From contig CAIIXF020000010.1 of NCBI GenBank assembly GCA_903813345.2, positions 26,808,425 through 26,872,424 on the forward strand: 64,000 bases of DNA. The letters are read 5' to 3'. A model generated the notes under the pieces. It saw only the letters and a program-made list of their open reading frames with translations. It ran no database searches and was not told where the DNA came from. The DNA is from Owenia fusiformis. Lineage: Eukaryota; Annelida; Polychaeta; Sabellida; Oweniidae. The translations under genes and the position numbers were made by a program. Positions 1-64,000 of the stretch are shown piece after piece; the stretch's first letter is position 1; each line of letters opens with the position of its first letter.

Positions 1-742
1 CCATCTTGTTTTCTGGCGGCCATTTTGAAGGTTTTTCGAAAAATCTTGTCATCGCCATTTCAGGAAAACCGCTCATCGGATTTCCTTCAAATTTACACAA
101 ATGATAGAGGATATCAAGTACTAGAGCTGATTAACTTTTGGGCAGCTATCTTGTTTTCTGGCAGCCATTTTGAAGATTTTTCGAAAAATCTTGTCATCGC
201 CATTTCAGAAAATCCGCTCATCGGATTTCCTTCAAATTTACACAAATGATAGAGGATATCAAGTAGTAGAGCTGATTAACTTTTGGGTGGCCATCTTGTT
301 TTCTGGTAGCCATTTTGAAGGGTTTTCGAAAAATCTTGTCATCGCCATTTCAGGAAAACCGCTCATCGGATTTCCTTCAAATTTACACAAATGATAGAGG
401 ATATCAAGTACTAGAGCTGATTAACTTTTGGGCGGCCATCTTGTTTTCTGGCAGCCTTTTTGAAGATTTTTTCGAAAAATCTTGTCATCGCCATTTCAGA
501 AAATCCGCTCATCGGATTTCCTTCAAATTTACACACATGATAGAGGATATCTAGTACTAGAGCTGATTAACTTTTGGGCGGCCATCTTGTTTTCTGGTGG
601 CCATTTTGAAGGTTTTTCGAAAAATCTTGTCATCGCCATTTCAGGAAAAGCGCTCATCAGATTTCCTTCAAATTTACACAAATGATAGAGGATATCAAGT
701 ACTAGAGCTGATTAACTTTTGGGCGGCCATCTTGTTTTCTTG
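1..742. repeat. 145-bp satellite array, about five copies
   Basis: A unit of about 145 bp is repeated head to tail roughly five times with a few percent divergence, and the array continues off the left edge. Each unit carries GCGGCCATCTTG followed by a second GGCCATTTTGAA and ends with an AGAGCTGATTAAC block. The short open frames inside are shadows of the repeat. It lies upstream of the first visible LINS1 exon, so it is probably intronic. No coding or RNA signal was seen. Confidence 0.93.
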
Positions 743-887
743 TTCTTGAAATTTGTTAACATAATAGGAGAACAGTTTTCCTGGTTCATAGTGTCTGCCT
801 ATTTGATGGTGTGATCTCGTTCACGTCCTGTGCCTTGTTAAATGAACCATTGACAGATTGAACTAATTAACTATTTTTTATTTTTAG

Positions 888-3800
888 TTGAAGTACTGCA
901 GCGATGGAGATGATTATGTATCATATTCAGCAGCAAAGACCTTGGTTTATATTCTTAAAAATCATCCAGAAAAGGTAAGCAGTGTATATGTGTCAGGTAC
1001 TGTTACTTTTGCTTATCTCATCATTTTTAAGCCATTATGAAATCAGAAATTATTTCTATGAATTTTGTTTAGAAATTTAAAGTAATACCAACATAATTTT
1101 GTAATCTAACAGTCAGGAAAACATTTTTGCAGTCAATTAACTCGGGAATCATTGCTTTGAAGACAAGTGATGTATGTTTTCAGTTGACCACATCATGTGA
1201 GTCTACAACCCAAAGACTTTGGGTTGGTTGGTCCATCAAAATTGGTTGAAAATAATTCTGTTCTACTTGCAGTTGCAACAATAACTTCACATTTCAGGTG
1301 ACTCATGATTTAGACCGTTACCTTATTGCCTCTGCTTTCTTGGCTATGCACTAGGTGGAATATCATAATATTAAGGAGAATATTATTTTAGGCTAGATGT
1401 ACTGCAATGCTAAATCTCACCATCCAGCATATTATCGAGGATTCCAGTACAAACAGAGCAGCTATACATTTATTGCATTCTGTCAGTCACCTTGTAGCTC
1501 AGGGAATGCAGGAATGGATAGGTACAAATTTTTATAACCTTTCAAATGTTCTTTCCACTACTGCGTGATTTATATGATCTTATGGACAAAGTTGAGACAT
1601 TACAATATCTCGATAAGGAAGAAAATTCCATAATGTGCATTACTTCTGGGACAACCCTCATATATACCTTCCTCATATGGTGATCTACTACTCCAGGGAG
1701 TTTTCATTACTTATCAGTGAACAGGTAACTTTTATATAATTAATTTCTTTCAGTTTTTATGTCACCACCACAAGTGGTAACATATATGTATTGTTATAGT
1801 CTCCAACTTTTTTGTGGATGTTTTTAGGCATTTTACAGGAGGCATCTGTAAAAAATGGCAAGTGGTGACATTTTGCATGTTATTGTCTTTTTTGAATAAT
1901 CCATTGTGCATCATTTCAGGAGATGCCCTTTTGTCACAATGGAAGAATCTAAATGAATTTACGTGTCATTTGAATGGGGATGAAAAGGATATCACCTTGA
2001 CACAATTAGAATTCTATGACATTATTATTAATCTAATGCAAAGTAATATGGAGCCTGGTAATATCCCCAACTCAGGTGTATGCACTAATCTAGATGCTCC
2101 TATGAATGAAACAGAACTAGATAATGAACATATTAGAACAGGCTTAATAGTAAATGCTACAGATAAAGCGAAAAGTGATAGAACATTGCCATCGATGAGC
2201 ACATATGAGGGAAATGCTGTTAGTTGCTGGCATGAACTGGTTGACACTATTAACACATCTACAATACCTTCTATTGTAACATACCTGCAAACACAAGACA
2301 ATCCACTTATATTCAGCAAAATCTTGGACATTGCCAATCTATGGCTTCCCCTTCTACAGTGCATCAAAGGAGACCACAACTCGGTCATATTGCAGAGGGC
2401 ACATGTCCTAAGTGAAGCCCTTCTAGGCATAGACTATACTAGGGATATGCCATTAAGGTAGCCATCTTAAGATTTTTCAAACCATAGTACATTTGATGAG
2501 AGGATCAATTCATGGAAAATCATGTTATGGTTACATAAAATTCATCACAGTTCTTTCTACAATCCCCTTTTATCATTAAATTCCTTGAATAGCTATGGTA
2601 CTTACAGTTCTTATGAGTGTCATTTTAATGTTGAACAATCTGTTTTAGGAAGTGTAATGTAGGCTTTAGTGGTGCATCATTAGAAGGGAATCCGTCTACA
2701 TGTGAACAACAAAGAGACTGGCCTCTGCTCAGGAAGATATCTATAATACTCCTCAAGTCTTGTGCTACATTATCATTGGCAGGTAACAATTAAATCTGGC
2801 TAGTATATGGTTTCCTCCCCGAGGCTGATTCACAAAAATAACAAGGCATCAACATCTTCAATAAATTTACTGTACCTAAACTGAAAGGTAACTTTATTGA
2901 ATCTCTTTTGAAGACCATTCACAAATGTTTTTCTCGTTAGCGGATTCCATGGTTTAATTTAATTAGTCTAGTAGATACTGTAAAACGGGTATTGTTAGCG
3001 AGGGGTAATTGTTAGCGATCGCTATAGTTTCGCTAAAAACTCAATTTGCTAAAATAAACCGGGGTTAAAATAAACCGGGCGCTAAAATGTGCAAATTCCA
3101 GGGAAACAACATGAATACCAGTATTTAGGAGCTTTTCGTTCAGTGCTCGACTTCAGGTTTTTAATTTGAAAAAGGTAAATATTTTTAAATCGTATGTTTC
3201 TTTCAATATTTTAAATGCTACCGTGATTTTGTGATTAGTCAGATGAGATTACAGTAGTTTGGACCAATACCATGTGCGTTAGAAGTCTTACATTTTGATA
3301 ATTCCTCTGTCATGTCCGTTATTCATTCTTTTGCCATAAATGATAAAATTTCTAATGCATTTCGCTAATTTGATTACTCTTCATTTCGCTAAAATTTCCC
3401 GAGCTAAAACCCCCTAAAATTGAAAAATCGCTAAAATTTCCCGGTGTCAAAATTACCCGTTTTACAGTAAATGGATTGTGCGATCAACATGAAAATGTCA
3501 TCATTTGGTTGCAGTTACAATTGTTTAATTATAAGTTAAAGATGGAGAACACTGTCACCAAATGCTCAGAGCACAAGAGATCATGACTTTAATAATATGT
3601 CACTGTCACTACTCCTTGGTGGCTTCTCAGTGATGACATGAAAACCCAGCCATCTAGGAGTGAAAAAGATGTAGATATTGGCATTAAAACCTTTTTCCAG
3701 GTTCAAAGGAGAGTGCAGCAAGTTTTACGCAGTTGTGTTATTTTGTGTCTTCAATTATCATGTCAGATGGAGCTGATGAGGAAAAGTGGATGTTTAGATT

Positions 3801-5503
3801 ATATAGGGACCAAGATGATGGCCTCATAGAGAGTCTTATATGTGTTCTGGTTATATATCAACACACAGTTCATCAGTAAGTGACTTGACAAATCAAATAC
3901 TTATTTTGCAACCAACCAACTTTACAAGCAACAAAAATGTATGTCATCTTAGCATGAAATTTTATTGTACATGTACATGCAATTTGAATTCAATTCCTTT
4001 TTCATTACAACAGAAAATCTAAGTTTAGTTAGCTCAGTTGTCCCATGAGATTTGGTTCTGGTCCAGACAACAGCATAATTTGTTTTTTTGTATTAATGTT
4101 TGACACCCTTTTTCTGTGATTAGCTACAACAAGTTAAAAAGATGTGGGATTACATGTACTGGGTGTGCTTTCAGAAAATATGATATTTTAAAATTTTTAT
4201 ATAGCAAGGCTTAATTTGGAGGACATTGATATTTCATTAATTAATATTTCATTGTACAAGTATTATAATTCTATATTGCAGGGAAGCAAGAAACTCCTGG
4301 CTTTTAGCTCACAGGTTGTTTCTTAACTGCATGGATCATTTCTCATTTGACCACACAGTCCTCCTGGACCTCCTCACTTCACCAGAGACATCATTCCTTC
4401 TCTATCTTACCAAGATGTTAAAACTTCTCATCAATGAATGGAGCATGTTTATCATGATATGTGGACATGTGCACCCACCAGTGGCAACTGAAGAATCAAT
4501 AACTGATGAATTGGTGACATCTGAACAAACAATGGATATAACTGATGAATCAAGAGTAGCAACTAAACAATTATTGGGTATGAATAATGAATCTTGTGTG
4601 ACTACTGAACAATCAATAGACATGACTGATGAATCTCCAGTGATAACTGAACGAACATTGGATATAACTGATGAATCACATCTGGCAATTAAACAATCAA
4701 TGGGCATGATTGATGAATCTCCAGTGACAACTGAACACATGTTGAGCATGTCAAATCAATTACCAGTATCAAATGAACAAACAAGTGTATCTGAACAATC
4801 AGCATCAATATCAGCACAATCAAATCAAGTAAGTGAAAAATCATCATTTCCAATTTTATCAAAAATTAATGACATTCAGACAACCAATTATAATCATGCC
4901 ACAAATGATGGTAAAAATGCCTTATTGATAAAGGATTTTAAGGACAAAGGGTCTGTCTTATCAGACAACCTCTGCACACAGAGCAACAGGAGAGCATTGG
5001 TGGAGTACTCTGATAGCTCAACTGACAACTCAGAAGATGAAGACTGCATAGCAACATCACATCTCGCATCTCCAAATCTGAATGAAATGAACACTACTCA
5101 TGAACTAAATACTGGAGGAAAGGATTCCCTGGCAAAACAAGATATATCTCATTCCACTGGTGAGATGCTATTAGATTTAGATCAGTTTAATGAAAATCTC
5201 AATCTCAGCAAATGTGGTACAACAAATCCAGATAACACTGAAGCATTGTCAGAAACCAATAAAGAAGTTCAGACAAATGATGACATTGCAGATGAAGCTT
5301 CAGACATAAATGATGGAAGTTCATATTCAAATAATTCTGATAGTCACCTTTATAACGAATCATTGTTGGACAAAGTTATGACTCTTCTTATTCAGCTGAG
5401 ATTTGCTTTAGAAAGACTTGTGCATAAAAACCTATTTCCATATAATGCAAATCCCCTAATAAGACTTCTTGAAGAATGTGAAGCCTTGTATGAGACGCCC
5501 TGA
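888..5503 (+). CDS. LINS1: Protein Lines homolog (LINS1), 5'-truncated by the window edge
   Basis: Six exons join in one frame to give the C-terminal 739 residues: 888-974, 1392-1521, 1920-2457, 2649-2782, 3767-3875 and 4282-5503 (stop TGA). All junctions are GT-AG and the phases agree. Family marks are DDYVSYSAAKTLVYIL in the first visible exon, FRLYRDQDDGLIESL in exon 5, LLDLLTSPETSFL at the start of exon 6 and RLVHKNLFPYNANPL near the C-terminus; these match the remembered N- and C-terminal Lines domains. Human LINS1 is about 757 aa, so few residues should be missing upstream. Between the two domains lies a poorly conserved, acidic, Thr/Glu/Asp-rich linker with a 14-residue tandem repeat (4504-4755). 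Lines acts in Drosophila patterning and human LINS1 is linked to intellectual disability; the molecular function is unclear. An AATAAA overlaps the stop codon at 5503. The gene is convergent with CACTIN. Confidence 0.88.
1759..1882 (+). mobile_element. MITE family with GTTATAGTCTCC core, copy A
   Basis: A short element of about 113-124 bp in a LINS1 intron. It starts ATGTCACCACC and ends GTGGTGACAT, so the ends are inverted, and it contains the family core GTTATAGTCTCCAAC. It ends about 37 nt before the 3' splice site at 1918-1919, in sense orientation. Related copies are at 17247-17767, 25976-26032 and 53143-53260. Confidence 0.7.
2976..3469. mobile_element. TA-flanked MITE with CTGTAAAACGGGTA termini
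   Basis: A 494-bp segment in a LINS1 intron bounded by TACTGTAAAACGGGTA and its exact reverse complement TACCCGTTTTACAGTA. If the outer TA is the target duplication, the terminal repeat is CTGTAAAACGGGTA. The subterminal regions carry repeated CGCTAAAAT and TTAGCG motifs on both sides, as expected for transposase binding sites. No coding capacity. Termini resemble those of the element at 39555-39985. Confidence 0.82.
4504..4755 (+). repeat. 42-bp coding repeat in LINS1
   Basis: Within the last LINS1 exon a degenerate 14-residue unit of the form ESPVTTEQSIDMTD recurs about six times. The 42-bp period keeps the frame. It lies in the linker between the conserved Lines regions. Confidence 0.75.
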
Positions 5504-6423
5504 ATAAATTTCATGTTCCTTTGTTTCAATTGAGGCTGTGCCCGGGAGGCTGTGGCAATGCTATGCATTATCAATAATTCGAACATGACTGTATTCACGC
5601 CTTTTATAAACTGTAAACAAAGTCGATGCTTCAGCTGGGTTATATTCGAGATCAATAACCCAGTTAATACGTGTAATGTGTGACGTCATAACGTGGGTCG
5701 TAGTAATGGCGGACCATGATGAATATTCGAAACAATTTGGTGAGATTTCATTTTCGAATCATTATATAGACCTCAGAGCAGGGGTAATATCGTCGAATAC
5801 ACCCCTTGGGGCTAGGCACAAAAGCTTTCGAACCCCTCACTCGCTTCGGTCGTTTGATGTACAGAAAACGTTTGTGCCTAGCCCTGTGGGGTGTATTCGA
5901 CGATATAACCCCTGCTTTTCGGTCTATATTTCTTAAATATAAAAAACCAGCTTCAAAATTGAATTTACATATATTTCCACATTATTTGAATAAACCTGAC
6001 ATACAAATAGAGTGGAGAAGTTGTTTATTGAAAGGCCAGTCTCTCTAACCCTTATAAATCTAAATCACCTCAAAGTGTTCCTTTTCGTTCGATCTATAAT
6101 CCAATCATCAATAGATTTGGTATAAACTTTCTTGTTGAATATAAAAGATTTTGTGATCTCAAAAAGTCTAAATGCAAAAACTGAAATGTAATCGACTCAC
6201 CCACATCAATATAGTAAACATGCTTAGTTTCACATACAACCAATTTATTTATATTTCTTGTACAAAAATACATATTTAAATAAGAGTGTGTGTGCTTTCA
6301 ATGTTGTCATCTCCTCACTTCGCAAATTCACAAATTATGAGCATATTTATGTCATTTATTGATTCCAGAATTATTGTTGTAGTTCCATTCCACAATCCAT
6401 AATTTCAGAGAATACACCTTCCA
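5504..6423. other. Intergenic gap between convergent LINS1 and CACTIN
   Basis: About 920 bp holding the 3' ends of LINS1 and CACTIN. TTTATT on the plus strand near 6355 is a candidate CACTIN polyadenylation signal (AATAAA on the minus strand). A hairpin element occupies 5761-5930. I see no gene. Confidence 0.7.
5761..5930. mobile_element. Palindromic foldback MITE, about 170 bp
   Basis: Two arms of about 60 bp, left TATAGACC..GCAGGGGTAATATCGTCG and right CGACGATATAACCCCTGC..GGTCTATA, pair around a short loop containing CTCACTCGCTTCGGTCG. Arms are about 90% identical. No coding capacity. Exact ends and target duplication are not resolved. Confidence 0.82.
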
Positions 6424-9400
6424 TTATCTTCTATAACGGTAGCGTTTAAAGTGATACCATAACTGGAATATATTGTTCTGAAACTGGCATCTGAATCCAC
6501 GTTTATATGAATATTCCCATTCTCTGTTGACCACTTTGAAACCAATGTCTTCATATGGGGGACCAGCACGAAACCGCAGCACACCAAAGTCTTTATTGGC
6601 TGGATCAGGTGTCTGGAATTGTGAGAAGTAAATGATTATTATTATAAGTACAAGGCAGTAGACATTAGGGAGGTCAAGATACACATTTTAAAAAAAACTT
6701 GTACATGAACATGTCTAATTGTGGTCCACTGTGGATTAGCTCTCCCATTTGAAGTGTTTACTTGGCTAATTAAGTGTAATGTATATGGAAAATAATTGTT
6801 ATTAGGTCCCTGGAAAAGTGGATTGAGAGCAGGACAGTAATCCATGTGTTTCGAAATATTAAACGCTCACGTACAGGTTCTCTTAAACATGTGTAACTTT
6901 AACCTCCCTATTATACATGTACATGTATTTAACAATTGGTTAATATTGCAAGCCTTTACCAGTCTGTGTGTTAACTTTACAACAATAATTACCGCAAGTT
7001 GGCACATAAAATGTATTGGAATAAGGGTTAGAGGTAGAGCCATTTTAATGTTATATAACAAATATATTGAAGTAATAGAAATGAAATACAGTACTTTCAA
7101 ACTTACCAAAGTATATTCTGGAGTTTTTGTCTTGTCTATTAGATCTGGATAGAATATCTGGAAAATATCATTGAACAAAATATAATTCCTTCAAGTAGGC
7201 TACAAACTGCATATTTTACGTAAAAATTAGACAAATAGTCTGTTGTCCATATTCTGTACATTTGGAAAAGCTGTATGTGTCAGGCAATAACTTTAACATG
7301 GTTTAAAGCAACATATTTCAAATTTCCTGAAAATTGAATGGCGAAAGACGCAGACCAAGCGAGCGGTGAGATTTGGCGGCTCCTCCCTCCAAGAAATTTT
7401 GGAAAAAAGAGATTTGATTGTGTGCTTTTTAGAGCAATGTAGACCCGTTACATATACTTTCAAATTAGATAATTTTAAAACCCTTGCTTGACCCCCTACT
7501 CCACCCCCTCCCTCAAGAAATTAATCCAGATTTGTATTTAACTCAATGGGGTCAGAGTTTGGTCAATTTTTTCCTGAAATTCCTGAAGACTTTAAGCCAT
7601 GTATATGACAAATTACTATTCCAATAAACAGCTCTCCGACACCAGAGTCAGAAATATTAATGGAGTAAAAACTGTGTCATGGTGAATTTATGCACTTTTA
7701 TGAAAACCATAACAATCAAAAGATGGTGTCCAAGTATTCATGCAAAAAGAATTGTGAGATGAGTAACTTACATTGAACTTGTATCCCTGGACAATCTTTG
7801 GAGGAGGGTTGTCAATGTCATAATGTGTTTGGTTATACTTGTTCCACTCAAAACCCTGCAATCAACATACATGTAATTGAAGATCGAGTCTTTATCATCA
7901 TATTAGCAATAAGATACAAGAAGACACACAAAGATTTGAACCTTTGGAATGACAATCTCTTCTTCACTCACTATTGGAAGTTTTTTATAGAAAAAGGGGA
8001 TATAGGCAGAGCACATTCTAGTGAACAGCAATGCTTAATGTCAAGGTGTATTTCTCAAGTATTTTGGTTAGGGGTCACACGGTTTGAGATTTCACGGTTC
8101 GGTTCGGTTATTGTATTTCACAGTTCGGTTCGGTTCTGATTGCGGTTCTCACGGGCCTCGTGAAATGAGCAAAAATATATGAAATTGATCCGAAAATCAG
8201 AAAACATACTAAGTGTGTCACATTGTTTTATTGTATTCATTATTGTAAGTTTCCAGTTTCACACAATGTTTGTTTGTTTGTTCAGTCTTTTTTCCCTCCC
8301 TCCCTCCCAAAATATCTGTGTGTTCACTGTGTTGATCTTCTTGTTTGATGTTCAAGTTTTTTCAACACATAAAATAACTTGTCAACTGTTGGCAAAATTA
8401 GCACAGTACTTCACTAAACTGAATAAATGTTTTCTTTAGAAATATAACTTAAGTTCAACACTTTGCCAGGACTCAACATGGATCAAAGGCGAACGTAATA
8501 CACAGAACGTGACTCGTTCGCAAATTCAATGCATTCGGCGTTCGGTTTTTTACAGTATACTGTTCTATCAACCAATAGGATTGCGCGAAATGTTTAGCGT
8601 AGGTCACTTCCGGGTCAATATGCCGGTGAAATTTATCAACATTTTCCTTTTGTTTTTGTTATCTGCCGTCTATATCAGAAGATCGTCGTAAATATCAGGT
8701 ATGGTTCGCATTATTGCATGATGATTAACGATTCCAGACGATGTTTAGTTAATTGGTATTACACGAAAGCTTGAAATGGAGTTTAATTCCGAGTTTACAT
8801 TTTTATTTTTTCTGAAGTGAAACTGAAAATGTCACGGTTCTTCAAGAACCGCGGTTTTCAAGATTGTGTGCGAGCTAACCGTCGTGGAGGTATGAACCGC
8901 GGTAACCGCAAGCCACGGTTAACCGTGTGACCCCTAATTTTGGTATACATTGTCCATCGATAGATTGAAATGCTATTATTCATTTGTTGAATTGTCAATA
9001 AAATCCTGTACACTGTCCCTGACGTTCATACAGGTGAAAAATAAATGCAACTTTAGCCATTCCCATAACAGAAGGAAAATGAATTCCTAATGTATTGTGT
9101 GATCCTTAATATCTGTATTTTACTCACAGTGTGGACCCTGTTGAAGAACCTTGGTTTCCTAGGTCTGTATCTATCTGACCAGAGTATGGCCTGATGCTCT
9201 AAGGGAACCTCTACACTAAACTGGGCCTCCTCATCATTCATGCCTGAAACATGCGAGATCAGGAAGTATTTATTTACTTTAAGATTAGACTATTTCTGAG
9301 GTTTTCTCTATCGTATATAATCCAATATGTTGTATAAATATATCATCATCTTCATATTCTTCCAATGGATAGCAGATTGCAATCTTTCAAAAAGATATTA

Positions 9401-12400
9401 TACACTTTGCATGACAAGGTACTTTTAAAGCAATGCATCAAATGGTAATTTGTCATTTAGGCATATTTTCATATATCCAAAATTAATGAAGTTATATTTA
9501 TCAAAATTAATGCAAACCCCACCTTCTCTAGCACGTTTTACAAGCTCAGCATCTGCATCTAGTTTAGCACTACCAGTACTTAGAAACTGCCTCCGAGCGA
9601 ACTCAAGTCTTTTCATATCATCCTCAGGATCATAGATGATAACATCTGGGTCCAGGTCAGCCTGACGTACCAGTTTAGGACTGTAGCCAGCCAGTGTGTA
9701 TTCATCCATGCTCTGCTCCATCAGATCTTCTACAGTGAGTATGGCCTCATCAGGTCTGTGCAAATACAAGATAAACTTCAGTACATGGAAATTAGAATCA
9801 ATCATGGTAATTGCAATATTACTCAGAAACAATGCTACTGGTTACCAGACTCATTCAACATCCTTACAAATTTTGAAAGAGTGATATGAGATGGTCTGAT
9901 TATCTAAGATTAGGGACTTCGCCATCCATTCAAATTGATTTCAGAGTGCACAAATTAAATACTACTGTATCTGCCTGATAATGATTCCACCTTCTCTTAA
10001 TTTACAAACATAATATACAGTATATGGTCAGGAGGAATCATTGCATTCATTTTTTACTCAACATAATTTCAAATTGCACATATTCTCACTCAGAATCACC
10101 ACTTTCATACTTACTCAGAATCGTCATCCTGTTCTTCCTTCATTTGTCCTTCCTCCTCCTGCTGTTCCTTGCTACCCCCTGGTTGTGGCTGTGAGTTTGT
10201 AGGGGGTGAAGACTCCTGCCTACTTGGCTGTGTAGTCTCTCTGGACGTCGATGGAATGGCATCAATATTTGAATCACTGGCTACATTTTCTATTCCTTGC
10301 TAAAGTCATAAAAGGAGCAAACATGACCACATGGAATTTTGAAGGAATTTTCTTGGAAGCTTTAAATATCAGGCTATTCTGCAATTTCAATATCTTTATT
10401 AACAATTTTATTTGGTGCTCATTTTGATAATGTTTCACACGGATACTAATTCAATTTCTTTAATCTTACCTCCTGTTTTAGTTTCTGCAATTTTCTCTTG
10501 AGTATAGTTTGGTGACGTTCCCTCAGTCTTGTGCGAGCCATATGAGCCTTTAACTGGCCAAGTAATGTCTCCCAATAGCCTAGATTTAAACATATATTCA
10601 TATTATGCTACTCCTATCACATATACATTCATCATTTATATTCTTAGAAAGATATTTAAGTAACTTTTGAATTTAAAACAGAGCTAATGATTGACATTAG
10701 ATATAAAAAAATTGCAGTTGATTTAAGTTTCTCTAAAATCCTGGTCTGTATTTAATGCAATGTTGACCTGTTGCCATAAGATCCTAAAGGCCTTGAGTAA
10801 AAAGTCAAAGACTGTCCAACTGATGGAAATAAATCGGTGTCAGTTGGTAATGTTTACCTCATATGGCTATATATTTTTCTTACAAGTGTTCTTTTGCACT
10901 AAAATTACTAAGAATTGTTCATCATTGAAAAAGTAAGAATGGAGTCAATTAAAGTGTATGCAAACAAGAAATTATAAATACAGGTATGGGAAGAGAAATA
11001 ATGTTGTAAGATGCTTTTTTTAATAATCTATACACTCCACTCCACTCACCTACATCTACACCCTCACCACCTTTAAGCTTGTTCTTTATCTGTCCCTCTA
11101 GCATAGTGAGCTGTTTGTAGGTCTTTCCCTTGAAAACACCTGCCACCTCTCCAAGTACTGACTTGTTAACACCCTGCCGCCTGTCACCAATGTAGTCTAA
11201 ACAGAGCAAACATGATGTATATGGAGTGTTCAAGTAAACAGGGACTAAACCACTATATACGGAATGTGTTTTTCATGTATTAAATTGGAAAATCAGGAAA
11301 TTTAAAAGAATAGGAATGATGATCCAAAGTCTCACCTCTGCTACTTGGATCTATTTTTCTAAGTTTCACTAATTCATCATCTGTTATAATTGTGATATCC
11401 CGCCAGTAATCAGCATTCTTCCCTTGCTCCAACTCCCCATAGACCTTTATATCTTCCAGTAAATCCTCTAAGTCTTCAATTGATAGGCCCTAGAATTAAA
11501 CATACAATTTCAGTATTGAGATAAGGGACCCACATTGATATAAATATGAGGACCTACAATGAGAAAAAGAATGAACATTGAAATAAGTATAAGGACTAAC
11601 ACAGAGACAAAAGACCTACATTGAGGTAACATAAAGACCTACATTGAGGTAATATAAAGACCTACATTGAGGTAACTATAAATACCTACATTGAGGCAAG
11701 TAAAAAGATAGCCACATTGAGGTAACATAAAGATCTACATTGAGGTAACATAAAGACTTACACTGAGGTAAATATAAAGACCTACATTGAGGTAAGTAAA
11801 AAGACCTACATTGAGGTAAATATGAAGACCTACTTTGAGGTAAATATGAAGACCTATATTGAGGTAAGTAAAAACAAGACCTACATTGAGGTAACTATAA
11901 GGTTCATGCATCTCTAGCTCCATCTCGTCATCCTCTGCACTGATGTATTTTGCTAGCAGATCTATGGGTTTGGCACGGCCATCTTGGATACGGATCTTTG
12001 AGCGCAGCATGGCTTGTTGCAGATGAAACTAGAAATAACCACATCAAACAACTTTAAACTAATGTTAAATATGATAAGTTTTTTTGATAAATCAAACAAC
12101 CACTTGCTGCTACTTTAAATATCATTACTGAATTTTAGAAAAGAGGAAAAGTAGAATGACCAAAAGATACAGAGATTTCTGCGTGTGCTTTTAACAGCCT
12201 GCAACATGAATTCAAGCAATATATGAACTAAAAAAGTCATCTTGCAATGTAAATTATTTCATGATTTCATTGGTTTATGATATTAACGACAAAGACATAA
12301 ATGATAGATATGATTGTTTGATGACTTTATATACCTCTTTTTTCAAAAATAAGTTATTGAGAAAGTTCTAAAATTTGAGGGTTGCATATTTGAGTCACCA

Positions 12401-14622
12401 TGTACTCACTGTGTCTTCTTGACTCTCCCACTTGTGGTAGTATTCAACCTCCTTCTCTCTTTGCATCAGTTCCTATAAGCATTCAACAACACACATGAAG
12501 CACGACATGATCGTGAAGTTGCGTTCTCACACCAGAGGCAAAAAGCGGGTGTGGCAAATGCCTTGCCAAAGTTTTATAGAAACATATTTGTTTAAATTTT
12601 GTTTCAATTTGAACTTTTTAAATGAAATATAAAGAGAGTATTTTATTCCATTGAATTAGAAAGTTAGGTCATGCTGACCCCTACCTTCCAAATTCAAGGA
12701 ATGACGATGACAACATTCATCCAAGAACTTTTAACTTCAATTTTTTAATCAAAATTTAACCAAAAATGGCTTGGAATATCATACCTGTTCATTCTGTCTC
12801 TCTTCCCTCTCACGTTCTCTCTCCAATCTACGCTGTTTCACTTTTTCCAACTCCCTCTAAAATACAAGTGAATCTGGATAATATATGCAAATACAGAACT
12901 CGACTGATGCTTCATTTATGCTTCATCATTGTATATTTCTATAAAGGTTATATAATTATGGTTCAAACTTAATTTTTTACTGAAAGTTAAACTTTGACCC
13001 CCTATTTTGGGGTAAAAGAGAGAAGGGGGTTAAAAGGATGTAAACTGTATTGTTAATTTTATTGGGAATGGCATTGAATGAACTGATTCCTCAGCTGACT
13101 TACAAACTTGAACCTGTTGGTGGATCAAATTCACAAAATACACCTTAACCATTAATACTTTGCATTTTATGGTTACCATAGCAACTTATCTAATAATCCA
13201 GCACAATGTTACCTTTGTTTCCTCCATCTTCTGCTTCTGTATCCGATGTATGTCTTTACTATCCAGATGTTTCTTGCCCTCTTTCTCCATCTTCTTCCCC
13301 CATACAAATGTCTGATGAAGACGTTCATCTCCAAATGGATTGTCTACGTTGGAATAGCCCTAGAAATGTAGCAATATTATCTTAGTCAGGAAAACCCACA
13401 AAATGTGACCATGTTATTAAAAAACAAGAAAAAATATTTAATTTCTACTTCAGAATGACAAAATGGCTGGTGATATAGATCCAACATGTCCAAAACCTAA
13501 TCAGCTGTGTAATTGTGTGACTGCTGAACATAATTTTATACTCACTAGTGTTTCATCATCCCAACCAGAGTCATGTTTTCTCCTCTTTTCCTTCATCTCC
13601 TTCTTGGCCAATCTTCTTGCTCTCTTCTCCTCTGGTGTCTCCAGACTCTTCATCAGCTCCTTCTCTCTCCTAGACATAAGCATAAGTACAAACACACATT
13701 TCGTCATTTTCATAATAGGCCTAGGGGATTACTAAGTAATAATTATATCTCGCAGTTTCTAGGCTTTTCTCAGCACATACAGTACACAGAACATGTAAGG
13801 CCTAACTATATTAAAAAATTCAAAATAGGCTAGTTTTCATAAAAAGTGATCAAAATAATATCTTCAAACATTCTCACCTTGTTTCTTGTTTCTTTTGTTC
13901 CAGTTCTTCAAGTGTCATCGCTGAAGAACTTTTCCTAGGAGGTGACCTATCTCTTTTAGACTTTTTAGGTCTCTCAGGGCTACTGGAATTACTTCTACTA
14001 CTGCTGGACTCACTGTCACTGTAGTGTCTGCAATCATAACACACACATCAGTGAGACATTTATGTGTTGGCTGCATTATCATATTTAAGATTTGTAGATA
14101 TGACACCTGATTATATTATTAAACCTTTTGAATGATACAATGAAAAACAGGATAAAAAGCATATCCTATACTCATCATTCACACGTACATCTAGTGAAGA
14201 TCTTTAAAAAGTCAAGTATGAGTAATCATCACATACAATTCAAGAGATATGATAGTGGTATAACATGGTCATGGATGCTGTTAAACCATTCTTCAAAATA
14301 TGACTTGTGTATAAATGTCATATGACTATATTATGCAAAATACATACTGGCATAAAATTGCTAGCCTACGAAGAGCAATGAGATAAACAGCAGTTAATGA
14401 AATTTACATTTGCTTGAAGAAGCATTCAAAAAGTGTACGTAATGAAACTGAAAAATGACTGAGATAGTACCAGAATTCCATGTCATTCTGGCAACTAATA
14501 TGTTTTACACTAGTGTTTAAGAATAATCACCTTTTCTTCTTTTTTGATTTCTTTCTTCTGTCTCTATCTCTAGAACGTGACCTTGATCTGTGATGACTTT
14601 TCTTTTTGTCTTTGTGTCCCAT
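6424..14622 (-). CDS. CACTIN: Cactin, spliceosome-associated protein
   Basis: Sixteen coding exons on the minus strand: 14622-14531, 14027-13878, 13669-13546, 13359-13213, 12856-12785, 12472-12410, 12028-11885, 11489-11336, 11196-11050, 10579-10470, 10299-10115, 9755-9523, 9243-9128, 7855-7772, 7157-7107 and 6612-6424. They give 686 aa in one frame (human about 758). The first ~80 residues are Lys/Arg/Ser-rich with RS-like repeats; LETPEEKRARRLAKKE follows. The middle domain includes RAKPIDLLAKYISAEDD (around 235-250) and GVFKGKTYKQL. The C-terminal cactin domain runs from DEEAQFSVEVPL to the final YHFKRYRYRR (about 541-686), with GPPYED and NREWEYS nearly as in human. Cactin is a nuclear splicing factor, first named as a Cactus/IkB partner. 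Introns hold a hAT MITE (8069-8936) and a splice-donor-derived minisatellite (11520-11895). Confidence 0.96.
8069..8936. mobile_element. Non-autonomous hAT element with 8-bp target duplication
   Basis: An 868-bp insertion in the CACTIN intron between 9128 and 7855. It starts TAGGGGTCACACGGTT and ends AACCGTGTGACCCCTA, and is flanked by exact 8-bp duplications ATTTTGGT at 8061-8068 and 8937-8944. Both ends have subterminal CGGTTCGGTT or AACCG motifs. An 8-bp duplication with short TAGGG-type inverted repeats is typical of hAT elements. No transposase frame remains. Confidence 0.93.
11520..11895 (-). repeat. Minisatellite built from a CACTIN 5' splice site
   Basis: About 13-16 units of 22-28 bp (mostly 24) lie immediately downstream of the CACTIN exon ending at 11885. 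On the gene strand each unit reads approximately TACCTCAATGTAGGTC, copying the last exon bases plus the donor GTAGGT. The first stretch stays open in the CACTIN frame and would encode a YLNVGL-type repeat if retained. Confidence 0.9.
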
Positions 14623-15823
14623 TTTTAGTCTGAAATAAGTTTGATTCATACAGTAGTAAATACATATGAAACTCCTCTGTTTTTCACTTTTAAATACATG
14701 TAAATGTATATATGTACGTACATACATGTATATGTAAGCTGGTGTTTGTACAAATCCAAAATGTTCATTTAACTTTTCTGAGACAGATTTACATTCTACA
14801 TTAGAGCCTTATTTCAGCATCACCATGCTTTTAAAATCCTGCCCATCAATGTGTCATATTATAAATTTATACATGTTATTATACAATATACATGGTGTAA
14901 TATGTTATTTTAGGATTTAAGCCCTGGACTCAAAGCAATGTGTGCAGAATCATTCCATTGAAGGTGTTGTTTTCAAATCTTTGCATGACCGCTCAGCAGT
15001 TTAGGAAACAACACCTGAGTGGAATAAAGCAGCCACAATGCATCGAGTCTTGGGCTTAAATTCTTTTCACACATTGCAAAATAGTTAATTTCTACTATCA
15101 TGTGAGTTAAAAGATACGAAATCACTAAAAGAACATTTTTTCAATGAAACTTATTGCAAGGGTCAAGATGGCAAAGCATCAATTTCAATCTCCTCACTTT
15201 GACAACCATACAACAAATGGAAGTTTCTGTTTATAAAACAGAATGCAATATGTGAAATAGCGTGTTCTTATTGGCTGGAATTGGAAGCACCTTTCGAATG
15301 ACCTAAGTACACTGTACCGGAAATGCCGCAATGCTTAGTTAGGTATACTACTGAACAAAAACTGCCATATTCGAATTGGGCAGAAAAAACTTTCACTCAA
15401 CGATCAATTACAAGTCCTGACCACATGACAAAGAAAACTCCAGCGTTCCAGTACTTGCACAGATGGATGCTACTGATGTAGGACACAGTCAAATACCAAG
15501 TATAAACCACTGATCACATTGATTCGTTTTTTTAAGGCCACTCTTCTTCAGCTGTCCAGTGCACATTGGTAGAGCCATAAGTTTCAAAATGTGAGTAATG
15601 GTGGATACAACATTTATTAGGTAAAATCAATTTGCACATTGTTACTTCATCTAGCTTTATTTCCACTTGACAATAAGCTGTGTTACTTTTAATTGCATTT
15701 AATTGTACCTTACTATATAATTGAAATTTTGTAATGTTTACTTTATTGAAGAAATGGTTCCTCTAATTGATAATTTTGTGCAAAAAATTTCACTGCAATT
15801 TCCACAGGAAAGTAGTACATCAT

Positions 15824-16243
15824 AACAGACTGACTTCTAGAGTCCATTTCACTGCTTTATTTCGTCAGTAGAACGGCAAAAATAAGAAATTGGGAGACCA
15901 TTGTGCAATAATATATGGAAAAGTATATTCATAATGTACATGAATGACATTTGTATATTTCAGATTTTTTAGTTGTTTGTGCAATAAGCCTGTGCCGTAT
16001 TGTAATTTGAAGAATTTCAGCCATGTTAATCTTATTGAAAATAACATGGCAGAGAAACATCCAAATATAAAAGGCCACACACTTTATAAGCCAAACTAGA
16101 AGCAATCCAAGATATACAAATGTCATTCATGTACATTATGAATATACTTTTCCATATATTATTGCACAATGGTCTCCCAATTTCTTATATTTGCCGTTCT
16201 ACTGACGAAATGAAGCAGTGAAATGGACTCTAGTCAGTCTGTT
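15824..16243. mobile_element. Foldback/MITE of 420 bp with ~135-bp inverted arms
   Basis: Left arm begins AACAGACTGAC and right arm ends GTCAGTCTGTT. The arms pair over about 135 bp with few mismatches around a ~130-bp loop. It lies in the predicted 5'-UTR intron of CACTIN. No coding capacity; no convincing target duplication. Confidence 0.85.
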
Positions 16244-16566
16244 GGATACATACTACAGGTTAGGCCAAGTTAGAATTTTTGAAGATCTTGACAACGAAAA
16301 CGTTGCTGCATTAACTTGTTTATACTTTTAAATATGCATCTCAATCAATCAGTAGATCTATGCATAAAAATCTAAAAAATATTCCAAAAATTGGTGGCTT
16401 CCTCTGTGATTCAAGCACCGAAAATGTAAGCACTAGGCCTAAATAGGTTAAATCGTGAGACTATAGAATAAGCTGTCTACTACCCTGTACTCGTTCCTTC
16501 AATTTTGCAGTTTGGACAAGCTACAGTGACATAATCATACAAATAATAAATCGTCAGTTTCTTTAC

Positions 16567-16620
16567 CTTTTCTTGAACCCCTATTATCGCCCAATAGACT
16601 TACTGCGCAAGACCGGAAGT
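16567..16620 (-). other. Predicted non-coding first exon of CACTIN
   Basis: On the minus strand the donor CAAGAAAAG|GTAAAGAAAC at 16567/16566 would splice to the acceptor TTTCAG|ACTAAAAATGGG at 14629, just before the CACTIN ATG (14622-14620). The exon's 5' limit is a guess from the position of the ETS-like site. Transcript evidence would settle it. Confidence 0.5.
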
Positions 16621-16761
16621 GTAACCACTGGGCGACTCTGACGCTAAAATATTTTTAAATCGTCAATTATTTGGATAAAACAGGGTCATAAAAGAATGAT
16701 GGAAATATAACTTATTGGTCATATCAACTGTTATATTGTGTATTACTTGTCAGCTTCCGAA
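16568..16761. promoter_or_regulatory. Putative bidirectional promoter of CACTIN and the 199-aa gene
   Basis: The gap between the predicted CACTIN first exon and the divergent ATG at 16762 contains ACCGGAAGTG (16612-16621), a strong ETS/GABP-like site, and CCAAT at 16591. Such sites are common in short TATA-less bidirectional promoters. Inference from motif and geometry only. Confidence 0.5.
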
Positions 16762-19700
16762 ATGGCTTCAGCAAAGACAGGTTCCACGAAACAAAAAAAT
16801 AAATTGAGCTCTCAAAAATCAAAAGTTTCCAACTCTCAGTCTCAGTCTCTTGGATTAGAAAAAGGAATGACAAATTTGACACTGAAACGAGGTGATGACA
16901 TTGATCTTACAAATCCAGAGGCTGTACTCAAAGCACTTGAACTCGCAAATCTGACTGAAGAAGAAACTGATATACTATTGCAAGAGGCATATGAAATAAA
17001 TGCCAGACTCAAGATGCAGCTTGAAATTCAAGAGCGCAGTGAATCATCGAATGGCCATACTAGGCAAATGGAACGTTCAAAGACTCAAGTTCAAAGTAAT
17101 GGTAAAAAGACAATCCTGCCACCAATATCAAATAAACCACTCACAAGCAAAGGCCATTCACCTCGACAAAGTGCAACACAAAAACAAGACTCCTCACTGA
17201 ATCCCAAACCCTCCTCCTCCCCCACAGTAAGCCATTCAGTTTGTTAGGTCAACACCACAAGTGATGATATACTTCACTCCTGGTAATTTTCAAGTGCTAA
17301 TATATTTCGCCCTTTTCGTGAGTTTTGGAAAATTCCATAAATAAAATTCCAATAGCTCAAATTCTCCATTTCACTTTATCGCATCCTACAACCTCCACTA
17401 CAAATCTAAAGTGGTCATAGGATTCGATAACATTTCACTCAGTGTTGACAGTATTTTCTTCCATTGAGGGGCGACAAAAGGTCCATTCGGTAAACCTTTC
17501 AATCAAATGAACCTCCCAACAACCTAATTTCAGGTTAAACCAAAATGTTCAAATTTTGAGAAGTTACAGAATGACAGATCTACGAAAATTATTAGCTGCG
17601 AAATTTGGAAAAGCAGAAAATTTCAAAATTACAAAATTGCGAAATATAATAGCGTCAAATATTAGTATTGTTATAGTCTCCAACTTTTTGTGGAGGTTGT
17701 TCGGCAGTTGGTGGTTAGCATTCATTGTCCAGCATATGTAACAAATGGCAGGTTGAGACATTTTGTTAAAGCCTTGTCAAATTTACAAATGCAATAGTCC
17801 TTTCACCGTTACAATTCAATTGTAGACTGAAAGTGCCTCGTAGTAGTAGTAGTTATCCCAACGAATATCATTTTAATCTACTCTGTGATATTGGTATATG
17901 CACTCGTTCGCTTCGCTCTCTCGTGCAGATATCAATATCACCTCGTAGATAAAAATGATATTCCTCAAAATCATAGGATATCCTATAAATAGTTTTACGC
18001 AAAAAAAAATTTTCAAGATGGCCGCCGCTTTAAAAATGACGGGACTTTTTCGCAAAAATCATAAATTTTTCATTCTAAACCAAAGTAATTAATATTATTG
18101 TTTGAAATTTTGGTAGTATATTCACAACATTTATCTATTTCACATATATTCCGTGTTTTTCATCCTGACCCCCAGGGGCTGTGTATGGGGGGTCAGGAAA
18201 ACAGAAATTTTCACTAATTTTTAGATCTTTCTGAAGTATAGCTTTATTATATGAAAGGCAATTAAGAGTAGATTGCAAATATTGTATCTTTTTTCTGATT
18301 CGAGCCTCGTAAAATTCAAAATGGCCGTCTAATGTACGATTTCGCAATAATTTTTGGATCCCTTCAAAGTATGGCTATATTATACTCAAATTGAAGGATT
18401 TTTGGAGTAGATCACAATTATGGTATTATTTTTCAGATTTGTACCTCAGAAAATTCAAAATGGCTGCTTTGCAGGAATTCACAATTCTAAAATCAAATTT
18501 TTTCAATTTTAACCAAAGTAATGAGTATAATTGATTGGAATTCTTTAATTGATATTTTGTTCGTTGGGATTTGCTACTCCGCGGAGTTGCCGTTATCTAG
18601 TTTTAATTTTGTTTGATGGCAGACTGATACCATATGATAGAAATATGGTCTTCCTTGATTGTAGATTGATAGTAGTATTGCCTTTTGATTGTAGACTGAT
18701 GCTGTATGTCAACAGTATGGTGTTGCTTAATTGTAGACTGAAAGTAGTATTGCCTTTTGGTTGTAGACTGATATTGTCTGATAGCAGTATAGTGTTGCTT
18801 AATTGTAGACTGAAAGTAGTATTGCCTTTTGATTGTAGACTGATGTTGTCTGTCAGCAGTATGGTGTTGCTTGATTGTAGACTGAAAGTAGTATTGCCTT
18901 TTGATTGTAGACTGATATTGTCTGATAGCAGTATGGTGTTGCTTAATTGTAGACTGAAAGTAGTATTGTCTTTTGATGGTAGACTGATATTGTCTGATAG
19001 CAGTATGTTTTTGCTTAATTGTAGACTGAAAGTACTATTGCCTTTTGATGCAGGGCGGATCTGGGAACCAATAAGGGGGGGGGGGGCAAATTTTAGGTTA
19101 GAGAAAAAAACCAGTTAAAGGCCCAGTAATGACCAAAAAGGCCCACTTTTTGAGGCCTTAAGGCCTTTTTTGGCCCAACATTTTTTTGGGTCCAATTTTT
19201 TTTTCTGGGCCCACCCAAGGTGGGGGCCCGGGTCCCCAGGCCAGATCTGCCAGTGTGATGGTATCTGATATTGTCTGATAGCAGTACGGTCTTGCTTAAT
19301 TGTAGACTGAAAGTAGTATTGCCTTTCGATGGTAGACTGATATTGTCTGATAGCAGTATGGTCTTGCTTAATTGTAGACTGAAAGTAGTATTACTGATAT
19401 TGTCTAATAGCAGTATGGTCTTGCTTAATTGTAGACTGAAAGTAGTATTGCCTTTTGATGGTAGACTGATATTGTCTGTCAGCAGTATGGTGTTGCTTAA
19501 TTGTAGACTGAAAGTAGTATTGCCTTTCGATGGTAGACTGATATTGTCTGATAGCAGTATGGTCTTGCTTAATTGTAGACTGAAAGTAGTATTACTGATA
19601 TTGTCTAATAGCAGTATGGTCTTACTTAATTGTAGACTGAAAGTAGTATTGCCTTTTGATGGTAGACTGATATTGTCTGTCAGCAGTATGGTGTTGCTTA

Positions 19701-21980
19701 ATTGTAGACTGAAAGTAGTATTGCCTTTTGATGGTAGACTGATATTGTCTGTCAGCAGTATGGTGTTGCTTAATTATCCCAACGAATGAAGTTCGGTAGG
19801 GATATAGTGAAGTCCTCCGTCCGTCTGTCCGTCAGTCAGTCAGTCAGTCAGTCAGTCAGTCAGTCAGTCAGTCAGTCAGTCAGTCCGTCCGTCTGTCCGG
19901 AAGATAACTCAAATACTAGTAAATGGATTTTCTTCATATTTAGTGGAAAGATGTATATTGGTGAATAATTTTACGCAAAAAAAATTTTTCCAAGATGGCC
20001 GCCGCTTTAAAAATGACGGGACTTTTTCGCAAAAATCATAAATTTTACATTCTAAACCAAAGTAGTTAATATTATTGTTTGAAATTTTGAAAGTATATTC
20101 ACAACATTTATTTATTTCACATATATTCCGTGTTTTCCATCCTGACCCCCAGGGGCCGTGTATGGGGGGGACAGGAAAACAGAAATTTTCGCTCATTTTT
20201 AGATCTTTCTGAAGTATAGCTTTATTATACTCAAATGAAAGGCAATTAAGAGTAGATTGCAAATATTGTATCTTTTTTCTGATTCGAGTCTCGTAAAATT
20301 CAAAATGGCCATCTTATGTACGATTTCGCAATAATTTTTCGATCCCTTCAAAGTATGGCTATATTATACTCAAATTGAAGGAATTTTGGAGTAGATCACA
20401 ATTATGGTATTATTTTTCAGATTTGTATCTCAGAAAATTCAAAATGGCTGCTTTCCAGGAATTCACAATTCTAAAATCTAATTTTTTCAATTTTAACCAA
20501 AGTAATGAGTATAATTGATTGGAATTCGGTAATTGATATTTTGTTCGTTGGGATTTGCTACTCCGCGGAGTTGCCGTTATCTAGTTGTAGACTGAAAGTA
20601 GTATTGCCTTTTGATGGTAGACTGATATTGTCTGTCAGCAGTATGGTCTTGCTTAATTGTAGACTGAAAGTAGTATTGCCTTTTGATGGTAGACTGATAT
20701 TGTCTGACGTCTGTCAGCAGTATGGTGTTGCTTGATTGTAGACTGAAAGTAGTATTGCCTTTTGATGGTAGACTGATATTGTCTGTCAGGAGTATGGTCT
20801 TGCTTAATTGTAGACTGAAAGTAGTATTGCCTTTTGTTGTAAGACTGATATTGTCTGATTGTATATGGATAGTATTATTGCATGCCCTTTTTCTGATAGC
20901 AGTATGGTTTTGCTTGGCTGTAGATTGCGCTGTATTGCCCTTTTTGATGGTAGACTGATATTGCCCGATTGTGCACTGATAGTATTATTGCATGCCCTTT
21001 TTGATGGTAGACTGATATTGCCTGATTGTGCACTGATAGTATTATTGCATGCCCTTTTTGATGGTAGACTGATATTGCCTGATTGTGCACTGATAGTATT
21101 ATTGCATGCCCTTTTTGATGGTAGACTGATATTGCCTGATTGTGCACTGATAGTATTATTGCATGCCCTTTTTGATGGTAGACTGATATTGCCTGATTGT
21201 GCACTGATAGTATTATTGCATGCCCTTTTTGATGGTAGACTGATATTGCCTGATTGTGCACTGATAGTATTATTGCATGCCCTTTTTGATGGTAGACTGA
21301 TATTGCCTGATTGTGCACTGATAGTATTATTGCATGCCCTTTTTGATGGTAGACTGATATTGCCTGATTGTGCACTGATAGTATTATTGCATGCCCTTTT
21401 TGATGGTAGACTGATATTGCCTGATTGTGCACTGATAGTATTATTGCATGCCCTTTTTGATGGTAGACTGATATTGCCTGATTGTGCACTGATAGTATTA
21501 TTGCATGCCCTTTTTGATGGTAGACTGATATTGCCTGATTGTGCACTGATAGTATTATTGCATGCCCTTTTTGATGGTAGACTGATATTGCCTGATTGTG
21601 CACTGATAGTATTATTGCATGCCCTTTTTGATGGTAGACTGATATTGCCTGATAGTTATATGATGTGGTTTGATGAATGACTGACTTATTGTAGTATTGT
21701 TGACTAATCCTGTTTGAGAGTGTAGACATGATTGTTTTAAATTGTAAGAATGTTTTCAACTTTATCTACCATTACCGGTACCATTTGCAATCAAAGGTTC
21801 CTTTCAAATGTTTCTATACATAACACATGAATGATTTATTTTCAGAAGCGTTCCACTAGAGTTTTGTCAGGCACATCTAAATCTGGACCAGGATCTGCTC
21901 CAACATCCCGCAAGTCCGCCAGCTCTTCGTCAAATACTAAGTCGCAACCACAATGGAATGATAGGTTCAACTACTCCTGA
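16762..21980 (+). CDS. Unrecognised 199-aa disordered protein, two coding exons
   Basis: Exon 1 is 16762-17226 and exon 2 is 21846-21980 (stop TGA). The donor ACA|GTAAGC and acceptor TTTTCAG|AAGCG are both phase 0, giving 199 aa. The ATG at 16762 (MASAKTGS) is chosen; the frame is open a little upstream, but only from a GTG. Residues 1-45 are Ser/Lys/Gln-rich. Residues 50-95 look structured and helical, with NPEAVLKALELANLTEEE followed by DILLQEAYEINARLK. The rest is Ser/Thr/Pro/Lys-rich and ends QPQWNDRFNYS. I do not recognise the family. The frame-consistent splice, helical block and ordered C-terminal motif argue for a real gene. It is divergent from CACTIN and convergent with PRDM10. Confidence 0.7.
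17247..17767 (+). mobile_element. MITE family with GTTATAGTCTCC core, copy B (long)
   Basis: It begins about 20 nt after the donor of the 199-aa gene with GTCAACACCACAAGTG and ends near GGCAGGTTGAGACATTTTG. It contains GTTATAGTCTCCAAC and TTCGGCAGTTGG, shared with the copy at 53143-53260. Longer than copy A, so it may be a fuller form. Sense to the host gene. Confidence 0.6.
17854..18601 (+). mobile_element. Helentron-like non-autonomous element, copy 1
   Basis: Begins TATCCCAACGAA and ends GTTATCTAGT. The inverse of the 5' motif, TTCGTTGGGAT, lies close to the 3' end, followed by the palindrome ACTCCGCGGAGT (18576-18587) about 10 nt before CTAG. This asymmetric inverted repeat plus 3' hairpin is the Helentron/DINE-type layout. 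The body is closely similar to copy 2 (19775-20585). Here the 5' microsatellite block is replaced by a hairpin at 17864-17962. Confidence 0.82.
17864..17962. mobile_element. Hairpin inside Helentron-like copy 1
   Basis: About 99 bp with arms AATATCATTTT..GTGATATTG and CAATATCAC..AAAATGATATT around a loop containing CTCGTTCGCTTCGCTCTCTCG. Its loop resembles that of the hairpin at 5761-5930. It is absent from copy 2. Confidence 0.72.
18602..19774 (+). repeat. 72-bp minisatellite with 57-bp variants
   Basis: Tandem units of about 72 bp containing TTGTAGACTGAAAGTAGTAT and GGTAGACTGATATTGTCTG; some units lack 15 bp, leaving 57. The array is interrupted by an insertion at 19051-19255. Related sequence begins near 17815, before Helentron-like copy 1, so the array predates that insertion. 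Long open frames here arise because 72 and 57 are multiples of three; the region is intronic. Confidence 0.9.
19051..19255. mobile_element. 205-bp MITE with TGATG target duplication
   Basis: Starts CAGGGCGGATCTGGG and ends CCAGATCTGCCAGTG, imperfect inverted repeats, flanked by TGATG at 19046-19050 and 19256-19260. The interrupted minisatellite unit normally reads CCTTTTGATGGTAGACTG, supporting a 5-bp duplication. The interior has GGCC-rich motifs and homopolymer runs. A partial inverted copy is at 54088-54200. Confidence 0.82.
19775..20585 (+). mobile_element. Helentron-like element, copy 2, with ACTG/ACGG microsatellite
   Basis: Same termini as copy 1 (TATCCCAACGAA..GTTATCTAGT; hairpin ACTCCGCGGAGT at 20560-20571). 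After the 5' motif comes a CCGT/CAGT microsatellite, about 19815-19895. It is inserted in a minisatellite unit: left flank GCTTAAT, right flank TGTAGAC, and neighbouring units read GCTTAATTGTAGAC. It therefore went between two Ts with no target duplication, as Helentrons do. Related ACGG/ACTG elements are known in bivalves. Confidence 0.88.
20586..20930 (+). repeat. 72-bp minisatellite, continuation
   Basis: Resumes directly after Helentron-like copy 2 with the same 72-bp unit, then degrades into the transition to the 57-bp array. Confidence 0.85.
20940..21655 (+). repeat. Homogeneous 57-bp minisatellite, about 12 copies
   Basis: Nearly identical 57-bp units containing GATGGTAGACTGATATTGCC and GCACTGATAGTATTATTGC. 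The period is a multiple of three, so both strands stay open throughout (19-residue periods). The lack of divergence points to recent amplification. It ends about 190 bp before the acceptor at 21845, inside the intron of the 199-aa gene. Confidence 0.95.
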
Positions 21981-22990
21981 TGTAGCTCCTTAAACATCCT
22001 TTGACATCCATGTTGGAGTCAATTTCTTTTTTACAATATTTATTGAACTGATTGAGACTCTTGTGAATGGTATGCTTTGTACATATTAAAATTAAGTCTC
22101 TGGATACTATGATACAGGGTGTTTCTTAATTATACAGGGTGTTTCTGATACATGAATGGACTAGAGTCACAACAAACAAAATTCAGTATTATAAATTCAT
22201 CTTAAATTATTAGTTATTTAGAGTGTTCATTAATAATATTATTAGGGATAATGTTCCTCCACACATTCATATGTTTGAGTAATACTCAAATACAAGTGCA
22301 CAGATTGCTTTAGATGTTGGCTGCACCTTTTCTCTCAGATTTAAGCTTTAAACCTTGTAGAACGACATATTCACCTGGCTGGTAATTTCCATATAGCCTA
22401 CCCCAAAATATTTTTTCATTTATCAGGACTTCATGATATCAATTATGTCATTCTACAAGAGTTAAAGTTCCTGTAGATTCCTATTTTCCAAAAGTATTTG
22501 AACAATTTACTTACAGTATTTATATAATTACATGTAGGAGCATTTGCTATAAAACCTTTGAAATGATAAATTAAATCTTGAATTTGTGATTATTGAATAG
22601 ATAGATCTATGAATCTCAGTTAGGTCTAAGTACCTGTATATAATGTTATTGATTATAAATATTATTGATTGCAAGAAGAGTTCAGGCTATTCAAAGTTTA
22701 ATTATTAATGTTAGGCCCTTCGTCAGGATGTTAAATATATAATTCACTTTGAATGGTCCCAATAACACTTTTTAACAATGAATGTAACATTTATTTAAAT
22801 TTTGTATTTATTTATAAATTGTAAAACAGAGTGAGAATTCTACAAAATATGAACAGGGTATGAGACAGATCTAGGGTGAAAGAAGAAGTTCTTAAGTTAT
22901 TATGTTCACAAAGTATACATAAAAAAGCTCAAATTGTCAAACGAATTGTCAATGTAAAATGATCAATGGTTGTAAAGCTTGGTATTATAT

Positions 22991-23421
22991 TAACATTTAA
23001 CACTTTATCCAAGTGATCCATTCCGTGGCACTGAGTTTGTTGACATTACTATTATGGAATACAATTGATCATTTCAATAAGAATAGGGACCTTGTCCTAT
23101 GGAAATTAAGATAATGTTTCAAAGCTAGCTTTGTGTGTGATACTTAAAAGCATACAGTCTCAGTGAACTGATTGTACTTTGTAAAGGAAACAATCGTATA
23201 CCTGTGGATAGAAGAGTTAAAACGCCTCATGAAGTAACCTCCTTTGTTAATATTTGCCAAAACAATGAAAAATAGAAAAGTTGAAAACTTTTTAAAACCT
23301 TGATTCTTGGAACCGATTTCACTTGTTGGCTATATGGGTATTTTAGTTATATACAACCTGAGAAGGTCAGTGCCATTCATGCCACGGAATGGATCACTTG
23401 GATAAGGTGTTTATATCATAC
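22991..23421. mobile_element. MITE nested in foldback arm
   Basis: About 431 bp with inverted ends around AAGTGATCCATTCCGTGGCA and TGCCACGGAATGGATCACTT. The intact opposite arm of the host foldback serves as the empty site. Target duplication not clean. Confidence 0.68.
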
Positions 23422-23569
23422 GGCTTTGTATAAAAAACCTCCTTCCTCATACCCACCTTACCAACGTAGGTAGGACATGATACAGTCTTTGAAGGGTTCA
23501 ATTTTAAAGATCTTACATGTAGTTTATTAAATCTTAGTTTATAATGAATTATAGATGCATTTGTAACGA

Positions 23570-23735
23570 CCCTTGATAGCTACGACCCTAAGTTGCTACT
23601 ACATCCCAGCTGGATTCGATTCCCACTCGGGGCATTGAATTTAGCACACTTTCTTTCAATTTCTCTATCTGGCTTGTTGGACCTATGCTCACGGTCGTTA
23701 GTTATTTATTCCCCTGGGGCGCCCTCGGGTCATTA
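23570..23735 (+). repeat. tRNA-derived SINE, copy 1 (degenerate head)
   Basis: B-box-like GGATTCGATTCCC is followed by the family tail GGGGCATTGAATTTAGCACA, ATCTGGCTTGTTGGACC and CCTGGGGCGCCCTCGG. The tail matches the copies at 36745-36925 and 37030-37200. Confidence 0.75.
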
Positions 23736-24879
23736 CATATTAAAATGCATCCATATGCCTTTATTTATGTCATCTGTCTAGTCATAAAATAAAGCCAGAA
23801 TTGTAGAAATGTTAATAATTTGAGCTATTTTGAGATTAAATAATCTTTAAAATTGAACTCTTCAATGACTGTATCATGTTCCACGTAGGTGGGTATGAGG
23901 TAGGAGGTTTTTTATACAAAGCCATATAATACCAAGCTTTACAATCTGTTTTTTCTCCTTGTTTAGCAAAATACCATTTTGTATTTTATTACTTTTATAA
24001 CAAAGTTTTAACATGTTAGACATGTGATTAACCAGAGGTTCATGGGCAGATGGGGGTGTGCAGGCTAATTCATTATTGCATTTTACATTTTTTAAAAACA
24101 TTCACGGTGACCATGTCATGAACTTGAAGAGTTCCTATATGTCATTGGCATGGAAATATGTTTCTATTGAGAAATGTATATGAAAATGTGTATCATTATT
24201 GGAGACTGGACAAAAGAGAACAACTTTGAATTGGATGGAATGATAGGCACACAAAAGTTTTTGGAACTGAATTGAATTGAATTGAAAATTACTCAACTGA
24301 ATCATTCAAATATTTCAAGAAAATTGAGAACTGTCAGCCACACTCATCTCATTAAAAACCTTACCATAATTGTAGATTTAAGTAACTTTATTGTTCAGAT
24401 CTCAAATATATAGCATTCACATAAATTACAATGTGAAGCAGATAACATTTACAAAGAAAGTTATATTTTTGATTTTGTTTGTAGATTTCAAATATATCAC
24501 TCTGACTAAATTTTGAAAATTAATGCAAAACAATAATAATATTTCCACCTGATCTAGTCTAATGTTAGGGATCAGGAGACTGCATGTTGTTTGATTACCA
24601 AAATAATTTCCATGTGTATTACTGAATATAATATAAAACTATCCTAGACTATATTTGTAATCACTAATTACATGCACTGATTATTAGCATAATTTCTATA
24701 TTTAAGGAATAAGACCAAGATTCTATGAATATGGTGTAATATATGACCAATGATTTTTTCTGATCTTTGAAAGACAAAATTGCAGAGCAGAGAGATACAG
24801 TTCTTCGGCAAATGGCAGATTGGTCATATGTAGTTTGTCACAAATCATAGAATCGAAGTCTTTGTTATGATTCTAATAT

Positions 24880-24990
24880 GATGAACAAACAGAAATACAA
24901 TTTGTATGAACAAAACAGAAATACAATTTGTATGAACAAAACAGAAATACAATTTGTATGAACAAAACAGAAATACAATTTGTATTTGTA
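24880..24990. repeat. 26-bp tandem repeat, about four copies
   Basis: Unit GAACAAAACAGAAATACAAT followed by TTGTAT. Intergenic, no other feature. Confidence 0.85.
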
Positions 24991-25975
24991 TTCTAATTAT
25001 TGTGAGGTCATTTATCATATTAATCACATTAGAATCATATTTATATATGTATTGATAACATAATAAAGTTTTGAAATCTGAAATAAAAGGATGACCATAT
25101 GATTTAGGAGCGACATTATGCCCCTGGCCTGACAGCCAGAACTTTCCCACACATTTGATATTTGTCTTAAAATGGGGCATTTGTTGCACCTATTCCTTCT
25201 AGACACCCTATAGGTTTTTGGCACACTGATTTTCTTGGCTCATATGATGGTAAGCCTGTGGTATTGCCCAATAGTCCATCTGTCCTTACTGCATCAGTCT
25301 ATAAATTTTGTACCAATGGTGGCCATTTTGAATTTGGTGGCCATATTGGTATTTCCTTCCAAAGTAGTGAAGAGAAAATGGATAAATGGGCCTTTCCACA
25401 GGCTCACCATGGAGCAAAAATTACAAGAAAAGAATTAACACTGTTTAAAAAATACACAGTTTATCATAGCACACTAGATCTACTTTGTACATTATACTTA
25501 TTATATAATAAAATGATACTTTACAAATAAATTATTTTACTTGGAGAGGAAGTCTGGTTTCCAATCCAATCCAATCCCTACAGCTACATCTATATTTAAA
25601 ATATGTTCATGTAATTGTAAAGTTATTGAAGTGAATAAAATATTCCAAAAAATAAAACAATATTACAAAACTTGTTCCATTATAATTAGCAACATAAATA
25701 ATGACATGAATCTATGATCTTACAATGTGTTGAAAATTAACAAATAATAAGATGATTTCTTACATATAAATATATGTAAGGGCTGTACATATGCCTATTC
25801 TCCTTAAAATTATATGTAAGGGACCAGATCAACATTCCAATGTCCAAAAACAGGATTTATTTCACTAATAGATTGTCTCCACAAAAAAAGTATTTGACTT
25901 CACAAGTCTTCACAAAATTAATAAAGAAAATCTACATCATATTGCTTATCCCTATATTTTATGTTACACTGTCCA

Positions 25976-26032
25976 CAAAAAAGTTGGAGACTATAACATA
26001 ATATGTCACCACTTGTGGAAGTAAAATAAATA
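25976..26032 (-). mobile_element. MITE family with GTTATAGTCTCC core, copy C (fragment)
   Basis: Reverse-strand fragment with the core (plus strand GGAGACTATAAC) and the end ATGTCACCACTTGTGG. Intergenic. Confidence 0.65.
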
Positions 26033-26470
26033 TAATGCACTCTAAAAGATTAACAGTGCTTTTTTCAATTGCCCCAAAATGTACCTACTAGTATATGTTT
26101 GTAGATACATATAAACATTGATACAACTCATTTCTTTGACTGGGATGCACTTCCATATAAAAAGCATCCTTAATTTTATGAATTAATAAGTAGGTCATTC
26201 CTCAACTATGACATCATGATTTCCATGGTTACATCAATGGAATTATGTATATTCATACCAAAGAATGTTACAAGAATATAGCCTAGGGCCTTAAAGATTA
26301 ACGGTCCATGTCTCTTTACGTGAAATAACACAGTGCAGACAAGACTTATATCTCACTTTAAAATTGCACAAAACACGTCAAAATGAACGAAAAACAGTGA
26401 AATCCTCTAAACAGATTTACCATATATCTGTTACCATGGCAACGGCTTATGTAATACTTTTATATTAACA

Positions 26471-26758
26471 ATGAGGATTGGCTCCCAGGATCGCAACTCA
26501 ATCTTTTACAACCATGAAAACGTCAAAACGTCGATATTTTCTGAAATTATAACCGACGATAAATTCAAAATAAACAGTCCAAAAGATTCGAACCAATATC
26601 TCAATCATTTGTTTTGGAGTTTTTCATTTGGAAATAAAATTCAAGATTCAAATGTTGAAGTAAATTAAATCACAGTTGTTTGAATTTGAATTTTTGAATC
26701 ACAACATGTCCATATGAAAATATGGCAATGTTGCACTCTGGAGCCAATCCTCCTTGAC
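26471..26758. mobile_element. 288-bp MITE with GGATTGGCTCC ends
   Basis: Left ATGAGGATTGGCTCC and right GGAGCCAATCCTCC are inverted repeats, flanked by ATTAACA at 26464-26470 and 26759-26765 (possible 7-bp target duplication). It lies just beyond the PRDM10 stop. Confidence 0.65.
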
Positions 26759-26932
26759 ATTAACATGGCAATAAAACATCATTAAAGTAGGTTTTACTCT
26801 CTCTTATGTAATGATGTAACTTAAACAGTGTCAATATTTTTGGAAAAATCACTGTTTGCAACCTCAATGGCACAGGCATTAAATGCAGAAAGCCATGAGT
26901 CATAAGAGTATTGGTAAATTGAGAAATAGTTT

Positions 26933-29900
26933 CTATTGCCTAACATTTTGGTTAAAGTTTGTCCACACCCTCTGCCCCCCTACTACATATGTGACTCCAT
27001 TCTGCCCCAGCGTTGCCTCCACAGTGACAGGAACACCCTCTACCTCACTTGAAGACACCTGTACCACCTGACCTGCAGCCTGACCTCCTGCAGCTGCCAC
27101 ACCCTGCACAATTTGGGCCAAATGTGAAGGCAGCTGTTGTTGCTGGAACTGAACCTGGCCTAGCTGAGATATATCAATGGTAGACTGCTGCTGCTGCCCT
27201 GGAGCTCCAGTCTGAACCTGGATTTGCTGGCCATTGTTGCTACTTTGACTTGGTCCAGGGGCTGGGGCAATACGAGGACTTATATGGAACTCTGCAGCTT
27301 GACCATTCACTCCTACGACCTGTGGTTTGTAGTCACTGAGAGACTGTGTGATTTCACTCATAGCTTGGGTCAGCAAGTCAGCTGCCTGGATGGGAGTGGC
27401 ATCTGAATTAGGCTGTTGGAGCTGAACTATAATTTCTGCATTCTGGAGCTGGTTCAGATCCACGAATCCTTGGTTGGTCAGAGTGATTGCATGTGATTGT
27501 TGCAATTGGCCATTTTGTTCTGAAGATACCACCTGGGTTTGAGGTGGTGGTGCTATCTTACGAGGTGATACAGCAGGTGCATTGCCCATATGGTGCATCC
27601 TTTGGTGCTGATTCAGCTTAGCTCTGCTGGCATATTGCTTATGACAAAGTTCACAGGGGTGAGGCACAGTTGTGACGCTTCCTACTGTCTGGGAGAAGGT
27701 ACGGTTAGAGACTCCATCCTCTGTTTCATCTTCCTTCCTTGTGCGACCCATCAATGGTAATTCTGCCCCAGGGTGGTTTTTGATAATATGAGCCTTGCGC
27801 TTGGAGCTAGATTTATACACCTTTTCACAATACTGACAGAAGAAGTCTTTCTGGGCTTTAAGTATGGGCAAGTTGAGTTCAGGGACTGTCTCAAGTTTGG
27901 TATCAGGGTGTCTTTTTGCCATATGGTTCACCAGCATTCCTCGCCTTTTGAATCCTAACAGACATGTATGGCACTTGTAAACAAATCTCTCGAACTCAGA
28001 GGGCAGAACTTGTGGCTCAAACTTCTTCTTTTGAAATGCTTTATCTCCAACAGCAATCTTTGGAGGTAAGAGAGCTCCATTGACATGGAGTCTAGCAACA
28101 TGTTCCTTCAGCTTATCCTTGCGCTTGAACTGCCGACCACAGAGATCACACATGAACTCTCTATGATTAGAGTGACGCAACATGTGCAGCCGTAGCTTGT
28201 CAGTCCTTGGGAACAGTTTCTGGCATTCTGGACAAGCGTATTGTTTCCGTGGATGAAACACTCTTGCATGTTTCTTGATGAGATCAAACATTCTGAAGGA
28301 TTTAGGACACTCCTGACAATAGTAGCTCCCATCTGGCATACAATGAACAGCTTCTCCATGACTCCTCATAAGGGCATTTGTGTCAAATCCTTCATAGCAT
28401 AATGGACACTCATAATATTTCTTATTGCTATGAGTCTTCAGGTGACAGGAGAGAGCAGAATTGTTTACAAAACGTTTCTTACAATGTTCACATTGAAGTG
28501 GCTTAGCCTCATCACTCACATGACATCCTTGGTGCTTTATTAGCCGTTCATTTGAATTGAATGACTTAGTACATTTTAAACAAGAGAATGGTTTCTTGGG
28601 ATCAACGTTACGAGGCTTGGCTTTGGCATGTGTGCTAACATGGTCAACAAGATGACGTTTGCTCTCAAAGACACTATGGCACACTGGGCACTGCAGTCCA
28701 CTAGCCACAAGAACAACAACATTACTCTCCCCACCAGCCTCACTTTCACTTGTCTCCATGGTAACCTCCATTCCTGCAGGTGTCTCATGATCCATAAGAT
28801 CATACTGTTTAGATTCCTGGTAACCTACATCTTCAGCAGCATGGGTGAGAGTGTGAAGATTCAGCAGGCTGGAGTTGTCAAACGTCAGATCACAATGCGT
28901 GCACAACTGAAAGAGAACATAATTACACTTATAAATAGGCATGAAAAAAGATGCATTCACATTAGTTATGCAAATTTCTGCTATTTATAAAAGGCGTGAA
29001 AAACAGATTCATTCACATTACATATGGATATCTTGTATCTACAGCCATTAAAAGCAGAATCTTATTTAGGCATATTACTTTTTAAGATGAACACTTAATG
29101 AATGATTTTCTAGAAAGATAAGATTTTTCAGATTTAGCTTATAGTGGAATAAGCTAGCACTCAATACTTACCCATTCATTTACGCCAGACTCCTGTGCCT
29201 CGCGTTTCTTGTAGAGAGATTTAATAGAACGTTTTACAACAGTATTAGCTCTGGCCCTTTTTATCTGCCTGTTCAGATAGATGCTTGTCTTCTTCTTCTT
29301 CCAAGACTGGAAGGTTGTGCTACTTGTCTCCTTTACACCATTATCTACACCCTATCATGAAAAGATGTAATCAAATTACCAAGAAATAAATTCAACATAC
29401 TAGCAATGAGATGAATTCAGTAACTCATGACTAGTCTAACTCGTAAGTTTGAGTTATAATTCAAGTAAACTTTCAAGCCTGAGGGTCCCAGACATATACC
29501 GTATCAACATTGTTTGCTATCATTTACTACATAATCTGTGTCAACAAAAAGTAACAAGAGAGTAGAGTGATAAAAGCAACAGAACACATTCTTAACAACA
29601 TTCAATAATATCCAATAATAAAGTAACTATACGTTGAAATGACATTGATTGAAAGCCAGGGATCGAAGAATCATCCGTTAAGTCAAACGAGTATTAAAAT
29701 ATATTTGAAGAATTAGGAATAATGAGAATGTAAAGAACACATCTACATATGAGAAGTGCAGAGATATGACAGCAATGAAAAGGCACTATATGTGTGTAAC
29801 ATACCATGTCAGAGTCTGAGGCTTTATTATTGCTTTCCCCTTCACTGGCATCTTTGGAGGATCTATTGCTATGGTTACCAGAGACTGCTAAACTGTCCTC

Positions 29901-32900
29901 TGTCACATCAGGATCATTATCATCATCTAAAATAAGATAATCAACATAACAAGTATTTATAATCTGTAATTGCCACTGTTGTAACTATTATTTCAATCTG
30001 CTACATTTACTTACAAACTCTTGAATTAATAAAGTATGTTTTTCAAAGAAGGTCTCCCAGAGATTTTTGAAAAACATTCCTCACAGTGGAACATACTGAA
30101 TCAAGTTTTCACATATTTGTATTTAACCAGAATGAACATCACAAATAGTTTGTGGATCATTGGCTCTAATAATTACCATGATTACTTATACTATGGATTG
30201 CGAATCTTTGATTATTTCAATTAAATACATGTATATCTATGTATGTAATTCCCTAACCACAGCAGTAACCAAAACTCATCCAAAACTCATTATCGAAAAA
30301 TGACAAACAAAAAGCTGTTTAGGAATAGCCAAAACTTTGGTTTAAATTTAAAATCATATGATTCTACAAAATATTACTTCCTTTGTAAATGGAGACCTTA
30401 TTGCACATTTCAAAATTGGGACACCTGTGTTCAGTTATCGCAAGTTACCTGAAAGTATGTCCGTGTCTTCATGTTCAGCAAGGTGGGCCATTAGCTGACC
30501 AGAACTCTGGAACTTCTTAGTGCACTCAAAACATTGCCACTTTTCATCTTCTTTTAAGGCTGAAAACATTAAGACACAAAAACATTTTCTTAATATGTTG
30601 ACATTCACATATATGTATGTACATGTAGATGTGCATTAAGATATTTTTAGACTTGTGGTATGGCGTCATATAGAATGAAGATTGAATATATGAACGAGAG
30701 ACAAAATCGCAGAAAATTAATAGTTTCAAGCTATGATGTCACATAATATTCTGTTTCTGTAATTTACTATACTGTATTGCCATAGTATGTATGTATATTT
30801 TCATTATAATAAATAAATTAATAACAAGCCATCATTACTGAAGTATAACTTTGAACACCAAAGTATCATTTGTGGAACTATTGAAAAATGTCTCCTGTCT
30901 AGATCACCTATTTTTACCCCTACATCTATGGTAGGCTCTCAACACATGTTTCAAAAGGGTCCTCTGTAAGAGAGTGAAATGTCTATTGACAGGAGATTCA
31001 ACATAATCCTTTACACAAACATTTTTCTACATTTCCTCACCTTGTCTATCTGCTTCTGTGATTTCATGTGTCTTTATTCCAAGCCTCTCAGCATAATGTG
31101 GTGCATACCAAACCTACAACAGTTTTCATGATTTAATGAAGCCAAGTCTTTGCAAGTGTTACATCAATAAGGAGTATAACACAGTCACCTTTCTGTTTTC
31201 ATATATGACCATAGTTATAACTGCAGTAAAAATCAAGTGTGTTTCACCTAGCCTGGCTATATACTTGTTCTTCAATTCTAAAATGTGACCACATATGTAT
31301 CTTACAATGGGACATTTAGGTTAAAATGCAACCAATTGGACATTTTCTGTTGTCAAAATTGTAGGGGGTAATCTGACTCTAGATCCTACCCCCATCTACC
31401 GTATAAAGGGAGAAGGGGGTTACAAGGGCAAAAAACCGGTATACTCAGATTGCACTCAAACACTCGTACTAGACAATCTCTCATTATAATGTATCCTTAC
31501 TTTCAGTTCTTCTCTTGAAGGGATGTGTTTAATGGCAGAGAAGTATATGTCAGTGCCATGCTGGTATGCAACCACATTCTGTTCTGCATATGTCTTTGCT
31601 GGTCTTACAAACATCATCCAGTTGCATTTGTTCTCATCCACAGCATCATAAAACACAGAAGAGCCATCCTCTCTGTCAACCTGCAGATACACACATAAAC
31701 ATACATTACACATGTATGGCACTGATAACATTATGATTGGTGCATTGGTGAGCCAATGTGTTGACAGGGTATAAGAAACAACCTTAAGAAGACAACAAGT
31801 GAATTTTATGACCTAATAAGGAGACCAGGATTCCCAATGATTTCCACAATATGACATTCAACCTGCCAAAGGACATTAATCTCTAATTTGATTGGTGAAA
31901 AATAATGATTAATATGGTAACTTGACTTTTTGGTAGGCTGGGTAAATAGTCTGGAAGTCATGTTGACTAGACCTTAATTTCAGATATCTTAATTTTACAT
32001 TAATGAGATAAAACTCACCATAAGTAAAAGGTTGTTGGGGTTGGTAAGCTGCTCCTTGGATGGGACAATATCAGAACAAAATGGACCAAATTGAGTTCGT
32101 TTGGCAATGTCCCGCTTTGCAAATACACCCAGTTCTGAAAAAGCATTTAATAGATAAGTGACACTTATTCTTAATTATGGCATCATATACTTGTACATGT
32201 TCAATTATACAAGGACATAGTTGGACAGCAACATTAACACAGATGTTGAATTGAAAAAACAAATAGCATGTAACAAATAATTCAAAATATTAGACAAAAT
32301 TTAATTTGGTATCAATCTTAATGTGTGAGTTGTATTGACTGATAGATCAAATCTATATAATGGTATGGAGTTTTCAGAGTCTCTGAAGAATAAAACGATC
32401 TCTGTCAATGTATTGTTTAAAATCTAAATGAACCATGTTAGTCCCACTTTATGAAAACATTGAGTTTCTATCTCACCTGCAGTGGAGGCCAGTCTAAATA
32501 TGAGTAACATTGGAGGCAAGCTGGACCATGCCCTTGAGAGAACTACCTTGTCATAAACCAGCTGCAGTGAGTGTGTGGGGCAGCCATCCTTATAGCTCCT
32601 CATACAGTCATCACACCCTAGGACAATCAAAGTTAAATAAAGTAAAATGCCTAAAGGTGCATTATACCATAGTAACAGAATACTGCAATATGGAGATCGG
32701 GAGATATGGCATATCCAAGAATAATGAACTTTTCAAAAAGTATTGGGTGCCATTAAATAATAGAGACTGGTCTAATGGGAAATATGTTGACATTATATAA
32801 AAGGTTTTGCTTCAATCACTATTTTCATAAATAAAACATTATAAAATTTTGGAGTTATGGCAAAAATGCAAAATTACACATATAAAAATGCCCACCATTT

Positions 32901-35900
32901 TTTCAAAATGAAGTAAAACCATACTTACAAAGCTCATTGACATTATATGGCCTGCTCACATATTCAATCATCTCAGCTTTTTGCTCTGCAGTTAGTCTGG
33001 CTGACTTTCTAGTGTAATGTCGCTTCTTTCTGTTCTCTTTATCCTGATCATCTGTGATTTTCTTGTTGGATTGATCAGAAGTAGAAGGCTGAACCTGCAT
33101 CATGGATGATATAAACTTGCCCTTACGCTTTCCTAAAAATATAACATTGCAATTAAGTATATCATTCACCACATTGATCTTTTACAGTTTTAGATGGTTT
33201 AATGGATCCATTTAACATATTCAACGCAACATCAACTCCAAGGAGTAGCAATGAATAAATTCAAATATATACTTTCCCAGTCACCATAGTTGTTCAAACA
33301 TTGAATCATTTTACATTTCATCCTGAAGTACTGTACATGTATGTTTCTAAAAGTGATATATTTTTCACAGGTTAACTAACTTGGTAACAAAGCAGATTCT
33401 GGTTCACTGGTGTTGGGTGTGCTATCCACATGGGGGCCTGGCTGAGGCAACATAAGCTCTGCCTCTTGCAATGAGCCAGAAGCTATCAGCCTTCCTTCTC
33501 CAACAGTCTGTCCCATATTTAGCTCTACTGTAGACACTGACCCACCATGATGGTTGCTGTCAGCTACACCCGTTGCAGGGAAACAGCTAATAGACTCAGC
33601 CTCCATATCTGGAAGAAAAAGTATGATTAGTTAACAAGAATAATCTATATTCCATAGATCACTATAGTGCTACATGTATATACTATATATACACTATACA
33701 ACTAGATATTATTTATAGTATAAAATGCTTACTTGAATCTAGATGCTTTCATTGTGAAACTTGATAAATCAATGATGAATGATCATGAATAAAAGCTAAA
33801 AGTCTAAAAGCTTTAATGTGAATAAAAGCTAAGAAACATGTTATCACGAAAAGTTTGTGGGGGAAAATGTGGGGTGGGATTGTAATACTTTTGGCAAGAA
33901 AATTCAACAAATCAACAGCTTTAATGTTTTCATGATATGATTTTTTGGGGAAATTCATCACTAATTGAATAAGCCCATGTTATGGTAAAACAAGTTAGGC
34001 ATTGTATCAATTTTAACTGCTAGTTCATATAAGGAATGAGTTTGACTGAAAAAAGGTGCAGCTTTAAATCAAGGAATCTGGGTTTAAATGACCTGTTTAT
34101 AAGTATTTATAGGTGATCATGACAAAATACATGTATATACCATTGCTGTTTCTTTCTGTTTTGCATGAATACCATTCAGATTTAAAATCTTAAAGGCCTA
34201 CTTAGAGTTAAGAACCCGAAACACTGAAGTGGCTACTACCTTGTTGTGAAAAGTGAGCTGGGAGATGTTCTCCAGTTGTGTCTGGTTCATTTGAATCACA
34301 GTTATCCTGGTAGGTTTCCAACATGATCTGGGGTTCCTGCAAAAATTAATCATTGTATAAGGTGATTGGTAAGTGTATGAATAAAATGCCCTCATTTTTA
34401 TTTTTTATTTTACTTATTCAATGCTTATCAAGCATTCATTCAGAAAACTCTACAACAGATCCCAACAAATAAATTATGTTCACACAAAGCATTAAGAACT
34501 ACATGTAGTTCTAAATGATGACTCATTTTCATTGGATTACAATATTGCATCATGAATCAAATCTCAAAAGTTTATGCAAATTCCTTTTAATGACTGTAAT
34601 CAATTTGTCTGCTAAATTGCATCATCCATTGTTGACAACTTGACAGCCTATTTACTGTAACATGTCTAAATTGTCCAAATTCAATAAAATCACGTCAAAC
34701 ATATGTTAAGTCAAGTCGCATCTCGAAAAGGCTTGACCTTATTCTGTTTCCAATATTCTAATGTCAAGTAGTGTATTAGCAAGTCATGCTGACCAACCTT
34801 TATCCCATGATGAAATGACAATTCCTACCTGTGGAACATTGTGTGTCGGTAAGTCCAAATTGAGGCTAGACACAGGTTCCTGATTCTCATCGTCATCATC
34901 ATCATCATGAATAGTCTTCATCAAAGGTGTTGCTTCTGACGTGGATGGCTCACGATCTGCTAAATAGGATGCCATGGATAGGGCATTACTTGCTGATGCG
35001 GAACTTAAAACAGCTAGTGACCTCTGGTGACTGTTGGAAGAGTCAATGTGAGAAACACGGGGTGAACTCTGGAAAATGAATAAATGTAGTTAAACACATG
35101 GAACATTGTTGATATCACACAGCATTAAGGAAAGGTGAAGTGCATGTAAACGGGACTCTTAGTTGATTAGTCATTTTAATTGTCTGCATTGATTATGCGA
35201 TTTCAACATTCAGCATGGGTAAAGGACAAGACAAAAGTAAGATCAGACACCAATGATTAATGAATTTACCAGCATAGACCCCCATAAAATAGGATTAACT
35301 TAGATGTTTAGATGAATTGCAAATATGTGAGCTAAATACAAAATGGACATTGAAAATATTTAACATTATGATTGCAGCAGAGATTTGTTGTAGAAAACAA
35401 AATAGCAATAACAACAATAATTGAACAAACCTTTGACTGTGAAACGAAAGATCCATCTATGCCTGACGACTGTACGTTGCCTGATGTGCTATGATCTGAA
35501 GTCCCTGCTGCCTCCCCATGGTGTAGCTGCAGCTCATTAGAGCCCAATGAGCCCATACCAACTGAGAATGAATTAGCAGGAGATGAGCCATTGAATGTTG
35601 AGTGCACTGCTTGGTAGATATGTTCACTGTTGGATTGGGATGGTCCTGGGTCATAGTGGTGTTGCTCAATAGCTACAAAGAAGTGACACACAATGATGAA
35701 GAAATATGCAATCAATGAGAAATGTGAAGCTACCACTTTAGTGACAACAGATGGAGTATAGCTATCATAAACTTTCAGTTTATGAATATTTTTCTGAACA
35801 CTCTAATTTTTCTTAAAATTCCATTGAAGGTAGCAAATCTATTTTGAATGATGGCATTGTAAAAACTCTTTCATCAATTTTCATCTTAAACAAATTGAAC

Positions 35901-36312
35901 CTAGCCTTCAAGAAGTGGAGGTATAGCCTTCAGTACACAGTTACTTTGGTAACATTAAAGTGTTCCTTATATGGGCCCTGCCCGTTCCCAAACTAGCTGA
36001 CAAGTCCTCTAAATCTCACAAACTTTGTTCAGTGAGACAATAATGGGTGGGCCTATGAAAACCTCTGATACAACGACACTGCATTTTAGGATTAATACCT
36101 GCCAACTGCTGAAGGGTTACATTGTGGATTTGTTGATTCACTTGAAAGTTGAATACATTTGGTATAGATGGCTCTGGTTGTTGGTGACCCTGCTGGGGAC
36201 TGGCATGATGCACTGGTTGAGGATGTTGGATACTGTACTCATTCTGATTGGGCTGGCCATGTTGATTGTGGGGAGGCCACCCAGACTGAGATGGCTGTTC
36301 ATTTGGCTCCAT
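26933..36312 (-). CDS. PRDM10: PR-domain zinc finger protein 10 (PRDM10)
   Basis: Fourteen coding exons on the minus strand: 36312-36099, 35672-35431, 35068-34829, 34336-34240, 33608-33381, 33132-32929, 32617-32477, 32134-32019, 31680-31501, 31113-31041, 30559-30449, 29926-29805, 29351-29172 and 28906-26933. They give 1373 aa in frame (human about 1147). The N-terminal ~400 residues are Gln/Ser/His-rich and disordered, with an Asp run. A zinc knuckle (LWCDDCMRSYKDGCPTH) precedes the PR/SET domain, spread over three exons: RTQFGPF, CNWMMFVRPAK, NVVAYQHG and REELKVWYAPHYAE. One C2H2 finger follows (CFECTKKF), then about eleven more in the last large exon; FKRRGMLVNHMAKRHPD and KVYKSSSKRKAHI match vertebrate PRDM10 closely. 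The C-terminus is Gln-rich, likely transactivating. PRDM10 is a nuclear DNA-binding regulator. Introns use GT-AG. Confidence 0.96.
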
Positions 36313-36744
36313 ACTGCAAAAAATGCAAAATACAAAATAAAGGTACAATATGTAATTGAAAATTGTAGTCACTAAAAACCATTGTGCACTCCTGAAAAAT
36401 CAGACTTCAAAATATCCATCATCATATGAATAGGGAATATTTAGAAAAAAGCAGACTTTTTCAAATAAAAAGTCTGAATACTGTTCTTTTTTTGTTGTCA
36501 TATAAAAAATTGTAGAATGGTCATGAAAAATCAGACTTCAATAAATATCAAACATCATCAGAGGTGAAGCTATAGCTTTTACCAAGTCACTAAAAATTGT
36601 AGTATGCTTTTGAAAAATCTGGCTTCAATAAAATATCAAACAAGCGTAGCAAGGATAAGGGGTTCTATCTTTTCACCCCTTGTGGGGTTTGTTTTGTGAC
36701 CCTGGATAGCAAGTTACTTCCACAGCCCAGCTGTAGTGGCTTTA

Positions 36745-36925
36745 ACCTTCATAGCTCAGTAGTAAGAGCATCAGTCTTTGGATCTAAGGGTCTTAGGTTC
36801 AATTCTCACACGGGGCATTAAATGTGGCACATTTTCTTTCATGTCTGTATCTGGCTTGTTACACTATGCTCGTTGGATAGTCATTTTCCTGGGGCACCCT
36901 CGGATCATTAATTGGTGTCAGATGT
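36745..36925 (+). repeat. tRNA-derived SINE, copy 2
   Basis: Head with A box TAGCTCAGTAGTAAGAGCA and B box GGTTCAATTCT, then the tail CGGGGCATTAAATGTGGCAC, TATCTGGCTTGTTAC and CCTGGGGCACCCTCGG. It is not a functional tRNA: the cloverleaf stems do not close. A TG dinucleotide run follows (36941-36959). It lies in the predicted PRDM10 5'-UTR intron. Confidence 0.8.
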
Positions 36926-37029
36926 GGGATCAAAGCGCCTGTGTGTGTGTGTGTGTGTGCAAAGTCACTGCTAGGGAAAGCAGGGCTGACCACGAGGATG
37001 GTGTCCTTTCAAAGGGGGGATAGTGTAAA

Positions 37030-37200
37030 GAACCTATAACAACCCTTGGGCACATCCGTCAGGGAGCTGTTATGTACCGAGACAGATACTAGGCTCAAAA
37101 GAGAATGTGCTAAATTCAATGCATCGTATGGGAATCGTACCAAGGACCTTCCACTCTCGGGTCAGATGCTCTACCCCTGAGCCATAAGGGCTAGCTGAGA
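37030..37200 (-). repeat. tRNA-derived SINE, copy 3, inverted
   Basis: On the minus strand the head reads ATGGCTCAGGGGTAGAGCAT (A box) and GGTACGATTCCC (B box), followed by GCATTGAATTTAGCACA. It faces copy 2, so the two could pair in one transcript. Confidence 0.8.
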
Positions 37201-38077
37201 CTGTACAAGCAACTTGCTATCGAAGGTCATTGCTACCGGGCACCGGCCACAGCATGATGGAAACTGTTTCAAGCGCTAATCAAATTATGGAATATAGCTA
37301 GTATAAATGTGCGATTCATTGTTCGTGCAAAAATATAGTCATTTTTCTGTAGGTGGGGTTCATTCCTGGCCTGGGTTCGATGATCCTTGAGAAAAGGGGA
37401 TTACATTATCAGCCTGGTGTTCCCTTTATATCGAATGGGGAGTTCAGGGTGAATGGGAGGGGGTCGCACAAGCCCCACGAACCCTACTCCTCAATACTCG
37501 GTTAGGAGTTATCTAGTTCAAGGACTATATTATCAGCATGGTCCTGGAACAAGATAAGGCTAGATAAAGTCTACAGTAGTCTAATAGACTAGTAGATCTA
37601 GATCTATATGAAAAAATTAAGATGTTTGAACTTTAAAGTTTACATCTTACATTATGATATTAGATCTACTGTATCGCAGATCCATTGTAATTTCTAAAGA
37701 GATGCCATAATAATACGTCTGAAGTTATTGAAATCAGCAGACAAAATTGAATACTGTAGCATAGCACTGAGAGTGAGTAAATGAAGCCTTGGACGAGTTT
37801 TTAATTCTGATTTACTCTACACCCCTATTTACGAAATAGATTGATCCACTTGGACACAAGGGGCGATTCCATTTTGACAAAGAAGGGCGGGGTGTCTGTA
37901 AACGAAGCCTCTAAATTAATCCCAATATTCCGTATTTAATGCACAAATGTAAATCGAAAATGTTACCAAATTGTACATAAATGCTATTGCTTCAGATATG
38001 ACTTTGAAATATTATCAGTTTATTGCACTTTGGTATCAAAATGTGATGTAATAACAAAATATTTTGACGCTACTCAC

Positions 38078-38240
38078 CTCAGATATTGAAATCTCGAGAC
38101 CTCTCGTTTTCTCTCTTTCAGCCTCGTTCTGGGGTTTGTTTCAAAATGGTTGCTCATCTTTTTTGAGTATCAAAATTGTCCATAAAAAGTTTGATATCTA
38201 TTATATACGGAGCCATAGAGTTATTCTTTTGTATGCGGAG
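38078..38240 (-). other. Predicted non-coding first exon of PRDM10
   Basis: The minus strand has a good donor, ATATCTGAG|GTGAGTAG, at 38078/38077. The first coding exon of PRDM10 has its acceptor (TTTTTGCAG) one base before the ATG at 36312, so an upstream 5'-UTR exon is required. The 5' limit is a guess. Confidence 0.5.
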
Positions 38241-38250
38241 AAACACAGTC
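38079..38250. promoter_or_regulatory. Putative bidirectional promoter of PRDM10 and CCDC191
   Basis: Less than 200 bp separate the predicted PRDM10 5'-UTR donor from the CCDC191 start at 38251. No TATA box is evident. Transcription start sites must lie in this interval if both models are right, so the first exons overlap or nearly abut. Confidence 0.45.
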
Positions 38251-41200
38251 ATGACTAGTAATAATGCTCATCTTTATAAATGGAAAAGAAGCACACAACC
38301 TAGAGTCTACAGTCGTTCACAGGTTTGTATTTTATTTGAATTTTTTCAGATGAGATTGATAAATAAAGATTCAGATTAATCTTGATTTGATAAGTTGACC
38401 AATGTTGATATTAACTTTCAAGGAGACCCTATCTGTTGCAAGACTTAAGCCTGGCACAACCGTCGCCATGTAATTTAGTGTTTTTTAGTTTCGCAAGGAT
38501 CCTACCACAGGCCCAGGAAGATTTAAATCCCCCCCCCCCAGTCACTGTATAGTATATAGCTAATGTATTTTTTCTACCTAATACATAGTGAGTGGGAGGG
38601 GGATGAACTCTTGTTCCCGTGTCTGTGGATCCTACCATGACCGTGGTAATGTTATCGGGAAAACCTGGTATAACCGTGACAATGCTATATTATATTGCAA
38701 GGCCTGTCATGACCGTGGTAATGTGATATGACCTTGACTGCTATACTATATTGCAAGGCCTGTCATGATCGTGGTCATGATGAAGCCTGATATGACCGTG
38801 ACATTGCTATTTTATATTGCAAGCCCTGTCATGACCGTGGTAACGTAAAAGCCTTATACGACTGTGGCAATGGTTTCAAGGCCTGTCATGACTGTGGTAA
38901 TATTAAAACACAATATGACCGTGACAATAGTTATATTGAATTACATTTATTAGCATGAGAATACTGTAATGAAAAGTGTCATCGTTTATCTACCTTAAAT
39001 ATGTAAATCCAGACTACTACTACTACTACTTTAAGTCAAATTCATTTCCCCAAACTGTAATTCTAATCTTATTCAAGAACGTGAACATTGTCACGGTCAT
39101 ATTAGGTTTTAACATTACCACGGTCATGACATGCCTTACAACCATTGCCGCAGTCTTATAAGACTTTAACATTACCACGATCATGATAGGCCTTGCAATA
39201 TAATATAGCATTGTCACAGTCATATCAGGCTTTAACATTACCACGGTCATGACAGACCTTGCAATATAATATAGCATTGTCACGGTTAAACCAGGCTTTC
39301 ACGATAACAAAACCACGGTCATGGCAGGATTCTTGCGAAACTTAAAAACACTTAATAACATGGTGACGGTTTTGCCAGGCATAAGTCTTGCAATAGATAG
39401 CATGTGCCTTCAAGTTATTGTCTAAGCCTACAATCCTAACCCCATAAGGCTGTTAATTGTCAGGTAACCTTATTTTGTGAAACTACTTGATGTTAGATCT
39501 TGATCTATCGATCGGGTTTGCTCTAGTCTAGTCTAGGCTATATCAATCAAGATTTGTAGATTGGGTTAATTTGGCGCCCGCTTTAATTTGGCGAATTTGG
39601 CGAAATTGAAAAATTCGCCAATATAAATCTTCGCCAAAATTTAGAATGAATCCCCGAGAATTATCTGAGGTATTTCTTCCAGTGTATTTAGGTCTCTTGC
39701 GGTTTAATTTTTTTCCAAAAATATGAAAAAATGTCTCTCATAAATTGGCTCAGAACTGGTCAGTCACTGATTAATACTCAGGGAAAAACTAGAAAGGAAA
39801 AGCGCAGTATAGTAGCAGCATCGAACGAGGTGCAAAATGTAAAGGAGATCTCACAAAGATGTACAAACGTGGTGAATATCGCCAGTGGTCCTCAAAAGAA
39901 ATATCCACCAAATTAAATAGCTGCCAATATGCCTAAAATGGCAAAATCGCCAAATTAAGTAGCGCCAAATTAACCCAATCTACAGTATTCAGTCTATCGA
40001 TCATCATGTCCCTCCTGTGGGAATAAATAAAAAAAATTCTTCACAAAGTTATCAATTTTAGGAAAACATTATAACAATTAAGTAGTAAGGTACAATTCCT
40101 TCCAGCCAGCTGACTGATTAAGGAAGGGTCAGCGTCGTAGGTTTGAAATGATTTATGAACTGGGCTGTCATGGGGACTTGTCATGGGGAAGGGATTGGGC
40201 TGCTAAACTGTAAAATAGTAGTCTAATACTAGGCAGAATGTAGTTTATAACTAGACTAAAAAGACTTCAGTGCAGTATCATATGGAAAATACACATTTTG
40301 AGCAAAATGTTTGTATATCTTGGATTGCTTGTGGTTTGGCTTATAAAAAGTGTCTCGTCTTGGTATGTTGTAACCAAACTCGTCTGGCCCAGTTATCTAC
40401 TCCCCGATTCTGAAATATCGTAGATCTACGACGTCAGGAGTAGATAACTGGGCCAGACGGGTTTGGTTAGGTATGTTGTTGCTTCTCTGACAAGTCATTT
40501 GCAGAAAAATGAATATGGCTGAAACTTCCAAAATTACAAGAAGCCACAGGTTTATTGCACATAAAATTAATTTATCTGAAATAATCAAACGTTTCGTAAA
40601 ACAAAGAATATAGTTTTATTCATCGCTTTTCTCTGTGGTCTTTTGATGTACATAAAAGAACTAGTGGATCAGTTTCCAGAATAAAATAAGGATCAACAAC
40701 TGATGTTTTAGGGTCAAGTCGAGATTAGACGAAGTCAACTTTTTGGAGATCTTGACAACAAGGAGTTAACTGCATTTTCTTGTTTGAGCCAATCAAACCT
40801 AAAAAATATGCAATCAAACGATGTCAATATTTGTGATGGGCCTGCTATAGGCAGGAATGTGATATACACTTTCAGTCTAGCTTATATTATTTTCTTTGGT
40901 CATTACAGAGAGTTACTTCCGATGACAATATTCAGGATTGGGTGAAGAAAGTGGAAGATGTCTCCAATATGGCAGCAGCACAAACATTTGGGACGTCATA
41001 TGTTCCACGTTATAGTGGGACTAAATTAGCCCAAGGAGTTGCAAACCAAGTTCATGAAGAAAGTGACATTCACACTGAAGGTAAAGCTAATCAGACAATA
41101 TAAGCAACTTGCTGATACTGTGATATCTATGCATGCAAATATAGTATTTTGCCTTAAGAACATTATATTATAATCATGGTTTTTATCCCAGGATTCAATC

Positions 41201-44200
41201 AACTGTTGTGAATTTATTGAATGACAACTTGTGTAATTTATATGAGCCTTTTATTGAAGACACAATCAACTCTTACACCATGTAGATTAAGGCAATTCAT
41301 GGAATAAAATGTACTTAAAAAGTGTAGCAGCTTTAACAAAATGGTGCCTCGTTTCTGTCTTAAGTCCCCTCCCATCATTTGGCGGCAGATTATAAGCTTA
41401 ATATGACCAAAATTTCAAACCCAAAAGTCGAAGGCGAAAGTGGTTTAATTCAACAAAAATATCACTTTCAATTCATAGTAGTTTCAATGAAAGATACCAT
41501 TGCCTCAAATGAATCCTCTTGGAGGTGTTCCATGAACTGTTAAGCATTCTGGACAAGTTTAATATTTGTTCATTTTTTTCTTCCAGCCCAGGAGCTGCTC
41601 AGTCAATGGATGCAAGAGAAATGTAACATGGATTCAGAAGTTCAGCTTGATGACTCAGATGATGTTAACCTCTATAGTGGAGAGAAAAAGACCAGTGTCA
41701 AGTCAGAGTGGGACAAGTTGCTAGAGGCAGCTGGGGACTCCAATGATAACCTTTACATGCAGCACTCTGCCAGACAGAGGGCACAGGGTATTTATTTACA
41801 TTAATAATGAAACTTGATAAAAAAATCCCATCCCTGCTATGAAAGAATCCTGGGGACATCACTGTCAGTAACCAAATATTTTAGGGATATTTCCAACTCT
41901 TTTGAGTTGCTGTTTTTCTATCAACTTTTTCACAATACTTAAATAGTTCTCAAAGAAAGATTTAAAAGATTATTTGCTTGGGTCCTAGTTAATTTGGGTC
42001 TAAGCTGACTATAAATTATATTGTTTACCTACAGATATGTATGATGATGTCGAGGGAGCTGATGAGGGGGACCTGGTTGACTCTGTCTTGCATGCGATGC
42101 TCAACAAAGAAGTTGTGAAGGATGATTTCTTAAATGATTTAGGACTTACTGACCCTAAGAAAAAGTACAAGGATCCCAGAATGAAAATGGAATTAAGACA
42201 CAAGCAGGTATGGCGTTACACGAAAAAGAAATCATTTATTACAATTTATGTACAATGAAAATATGAAGCCTATTGACAGTCGATCCTTATTTTATTCTAT
42301 CTTTTTTGTAATTTTGCATTTTAGTATTAATTTGTAGATATGTATAAATGTTTGGAAACTCTGACAAGGAGGAGGGGGGGTTATCTTCAGGTTTTTTGTA
42401 GTCAAGAAGCTATTTGATTTTGTCAATGTTACTGTTATTTAATTATATACCAGGTGACAGGTGGCAGGTGTCTTGCTGCCATAATATTGTACTGTGATAT
42501 ACCAAGTGTTATGCTGTCATATTGTATTCTGATAAAATAGGTGAAAGAGAACAGAGAGAAAAGAACTCGACTTGAACAAGAGAAGCAAATGGAAAAGAAA
42601 AGGAAGAAAGAAGCTACATTCCAAGCTAAACAAATTTTAATGAAGGTAAGTTTCCATACACTTTTTAATGGAGTATATATGAAGGAGAGTTACAAAGAGG
42701 ATAAGGGGAGATATGTAACAAGACAGTGCATTTGTATTTATAAGTGTAAAAGTGCCAAGTCAGTTACGTGTGTCTTCTGTGTTATAGAGCGAGTTAAGTT
42801 GTCACAAGTGGGTTTAGGAAGTTATACATGAACATCAGTCTGAAAATGTATTGCAAATAGAATCTGTTTTAACTTTGTATTAAAATCAGTATGTTTCATA
42901 ATCAAGCAAAAAATGATGTCATCGAAATCATTTTTATCTCATTTGAAAAGTTATGTTTTGATAGGTATGCATTTATAATCATATGTGCAGGTACAACAAG
43001 TAATCAATGTAGCAAGAAAACTGTTCCGATCCATTTAACTTAAAGGGACACTTTTAAGTCCTATCAAATTGGAGAACAGGAGATCACATTTTGTAGTAAA
43101 TAAATCTTTACAATATTTTAGGAAGAAAAAGCTCGCAATCTTCACAATAAAAAGGAGGATGAAGCAATTCAGAAGCAGATGAATCTTATTAGGAAACAAA
43201 TGGCAGATGAACAGGCACGGATCAATGAGGAGAAAATCAAGTAGGAGATTTTCTAATTTCTATAAATATCTAACATCTCTGTCATTGTTTCAAATTGCTT
43301 GAATTAATGAATGCCAAATGAATGGAAATGAAAAGCCGACAGCCTGATTGCCCTTGGGTTGAAAGCTTCGGGTTGACCCGAATCAAATCCAAAAGTTAAA
43401 GATTCGAATCATTTTGGGTTGGAGAATTTGTACTAAATAAAAAAAATCTTTGGCATTTTCTATATGAATAATCTAATAAATCAAGCCTACATAATTTAAA
43501 CTTAACCTCTCACCCCAAGCCAAACAGATTAATTGTTTTAATGAATGATGTTGTATTCTTGACTAAAAAAGAATAAAATACTGTAAAATGTCTTACCATG
43601 CATTATGTTGTTCTTTTAAAATGCATTTCTTTGATTGTTTGATCAAGAGTATAATGTTAGATGCAATGTGCTTTTAGGAAAAAGCTTGAAAATGAGCAAA
43701 AGGCTGAAAAAGCAAGAGAAGCATTGGAAAGACTGGAACATGATGAGGCTGAGCAGTTGAATGCTCTTGAGGCAAAGAAAATTGAAAGGCAGCGAAACAT
43801 TATGAGAAAAATCCAGCATGTAGAAGCAAGAAAATCTGCTGACAATTTAAAGGTTTGATTTCTCAGACATTTATAAAGTGTACTGTATTGTTTCCAACTG
43901 ATAAAGAGATTTAATTTGGCAAAAGTTTTCCAATGGGATTTGATTGATAAGATCCAATTGTGCTGTAGATGCAGTACGAAGATGGGGCTACTACAGGGGG
44001 AGGTGCTATAGACACCATTATACTTCAGAAGATGGGGTTGCCTTAATGACAGTAATGGGGAGGTGCTAGACATAATAATACTGCTACAAATAAGTGATTA
44101 TATTTCAGATGTTGCAGAGACACTTTTCTGCTTGGTACCAGCTGTTGCTGGATCGTAGGCTGAAGATTGGTAAAGCGAGGGCTATGGCAGATTGGAAATG

Positions 44201-47200
44201 CCTGCTGAGGGCTTGGAATGCTTGGAAGTCATACTCACGCAGCAAACGTTTTGAGAGGGAATCCCAGCAACATGCTATGTACATGAAGATACACCATAGG
44301 TAGGCTTCTTATAATCATACTAGCAATACCTATGTTATTACTGTATGATTGGTCAAAAGCAGGTCACTTGACATGAAAAATCAGGCAATATTCATTTGTT
44401 GTGCGATGCCTATTTTTGAAAAAATATTGTTGGTTGATATATGATTGATTGTTCAAACTGATGAGTGATTTTATAAGGGTGGGATTTGCTACTCTGAGGA
44501 ATTTATATTTTTTGTAATACACAGACATGATCCTGAACATGTGATAATTGGGATTTGTAAACTCATGTTTTCATGCACTTTCATGAGGAATCTGATGTTG
44601 TAATTGACCTCTATCTTTTCAGGCAAAATGAAATGGCACAAGAGCACTATTACCAAACTCTCATGAAGAAATGCTTACAAGCCTGGCAGCTGTTTGTCCA
44701 ACAGGAAGTTGCTCAACGAGAGCTGGCTTCCTTTCAGGAGAAAACTCGTAGCAAAATGGCAGCATTTCTTGAGGCAGCCTCCACTGGAAAATTATGGGAC
44801 GGAAATGAACAATCTGATAGGTCCCAGAAAGATGAAATAGACACAGATCGTAAAGTGGTAATATATTAAATAGAACTACTAATGTAGGGTTCCTAGTCCT
44901 ACAGACCCAAGAAATGTAAAGGGAATGTATTTGTTTTTACAGCACCTGGAAATGTCCGTTTTTAAAATCGGGCTGAAGAGAACTAAAGGTGTCAGGAAAT
45001 TTTGAAATGATTAGACAAAAAACTTTAAAAAATATGCAAATTTAATAAAGCTTAATGCAATGGCCAATTTTTAAAAGACAGGCCAGTTCATCGTCATTAA
45101 AAATCATCTAAAAAATTTTGTTTCACTTGGAGAATTCACTATATTTATGACACAATTTGATTCCAGGATGAAATGTTTGCTGAAGGAAGCAGCAAGTGCC
45201 ACTCTGGTGGAGGAGTGACAGACAGAAGTGATCTCAGTTCAGCAAGGAGCACCAAGTCAAATAGTTCTTTAAAGAAACCAACTGAGCCATGGCAGGTAAC
45301 ACGACGTCATGTCCAGCTTACAAAATCACAATTAGCTCCACAAGTGCCACCTATAAATACAAATGAAGACTATGATGATGATGTTTCTTCAAACAGGGAG
45401 AAAACTAGAAATGCCAGACAAACTAAAAGAACAACCAATAAAACTAGTCTTCAAGCAGAAAATACTTTCAAGAATCGTCATGAAGCCCAACAGAAAATTC
45501 TTCAAGAGCAGCAAAAACAATTAAGAGAGCAAAAGCGACTGATAGAGGACTTACAATTTCAACAGCAGAATCAGCTGTTACAGCAGCAGATTCAACAGCA
45601 GCAGATGATTCAAGAACAGCTGAATAATCTAACTCCTCAAAGTGCAGCTGGTGTTTTAAGTAATTTACAACACAACATTGTCATTAAAGAAAAAGATACA
45701 AATGTTGAACAGGACACAGCAAGGTCTAATGCATCCAAGACCACACCAAGGTATGTAGTTTATTATGACAATGAAGTTTCCAATTGGCCTATGGGCATTG
45801 GTCCTTTAATCAGTTGTCTCATTGTGCATGATTTATGCATCAGTTCCTTTGTTTAAACATATTCCAACTACAGTAATACGCACCATATTTATTGACAGAC
45901 AAAAACGAATCAATTTTTCTTGCTATTCATTCAAGTGCCTTTCCGTAATTTTCGGAAAATGTGACCTGACCTAGTGTTATCAACTCAATGATAAGCCTTC
46001 AGGGTTTGACATTCATGTTACATCTCAAATGCAAGGAAACATGTTTTACAGTGATCGCCACCTCACACTGTTTGCTTGTGTTGCTATACATTTCTAGGAA
46101 TGGCCCTGTATGTATGTGATTTTCTCCAACATTCAGAGTGTGTTTATCTTGCAGAATGCCAACCTCAGCGCGTAGTGAGAGAAGTACAGCATCAACTTCA
46201 AGTAAAACATCCACCAACTCTAAGCATTCCAAGTTCCAGCAAGGTAAGCTATTGGCAGTATTGGCTCAAGGAATACGAGCTAACAGCAATGTAAATTATA
46301 ACTATGTAAAGCTTTTTTCTCAGCAACATTTAAGCCCGGCTTAGTAGTTAAACTGTGTAACAATTAAAACAATCTAATCAGATCTGATGTTGTTAGAATC
46401 ATTCCATGATACATTACAGGTCTAATGTTGATGATATTGTGACAATGTTATATTACCTCGTTACAAAGTTGATGTTTACGATGCTATATACTTTTACAGC
46501 TATGGAAGAGAGAGCTGCTGAGAGAGCTCGCATTAAAAAGGAAAGGGAGGAAAGGCGCATGAAGGAGGAAGAAGAAAAATTGGTTAGTTGTCTATTTCAG
46601 TTTTTGGCAGCCATCTTGGATTCTGGGACTGTTACATCGTATCAGAAGATAAAATTATTTTTATTAAATACAAGCTGCCATATTTTAGTTTAGTTTTTAT
46701 GTGCTTGTGCTTTGTGGTCAGAGACTTTGTTCCAGATTAATTTTCAGGATGGCTGCTAAATTAAAAATGGCTGCCATTTTCAGAAGAAATTTAATTTCTG
46801 TTGATGCAAATACAGCTAATTAGATACAATACAAATTTATGACCTGATGTCTCCTCTACTAGATGATGAATTTTTTTATATGGCCTCGCCAGTCACTTCA
46901 TACCATGGGTGGTTAAAAGCTGATAAACAGCAATATTCAAGTTATTTATTAACACTATCTTGCAACGATTGTTGCTTAAGTTGGCAGCAACTGAAACAAA
47001 ATGAATTAAATTACTCAACCCTTTCTTCAATTTAAAGAATATTTTAAGTTTAATTGTCATTTAATAATGCATGTCTTGGGATTTAAATTACAAAAACAGT
47101 TATTGATTTTGATCTCATGTATGGTACATGGTAAAATCCATTGACTTTATGAATAAGTTTGTGTTTGATGGAATGTAGGCCATATGTACAGTATACAGGG

Positions 47201-50008
47201 CCCTTCGCAAAAATTTCAAAATCATGCAGTTTTCTCACCATTCTGAGTACTTTTCAACTGATTTTGGCCATTTTTGTCAAAAGTGAAACCCCTGGAATTT
47301 TTAAAAAGTGAATCCCCTTGGCAAATCCTGGTTACGGACCTGGTATAGTTAGAGAATGCAATATTATTGTGCAGTATAACTGTGTTCTATGTGTGATGTC
47401 TGATTGTAGGAGAGGCTGAAGGCTGAGGAAGAGGAAATGTTGAAGAAACAAGATGAGGAAAAACAAGCAAGAATTGCACTCAGAAGAGAGCAAAAGCTTT
47501 TAGAAAAACAGGTAGAATTACATAGCACTATACACATAGATATTTTTAATAATCTAAACATGGGAGTAGCTTTTTAAACAGAAAAGTGAAAATCGGAGAG
47601 CTTGTAAAAAATAAGAAAATCCAATAACCTTTATATTTTATTTTGTTCTATAAATTATTATATCCAAAGTAATAAAAATTGACATCAATTTTAGATACTA
47701 TCTAGTAACTAGCCCTCATTTTTGAAACGTTACTAAAAGATGATGTCTAACAATTTTTTGGTTTAATTTTTTGAAGTATGTGATGAAAATTGACCTTGAC
47801 GTTTTTGAAATTTTTCACTCAACCGATATCAGTAAGAAGTTTTGATTTAAATTGGTATTTGCCATAAAGGTTGGAACCATAAAATCTGAAGACGGACATA
47901 GAGGTGGACATACAGCCAGACAGACAAGTTGGGATTTTTCAACATGTTAGTCGAAAACCACATGTGCTCAAATTAATAGAATACGTAGAGCTCGTATATA
48001 ATTCTTTGTCATCCCTGCTTTCAAAAACAAAGCATGCTCTATTCTCAGATTCTAGAGAAAAAATATTTGTAACATTTATGCATGCATTTTATCTTCGAGA
48101 TTAACAAGATTTGTCTATTCATTTCATATATTTGAAATCAGAAACAATTCCACCACTTGGTAAAGACTCACACTGTGTATTATGTATTTTTAGAAAGAAA
48201 AGGAAAAACAAGAACAAGCTTCTAGAATGAGAGAGCTTCAAGAAAAGGCAGATGTCCACTATAGACTAAGCGTCATGAAGTATTGGGGTTTTATTCCACT
48301 TAGAAAGGTGGCAGTGCAGGCTAAAAACGACAGGAATGCTGCTGATCATTTCAACAATACATGTCTAATGAGGTATTATGTTAATATTTCCTTCATATAT
48401 ATCCACTGGATAATGAATCTATAGGTCCTACTCATTTAAACCATCTGAACAGATGGAAAGTGTGATTCATCTGAATCAATGCTCATATCAATTTTTGGGT
48501 ATTTCCTTCATATACATCTACTGGATGGTCACTGTTGAGCCTATCAATCATCTGTCCATCTGTTTGTAAGTTTCCAAACTGCCTGAATCTGAGCCAATGC
48601 GCATTTCAATTCTTTAGGGGTATGGTGTTAAATCCTGGCTCTTTTAGATTAGGTTTCTAAGCTCACATGAAGAGCCTATGCAATCACCCATTCATTCATC
48701 TATATGACTTCTTGCCAACAATTTCGAGACAAAACAACTGGCAATAGACTAAACCAATGCTCAGATCAATTTTCGGAGTCCTTAATATACACCATTTCAA
48801 CATGTGAACCATTGTTGTATCGTAAACCATGCCTTCTCCATCTGTCCTTCTGCGATACACAGTGAGAGATGCTACGAACATCAGAATGCTTGTGCCCAAA
48901 CGAATGGTGCCATTACAAAAAATGGTTACCAAAATGAATGCACTGACTTTAATCGGTATTCTTTCAGGCACGCTTTTACGAGGTGGGACAGTAAAACAAG
49001 ACAGGTCGTCTCAGAGAAAGAGAAAGTGGCAGATGAATATTATGACTTCCTTATAGTGAAGAGATGCATGAACAACTGGAAAAGGGTATGCTCTTGTCAA
49101 AATAAAACTTTGAAATCATTTTCCATTAATTTATTAATTTCATTCTTTCATAAATTATTTTAGTGTTAATTACTAGTAAGAGTAGCCTACAAATATTTTA
49201 TCATTGAATTGGCTTGAAGTCTTGGATGTCCTCATTGTCTGCATTTTTATATGAAATTGGAAGGTATAGATAGATGAAGAGATATTAAAGATAATATTTC
49301 AGATTCATTAATTCAGAGTTACAATTTCAATGTTTTCTTCAAGTTCAGTATTTTTCAGAAATTTGATGAAGAGAGACCTTTTTATTGTCTTCAACCCTGG
49401 AAGTTGATGAGGAATGTGATGATTTTTGTATGCACTTCTTATTGTAAAAGATGATTTATTCTCTTATTGTTGGGTTTGTCAAAGTATTAAGTCTCCTTTT
49501 GGTGGATGTATTGACCAGAGTTTGGCACTAAGCCTCTTTTAATAAATATTTCAGTGTCGGCAGTATATGGCAATCCAACAGGAAAAGGCAGACATGTTTT
49601 ACCTGAAAAGGTTACGTGCACGTTTATTTCTTGCCTGGGTAGATGTCACCACTGAAGAGAAAATATCTGGCTGGGAAAAAGAACGAATAGCACGGGAGCA
49701 TAACATATGGTCAGTATTACATTGTATTAATTAATATAGGCGTGCAATCAACTTTTAATCATTAAAGGGAAACTTCTTTAATATCTTGGCCAATTGAGTA
49801 TTTTGAAAAAAGACAAAGCAGAAACACAAACATTTCTTATTTCTATACTTGCAGGCGTCTCAAGAGGATCTCATTCAGCAACTGGAGACAATACCCTATT
49901 ATGTTAAGGCAGGAACGTGAGAAAGAAAAGCGAATCATGAACTTACGAAGAAAAGTAGCTTCAATGTTACCAGACTTTGAAGGTTCTTCTCTTAAAGACT
50001 CTCCCTGA
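38251..50008 (+). CDS. CCDC191: Coiled-coil domain-containing protein 191-like
   Basis: Seventeen coding exons: 38251-38322, 40909-41080, 41587-41787, 42035-42207, 42541-42645, 43122-43240, 43678-43852, 44109-44299, 44623-44857, 45167-45750, 46155-46243, 46500-46582, 47410-47511, 48194-48372, 48968-49085, 49555-49709 and 49855-50008. They give 968 aa in frame, close to human CCDC191 (about 936). The first exon (MTSNNAHLYKWKRS) is assigned by phase and proximity and is the least certain. Exon 2 has DWVKKVEDVSNMAAAQTF. Exons 5-7 and 12-14 are Glu/Lys/Arg-rich coiled coil; exon 10 has a Gln-rich helix. Exons 8-9 and 14-17 carry spaced Trp motifs (LLRAWNAWKSYSRS, CLQAWQLFV, HAFTRWDSKTR, LFLAWVDV, ISFSNWRQYP) resembling SFI1-type centrin-binding repeats. 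A centrosome or cilium role is inferred. SFI1 itself is less likely given length and N-terminus. Confidence 0.82.
38429..39400. mobile_element. Foldback transposon of 972 bp with tandem-repeat arms
   Basis: The ends CTATCTGTTGCAAGACTTA and TAAGTCTTGCAATAGATAG are inverted and pair for about 75 bp. Further in, each arm has repeats of about 70 bp with GTCATGACCGTGGTAATG on the left and inverted CATTACCACGGTCATGAC-type copies on the right. Arms made of short tandem repeats are the classical Foldback layout. It lies in intron 1 of CCDC191. Confidence 0.88.
39555..39985. mobile_element. MITE with TGTAGATTGGGTTAATTTGG termini
   Basis: 431 bp with inverted ends GTAGATTGGGTTAATTTGGC and GCCAAATTAACCCAATCTAC, and subterminal TTTGGCGAA / TTCGCCAA repeats. 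Intron 1 of CCDC191. Layout parallels the element at 2976-3469. Confidence 0.85.
40371..40469. mobile_element. 99-bp palindromic element with 9-bp target duplication
   Basis: Two 33-bp arms with one mismatch, TAACCAAAC..GTAGAT-type ends facing each other, around a 33-nt centre that itself holds CGTAGATCTACG. Exact direct repeats GGTATGTTG flank it at 40362-40370 and 40470-40478. It lies in intron 1 of CCDC191. It has no room for a gene, so it must be moved in trans. Confidence 0.92.
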
Positions 50009-50109
50009 CTCTGTATATCTGCGATTCTAGCACAGGGTTTATAAATTATAATGCCAATATGTTGCATTATATACAGTCAATGCCAGTATTCAACTGTTTG
50101 TTCACTCAG

Positions 50110-50560
50110 GTTGATATAATTTCAATATCCAACTGTGTTGGTAGTGCCAATATCCAACTGTGTTGGTAGTGCCAATATCCAACTGTATTGGTTGTGCCAA
50201 TATCCAACTGTGTTGGTAGTGCCAATATCAAACTTTATTGGTGGTGCCAGTATCGAGCTGTGTAGGTTGACTGTTGGTAGAGCCAATATCCAACTGTGTT
50301 GGTAGTGCCAATATCCAACTGTATTGGTTGTGCCAATATCCAACTGTGTTGGTAGTGCCATATCCAACTGTATTGGTTGTGCCAATATCCAACTGTGTTG
50401 GTAGTGCCAATATCAAACTTTATTGGTGGTGCCAGTATCGAGCTGTGTAGGTTGACTGTTGGTAGAGCCAATATCCAACTGAGTTGGCCGTGCCAGTATC
50501 CAGCTGTTTAGGTTAACTGTGTTGGTTGTGCCAGTATCCAACTGTGTTGGTTGTGATATT
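50110..50560. repeat. Minisatellite with higher-order structure in CCDC191 3' UTR
   Basis: Units of about 27 bp such as GCCAATATCCAACTGTGTTG, grouped into a block of about 185 bp that is itself duplicated (near 50200 and 50388). It starts about 100 bp after the CCDC191 stop and precedes AATAAA at 50966, so it is probably transcribed. Open frames are repeat artefacts. Confidence 0.88.
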
Positions 50561-52584
50561 ATTCAAGTGTTGCTTTTTGTGTTTGTGCCAATATTGTACA
50601 ACTGTTATTGAAAATTCAGTTATACCAATGTCAAACTGTGCCTGTAGAATGGGCGTTATACTTGTACAAACAATTAGATGTTATCATAACGATGGCAGTC
50701 ATTTTTTATGGAGCTGTATTTGTTTGACTTTTAGCTATAGCTCATGAATTATTACTTTATATTAATACTTTGTCATAATTATTGTCACAAGATTGTTAAA
50801 ATATGACTATTGAATTCTCTCACTTGTAAGCACAGTATGTCCATGTTATTATTTAAATCTGTATACAGTATTACATTGCAGTTTTTTGTTGGTGATATAT
50901 CTCATTTTACTATTTACACAGTGGGAATGTACTTGTTATGTGCAGAATTGCAAATTGAATAGGTGAATAAATATTTTAATAAAATATCAATTGCAAAAAT
51001 TAGTTTTGTTAAAAATAATATCTGTTATATTAAAGAACCTTCAGAAATTCACATACAACAGTCTCCACAGGATGTATTTGACAAAGAGATGCAGAAGTAA
51101 GCGAATTCGGAAGGTGAGATAAATCATGGATTTTGTCAAGCCAAATTAAAATAATGATAGTATGACTTTGATCAATGTATCAATAAGTATTGCCAAGTAA
51201 TTTATAAAATACTAAACAACCAGCAATTGTGTGGAGTAGCAAATCCCATTGAACAATAAACCTTTCAAATATTATTTATCATGCTGAATGTTTCAGCTAG
51301 AAATAGATGGCAAATTAGTCACCCATGACACTTTTCAGATATGAAATTAGTATTCAGGTTATAGCCAAAATATAACACTAAACTGAATGTACATATATGT
51401 ATATTTGTTTTTTCGAGTTTACTAGTATTCTAAATGAATCAATACTCCAAAGGAAGGGACATAAAAAATGGACATTAAGATTTTTATGAAGTATATCAAA
51501 GTCGCAGTATGTGCACTGGCAAACTATAAATGAAGATGTATATTTCATTCTAACTTAGATAACATAGAGTTTAAATTGCTAATACGCATGATTTTATTAT
51601 GCCCCAAAAGATAACATCGAAGCTAACTCTCTGTGTCGTACATATGAATTGTGAAGCATAAAGTACAATGTGAGTTTTGGTGAAAAATCTCCCATGATTG
51701 GAATGCTTGCATTAATACATGTATGTAGACTTATATGGGATCAATGTAAACAGAGATATTTTTTAATTAGTTAAAATGTTGTATAAATGGTGGTTAAAAC
51801 AGTGGCCTTTACGTGCAATTTGATACATATTTGGAAAAGGTAACCAGATTTTTAACAATTTCTGTCTCTTTTGTGCATTAAATGCACTTTGTAAAGCACT
51901 AAGTAAAGGCTTATATTGTAGTTAGTCACATATTGCTCAGGTCAATATAGTAAAATAAAAGCCATCTAAATTAGCACTAATACCCCTAGAACAGGCCTGG
52001 CAATGTGGTAATAATAATTTTAACAATGTTTTCAAACTTTGCACGGGCCTTGAAAAGATACTTTTTATGATGCTTACCATGCTAAATAGAACTTTCTGGA
52101 GCAGTAATTTGAAATTCACGTAGCTCTGATGGACCAAAAAATTCAGACTGAGTAAAGGAAGAGTTTAACTACTCTTAAACTTTAACTTTAAAAAATGAAA
52201 TCAGCATTCTTCAAAACCCCAGTAATTTAGCCACCTAAATCATTTCTATAAGCTAAACTGAAGCCTATATATAATATATATATATTCATTTTGATACAGA
52301 AAATAGCCTCATGTCAGAGATGTGTTAGATATATCACAGGTGGGGAGGGGGTCTATACACAGATTTGGCTGAAATTGTTTTGGTCCATCATGGCTACATG
52401 AAGAGGAGCTGGTTTCATCAGCAGCTTGATCTGAGAAGAATGAAACAACCTCATAAGCAATTTTAAGGTTTAACACATGGCCTCTTATAATTGACTGGTT
52501 TTTGGGCCAATCCTGTAAGCAGATATTACTACTAGTATATTAAGCATTAACAATCTCCAGTGTCACTATGGCAAAGTGTATATA
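50561..52584. other. Intergenic gap between convergent CCDC191 and C3orf38
   Basis: Contains the rest of the CCDC191 3' UTR, with AATAAA at 50966-50971 and 50979-50984, and then AT-rich sequence with a short TA run near 52275. I see no gene or clear repeat in 51000-52584. Confidence 0.65.
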
Positions 52585-55067
52585 TTATCCCTGTTCCAAA
52601 GCTAACAAATCTGAGCATCCAGGGTCTTGTAAAGTTGGTAGCTGTGTAACTTGGGAGCTCCTCACTTTTAAATGAGAGAATTTAATCCTCCAATTATCTT
52701 GCATATTTGGGTCACGTATTAATCCAAATTGTTGCTCAAACACACCTAAACATAGGTCATTGCGGTGTATTGTTCCACATGATAACACATTAACTAAGCC
52801 ATGTGCTGTACTATGGCCCTGTGTCCCTTCTGGGGTAGTATTGGGGTTAAATAGTAACCGTTCTTCACGTACAAATGCTAGTAATCTTGCACAGACCCCT
52901 GTAGAGCCTTGATGTTCTTCTTCTGTAATGTCAGGGGTTGCGCATACCATTTTTAACTTACAATCATCCCAGAAATGTTGAGCTCCATATTCATTTGGTT
53001 CAAAGTTTGTAGGATTATTGGCATTTAGCATTTTATAGAACCAAGGTATAAATTTGTATGCTAGGTCTCTTCCAATATTAGTTTCTGGTTTCTGTATGGT
53101 AGATTGTGCAGGAATCTCCTGAAATCATTTACAAACAAGGTATTAACATGCAAAATGTCACCACCTGTCATTTATTACAGATGTGGAAGCCAGATGCCAA
53201 CTGCCGAATGCCGTCATGAAAAAGTAGGAGACTATAACCAATAACAGTATGTCTCCACCAAAAATGATTTTTGATTACAATTTAGTATACATACACATAT
53301 TAGATATACATGTAGTTATTTTAAGTTTGATCAATAAATTATCTTTTAACTGTGTAGTTATGGAATGTTTATTGGGAGAAGAATTTGAAGAAGAATCTTT
53401 TTAATACATATAAAAATCCATTATTTTACTCTTTAGTTTACTAAGTGTCAGGGGAGAACATTGTAAGGTTAGCCATTATCAAGATAATAAAATGCACATT
53501 ACATTGTCATGCGGTAAAATATTGAGTTATCTTCATTTTAAAGTACAAATATGTATTGTTTCATTTTTTAGAGGACCAATTTAATTCTTGCAAAAAATAC
53601 ATTAAACATGACAATGATAGCTTCTCAAAAATATATATGTAGCATTGTCCAACCCCCCATTCCCCAAAAATTCAGAAAATTTGTTAAATAGGTTTTTTAG
53701 ATACCTGTTTTCTAGGTACCCAATTTTCAACACTTTTTCAGTACCCCGCGTAGAGGATAGGATCAAGTACCCAGTCCCTCTTTTTTTCACTAAACCCTGT
53801 TTGTTCACATTTTTTCTTTAGGATAGATATATGAGCTTTGCCAAACTGATTTACCTGATGTCCATTCCAATGTTGAATAATTGCTTGGATCAGGATGCGC
53901 TTCTCTGCCCTCACAGGAACAACCACATTCTTGAGGACTAGGTATTGGAAAAGGAAATCACGTTTCAACCTCTGACGTTTTAATAGTTCTTCTGCACTTT
54001 CAGAGTATGTAACCAAAACATTGATTGCCTCTGTAAAAAATGTGAATTAGTATAGAAATGTAACTCAAAAGTCCAACAACATAAGACCTAGCCTGGGTGG
54101 GCCCAGAAAAAAAATTGGGCCGAAAAAAAATTTTGGGCCGAAAAAGGCTTGAAGGCCCCAAAAGGTGTGCCTTTGGTCATTACTGGGCCTTTTGAGGCCT
54201 TATTTATTGTACAGTGAAATTTTTGGAAACACCAATATAAAAAAGTTTGTGTAAAAAACCGGGTGACCAGGTAACCAGTTAGCCGGGTGACTGGGTACCC
54301 TACCTTCCTACCAGGGTTAAGAATTTGATTTTTTCATTTTATGCCTCAAAACGCCCAACTGGCATCCCAATCAACGTACCAGTGACACAACCGATCAAGC
54401 AAACAACCAAACAAGCAACAAAATTTATTAACCAATAAATCAACCGGCAAAACGACACAAAATTAATATAATGTCAATTGGTGAGGCAATAAATCAAGCA
54501 ACTAAAGTTGTATTGAACATCGTACACTAATGAACAGATAAAAACGGCAAATAACGTTTCAAATTACGCATACGTAAATATTCCAGATTTGTTTAATATC
54601 TAGTAGAAATCGCCATCATAGAAAACAATCATCGATATTCTGTCAATCGCTCGGACAATAAATCAAGCAACTAACGTCATCATACGTGTAAATTGTGTTA
54701 ATAACTACCTAGGACTTCCGAAATTCAGTCTCTTACAGGTTCTTGGTAAAATGATAATGTAAAAATATTGAAGGGTAGTCTACAAATGTGCAACTTTGAA
54801 AGTTGGTAACCCTGCAAGGAACGTTAGTACCCGGTTACCCGGCCACCCGGTTTTTTACACAAACCCCAATATAATATATTTCAAAATTGAATCTAGAAAT
54901 TGAAAATGAAACAACTTTGACTTTTTGAGTTTCAGTTTGAGCTCACCTGATTTTGTTTCTGCATTAATCTTCTTTCCCGTTACTGTATCTTTTAGCAGTT
55001 TGATATCATTCTCATCAAGATTAGATAATAACTCTTTACATCCAATTTTTTCGTTTTCTGTTAACAT
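52585..55067 (-). CDS. C3orf38: C3orf38 homologue (DUF4518 family)
   Basis: Three coding exons on the minus strand: 55067-54947, 54030-53855 and 53118-52585. They give 276 aa in frame (human about 329). Matches to remembered human C3orf38: the start MLTENEKIGCKELLSNLDEN, the YSESAEELLKRQ block at the exon 1/2 boundary, and in exon 3 YGAQHFWDDCKLKM, HGLVNVLSCGTIHR and CLGVFEQQFGLIRDP. The C-terminal half is expected to adopt an NTF2-like fold. Function is poorly known; a role in apoptosis has been suggested for the human protein. The C-terminus is shorter than human. Intron 1 contains a 625-bp MITE with a 9-bp target duplication; intron 2 contains MITE copy D 24 nt before exon 3. Confidence 0.92.
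53143..53260 (-). mobile_element. MITE family with GTTATAGTCTCC core, copy D
   Basis: On the minus strand: GTGGAGACATACTG, GTTATAGTCTCC, TTCGGCAGTTGG and finally GGTGGTGACATTTTGCATGT. It shares the end of copy A, including flanking TTTGCATGTTA, and lies about 24 nt before the C3orf38 exon 3, in sense orientation. Confidence 0.72.
54088..54200 (-). mobile_element. Partial copy of the 19051-19255 element
   Basis: The reverse complement shares GGCCCAGTAATGACC, AGGCC-rich blocks and TTTCTGGGCCCACCC with the MITE at 19051-19255. The termini are lost. It lies in intron 1 of C3orf38. Confidence 0.72.
54241..54865. mobile_element. 625-bp MITE with 9-bp target duplication
   Basis: Inverted ends around GTTTGTGTAAAAAACCGGGT and ACCCGGTTTTTTACACAAAC, flanked by exact CCAATATAA at 54232-54240 and 54866-54874. 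Subterminal GGTAACC and GGGTAC motifs recur on both sides. No coding capacity. Intron 1 of C3orf38. Confidence 0.85.
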
Positions 55068-57479
55068 AGCTTTTAACTAGGGAAGTCTAAACATCTAAAC
55101 TGAAAATTTTATCTAAAACTTGGCAAACAGGAAGTGTATTCTTGTGCTGGGTTACGTTTTACACTGAACGACATGAGAGATGTTTTTCGCCCAGGGCCGG
55201 GGTCTTGGTTTTGCCTTTTGTCCTCGTTTTGTCTCAAATCCTCAAACCTAAAATTAGGTACCTTCACTTCTGAGCCCAAGGTCGGTTGAAATGAAAAGTC
55301 AAAGCTCTGTCGATCCAGTGACTGTAGTATATTGGGTTCCTTGACCACTTTTACACTCTTACAAAGGCTCCCTTAAAACCTAGGGCATTTTACATAATTT
55401 GTAAACTTATATCCAAGTCAGTGATTATGGCTTTCTACACTCGTATAACTGAAATCCCGGGCCTCGGATGTTATATATATTATATTTCCTGTTTTCCAAA
55501 TGAATGATGATTACAATTTTGAATTTTCCCGGTTATTCAGACTGCGCACGCATCATTAAGGTAGTGTTTATGAGCAAAGGTCAAGATCGCGTACCTTTAC
55601 AGGTACGACAAATTAGTTTCAATTTCCTGAACATGTTCTTTCCTTCACCCAAGAGTGAAGCGACTTTAACTCAGGCTTACCTGTACTACATTAATATCAG
55701 ACATTTGCCTTGAGATTCACATATGGTTTTAAGACTCTACGATTGCGGAGGAAAACAGGTAAAGTACATTGTACATCAGTGTTAATACTCGTATACGTAA
55801 ATGAGACGCCATATTGGAAGTATTAACAATAATTGAAATAATTATCACCATGTTAACGAATTCAAAACGGGTACTCCTGAAAACTGACTGGCAATTGACT
55901 GACCAGTGAAAGTCCGTGAGCCTCGTGGCCGGCAGCACACAATGACTGGTCCCCGGGGACTGCTCAGTGAAGTCAGCTGGTCGAAGACTATTACTGTCTG
56001 ACATATGTAAATTGTCAAATAAATTTGATTATAAAACTTGTTTAACTCGATGTGTTTTGCCAGTATTGGGGCAAAGCTGTAGGTGTAAGATGCTGTGGCC
56101 AAAAAAACGTACATGTCATTTGTATTCACAATTGGGTACAATATTGTTTTTTATAGCCTATCGATATGTATCGAACTTATGTTATCTTTAAAGGTGCTAC
56201 AAATAGTGCAGGGGGGCCATTCAACGATCATCGACAAGTGTCAAAATATATTTAGGTTTGGATATTTCATCAAGACTAACATATATTTTCATTATCTACA
56301 AAGAAACCCTCTGGATGAACATTATTTCAGCTGATATTCCTCTTGAAACATGGTGGATCTTAAAAATCTATAAGTGGGACTCCCTTTATAGAAGCTTTGA
56401 ATTGAATTTACACTTCTTAATGCTGAAATTGATAGTTTATACATACATTTTATGAAAATAGGTATGTCAAAGAAGGTATTAAGCCAAATATTGACCTGAT
56501 AGCTCAGAAAAAATAAAAAATTTCGAATTTTCTCTCTACAGTCCTTATTGCCTCTTTAAAAAGGTGTATTTAACACTTGATTTTGCCAAATTTGAGTCTG
56601 GTAGCTTTTATCGCAGGGGCTAAGCCAGGAGTATAAATAGGCAAAGAAGTGAGCCATCATGGCTAAATGAGATATAAATATTGTAACTTCATTTTCCATA
56701 GTCTTTTGTTGAATAAGAATGTTTATTCAATATTTGTGCAAAAAACTAGTCTGACAACTGCTTCGCCTGTCTCATACCTGTCTATACCCATGTCCTTGCA
56801 ACTATGTCACGAACAATGTATATTTTGCCTTTAACAACACCTTAACAACATGACATTGTCAATGAATGTCACTGGATTGTCATTAATAAATGTACAGTGT
56901 AGTATTATTCTACCTCGTGCACGAATTTTTTACTATTGTAAATGCCATGCGTGTGTTTGCCATGCCATCATATCAGTGTACATGCATAGTGTTATTTCAT
57001 AATGTTCAGTTTATTTCGTCTATTTCCAATGGTCCCAAAACATGCTATAAAAATAACGACGCCGTGTCTGGATGCTAACTTGAACGTATCGGGCATAGCT
57101 GTTCACTACACGAGCACAGACATCTTGCGTTATGGCTCTCATCTTCCTTCTTATCTCTTGTTTCAATATTTCAAGGGTTCATTGAACAAATTGTGCCAAG
57201 ATTTCAAATTCCATGCTGATTTTTTGGCCCACCCTGTGCGTATGAATACTTTATTTCAGTACTACTGAGTCACCATGTCGTGTCATTATCGCATTTTTTC
57301 AGAGCTGGGAATCAATACTTCGTTGTAGTTTTTGGCATTAGTCATCGTAATCAGAATGATCGTGCCATTCACAAATTCAAAATGTTTAAATCAAATCTTA
57401 TCTTGACACTCCTAGATTATCAAATCAGGAAAGCGCATCTCTATTTTACCTTTGATGACAATTATTCTTTCCATTCCAG
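55068..57479. other. Divergent intergenic region between C3orf38 and the HtrL-like gene
   Basis: About 2.4 kb. A minus-strand open frame at 55348-55109 just upstream of C3orf38 has no recognisable motif and is left uncalled. The inverted-repeat arm at 56279-56566 lies here. The acceptor CATTCCAG at 57472-57479 implies an upstream non-coding exon of the HtrL-like gene that I cannot place. Confidence 0.6.
56279..56566 (+). repeat. Left arm of a long inverted repeat flanking the HtrL-like gene
   Basis: About 88% identical to the reverse complement of 63733-64000, by eye. Shared blocks include GAACATTATTTCAGCTGATA, CCCTTTATAGAAGCTTTGA and TTTCGAATTTTCTCTCTACA. Either a large inverted duplication or two copies of one dispersed repeat. 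Confidence 0.85.
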
Positions 57480-57486
57480 TTGGAAA

Positions 57487-58998
57487 ATGCCTTCCACCAA
57501 CACGAATGAAGAGAAGTCAAAACGACGTTGGTTTTTTAGAGGAAAGACCAGCAAAGACGATCTCCCTGATGATAAAAAGAAAGACAAAGACAAACGAAAC
57601 AAACGTAAAAGTATAGAAGAATATGATTCCGAAAATGAGGAACGTTCAGAAACCCAAGAAGAAACAATAAACAAAAAGGGCAAAAGCAAAAAGAAAGGAA
57701 AGGACAAAGGTAAATCAAAAATGAAGGAGACATCTGCCAATGAGGACAGTGATATAGATAGCGGTGTGAGTAGCAAGACCTCAAGTAAGAACAAAGAAAA
57801 AACTTCCGGGAAAGGATCTAAGAGGAAAGAGAAGAATAGATCTAAGAAAGATGAGTTAAGTAACGAATTTGAAGATGAAGAAACAGAAAGTACTCTTGAT
57901 GTATCAAAAGACTTGAAAAAGGATGACATGGAGGTATCAGATGAAGATGTTCTCGATGGTGAAGACACACGAGGAAGTGAACTAGCAGAGAGTACAAATG
58001 AAGATAGAAGTAGACCCTCTACGTCTCAATCAAAAGAGAGGTTAGATAGTACCGATCCACTTGGAGGCCCATATTCTGATTCCTATGCGTCTACTGGATC
58101 GTTTGATAAAACAGTATCGTCTATGGGAAGTTCATCTGACGAAATAACGATTGTGACTGCTTATTTTGACATCGGGAGCGTCCGGTTTGACGGTAAGAAA
58201 AAACGGACCCCTTCAATGTATAAAGAATGGATGAAAGTGTTCTCACGAGTTGCCAATCCTGTTGTAGCTTATTTCGATACCGAGCACGCAGCCCACAAAT
58301 TCCGACAAAGCAGGGAGAATTTTCCTGCAGAAATGACTAAAATTGTTCAAGTTGACAGACAGAGAATGTGGGCATTTGCTCTCCGAGATGAGATCTCAAA
58401 AGTATTTCGTAGCCCAATGTACCCCAGTATTGCCCCAAACACAGTGAATCCAGAATTCGCCTGTGTAACACACGCTAAGTATGAACTCATGGACGATGCT
58501 ATACATAGTAATTATTTCGAAACCAAGTACTATGCTTGGATGGATTGTAATATTTTCAAGGATGACATTAAATCAACTGGCGACCCATTCACATTAGCCC
58601 TACCCATTCACTTTGATACTCACAAAGTTGCATATAGTCAGATCTCAAAGAAAAATGACATCTTCACTCACGTTGATATCATAAAAAATAACCATAACTG
58701 GCTCTCTGGTAGTTTCTTCCTCGCTAGGCGAGATGTCATGAAACTTTGGACTCAGGAGTACAGGCGATACATCCACAAGTTTATGGACATGAGCATCATG
58801 ACCACTGATCAGCATTGTATATATGCCATGTTTGCCCCGCGTTTATACGAGCGTCCACGTATCGGTATTCAGACATACAACGCCCCACCCAAAGGAAAAA
58901 TTAAGCCTCATCTATATCTGGTTGACCTGTGTCGAAAGGCAGGAGATGAGCTAGAAGGCCGGGCTGGGAAGGACAGCGTTGACTGCGTTGTCATGTAG
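57487..58998 (+). CDS. HtrL/YibB-domain protein with C-terminal CaaX box
   Basis: One coding exon, 503 aa. The frame extends upstream, but an acceptor (CATTCCAG) ends at 57479, so the ATG at 57487 (MPSTNTNEEKSKRRW) is chosen. Residues 1-215 are disordered and rich in Lys, Glu, Asp and Ser. The HtrL/YibB domain (remembered as PF09612) spans about 218-470: it opens with TIVTAYFDIG and has YYAWMDCNIF near 347-356, matching the family AYFD and AWID motifs. The family is a putative glycosyltransferase group first seen in bacterial surface-polysaccharide loci and present in several invertebrates. There is no signal peptide or membrane segment. The last four residues are CVVM, a CaaX box with Met, predicting farnesylation and a cytosolic membrane-attached location. 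AATAAA at 59615-59620 may be its polyadenylation signal. The gene is enclosed by inverted repeats. Confidence 0.85.
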   Translation: MPSTNTNEEKSKRRWFFRGKTSKDDLPDDKKKDKDKRNKRKSIEEYDSENEERSETQEETINKKGKSKKKGKDKGKSKMKETSANEDSDIDSGVSSKTSSKNKEKTSGKGSKRKEKNRSKKDELSNEFEDEETESTLDVSKDLKKDDMEVSDEDVLDGEDTRGSELAESTNEDRSRPSTSQSKERLDSTDPLGGPYSDSYASTGSFDKTVSSMGSSSDEITIVTAYFDIGSVRFDGKKKRTPSMYKEWMKVFSRVANPVVAYFDTEHAAHKFRQSRENFPAEMTKIVQVDRQRMWAFALRDEISKVFRSPMYPSIAPNTVNPEFACVTHAKYELMDDAIHSNYFETKYYAWMDCNIFKDDIKSTGDPFTLALPIHFDTHKVAYSQISKKNDIFTHVDIIKNNHNWLSGSFFLARRDVMKLWTQEYRRYIHKFMDMSIMTTDQHCIYAMFAPRLYERPRIGIQTYNAPPKGKIKPHLYLVDLCRKAGDELEGRAGKDSVDCVVM

Positions 58999-60369
58999 AC
59001 ACGTTGCCATTCAGATAATACAATTATCATTCCCTTGCTATTATCATTCCAGTAATTGCATTGATTCCAATTTGTACCATTCATAGATTGCTCAACCAAT
59101 GAGTGACGTCAAATGTGCAATTCTGACATTCTGAGGGGTGCATGCATTTGCATTTTTGAATAATGCTTGCAAGCCATTGGTAATTTGTGAGTGTTTTGGT
59201 AGCTGGGAGTAAATTATGAAATGAACTGATTACATTTAGTAATGTGAAGACAGCTCGAGAGGGAATGCCCTCATTGAAATGTAACAATGGACAAATGTAT
59301 TTGGAACGTTTTCAAGTTATTCAATGTAGATGGTTACATTTTGTTACATCGTTTTTATGTAGTAATTGGTGACATTTTGTTACTTTGTATATGTTGGTGA
59401 TATTGTATCAAATAATGGCATTTTAGTGACAAATTTTGTTTCTATGTATTAGTGATATGTTTTCTTTCGAAAAGGTGCAATCAAGCTATTGCGAATGAAG
59501 TTCAATATTTAAAACGAGATGCAGTATTCATTTTAAACTGCTGCTGTATATACTGCTTGCATATAATTATGCCTTGCTTTTTACGTTATTGCTTTTTAAA
59601 ATACTAATATATTGAATAAATATAGTATGGTATACTTGTGATATCTTGAAATTTATTTTTATTTAACATTTTTATGCGTTCTGTGGATTTTGTGATGTTT
59701 AACATTGTATTACCACTGTTCTCCAACTAGTTACGTCAATGTTATAAAATGAAGGAAAGTTTTAGTTCCATAAGATTTTTTGTTTTCATGATTTTAACCT
59801 ACTTCTAAGTCGAGTCGCATATTTTTTGACCAAAAGCTAGAGAATATGGTGTTGTAATAATACACATTCGATTTGAAATTTGGATTTAAAAAGGACGCAA
59901 TTTGAATATTAGTCTTCGCTTTTGTTGCATGCATCGACGAAAGTCTAGAATATTACCATTGTTATGTTGACTTGGACTTGTACCCCAATGTAACAAAAGC
60001 GAGGGACTAAATGTATTAATTTCGGCTCCACTTGGAAAACCAAATTTCCAACCGCGTCCTTGTGTATATTTTGAAACTTGACTATATGTTCTCTAAAAAT
60101 CTGACAATCTACAACTTGAGTTATAATTAGGTTTAAACTGACAAAACTTAACGAGAAGTTCCACTATTTGTTACTTTGACGAGGTCACAGTAAATAGTTG
60201 TGGAAAAGTGATTACTACCACCTGAAGGAAAAACTCAATTAGATATTGACATTACGTAGAATCAGAGAAACTTCATCGTCCTAAAACTAAATACCTTATA
60301 AAAGTTAATTCTGAGATTATTTTAACGAATTGCTTAAAGCTTTTTGAGAACTGAATGAATTCACGCATG
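58999..60369. other. 3' UTR and non-coding sequence after the HtrL-like gene
   Basis: Probable 3' UTR to about 59640, with repeats of TGGTTACATTTTGTTAC type near 59330-59390, followed by sequence in which I see nothing definite. Confidence 0.6.
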
Positions 60370-60649
60370 TTTATACATTCATATAATATCACCAGCAATA
60401 TGATCAAATTAGCATCTCCCTCATTGTCATCAAAACTTTTTGACCTCTTTAATCTTATCTTTAAAACTGGAAATTTCCGTCCGTCTGGAAGGAAGGAAAT
60501 ATCATTCCAATTTACAAAAAGTGAACGAACGACAATTGAAAATTACAGACCAGTGACACTACTGCAAAGTCTATCTAAAATACTAGATAAAGTTATCCAT
60601 TCCCATTTAATCACCCTATCCTATACCGAACATACAGACTGTGCTATAT
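60370..60649 (+). pseudogene. Fragment of a non-LTR retrotransposon reverse transcriptase
   Basis: Translation gives LFDLIFKTG-like text, then in another frame WKEGNIIPIYKK, then ENYRPVTLLQSLSKILDKVI, the typical start of a LINE reverse-transcriptase domain. A frameshift lies near 60480-60530 with a stop in the WKEG frame. It is broken off by the palindromic element at 60650, and the rest is not found on the far side. Confidence 0.78.
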
Positions 60650-60858
60650 CACCCTTGGTATACGCAGCTAACGAAAATTGACCGGTACGGGTCAAAAGTT
60701 GGACCGGTACGGGTTAACGGTTTTGTTTGAATTTAAAACAGCCATAACTTGCTCAATATTGACTTCCTCGTGTCTAATTTGAAATATATGATGCCTCCCG
60801 ATGCTTTTAAGTACCTCAATTTTTTACAGATTTTTAAACGGACCAAAACTCTCTAAAT

Positions 60859-61226
60859 GACGTGCGTTTGATTTTATAAAAAATGCCAAACTTTGTGACA
60901 AAGAATTTCATCCTGCTTGCAGCGAGAAGACGGACCGGTTCGGGGCAATAGCATGAACATAATTTAGGAATCTTTATACATGTGTGTTATTGCCCCGAAC
61001 CGGTCCGTCTTCTCGCTGCAAGCAGAAGGAAATTCTTTGTCACAAAGTTTGGCATTTTTATAAAATCAAACGTGCGTCATTGAAACTCACAAGATGTAAA
61101 TATCATGTCATTTACATCATACCTTGATGGGGAAAAATAGATCTTATATGTTAGAAGTACTAAATAAAAGTTATCTTGAAAATGAGACAGTCGCTCTCGA
61201 GAGAAAAGAGCATAAATGCGCATTTA
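60859..61226. mobile_element. Palindromic insertion inside the foldback left arm
   Basis: The opposite arm reads continuously CTCTAAATCACACCCGG; the left arm is split here by 368 bp. The insert contains a near-perfect palindrome (about 60856-61081) with ~100-bp arms, including GACGGACCGGTTCGGGGCAA, around a ~25-nt loop. Confidence 0.82.
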
Positions 61227-61823
61227 CACACCCGGTGATCGTGAAAATGGGACGGAGGGGGGGGGGGAGCAAGCAATTTCTGGTAGAAAAATGAACAAAT
61301 CTGCAAAAATTATTTTTTCAAGAAAAGGTTTATGATTTAATTGCTAAACGAATAGGCGCACGGTATGGTAAAATATGTCGCGTATTCTACAATTTTTTTT
61401 AGCCGATTCTCTTCTTAGGTATAAGATCTATTAAAAAAGGTGCAACGCCATCAACGTGCAAAAGTCAATGTTTTTGCTTTAAATCAAGCATCAACGGTCT
61501 ACACAACCTGCAATAAATATTTGTAAGTGACATTATCATCATAAAATTAATGAACTTAATGACTTTACAAAATACGTTTCCATACGTTGTATAAAAAATA
61601 ATCGAAAATAATTAAAATGGGACGGAGGGGGGGGGAGGGGACGGAGGGGGGGGGGAGCAATATGTCTATAAGATATGATATGAGATGTTACTTGATACTT
61701 TATATCCAGATTTTCCCATTATCTCCTCAATTACAAAGGGTCAGGAATTGATAACATGTTGTACTTGTTAGGTTTAGTTAGAGGGGTCAAATTAAGGTTG
61801 GCAAAATATTCCAGGAGACTGTT

Positions 61824-61855
61824 TATCTATCTATCTATCTATCTATATCTATCTA
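61824..61855 (+). repeat. TATC microsatellite
   Basis: About eight TATC units with one imperfection, in the loop of the giant foldback. Confidence 0.9.
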
Positions 61856-61926
61856 CCTGTCTTAACGTTTTTACTTGCTGATTTGTAGGCATATCATACA
61901 CAGCACATCACCCATTTGGTCAAATA

Positions 61927-62130
61927 TTACAATAAATACATATATTGCACTAAATGTGAATTGCAAAATGCATATGGTCGAAGACAAGTGTTACAATAAA
62001 TACATATATTGCACTAAATGTGAATTGCAAAGTGCATATGGTCGAGGACAAATGTTACAACAAATACATATATTGCACTAAATGTGAGATGCATATTGCA
62101 TAATAAATACATATATTACACTTAATGTGA
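61927..62130. repeat. 64-bp tandem repeat, about three copies
   Basis: Units begin TTACAATAAATACATATATT at 61927 and 61991 and, with one change, at 62055, then decay. It is in the foldback loop. Confidence 0.88.
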
Positions 62131-63483
62131 GAAAATATATGCAAAGTACAGTACAGTATTTGGCGTAATAGGCGATGTGCCCATGGTATGATTGGATACA
62201 CTAATTGGGAAACTTCCTGGCAGATTATTTAGTCTAAATTCTACATCTGCTGAAGACCAACATAATCAAAAATATTAACATATACTAGATATCTGGTAGC
62301 GAGGTTAATAATGAAACAACTTTAGTAACTGCTTACTCGATGTCCAAATAGAAATATGATGCGATGTCTACATTTTTATGATAAGTCTTCAAAAAATAAA
62401 AACTATTATACACATAAAAAGATAAACGCTCTCCTCCAAGATTTTGATAATCCTAAATAAATCTAACTACGAATACAACTTGTTATCAATTCCTAACCCA
62501 TTGTAATTGATGAGAAAATGGGAAAATTTGGATATAAAGTGAAGTAACATCTCTCATCGTGTCGTATAGACATTTTGCTCCCCCCCCTCCGTCCCCTCCC
62601 CCCCCCTCCGTCCCATTTTAATTATTTTCGATTATTTTTTATACAACGTATGGAAACATATTTTGTAAAGTCATTAAGGTTATTAATTCTATGATGATAA
62701 TGTCACTTACAAATATTTATTGCAGGTTGTGTAGACCGTTGATGCTTGATTTAAAGCAAAAACATTGACTTTTGCACGTTGGTGGCGTTGCACCTCTTTT
62801 TAATAGATCTTATACCTAAGAGAATCGGCTAAAAAAAATTCGTAGAATACGCGACATATTTTACCATACCGTGCGCCTATTCGTTTAGCAATTAAATCAT
62901 AAACCTTTTCTTGAAAAAATAATTTTTGCAGATTTGTTCATTTTTCTACCAGAAATTGCTTGCTCCCCCCCCCCTCCGTCCCATTTTCACGATCACCGGG
63001 TGTGATTTAGAGAGTTTTGGTCCGTTTAAAAATCTGTAAAAAATTGGGGTACTGAAAAGCATCGGGAGGCATCATATATTTCAAATTAGACACGAGGAAG
63101 TCAATATTGAGCAAGTTATGGCTGTTTTAAATTCAAATAAAACCGTTAACCCGTATCGGTCCAGCTTTTGACCCGTACCGGTCAATTTTCGTTAGCTGCG
63201 TATACCAAGGGTGTATATGAAAACAAGCGGTGCAGATATTACGTGCGCATGGTGCAGACTGCAGATATTAACGTTCATTTTTGAATTTGAATTTGTGATA
63301 TCTCATAAACAAAATCACGTTGGGTACGCAATCATAGTCATCCATTTGAAGAGAATACCTAATTAAAGGGAAATTTTGTCTTAGTTGTATTCTTCATTCT
63401 TTAACGAGCACTGAGCATTCATCCTTGCTCTGTCGTGCAGAATTTGAAATCGTTGCTTTATTACACAATTTAGATCCTTCACT

Positions 63484-63736
63484 CAGTATTGGTGATCGAG
63501 ATGAGCAATCGATATGAATTCTTTTTGCATTTTGAAAGTCTGCGTGAATTTTTTAAAAATCGAAAACATTTATTTGATATGTGCTACCTCTTAACAAGCG
63601 GTGCGGATATCGTCACTTAACGGATATCCGTGGATATCCGCACCCCACATCCCATTTTGTATAGAATCACACAGAAATCTTTCAAAATGCAAATATGATT
63701 TGTATTGACAGGTCATCTCGATCAGCAATATTGAAG
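63484..63736. mobile_element. Foldback of about 250 bp
   Basis: Left TATTGGTGATCGAGATGA and TTTTGCATTTTGAAAG pair with right CTTTCAAAATGCAAAT and CATCTCGATCAGCAATA. The centre has nested GGATATCC palindromes next to GGTGCGGATATC. It abuts the right arm of the HtrL-flanking inverted repeat. Confidence 0.72.
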
Positions 63737-64000
63737 GGGCAACAAGGCCTGTAGAGAGAAAATTCGAAATTTTTTACTTTTTCTGAGCTATCAGGGCAAC
63801 ATCTGGCTTAACATCTTTGACATACCTATACCTATGGAAAAACTATCAATTTCTGCATTAAGAAGTGTAAATTCAGTTCAAAGCTTCTATAAAGGGAGTT
63901 CCACTTATATATTTTTAAGACCCATCATGTTTCAAGAGGAATATCAGCTGAAATAATGTTCATCCAGGGGGTTTCTTTGTGGATGATAAAAATATATGAA
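63733..64000 (-). repeat. Right arm of the inverted repeat flanking the HtrL-like gene
   Basis: Reverse complement of 56279-56566 at about 88% identity, judged by eye. It runs into the window edge, so the full length is unknown. Confidence 0.85.

Follow-up and report, generated by a model that had tools for sequence, protein, structure and literature searches.

An HtrL_YibB-domain protein of Owenia fusiformis with a charged N-terminus and a C-terminal CVVM box predicted to be farnesylated

Bacterial members of the HtrL family have been linked to lipooligosaccharide gene clusters, as described in excerpts of two papers, one of which lists HtrL as hypothetical (PMC10327509; PMC4172580). According to a table in the former, HtrL_YibB stands without a Pfam clan (PMC10327509). 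In animals, the Caenorhabditis elegans protein HTRL-1 (T11F9.12) likewise carries PF09612. The excerpted text on it describes it as secreted, 736 residues long and carrying a saposin-family pattern, and reports expression of htrl-1 in the worm (PMC8989417). By this description it is set apart from the protein presented here, whose 503 residues lack a hydrophobic start. Mentions of HtrL/YibB among the literature matches listed, as far as their excerpts extend, concern bacteria, C. elegans, a coral and a snail. These listed matches include no biochemical study of an animal HtrL member and no prenylated or CaaX glycosyltransferase, most subscription papers being outside the coverage.

Farnesylation at a CaaX box has been described for proteins with other domains. 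N-Ras ends in CVVM. On a GFP-Ras2 reporter in yeast, this sequence was shifted in the presence of human farnesyltransferase (FTase) and unshifted without FTase, as given in the excerpted text (PMC11152559). A CaaX box can also direct an enzyme to endomembranes, the case described in an excerpt on OAS1 p46 (PMC8357416).

The locus analysed here lies in a stretch of 64,000 nucleotides of Owenia fusiformis DNA, referred to as the window. Its forward strand contains a frame of 503 codons encoding what we call the HtrL protein (Table 1). The C-terminus reads ...GRAGKDSVDCVVM and is followed by TAG, the last residues being KDSVDCVVM. The surrounding ATG-started frame begins at 57382, encodes 538 amino acids and ranks second in length among the 16 listed window frames of at least 120 amino acids. 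A start at this in-frame ATG was rejected because it requires intron retention. The 35 extra residues that it would add reach a best 19-residue hydropathy mean of 0.67 and contain no membrane span.

The HtrL protein matches PF09612 with an E-value of 1.1e-10 and 42.1 bits (cut-off 24.1), covering profile positions 2-237 of 267. At E-values up to 0.1, this was the single Pfam domain of the protein. Two YibB equivalog models of NCBIfam match at E-values of about 1e-13, with scores far under their cut-offs (TIGR02192, 51.5 bits versus 264.9). We therefore place the protein in the HtrL_YibB family, but not among the YibB equivalogs. The domain is preceded by a region rich in Lys, Ser, Glu and Asp (37 K, 36 S, 27 E and 26 D in the first 215 residues). 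Residues 1-125 carry a net charge of +13, residues 126-215 one of -17. By hydropathy, no membrane span, signal peptide or N-terminal signal anchor is present in the 503 residues, where the maximum 19-residue Kyte-Doolittle mean is 0.58. The original prediction had named the frame with its coordinates and CVVM terminus, the HtrL/YibB domain, the lack of a signal peptide or membrane span and, at the N-terminus, about 215 charged and disordered residues. All of these were borne out, the disorder by the structure models described below.

Table 1 Features of the HtrL locus and its neighbour in the window
Feature	Position	Strand	Remarks
Divergent neighbour gene with DUF4518	52585..55076	-	At least three open stretches: 52585-53031, 53741-54046, 54858-55076
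Probable 3' splice acceptor tract TTCTTTCCATTCCAG	57465..57479	+	Directly 5' of the coding exon; weight-matrix score 9.32
Coding exon, 503 amino acids plus stop	57487..58998	+	Open from ATG to TAG; A at -3 of ATG 57487
Charged N-terminal region, residues 1-214	57487..58128	+	Mostly disordered in the model
HtrL_YibB (PF09612) match, residues 219-442	58141..58812	+	Pfam; GT-A-like in the model
WMDCN, residues 351-355	58537..58551	+	Corresponds to W-x-D-[AF]-G of the family, with W351 and D353 retained and N in place of G
CVVM C-terminal CaaX box, residues 500-503	58984..58995	+	From the sequence; TAG directly after
AATAAA poly(A) signal	59615..59620	+	617 bases past the stop

The position of the CaaX box depends on the 3' end of the gene. 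Splice sites were scored with Shapiro-Senapathy frequencies rather than with a model trained on Owenia fusiformis. On this scale, the last 290 coding bases (58709 to the stop) contain no donor site scoring above 4, and the next donor-like site past the stop, at 59186 in the 3' region, scores 4.6. Together with the poly(A) signal downstream, this makes it likely, as judged from the sequence, that the CVVM terminus is the true 3' coding end. One strong donor-acceptor pair lies inside the exon (donor 58192, score 8.76; acceptor 58728, score 11.23). The corresponding intron of 535 bases (58193-58727) would remove W351 and D353, shift the frame and alter the terminus, and was judged unlikely.

The 5' end of the gene is less sure than the 3' end. 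The acceptor tract ends 7 bases before the ATG and ranks in about the top 1% of the AG sites of the window on the rough weight matrix, so that an upstream exon is likely. If coding, such an unseen exon could add a signal anchor. The space available for it is bounded by the DUF4518 gene, which is probably the homologue of human C3orf38. The open stretch 54858-55076 of this gene covers the first positions of the DUF4518 profile at 22 bits, under the cut-off of 27. The gene lies on the opposite strand and leaves about 2.4 kb for an upstream HtrL exon, barring overlap of the two genes.

With a leader encoded in this space, the HtrL protein could be a luminal or secreted glycosyltransferase, the K/E-rich part forming a stem and the CVVM box never meeting FTase. 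We consider this very unlikely. The good acceptor speaks for it, as do hydrophobic stretches in several in-phase upstream frames and, in the excerpted description, the secretion of C. elegans HTRL-1 (PMC8989417). Against it, every join that brings in a long hydrophobic stretch depends on a donor with a score under 5. We screened positions 50,000-57,470 for in-phase joins of a single exon whose donor scores at least 5 and found four that start with ATG, none carrying a membrane-span-like stretch. The sole one of them inside the 2.4 kb, at 57235 (donor score 5.2), adds just the ten residues MLIFWPTLWK. When the donor threshold is dropped, the interval 55,065-57,470 has 146 GT sites, of which 52 permit a join starting with ATG. 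Several of these 52 carry hydrophobic stretches, with donors all below 5. The limited space, the A at -3 of the ATG and the presence of only one N-glycosylation sequon, N117 in the N-terminal region, also count against a luminal protein. A leader split over several exons is possible. A separate signal-peptide-like frame at 57132 (MALIFLLISCFN..., 17 residues) was rejected, since neither GT site before its stop fits the phase of the exon at 57480.

Structure models were obtained with AlphaFold for the full protein, using an alignment, and for the domain alone (33 sequences). In the full model, a mostly disordered N-terminus is followed by an alpha/beta domain (mean pLDDT 59, pTM 0.56), while the domain alone reaches a mean pLDDT of 72 and a pTM of 0.75. 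In the full model, pLDDT is below 50 at residues 1-38 and 62-214, with a low-confidence helix at 32-63. Residues 241-360, including the strand with the W-x-D motif, have block means of 67-96. Residues 361-390 are poorly modelled, and the domain model is also poor (below 50) at 455-482 and 492-503. The tail, residues 491-503, has pLDDT values of 47-59 in the full model, which places 500-502 in a strand of low confidence. In the domain model the corresponding residues 282-293 (492-503 of the protein) fall below 50. Low values here in both models would suit a flexible, accessible tail in front of the CaaX box, but the whole of the last approximately 50 residues of the domain model is poorly modelled.

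Foldseek searches with both models place GT-A glycosyltransferases at the top. Most are of family GT6, the blood-group (ABO) and alpha-1,3-galactosyltransferases, which form the majority of the top 50 matches. The best E-values are 9e-4 for the full model and 6e-3 for the domain model, at TM values of about 0.4 and identities of 6-12% in the rows listed, which sets the HtrL protein apart from GT6. GT6 enzymes carry a DxD motif, and those of animals are Golgi type II proteins. The model strand 348-352 of the HtrL protein ends at the W-x-D motif, the position where GT6 has DxD. On the models, a GT-A fold class is likely for the HtrL domain. The best BFVD matches of the full model are giant-virus glycosyltransferase-like proteins (Pithovirus LCPAC, Bodo saltans virus) with E-values down to 4e-13; the eleven top rows, which include one phage protein, show identities of 12-19%. 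Sequence searches of the PDB with the HtrL protein gave no meaningful match, and PHROGs gave none.

The search for relatives covered phage, viral-contig, plasmid and bacterial sequences. A tblastn search of phages yielded four records, and a profile-guided scan yielded 69 viral-contig loci and six bacterial loci. In one bacterial phylum, the family is present in 3 of 200 genomes drawn, the starting genome included. A viral-contig scan with the single protein returned five stretches, none of them a relative, and tblastn against plasmids found no relative. Nearer relatives were sought in the viral contigs with two DNA patterns for a W-M-D-C-N-type motif, which returned 0 and 38 stretches. Six-frame pieces longer than 60 residues from these 38 had no match to the family profile at E-values up to 5, and their best tblastn E-value was at least 0.55.

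We aligned the HtrL protein with 36 of the 75 viral and bacterial loci, most near-duplicates and odd lengths having been dropped by hand. Residue counts are based on 26 relatives with less than 80% identity to one another; identity of the relatives to the HtrL protein is 15-23%. T221, V223, I229, Y245, K331, W351 and D353 are common to the HtrL protein and all 26. The HtrL protein thus shares with the bacterial and phage forms the Pfam match, the T-[IL]-V-T-A start of the domain and the W-x-D motif. It differs at three positions: R231 and Y324 (26/26 relatives each) and G355 (25/26) are replaced by Ser, Phe and Asn, with an Arg, R233, two residues past S231. E318, also found in all 26, is aligned to N318, yet an NPE sequence five residues on (E323) could align via a gap, so that the E318N change depends on the alignment. 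The set behind these near-invariant residues is phage and bacterial only, and R231, Y324 and G355 could be peculiar to that branch. Two further bacterial members, L082 and L083, agree by eye with the relatives at 231, 318, 324 and 355; they are the only new genes among four such loci, L080 and L081 being the same genes as L075 and L074.

The replacements R231S, Y324F and G355N, with E318N subject to the alignment, make altered catalysis of the putative enzyme possible, as read from the residues. With these residues changed, the label "enzyme" in the earlier description of a glycosyltransferase-like enzyme is insecure.

The two ends of the HtrL protein set it further apart from its relatives. 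From 79 bacterial and phage loci we obtained 78 complete ORFs, the frame at each locus being selected by script; for L001 and L024 the frame selected may be a neighbouring or partial one. These proteins are mostly bare domains with a median length of 269 residues. Their first motif lies 2-12 residues from the N-terminus in 75 of the 78 (it was not located in L001, L024 and L064), versus 220 in the HtrL protein. None of the 78 ends in a canonical CaaX box, and 12 end in C-L-[HR]-[KR]. Both the charged N-terminal region and the CVVM tail are therefore additions relative to the bacterial and phage form sampled. With 2-12 residues before the first motif, we infer that the relatives have no room for a signal peptide, and on these sequences the bacterial and phage members are presumably cytosolic.

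Two observations on the relatives concern longer arrangements. In Xanthomonas phage XacN1 (L001), two adjoining ORFs at 745-1485 and 1489-3129 are both HtrL-like, the second being annotated with 1641 bases. Five viral-contig relatives (L009, L022, L056, L064 and L066) have 541-568 amino acids, which suggests a second, fused part.

How often a CaaX box arises by chance was estimated from the six-frame translation of the window, taking 5911 stop codons and the four sense codons ahead of each. The strict pattern C[VILA][VILM][MSQAC] occurs before 4 of them (0.068%) and the PROSITE-type pattern C-{DENQ}-[LIVM]-x before 49 (0.83%). CVVM is found once, in the HtrL frame itself. With an assumed animal amino-acid composition, about 0.03% of protein ends should carry the strict pattern, which gives about eight chance boxes, besides true ones, in a genome of 25,000 genes (an assumed number). 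The box is improbable by chance for one given gene, yet several are to be expected in a whole animal genome. The CVVM end could accordingly be an accident, the HtrL-like protein being soluble in the cytosol or nucleus and unprenylated or only incidentally prenylated; the locus would then be an ordinary divergent HtrL-domain gene. This is an unlikely reading in our estimate. The chance rate of about 0.03-0.07% of ends and the absence of a canonical box from the 78 bacterial and phage relatives leave room for it. The sequence before the box, GKDSVD, also fits such an accident: no second membrane signal is present, neither a polybasic stretch nor a second Cys adjoining CVVM of the kind found in Ras proteins, and the nearest Cys is 482. 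On the other side, an accessible CVVM would be expected to be modified, given the excerpted result that the NRas CVVM reporter is an FTase substrate (PMC11152559).

It is this published substrate that makes farnesylation, with a cytosolic or nuclear-envelope site, the best prediction from the sequence. What the sequence establishes is the frame, the domain match, the terminus and the missing hydrophobic span in the 503 residues, while farnesylation, location and activity are inferred. Our favoured explanation, to which we give about an even chance, is a soluble GT-A-like HtrL_YibB protein with a charged disordered N-terminus that is farnesylated at Cys500 and held at a cytosol-facing membrane. 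The protein would be synthesised in the cytosol. After farnesylation of Cys500, cleavage of VVM and methylation, the domain would be tethered by its lipid to a cytosol-facing membrane: the ER, the Golgi surface, the plasma membrane or, with the aid of the basic clusters, the inner nuclear membrane. A second, electrostatic contact to the membrane, or a nuclear contact, may come from residues 1-125, the basic half of the N-terminus. At the membrane, the domain would act as a sugar transferase on a protein or lipid, or else only bind a nucleotide sugar. In comparison with N-Ras and other CaaX proteins, the C-terminal box is alike and CVVM identical to that of N-Ras in the excerpted account (PMC11152559), whereas the domain is different, an adjacent polybasic or palmitoyl signal is missing and prenylation is a prediction.

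The basic half also bears on the site. Within residues 31-80 it matches K[KR]x[KR] four times and a bipartite-like pattern once. It is possible that these act as nuclear localisation signals (NLS) and that the farnesyl group anchors the protein in the inner nuclear membrane in the manner of B-type lamins, with the HtrL domain as a sugar-binding or enzymatic module there. This narrower form of the favoured explanation appears distinctly less probable to us than an accidental box. Lamins, as far as the excerpt goes, pair an NLS with a farnesylated CaaX box (PMC5973256), and the HtrL protein has NLS-like patterns and the box in common with them. Lys-rich disordered segments, however, readily match NLS patterns, and the Pfam scan found no rod family. 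The farnesylated, cytosolic protein of the original prediction stands as a prediction, with an intact CVVM, a plausible 3' end and a known FTase substrate behind it; the inner nuclear membrane is a further possible site. The claim that a cytosolic site is unusual is upheld against the Golgi enzymes of animals and the secreted HTRL-1, but not for the family, whose bacterial and phage members are presumably cytosolic.

A wider evolutionary reading can be attached to the favoured explanation. An animal lineage may have acquired an HtrL glycosyltransferase domain of bacterial or viral type and retained it in the cytosol, where it gained a farnesyl anchor and a tail with oppositely charged halves. 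The result would be an enzyme tethered to a membrane and glycosylating targets in the cytosol or at the nuclear envelope, where the surface-glycan enzymes of animals are not known to act. We regard this as doubtful. If CVVM is conserved and used, the HtrL protein would represent, in an animal, a glycosyltransferase-like protein with a lipid anchor on the side of the cytosol or nucleus. It would also offer a testable location and a simple assay, the FTase shift, for an animal member of an uncharacterised family.

Further features were observed elsewhere in the window. A short open stretch at 60535-60660 (+) reads IENYRPVTLLQSLSKILDKVIHSHL and resembles what we take to be a piece of a LINE reverse transcriptase; a Pfam scan of its 42 residues gave no match. 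At 4331-5503 (+) lies an exon of a LINES homologue, with LINES_N and LINES_C matches and a degenerate 42-base tandem repeat within the coding sequence. A 145-base tandem repeat occupies positions 1-740 from the window edge (5.1 copies, 93% match). The region 20936-21653 consists of 12.6 copies of a 57-base unit with 99% match and is open on both strands, with repeat ORFs of 271 and 284 amino acids. Similar-looking 72-base units are found at 18612-19775 and 20585-20857.
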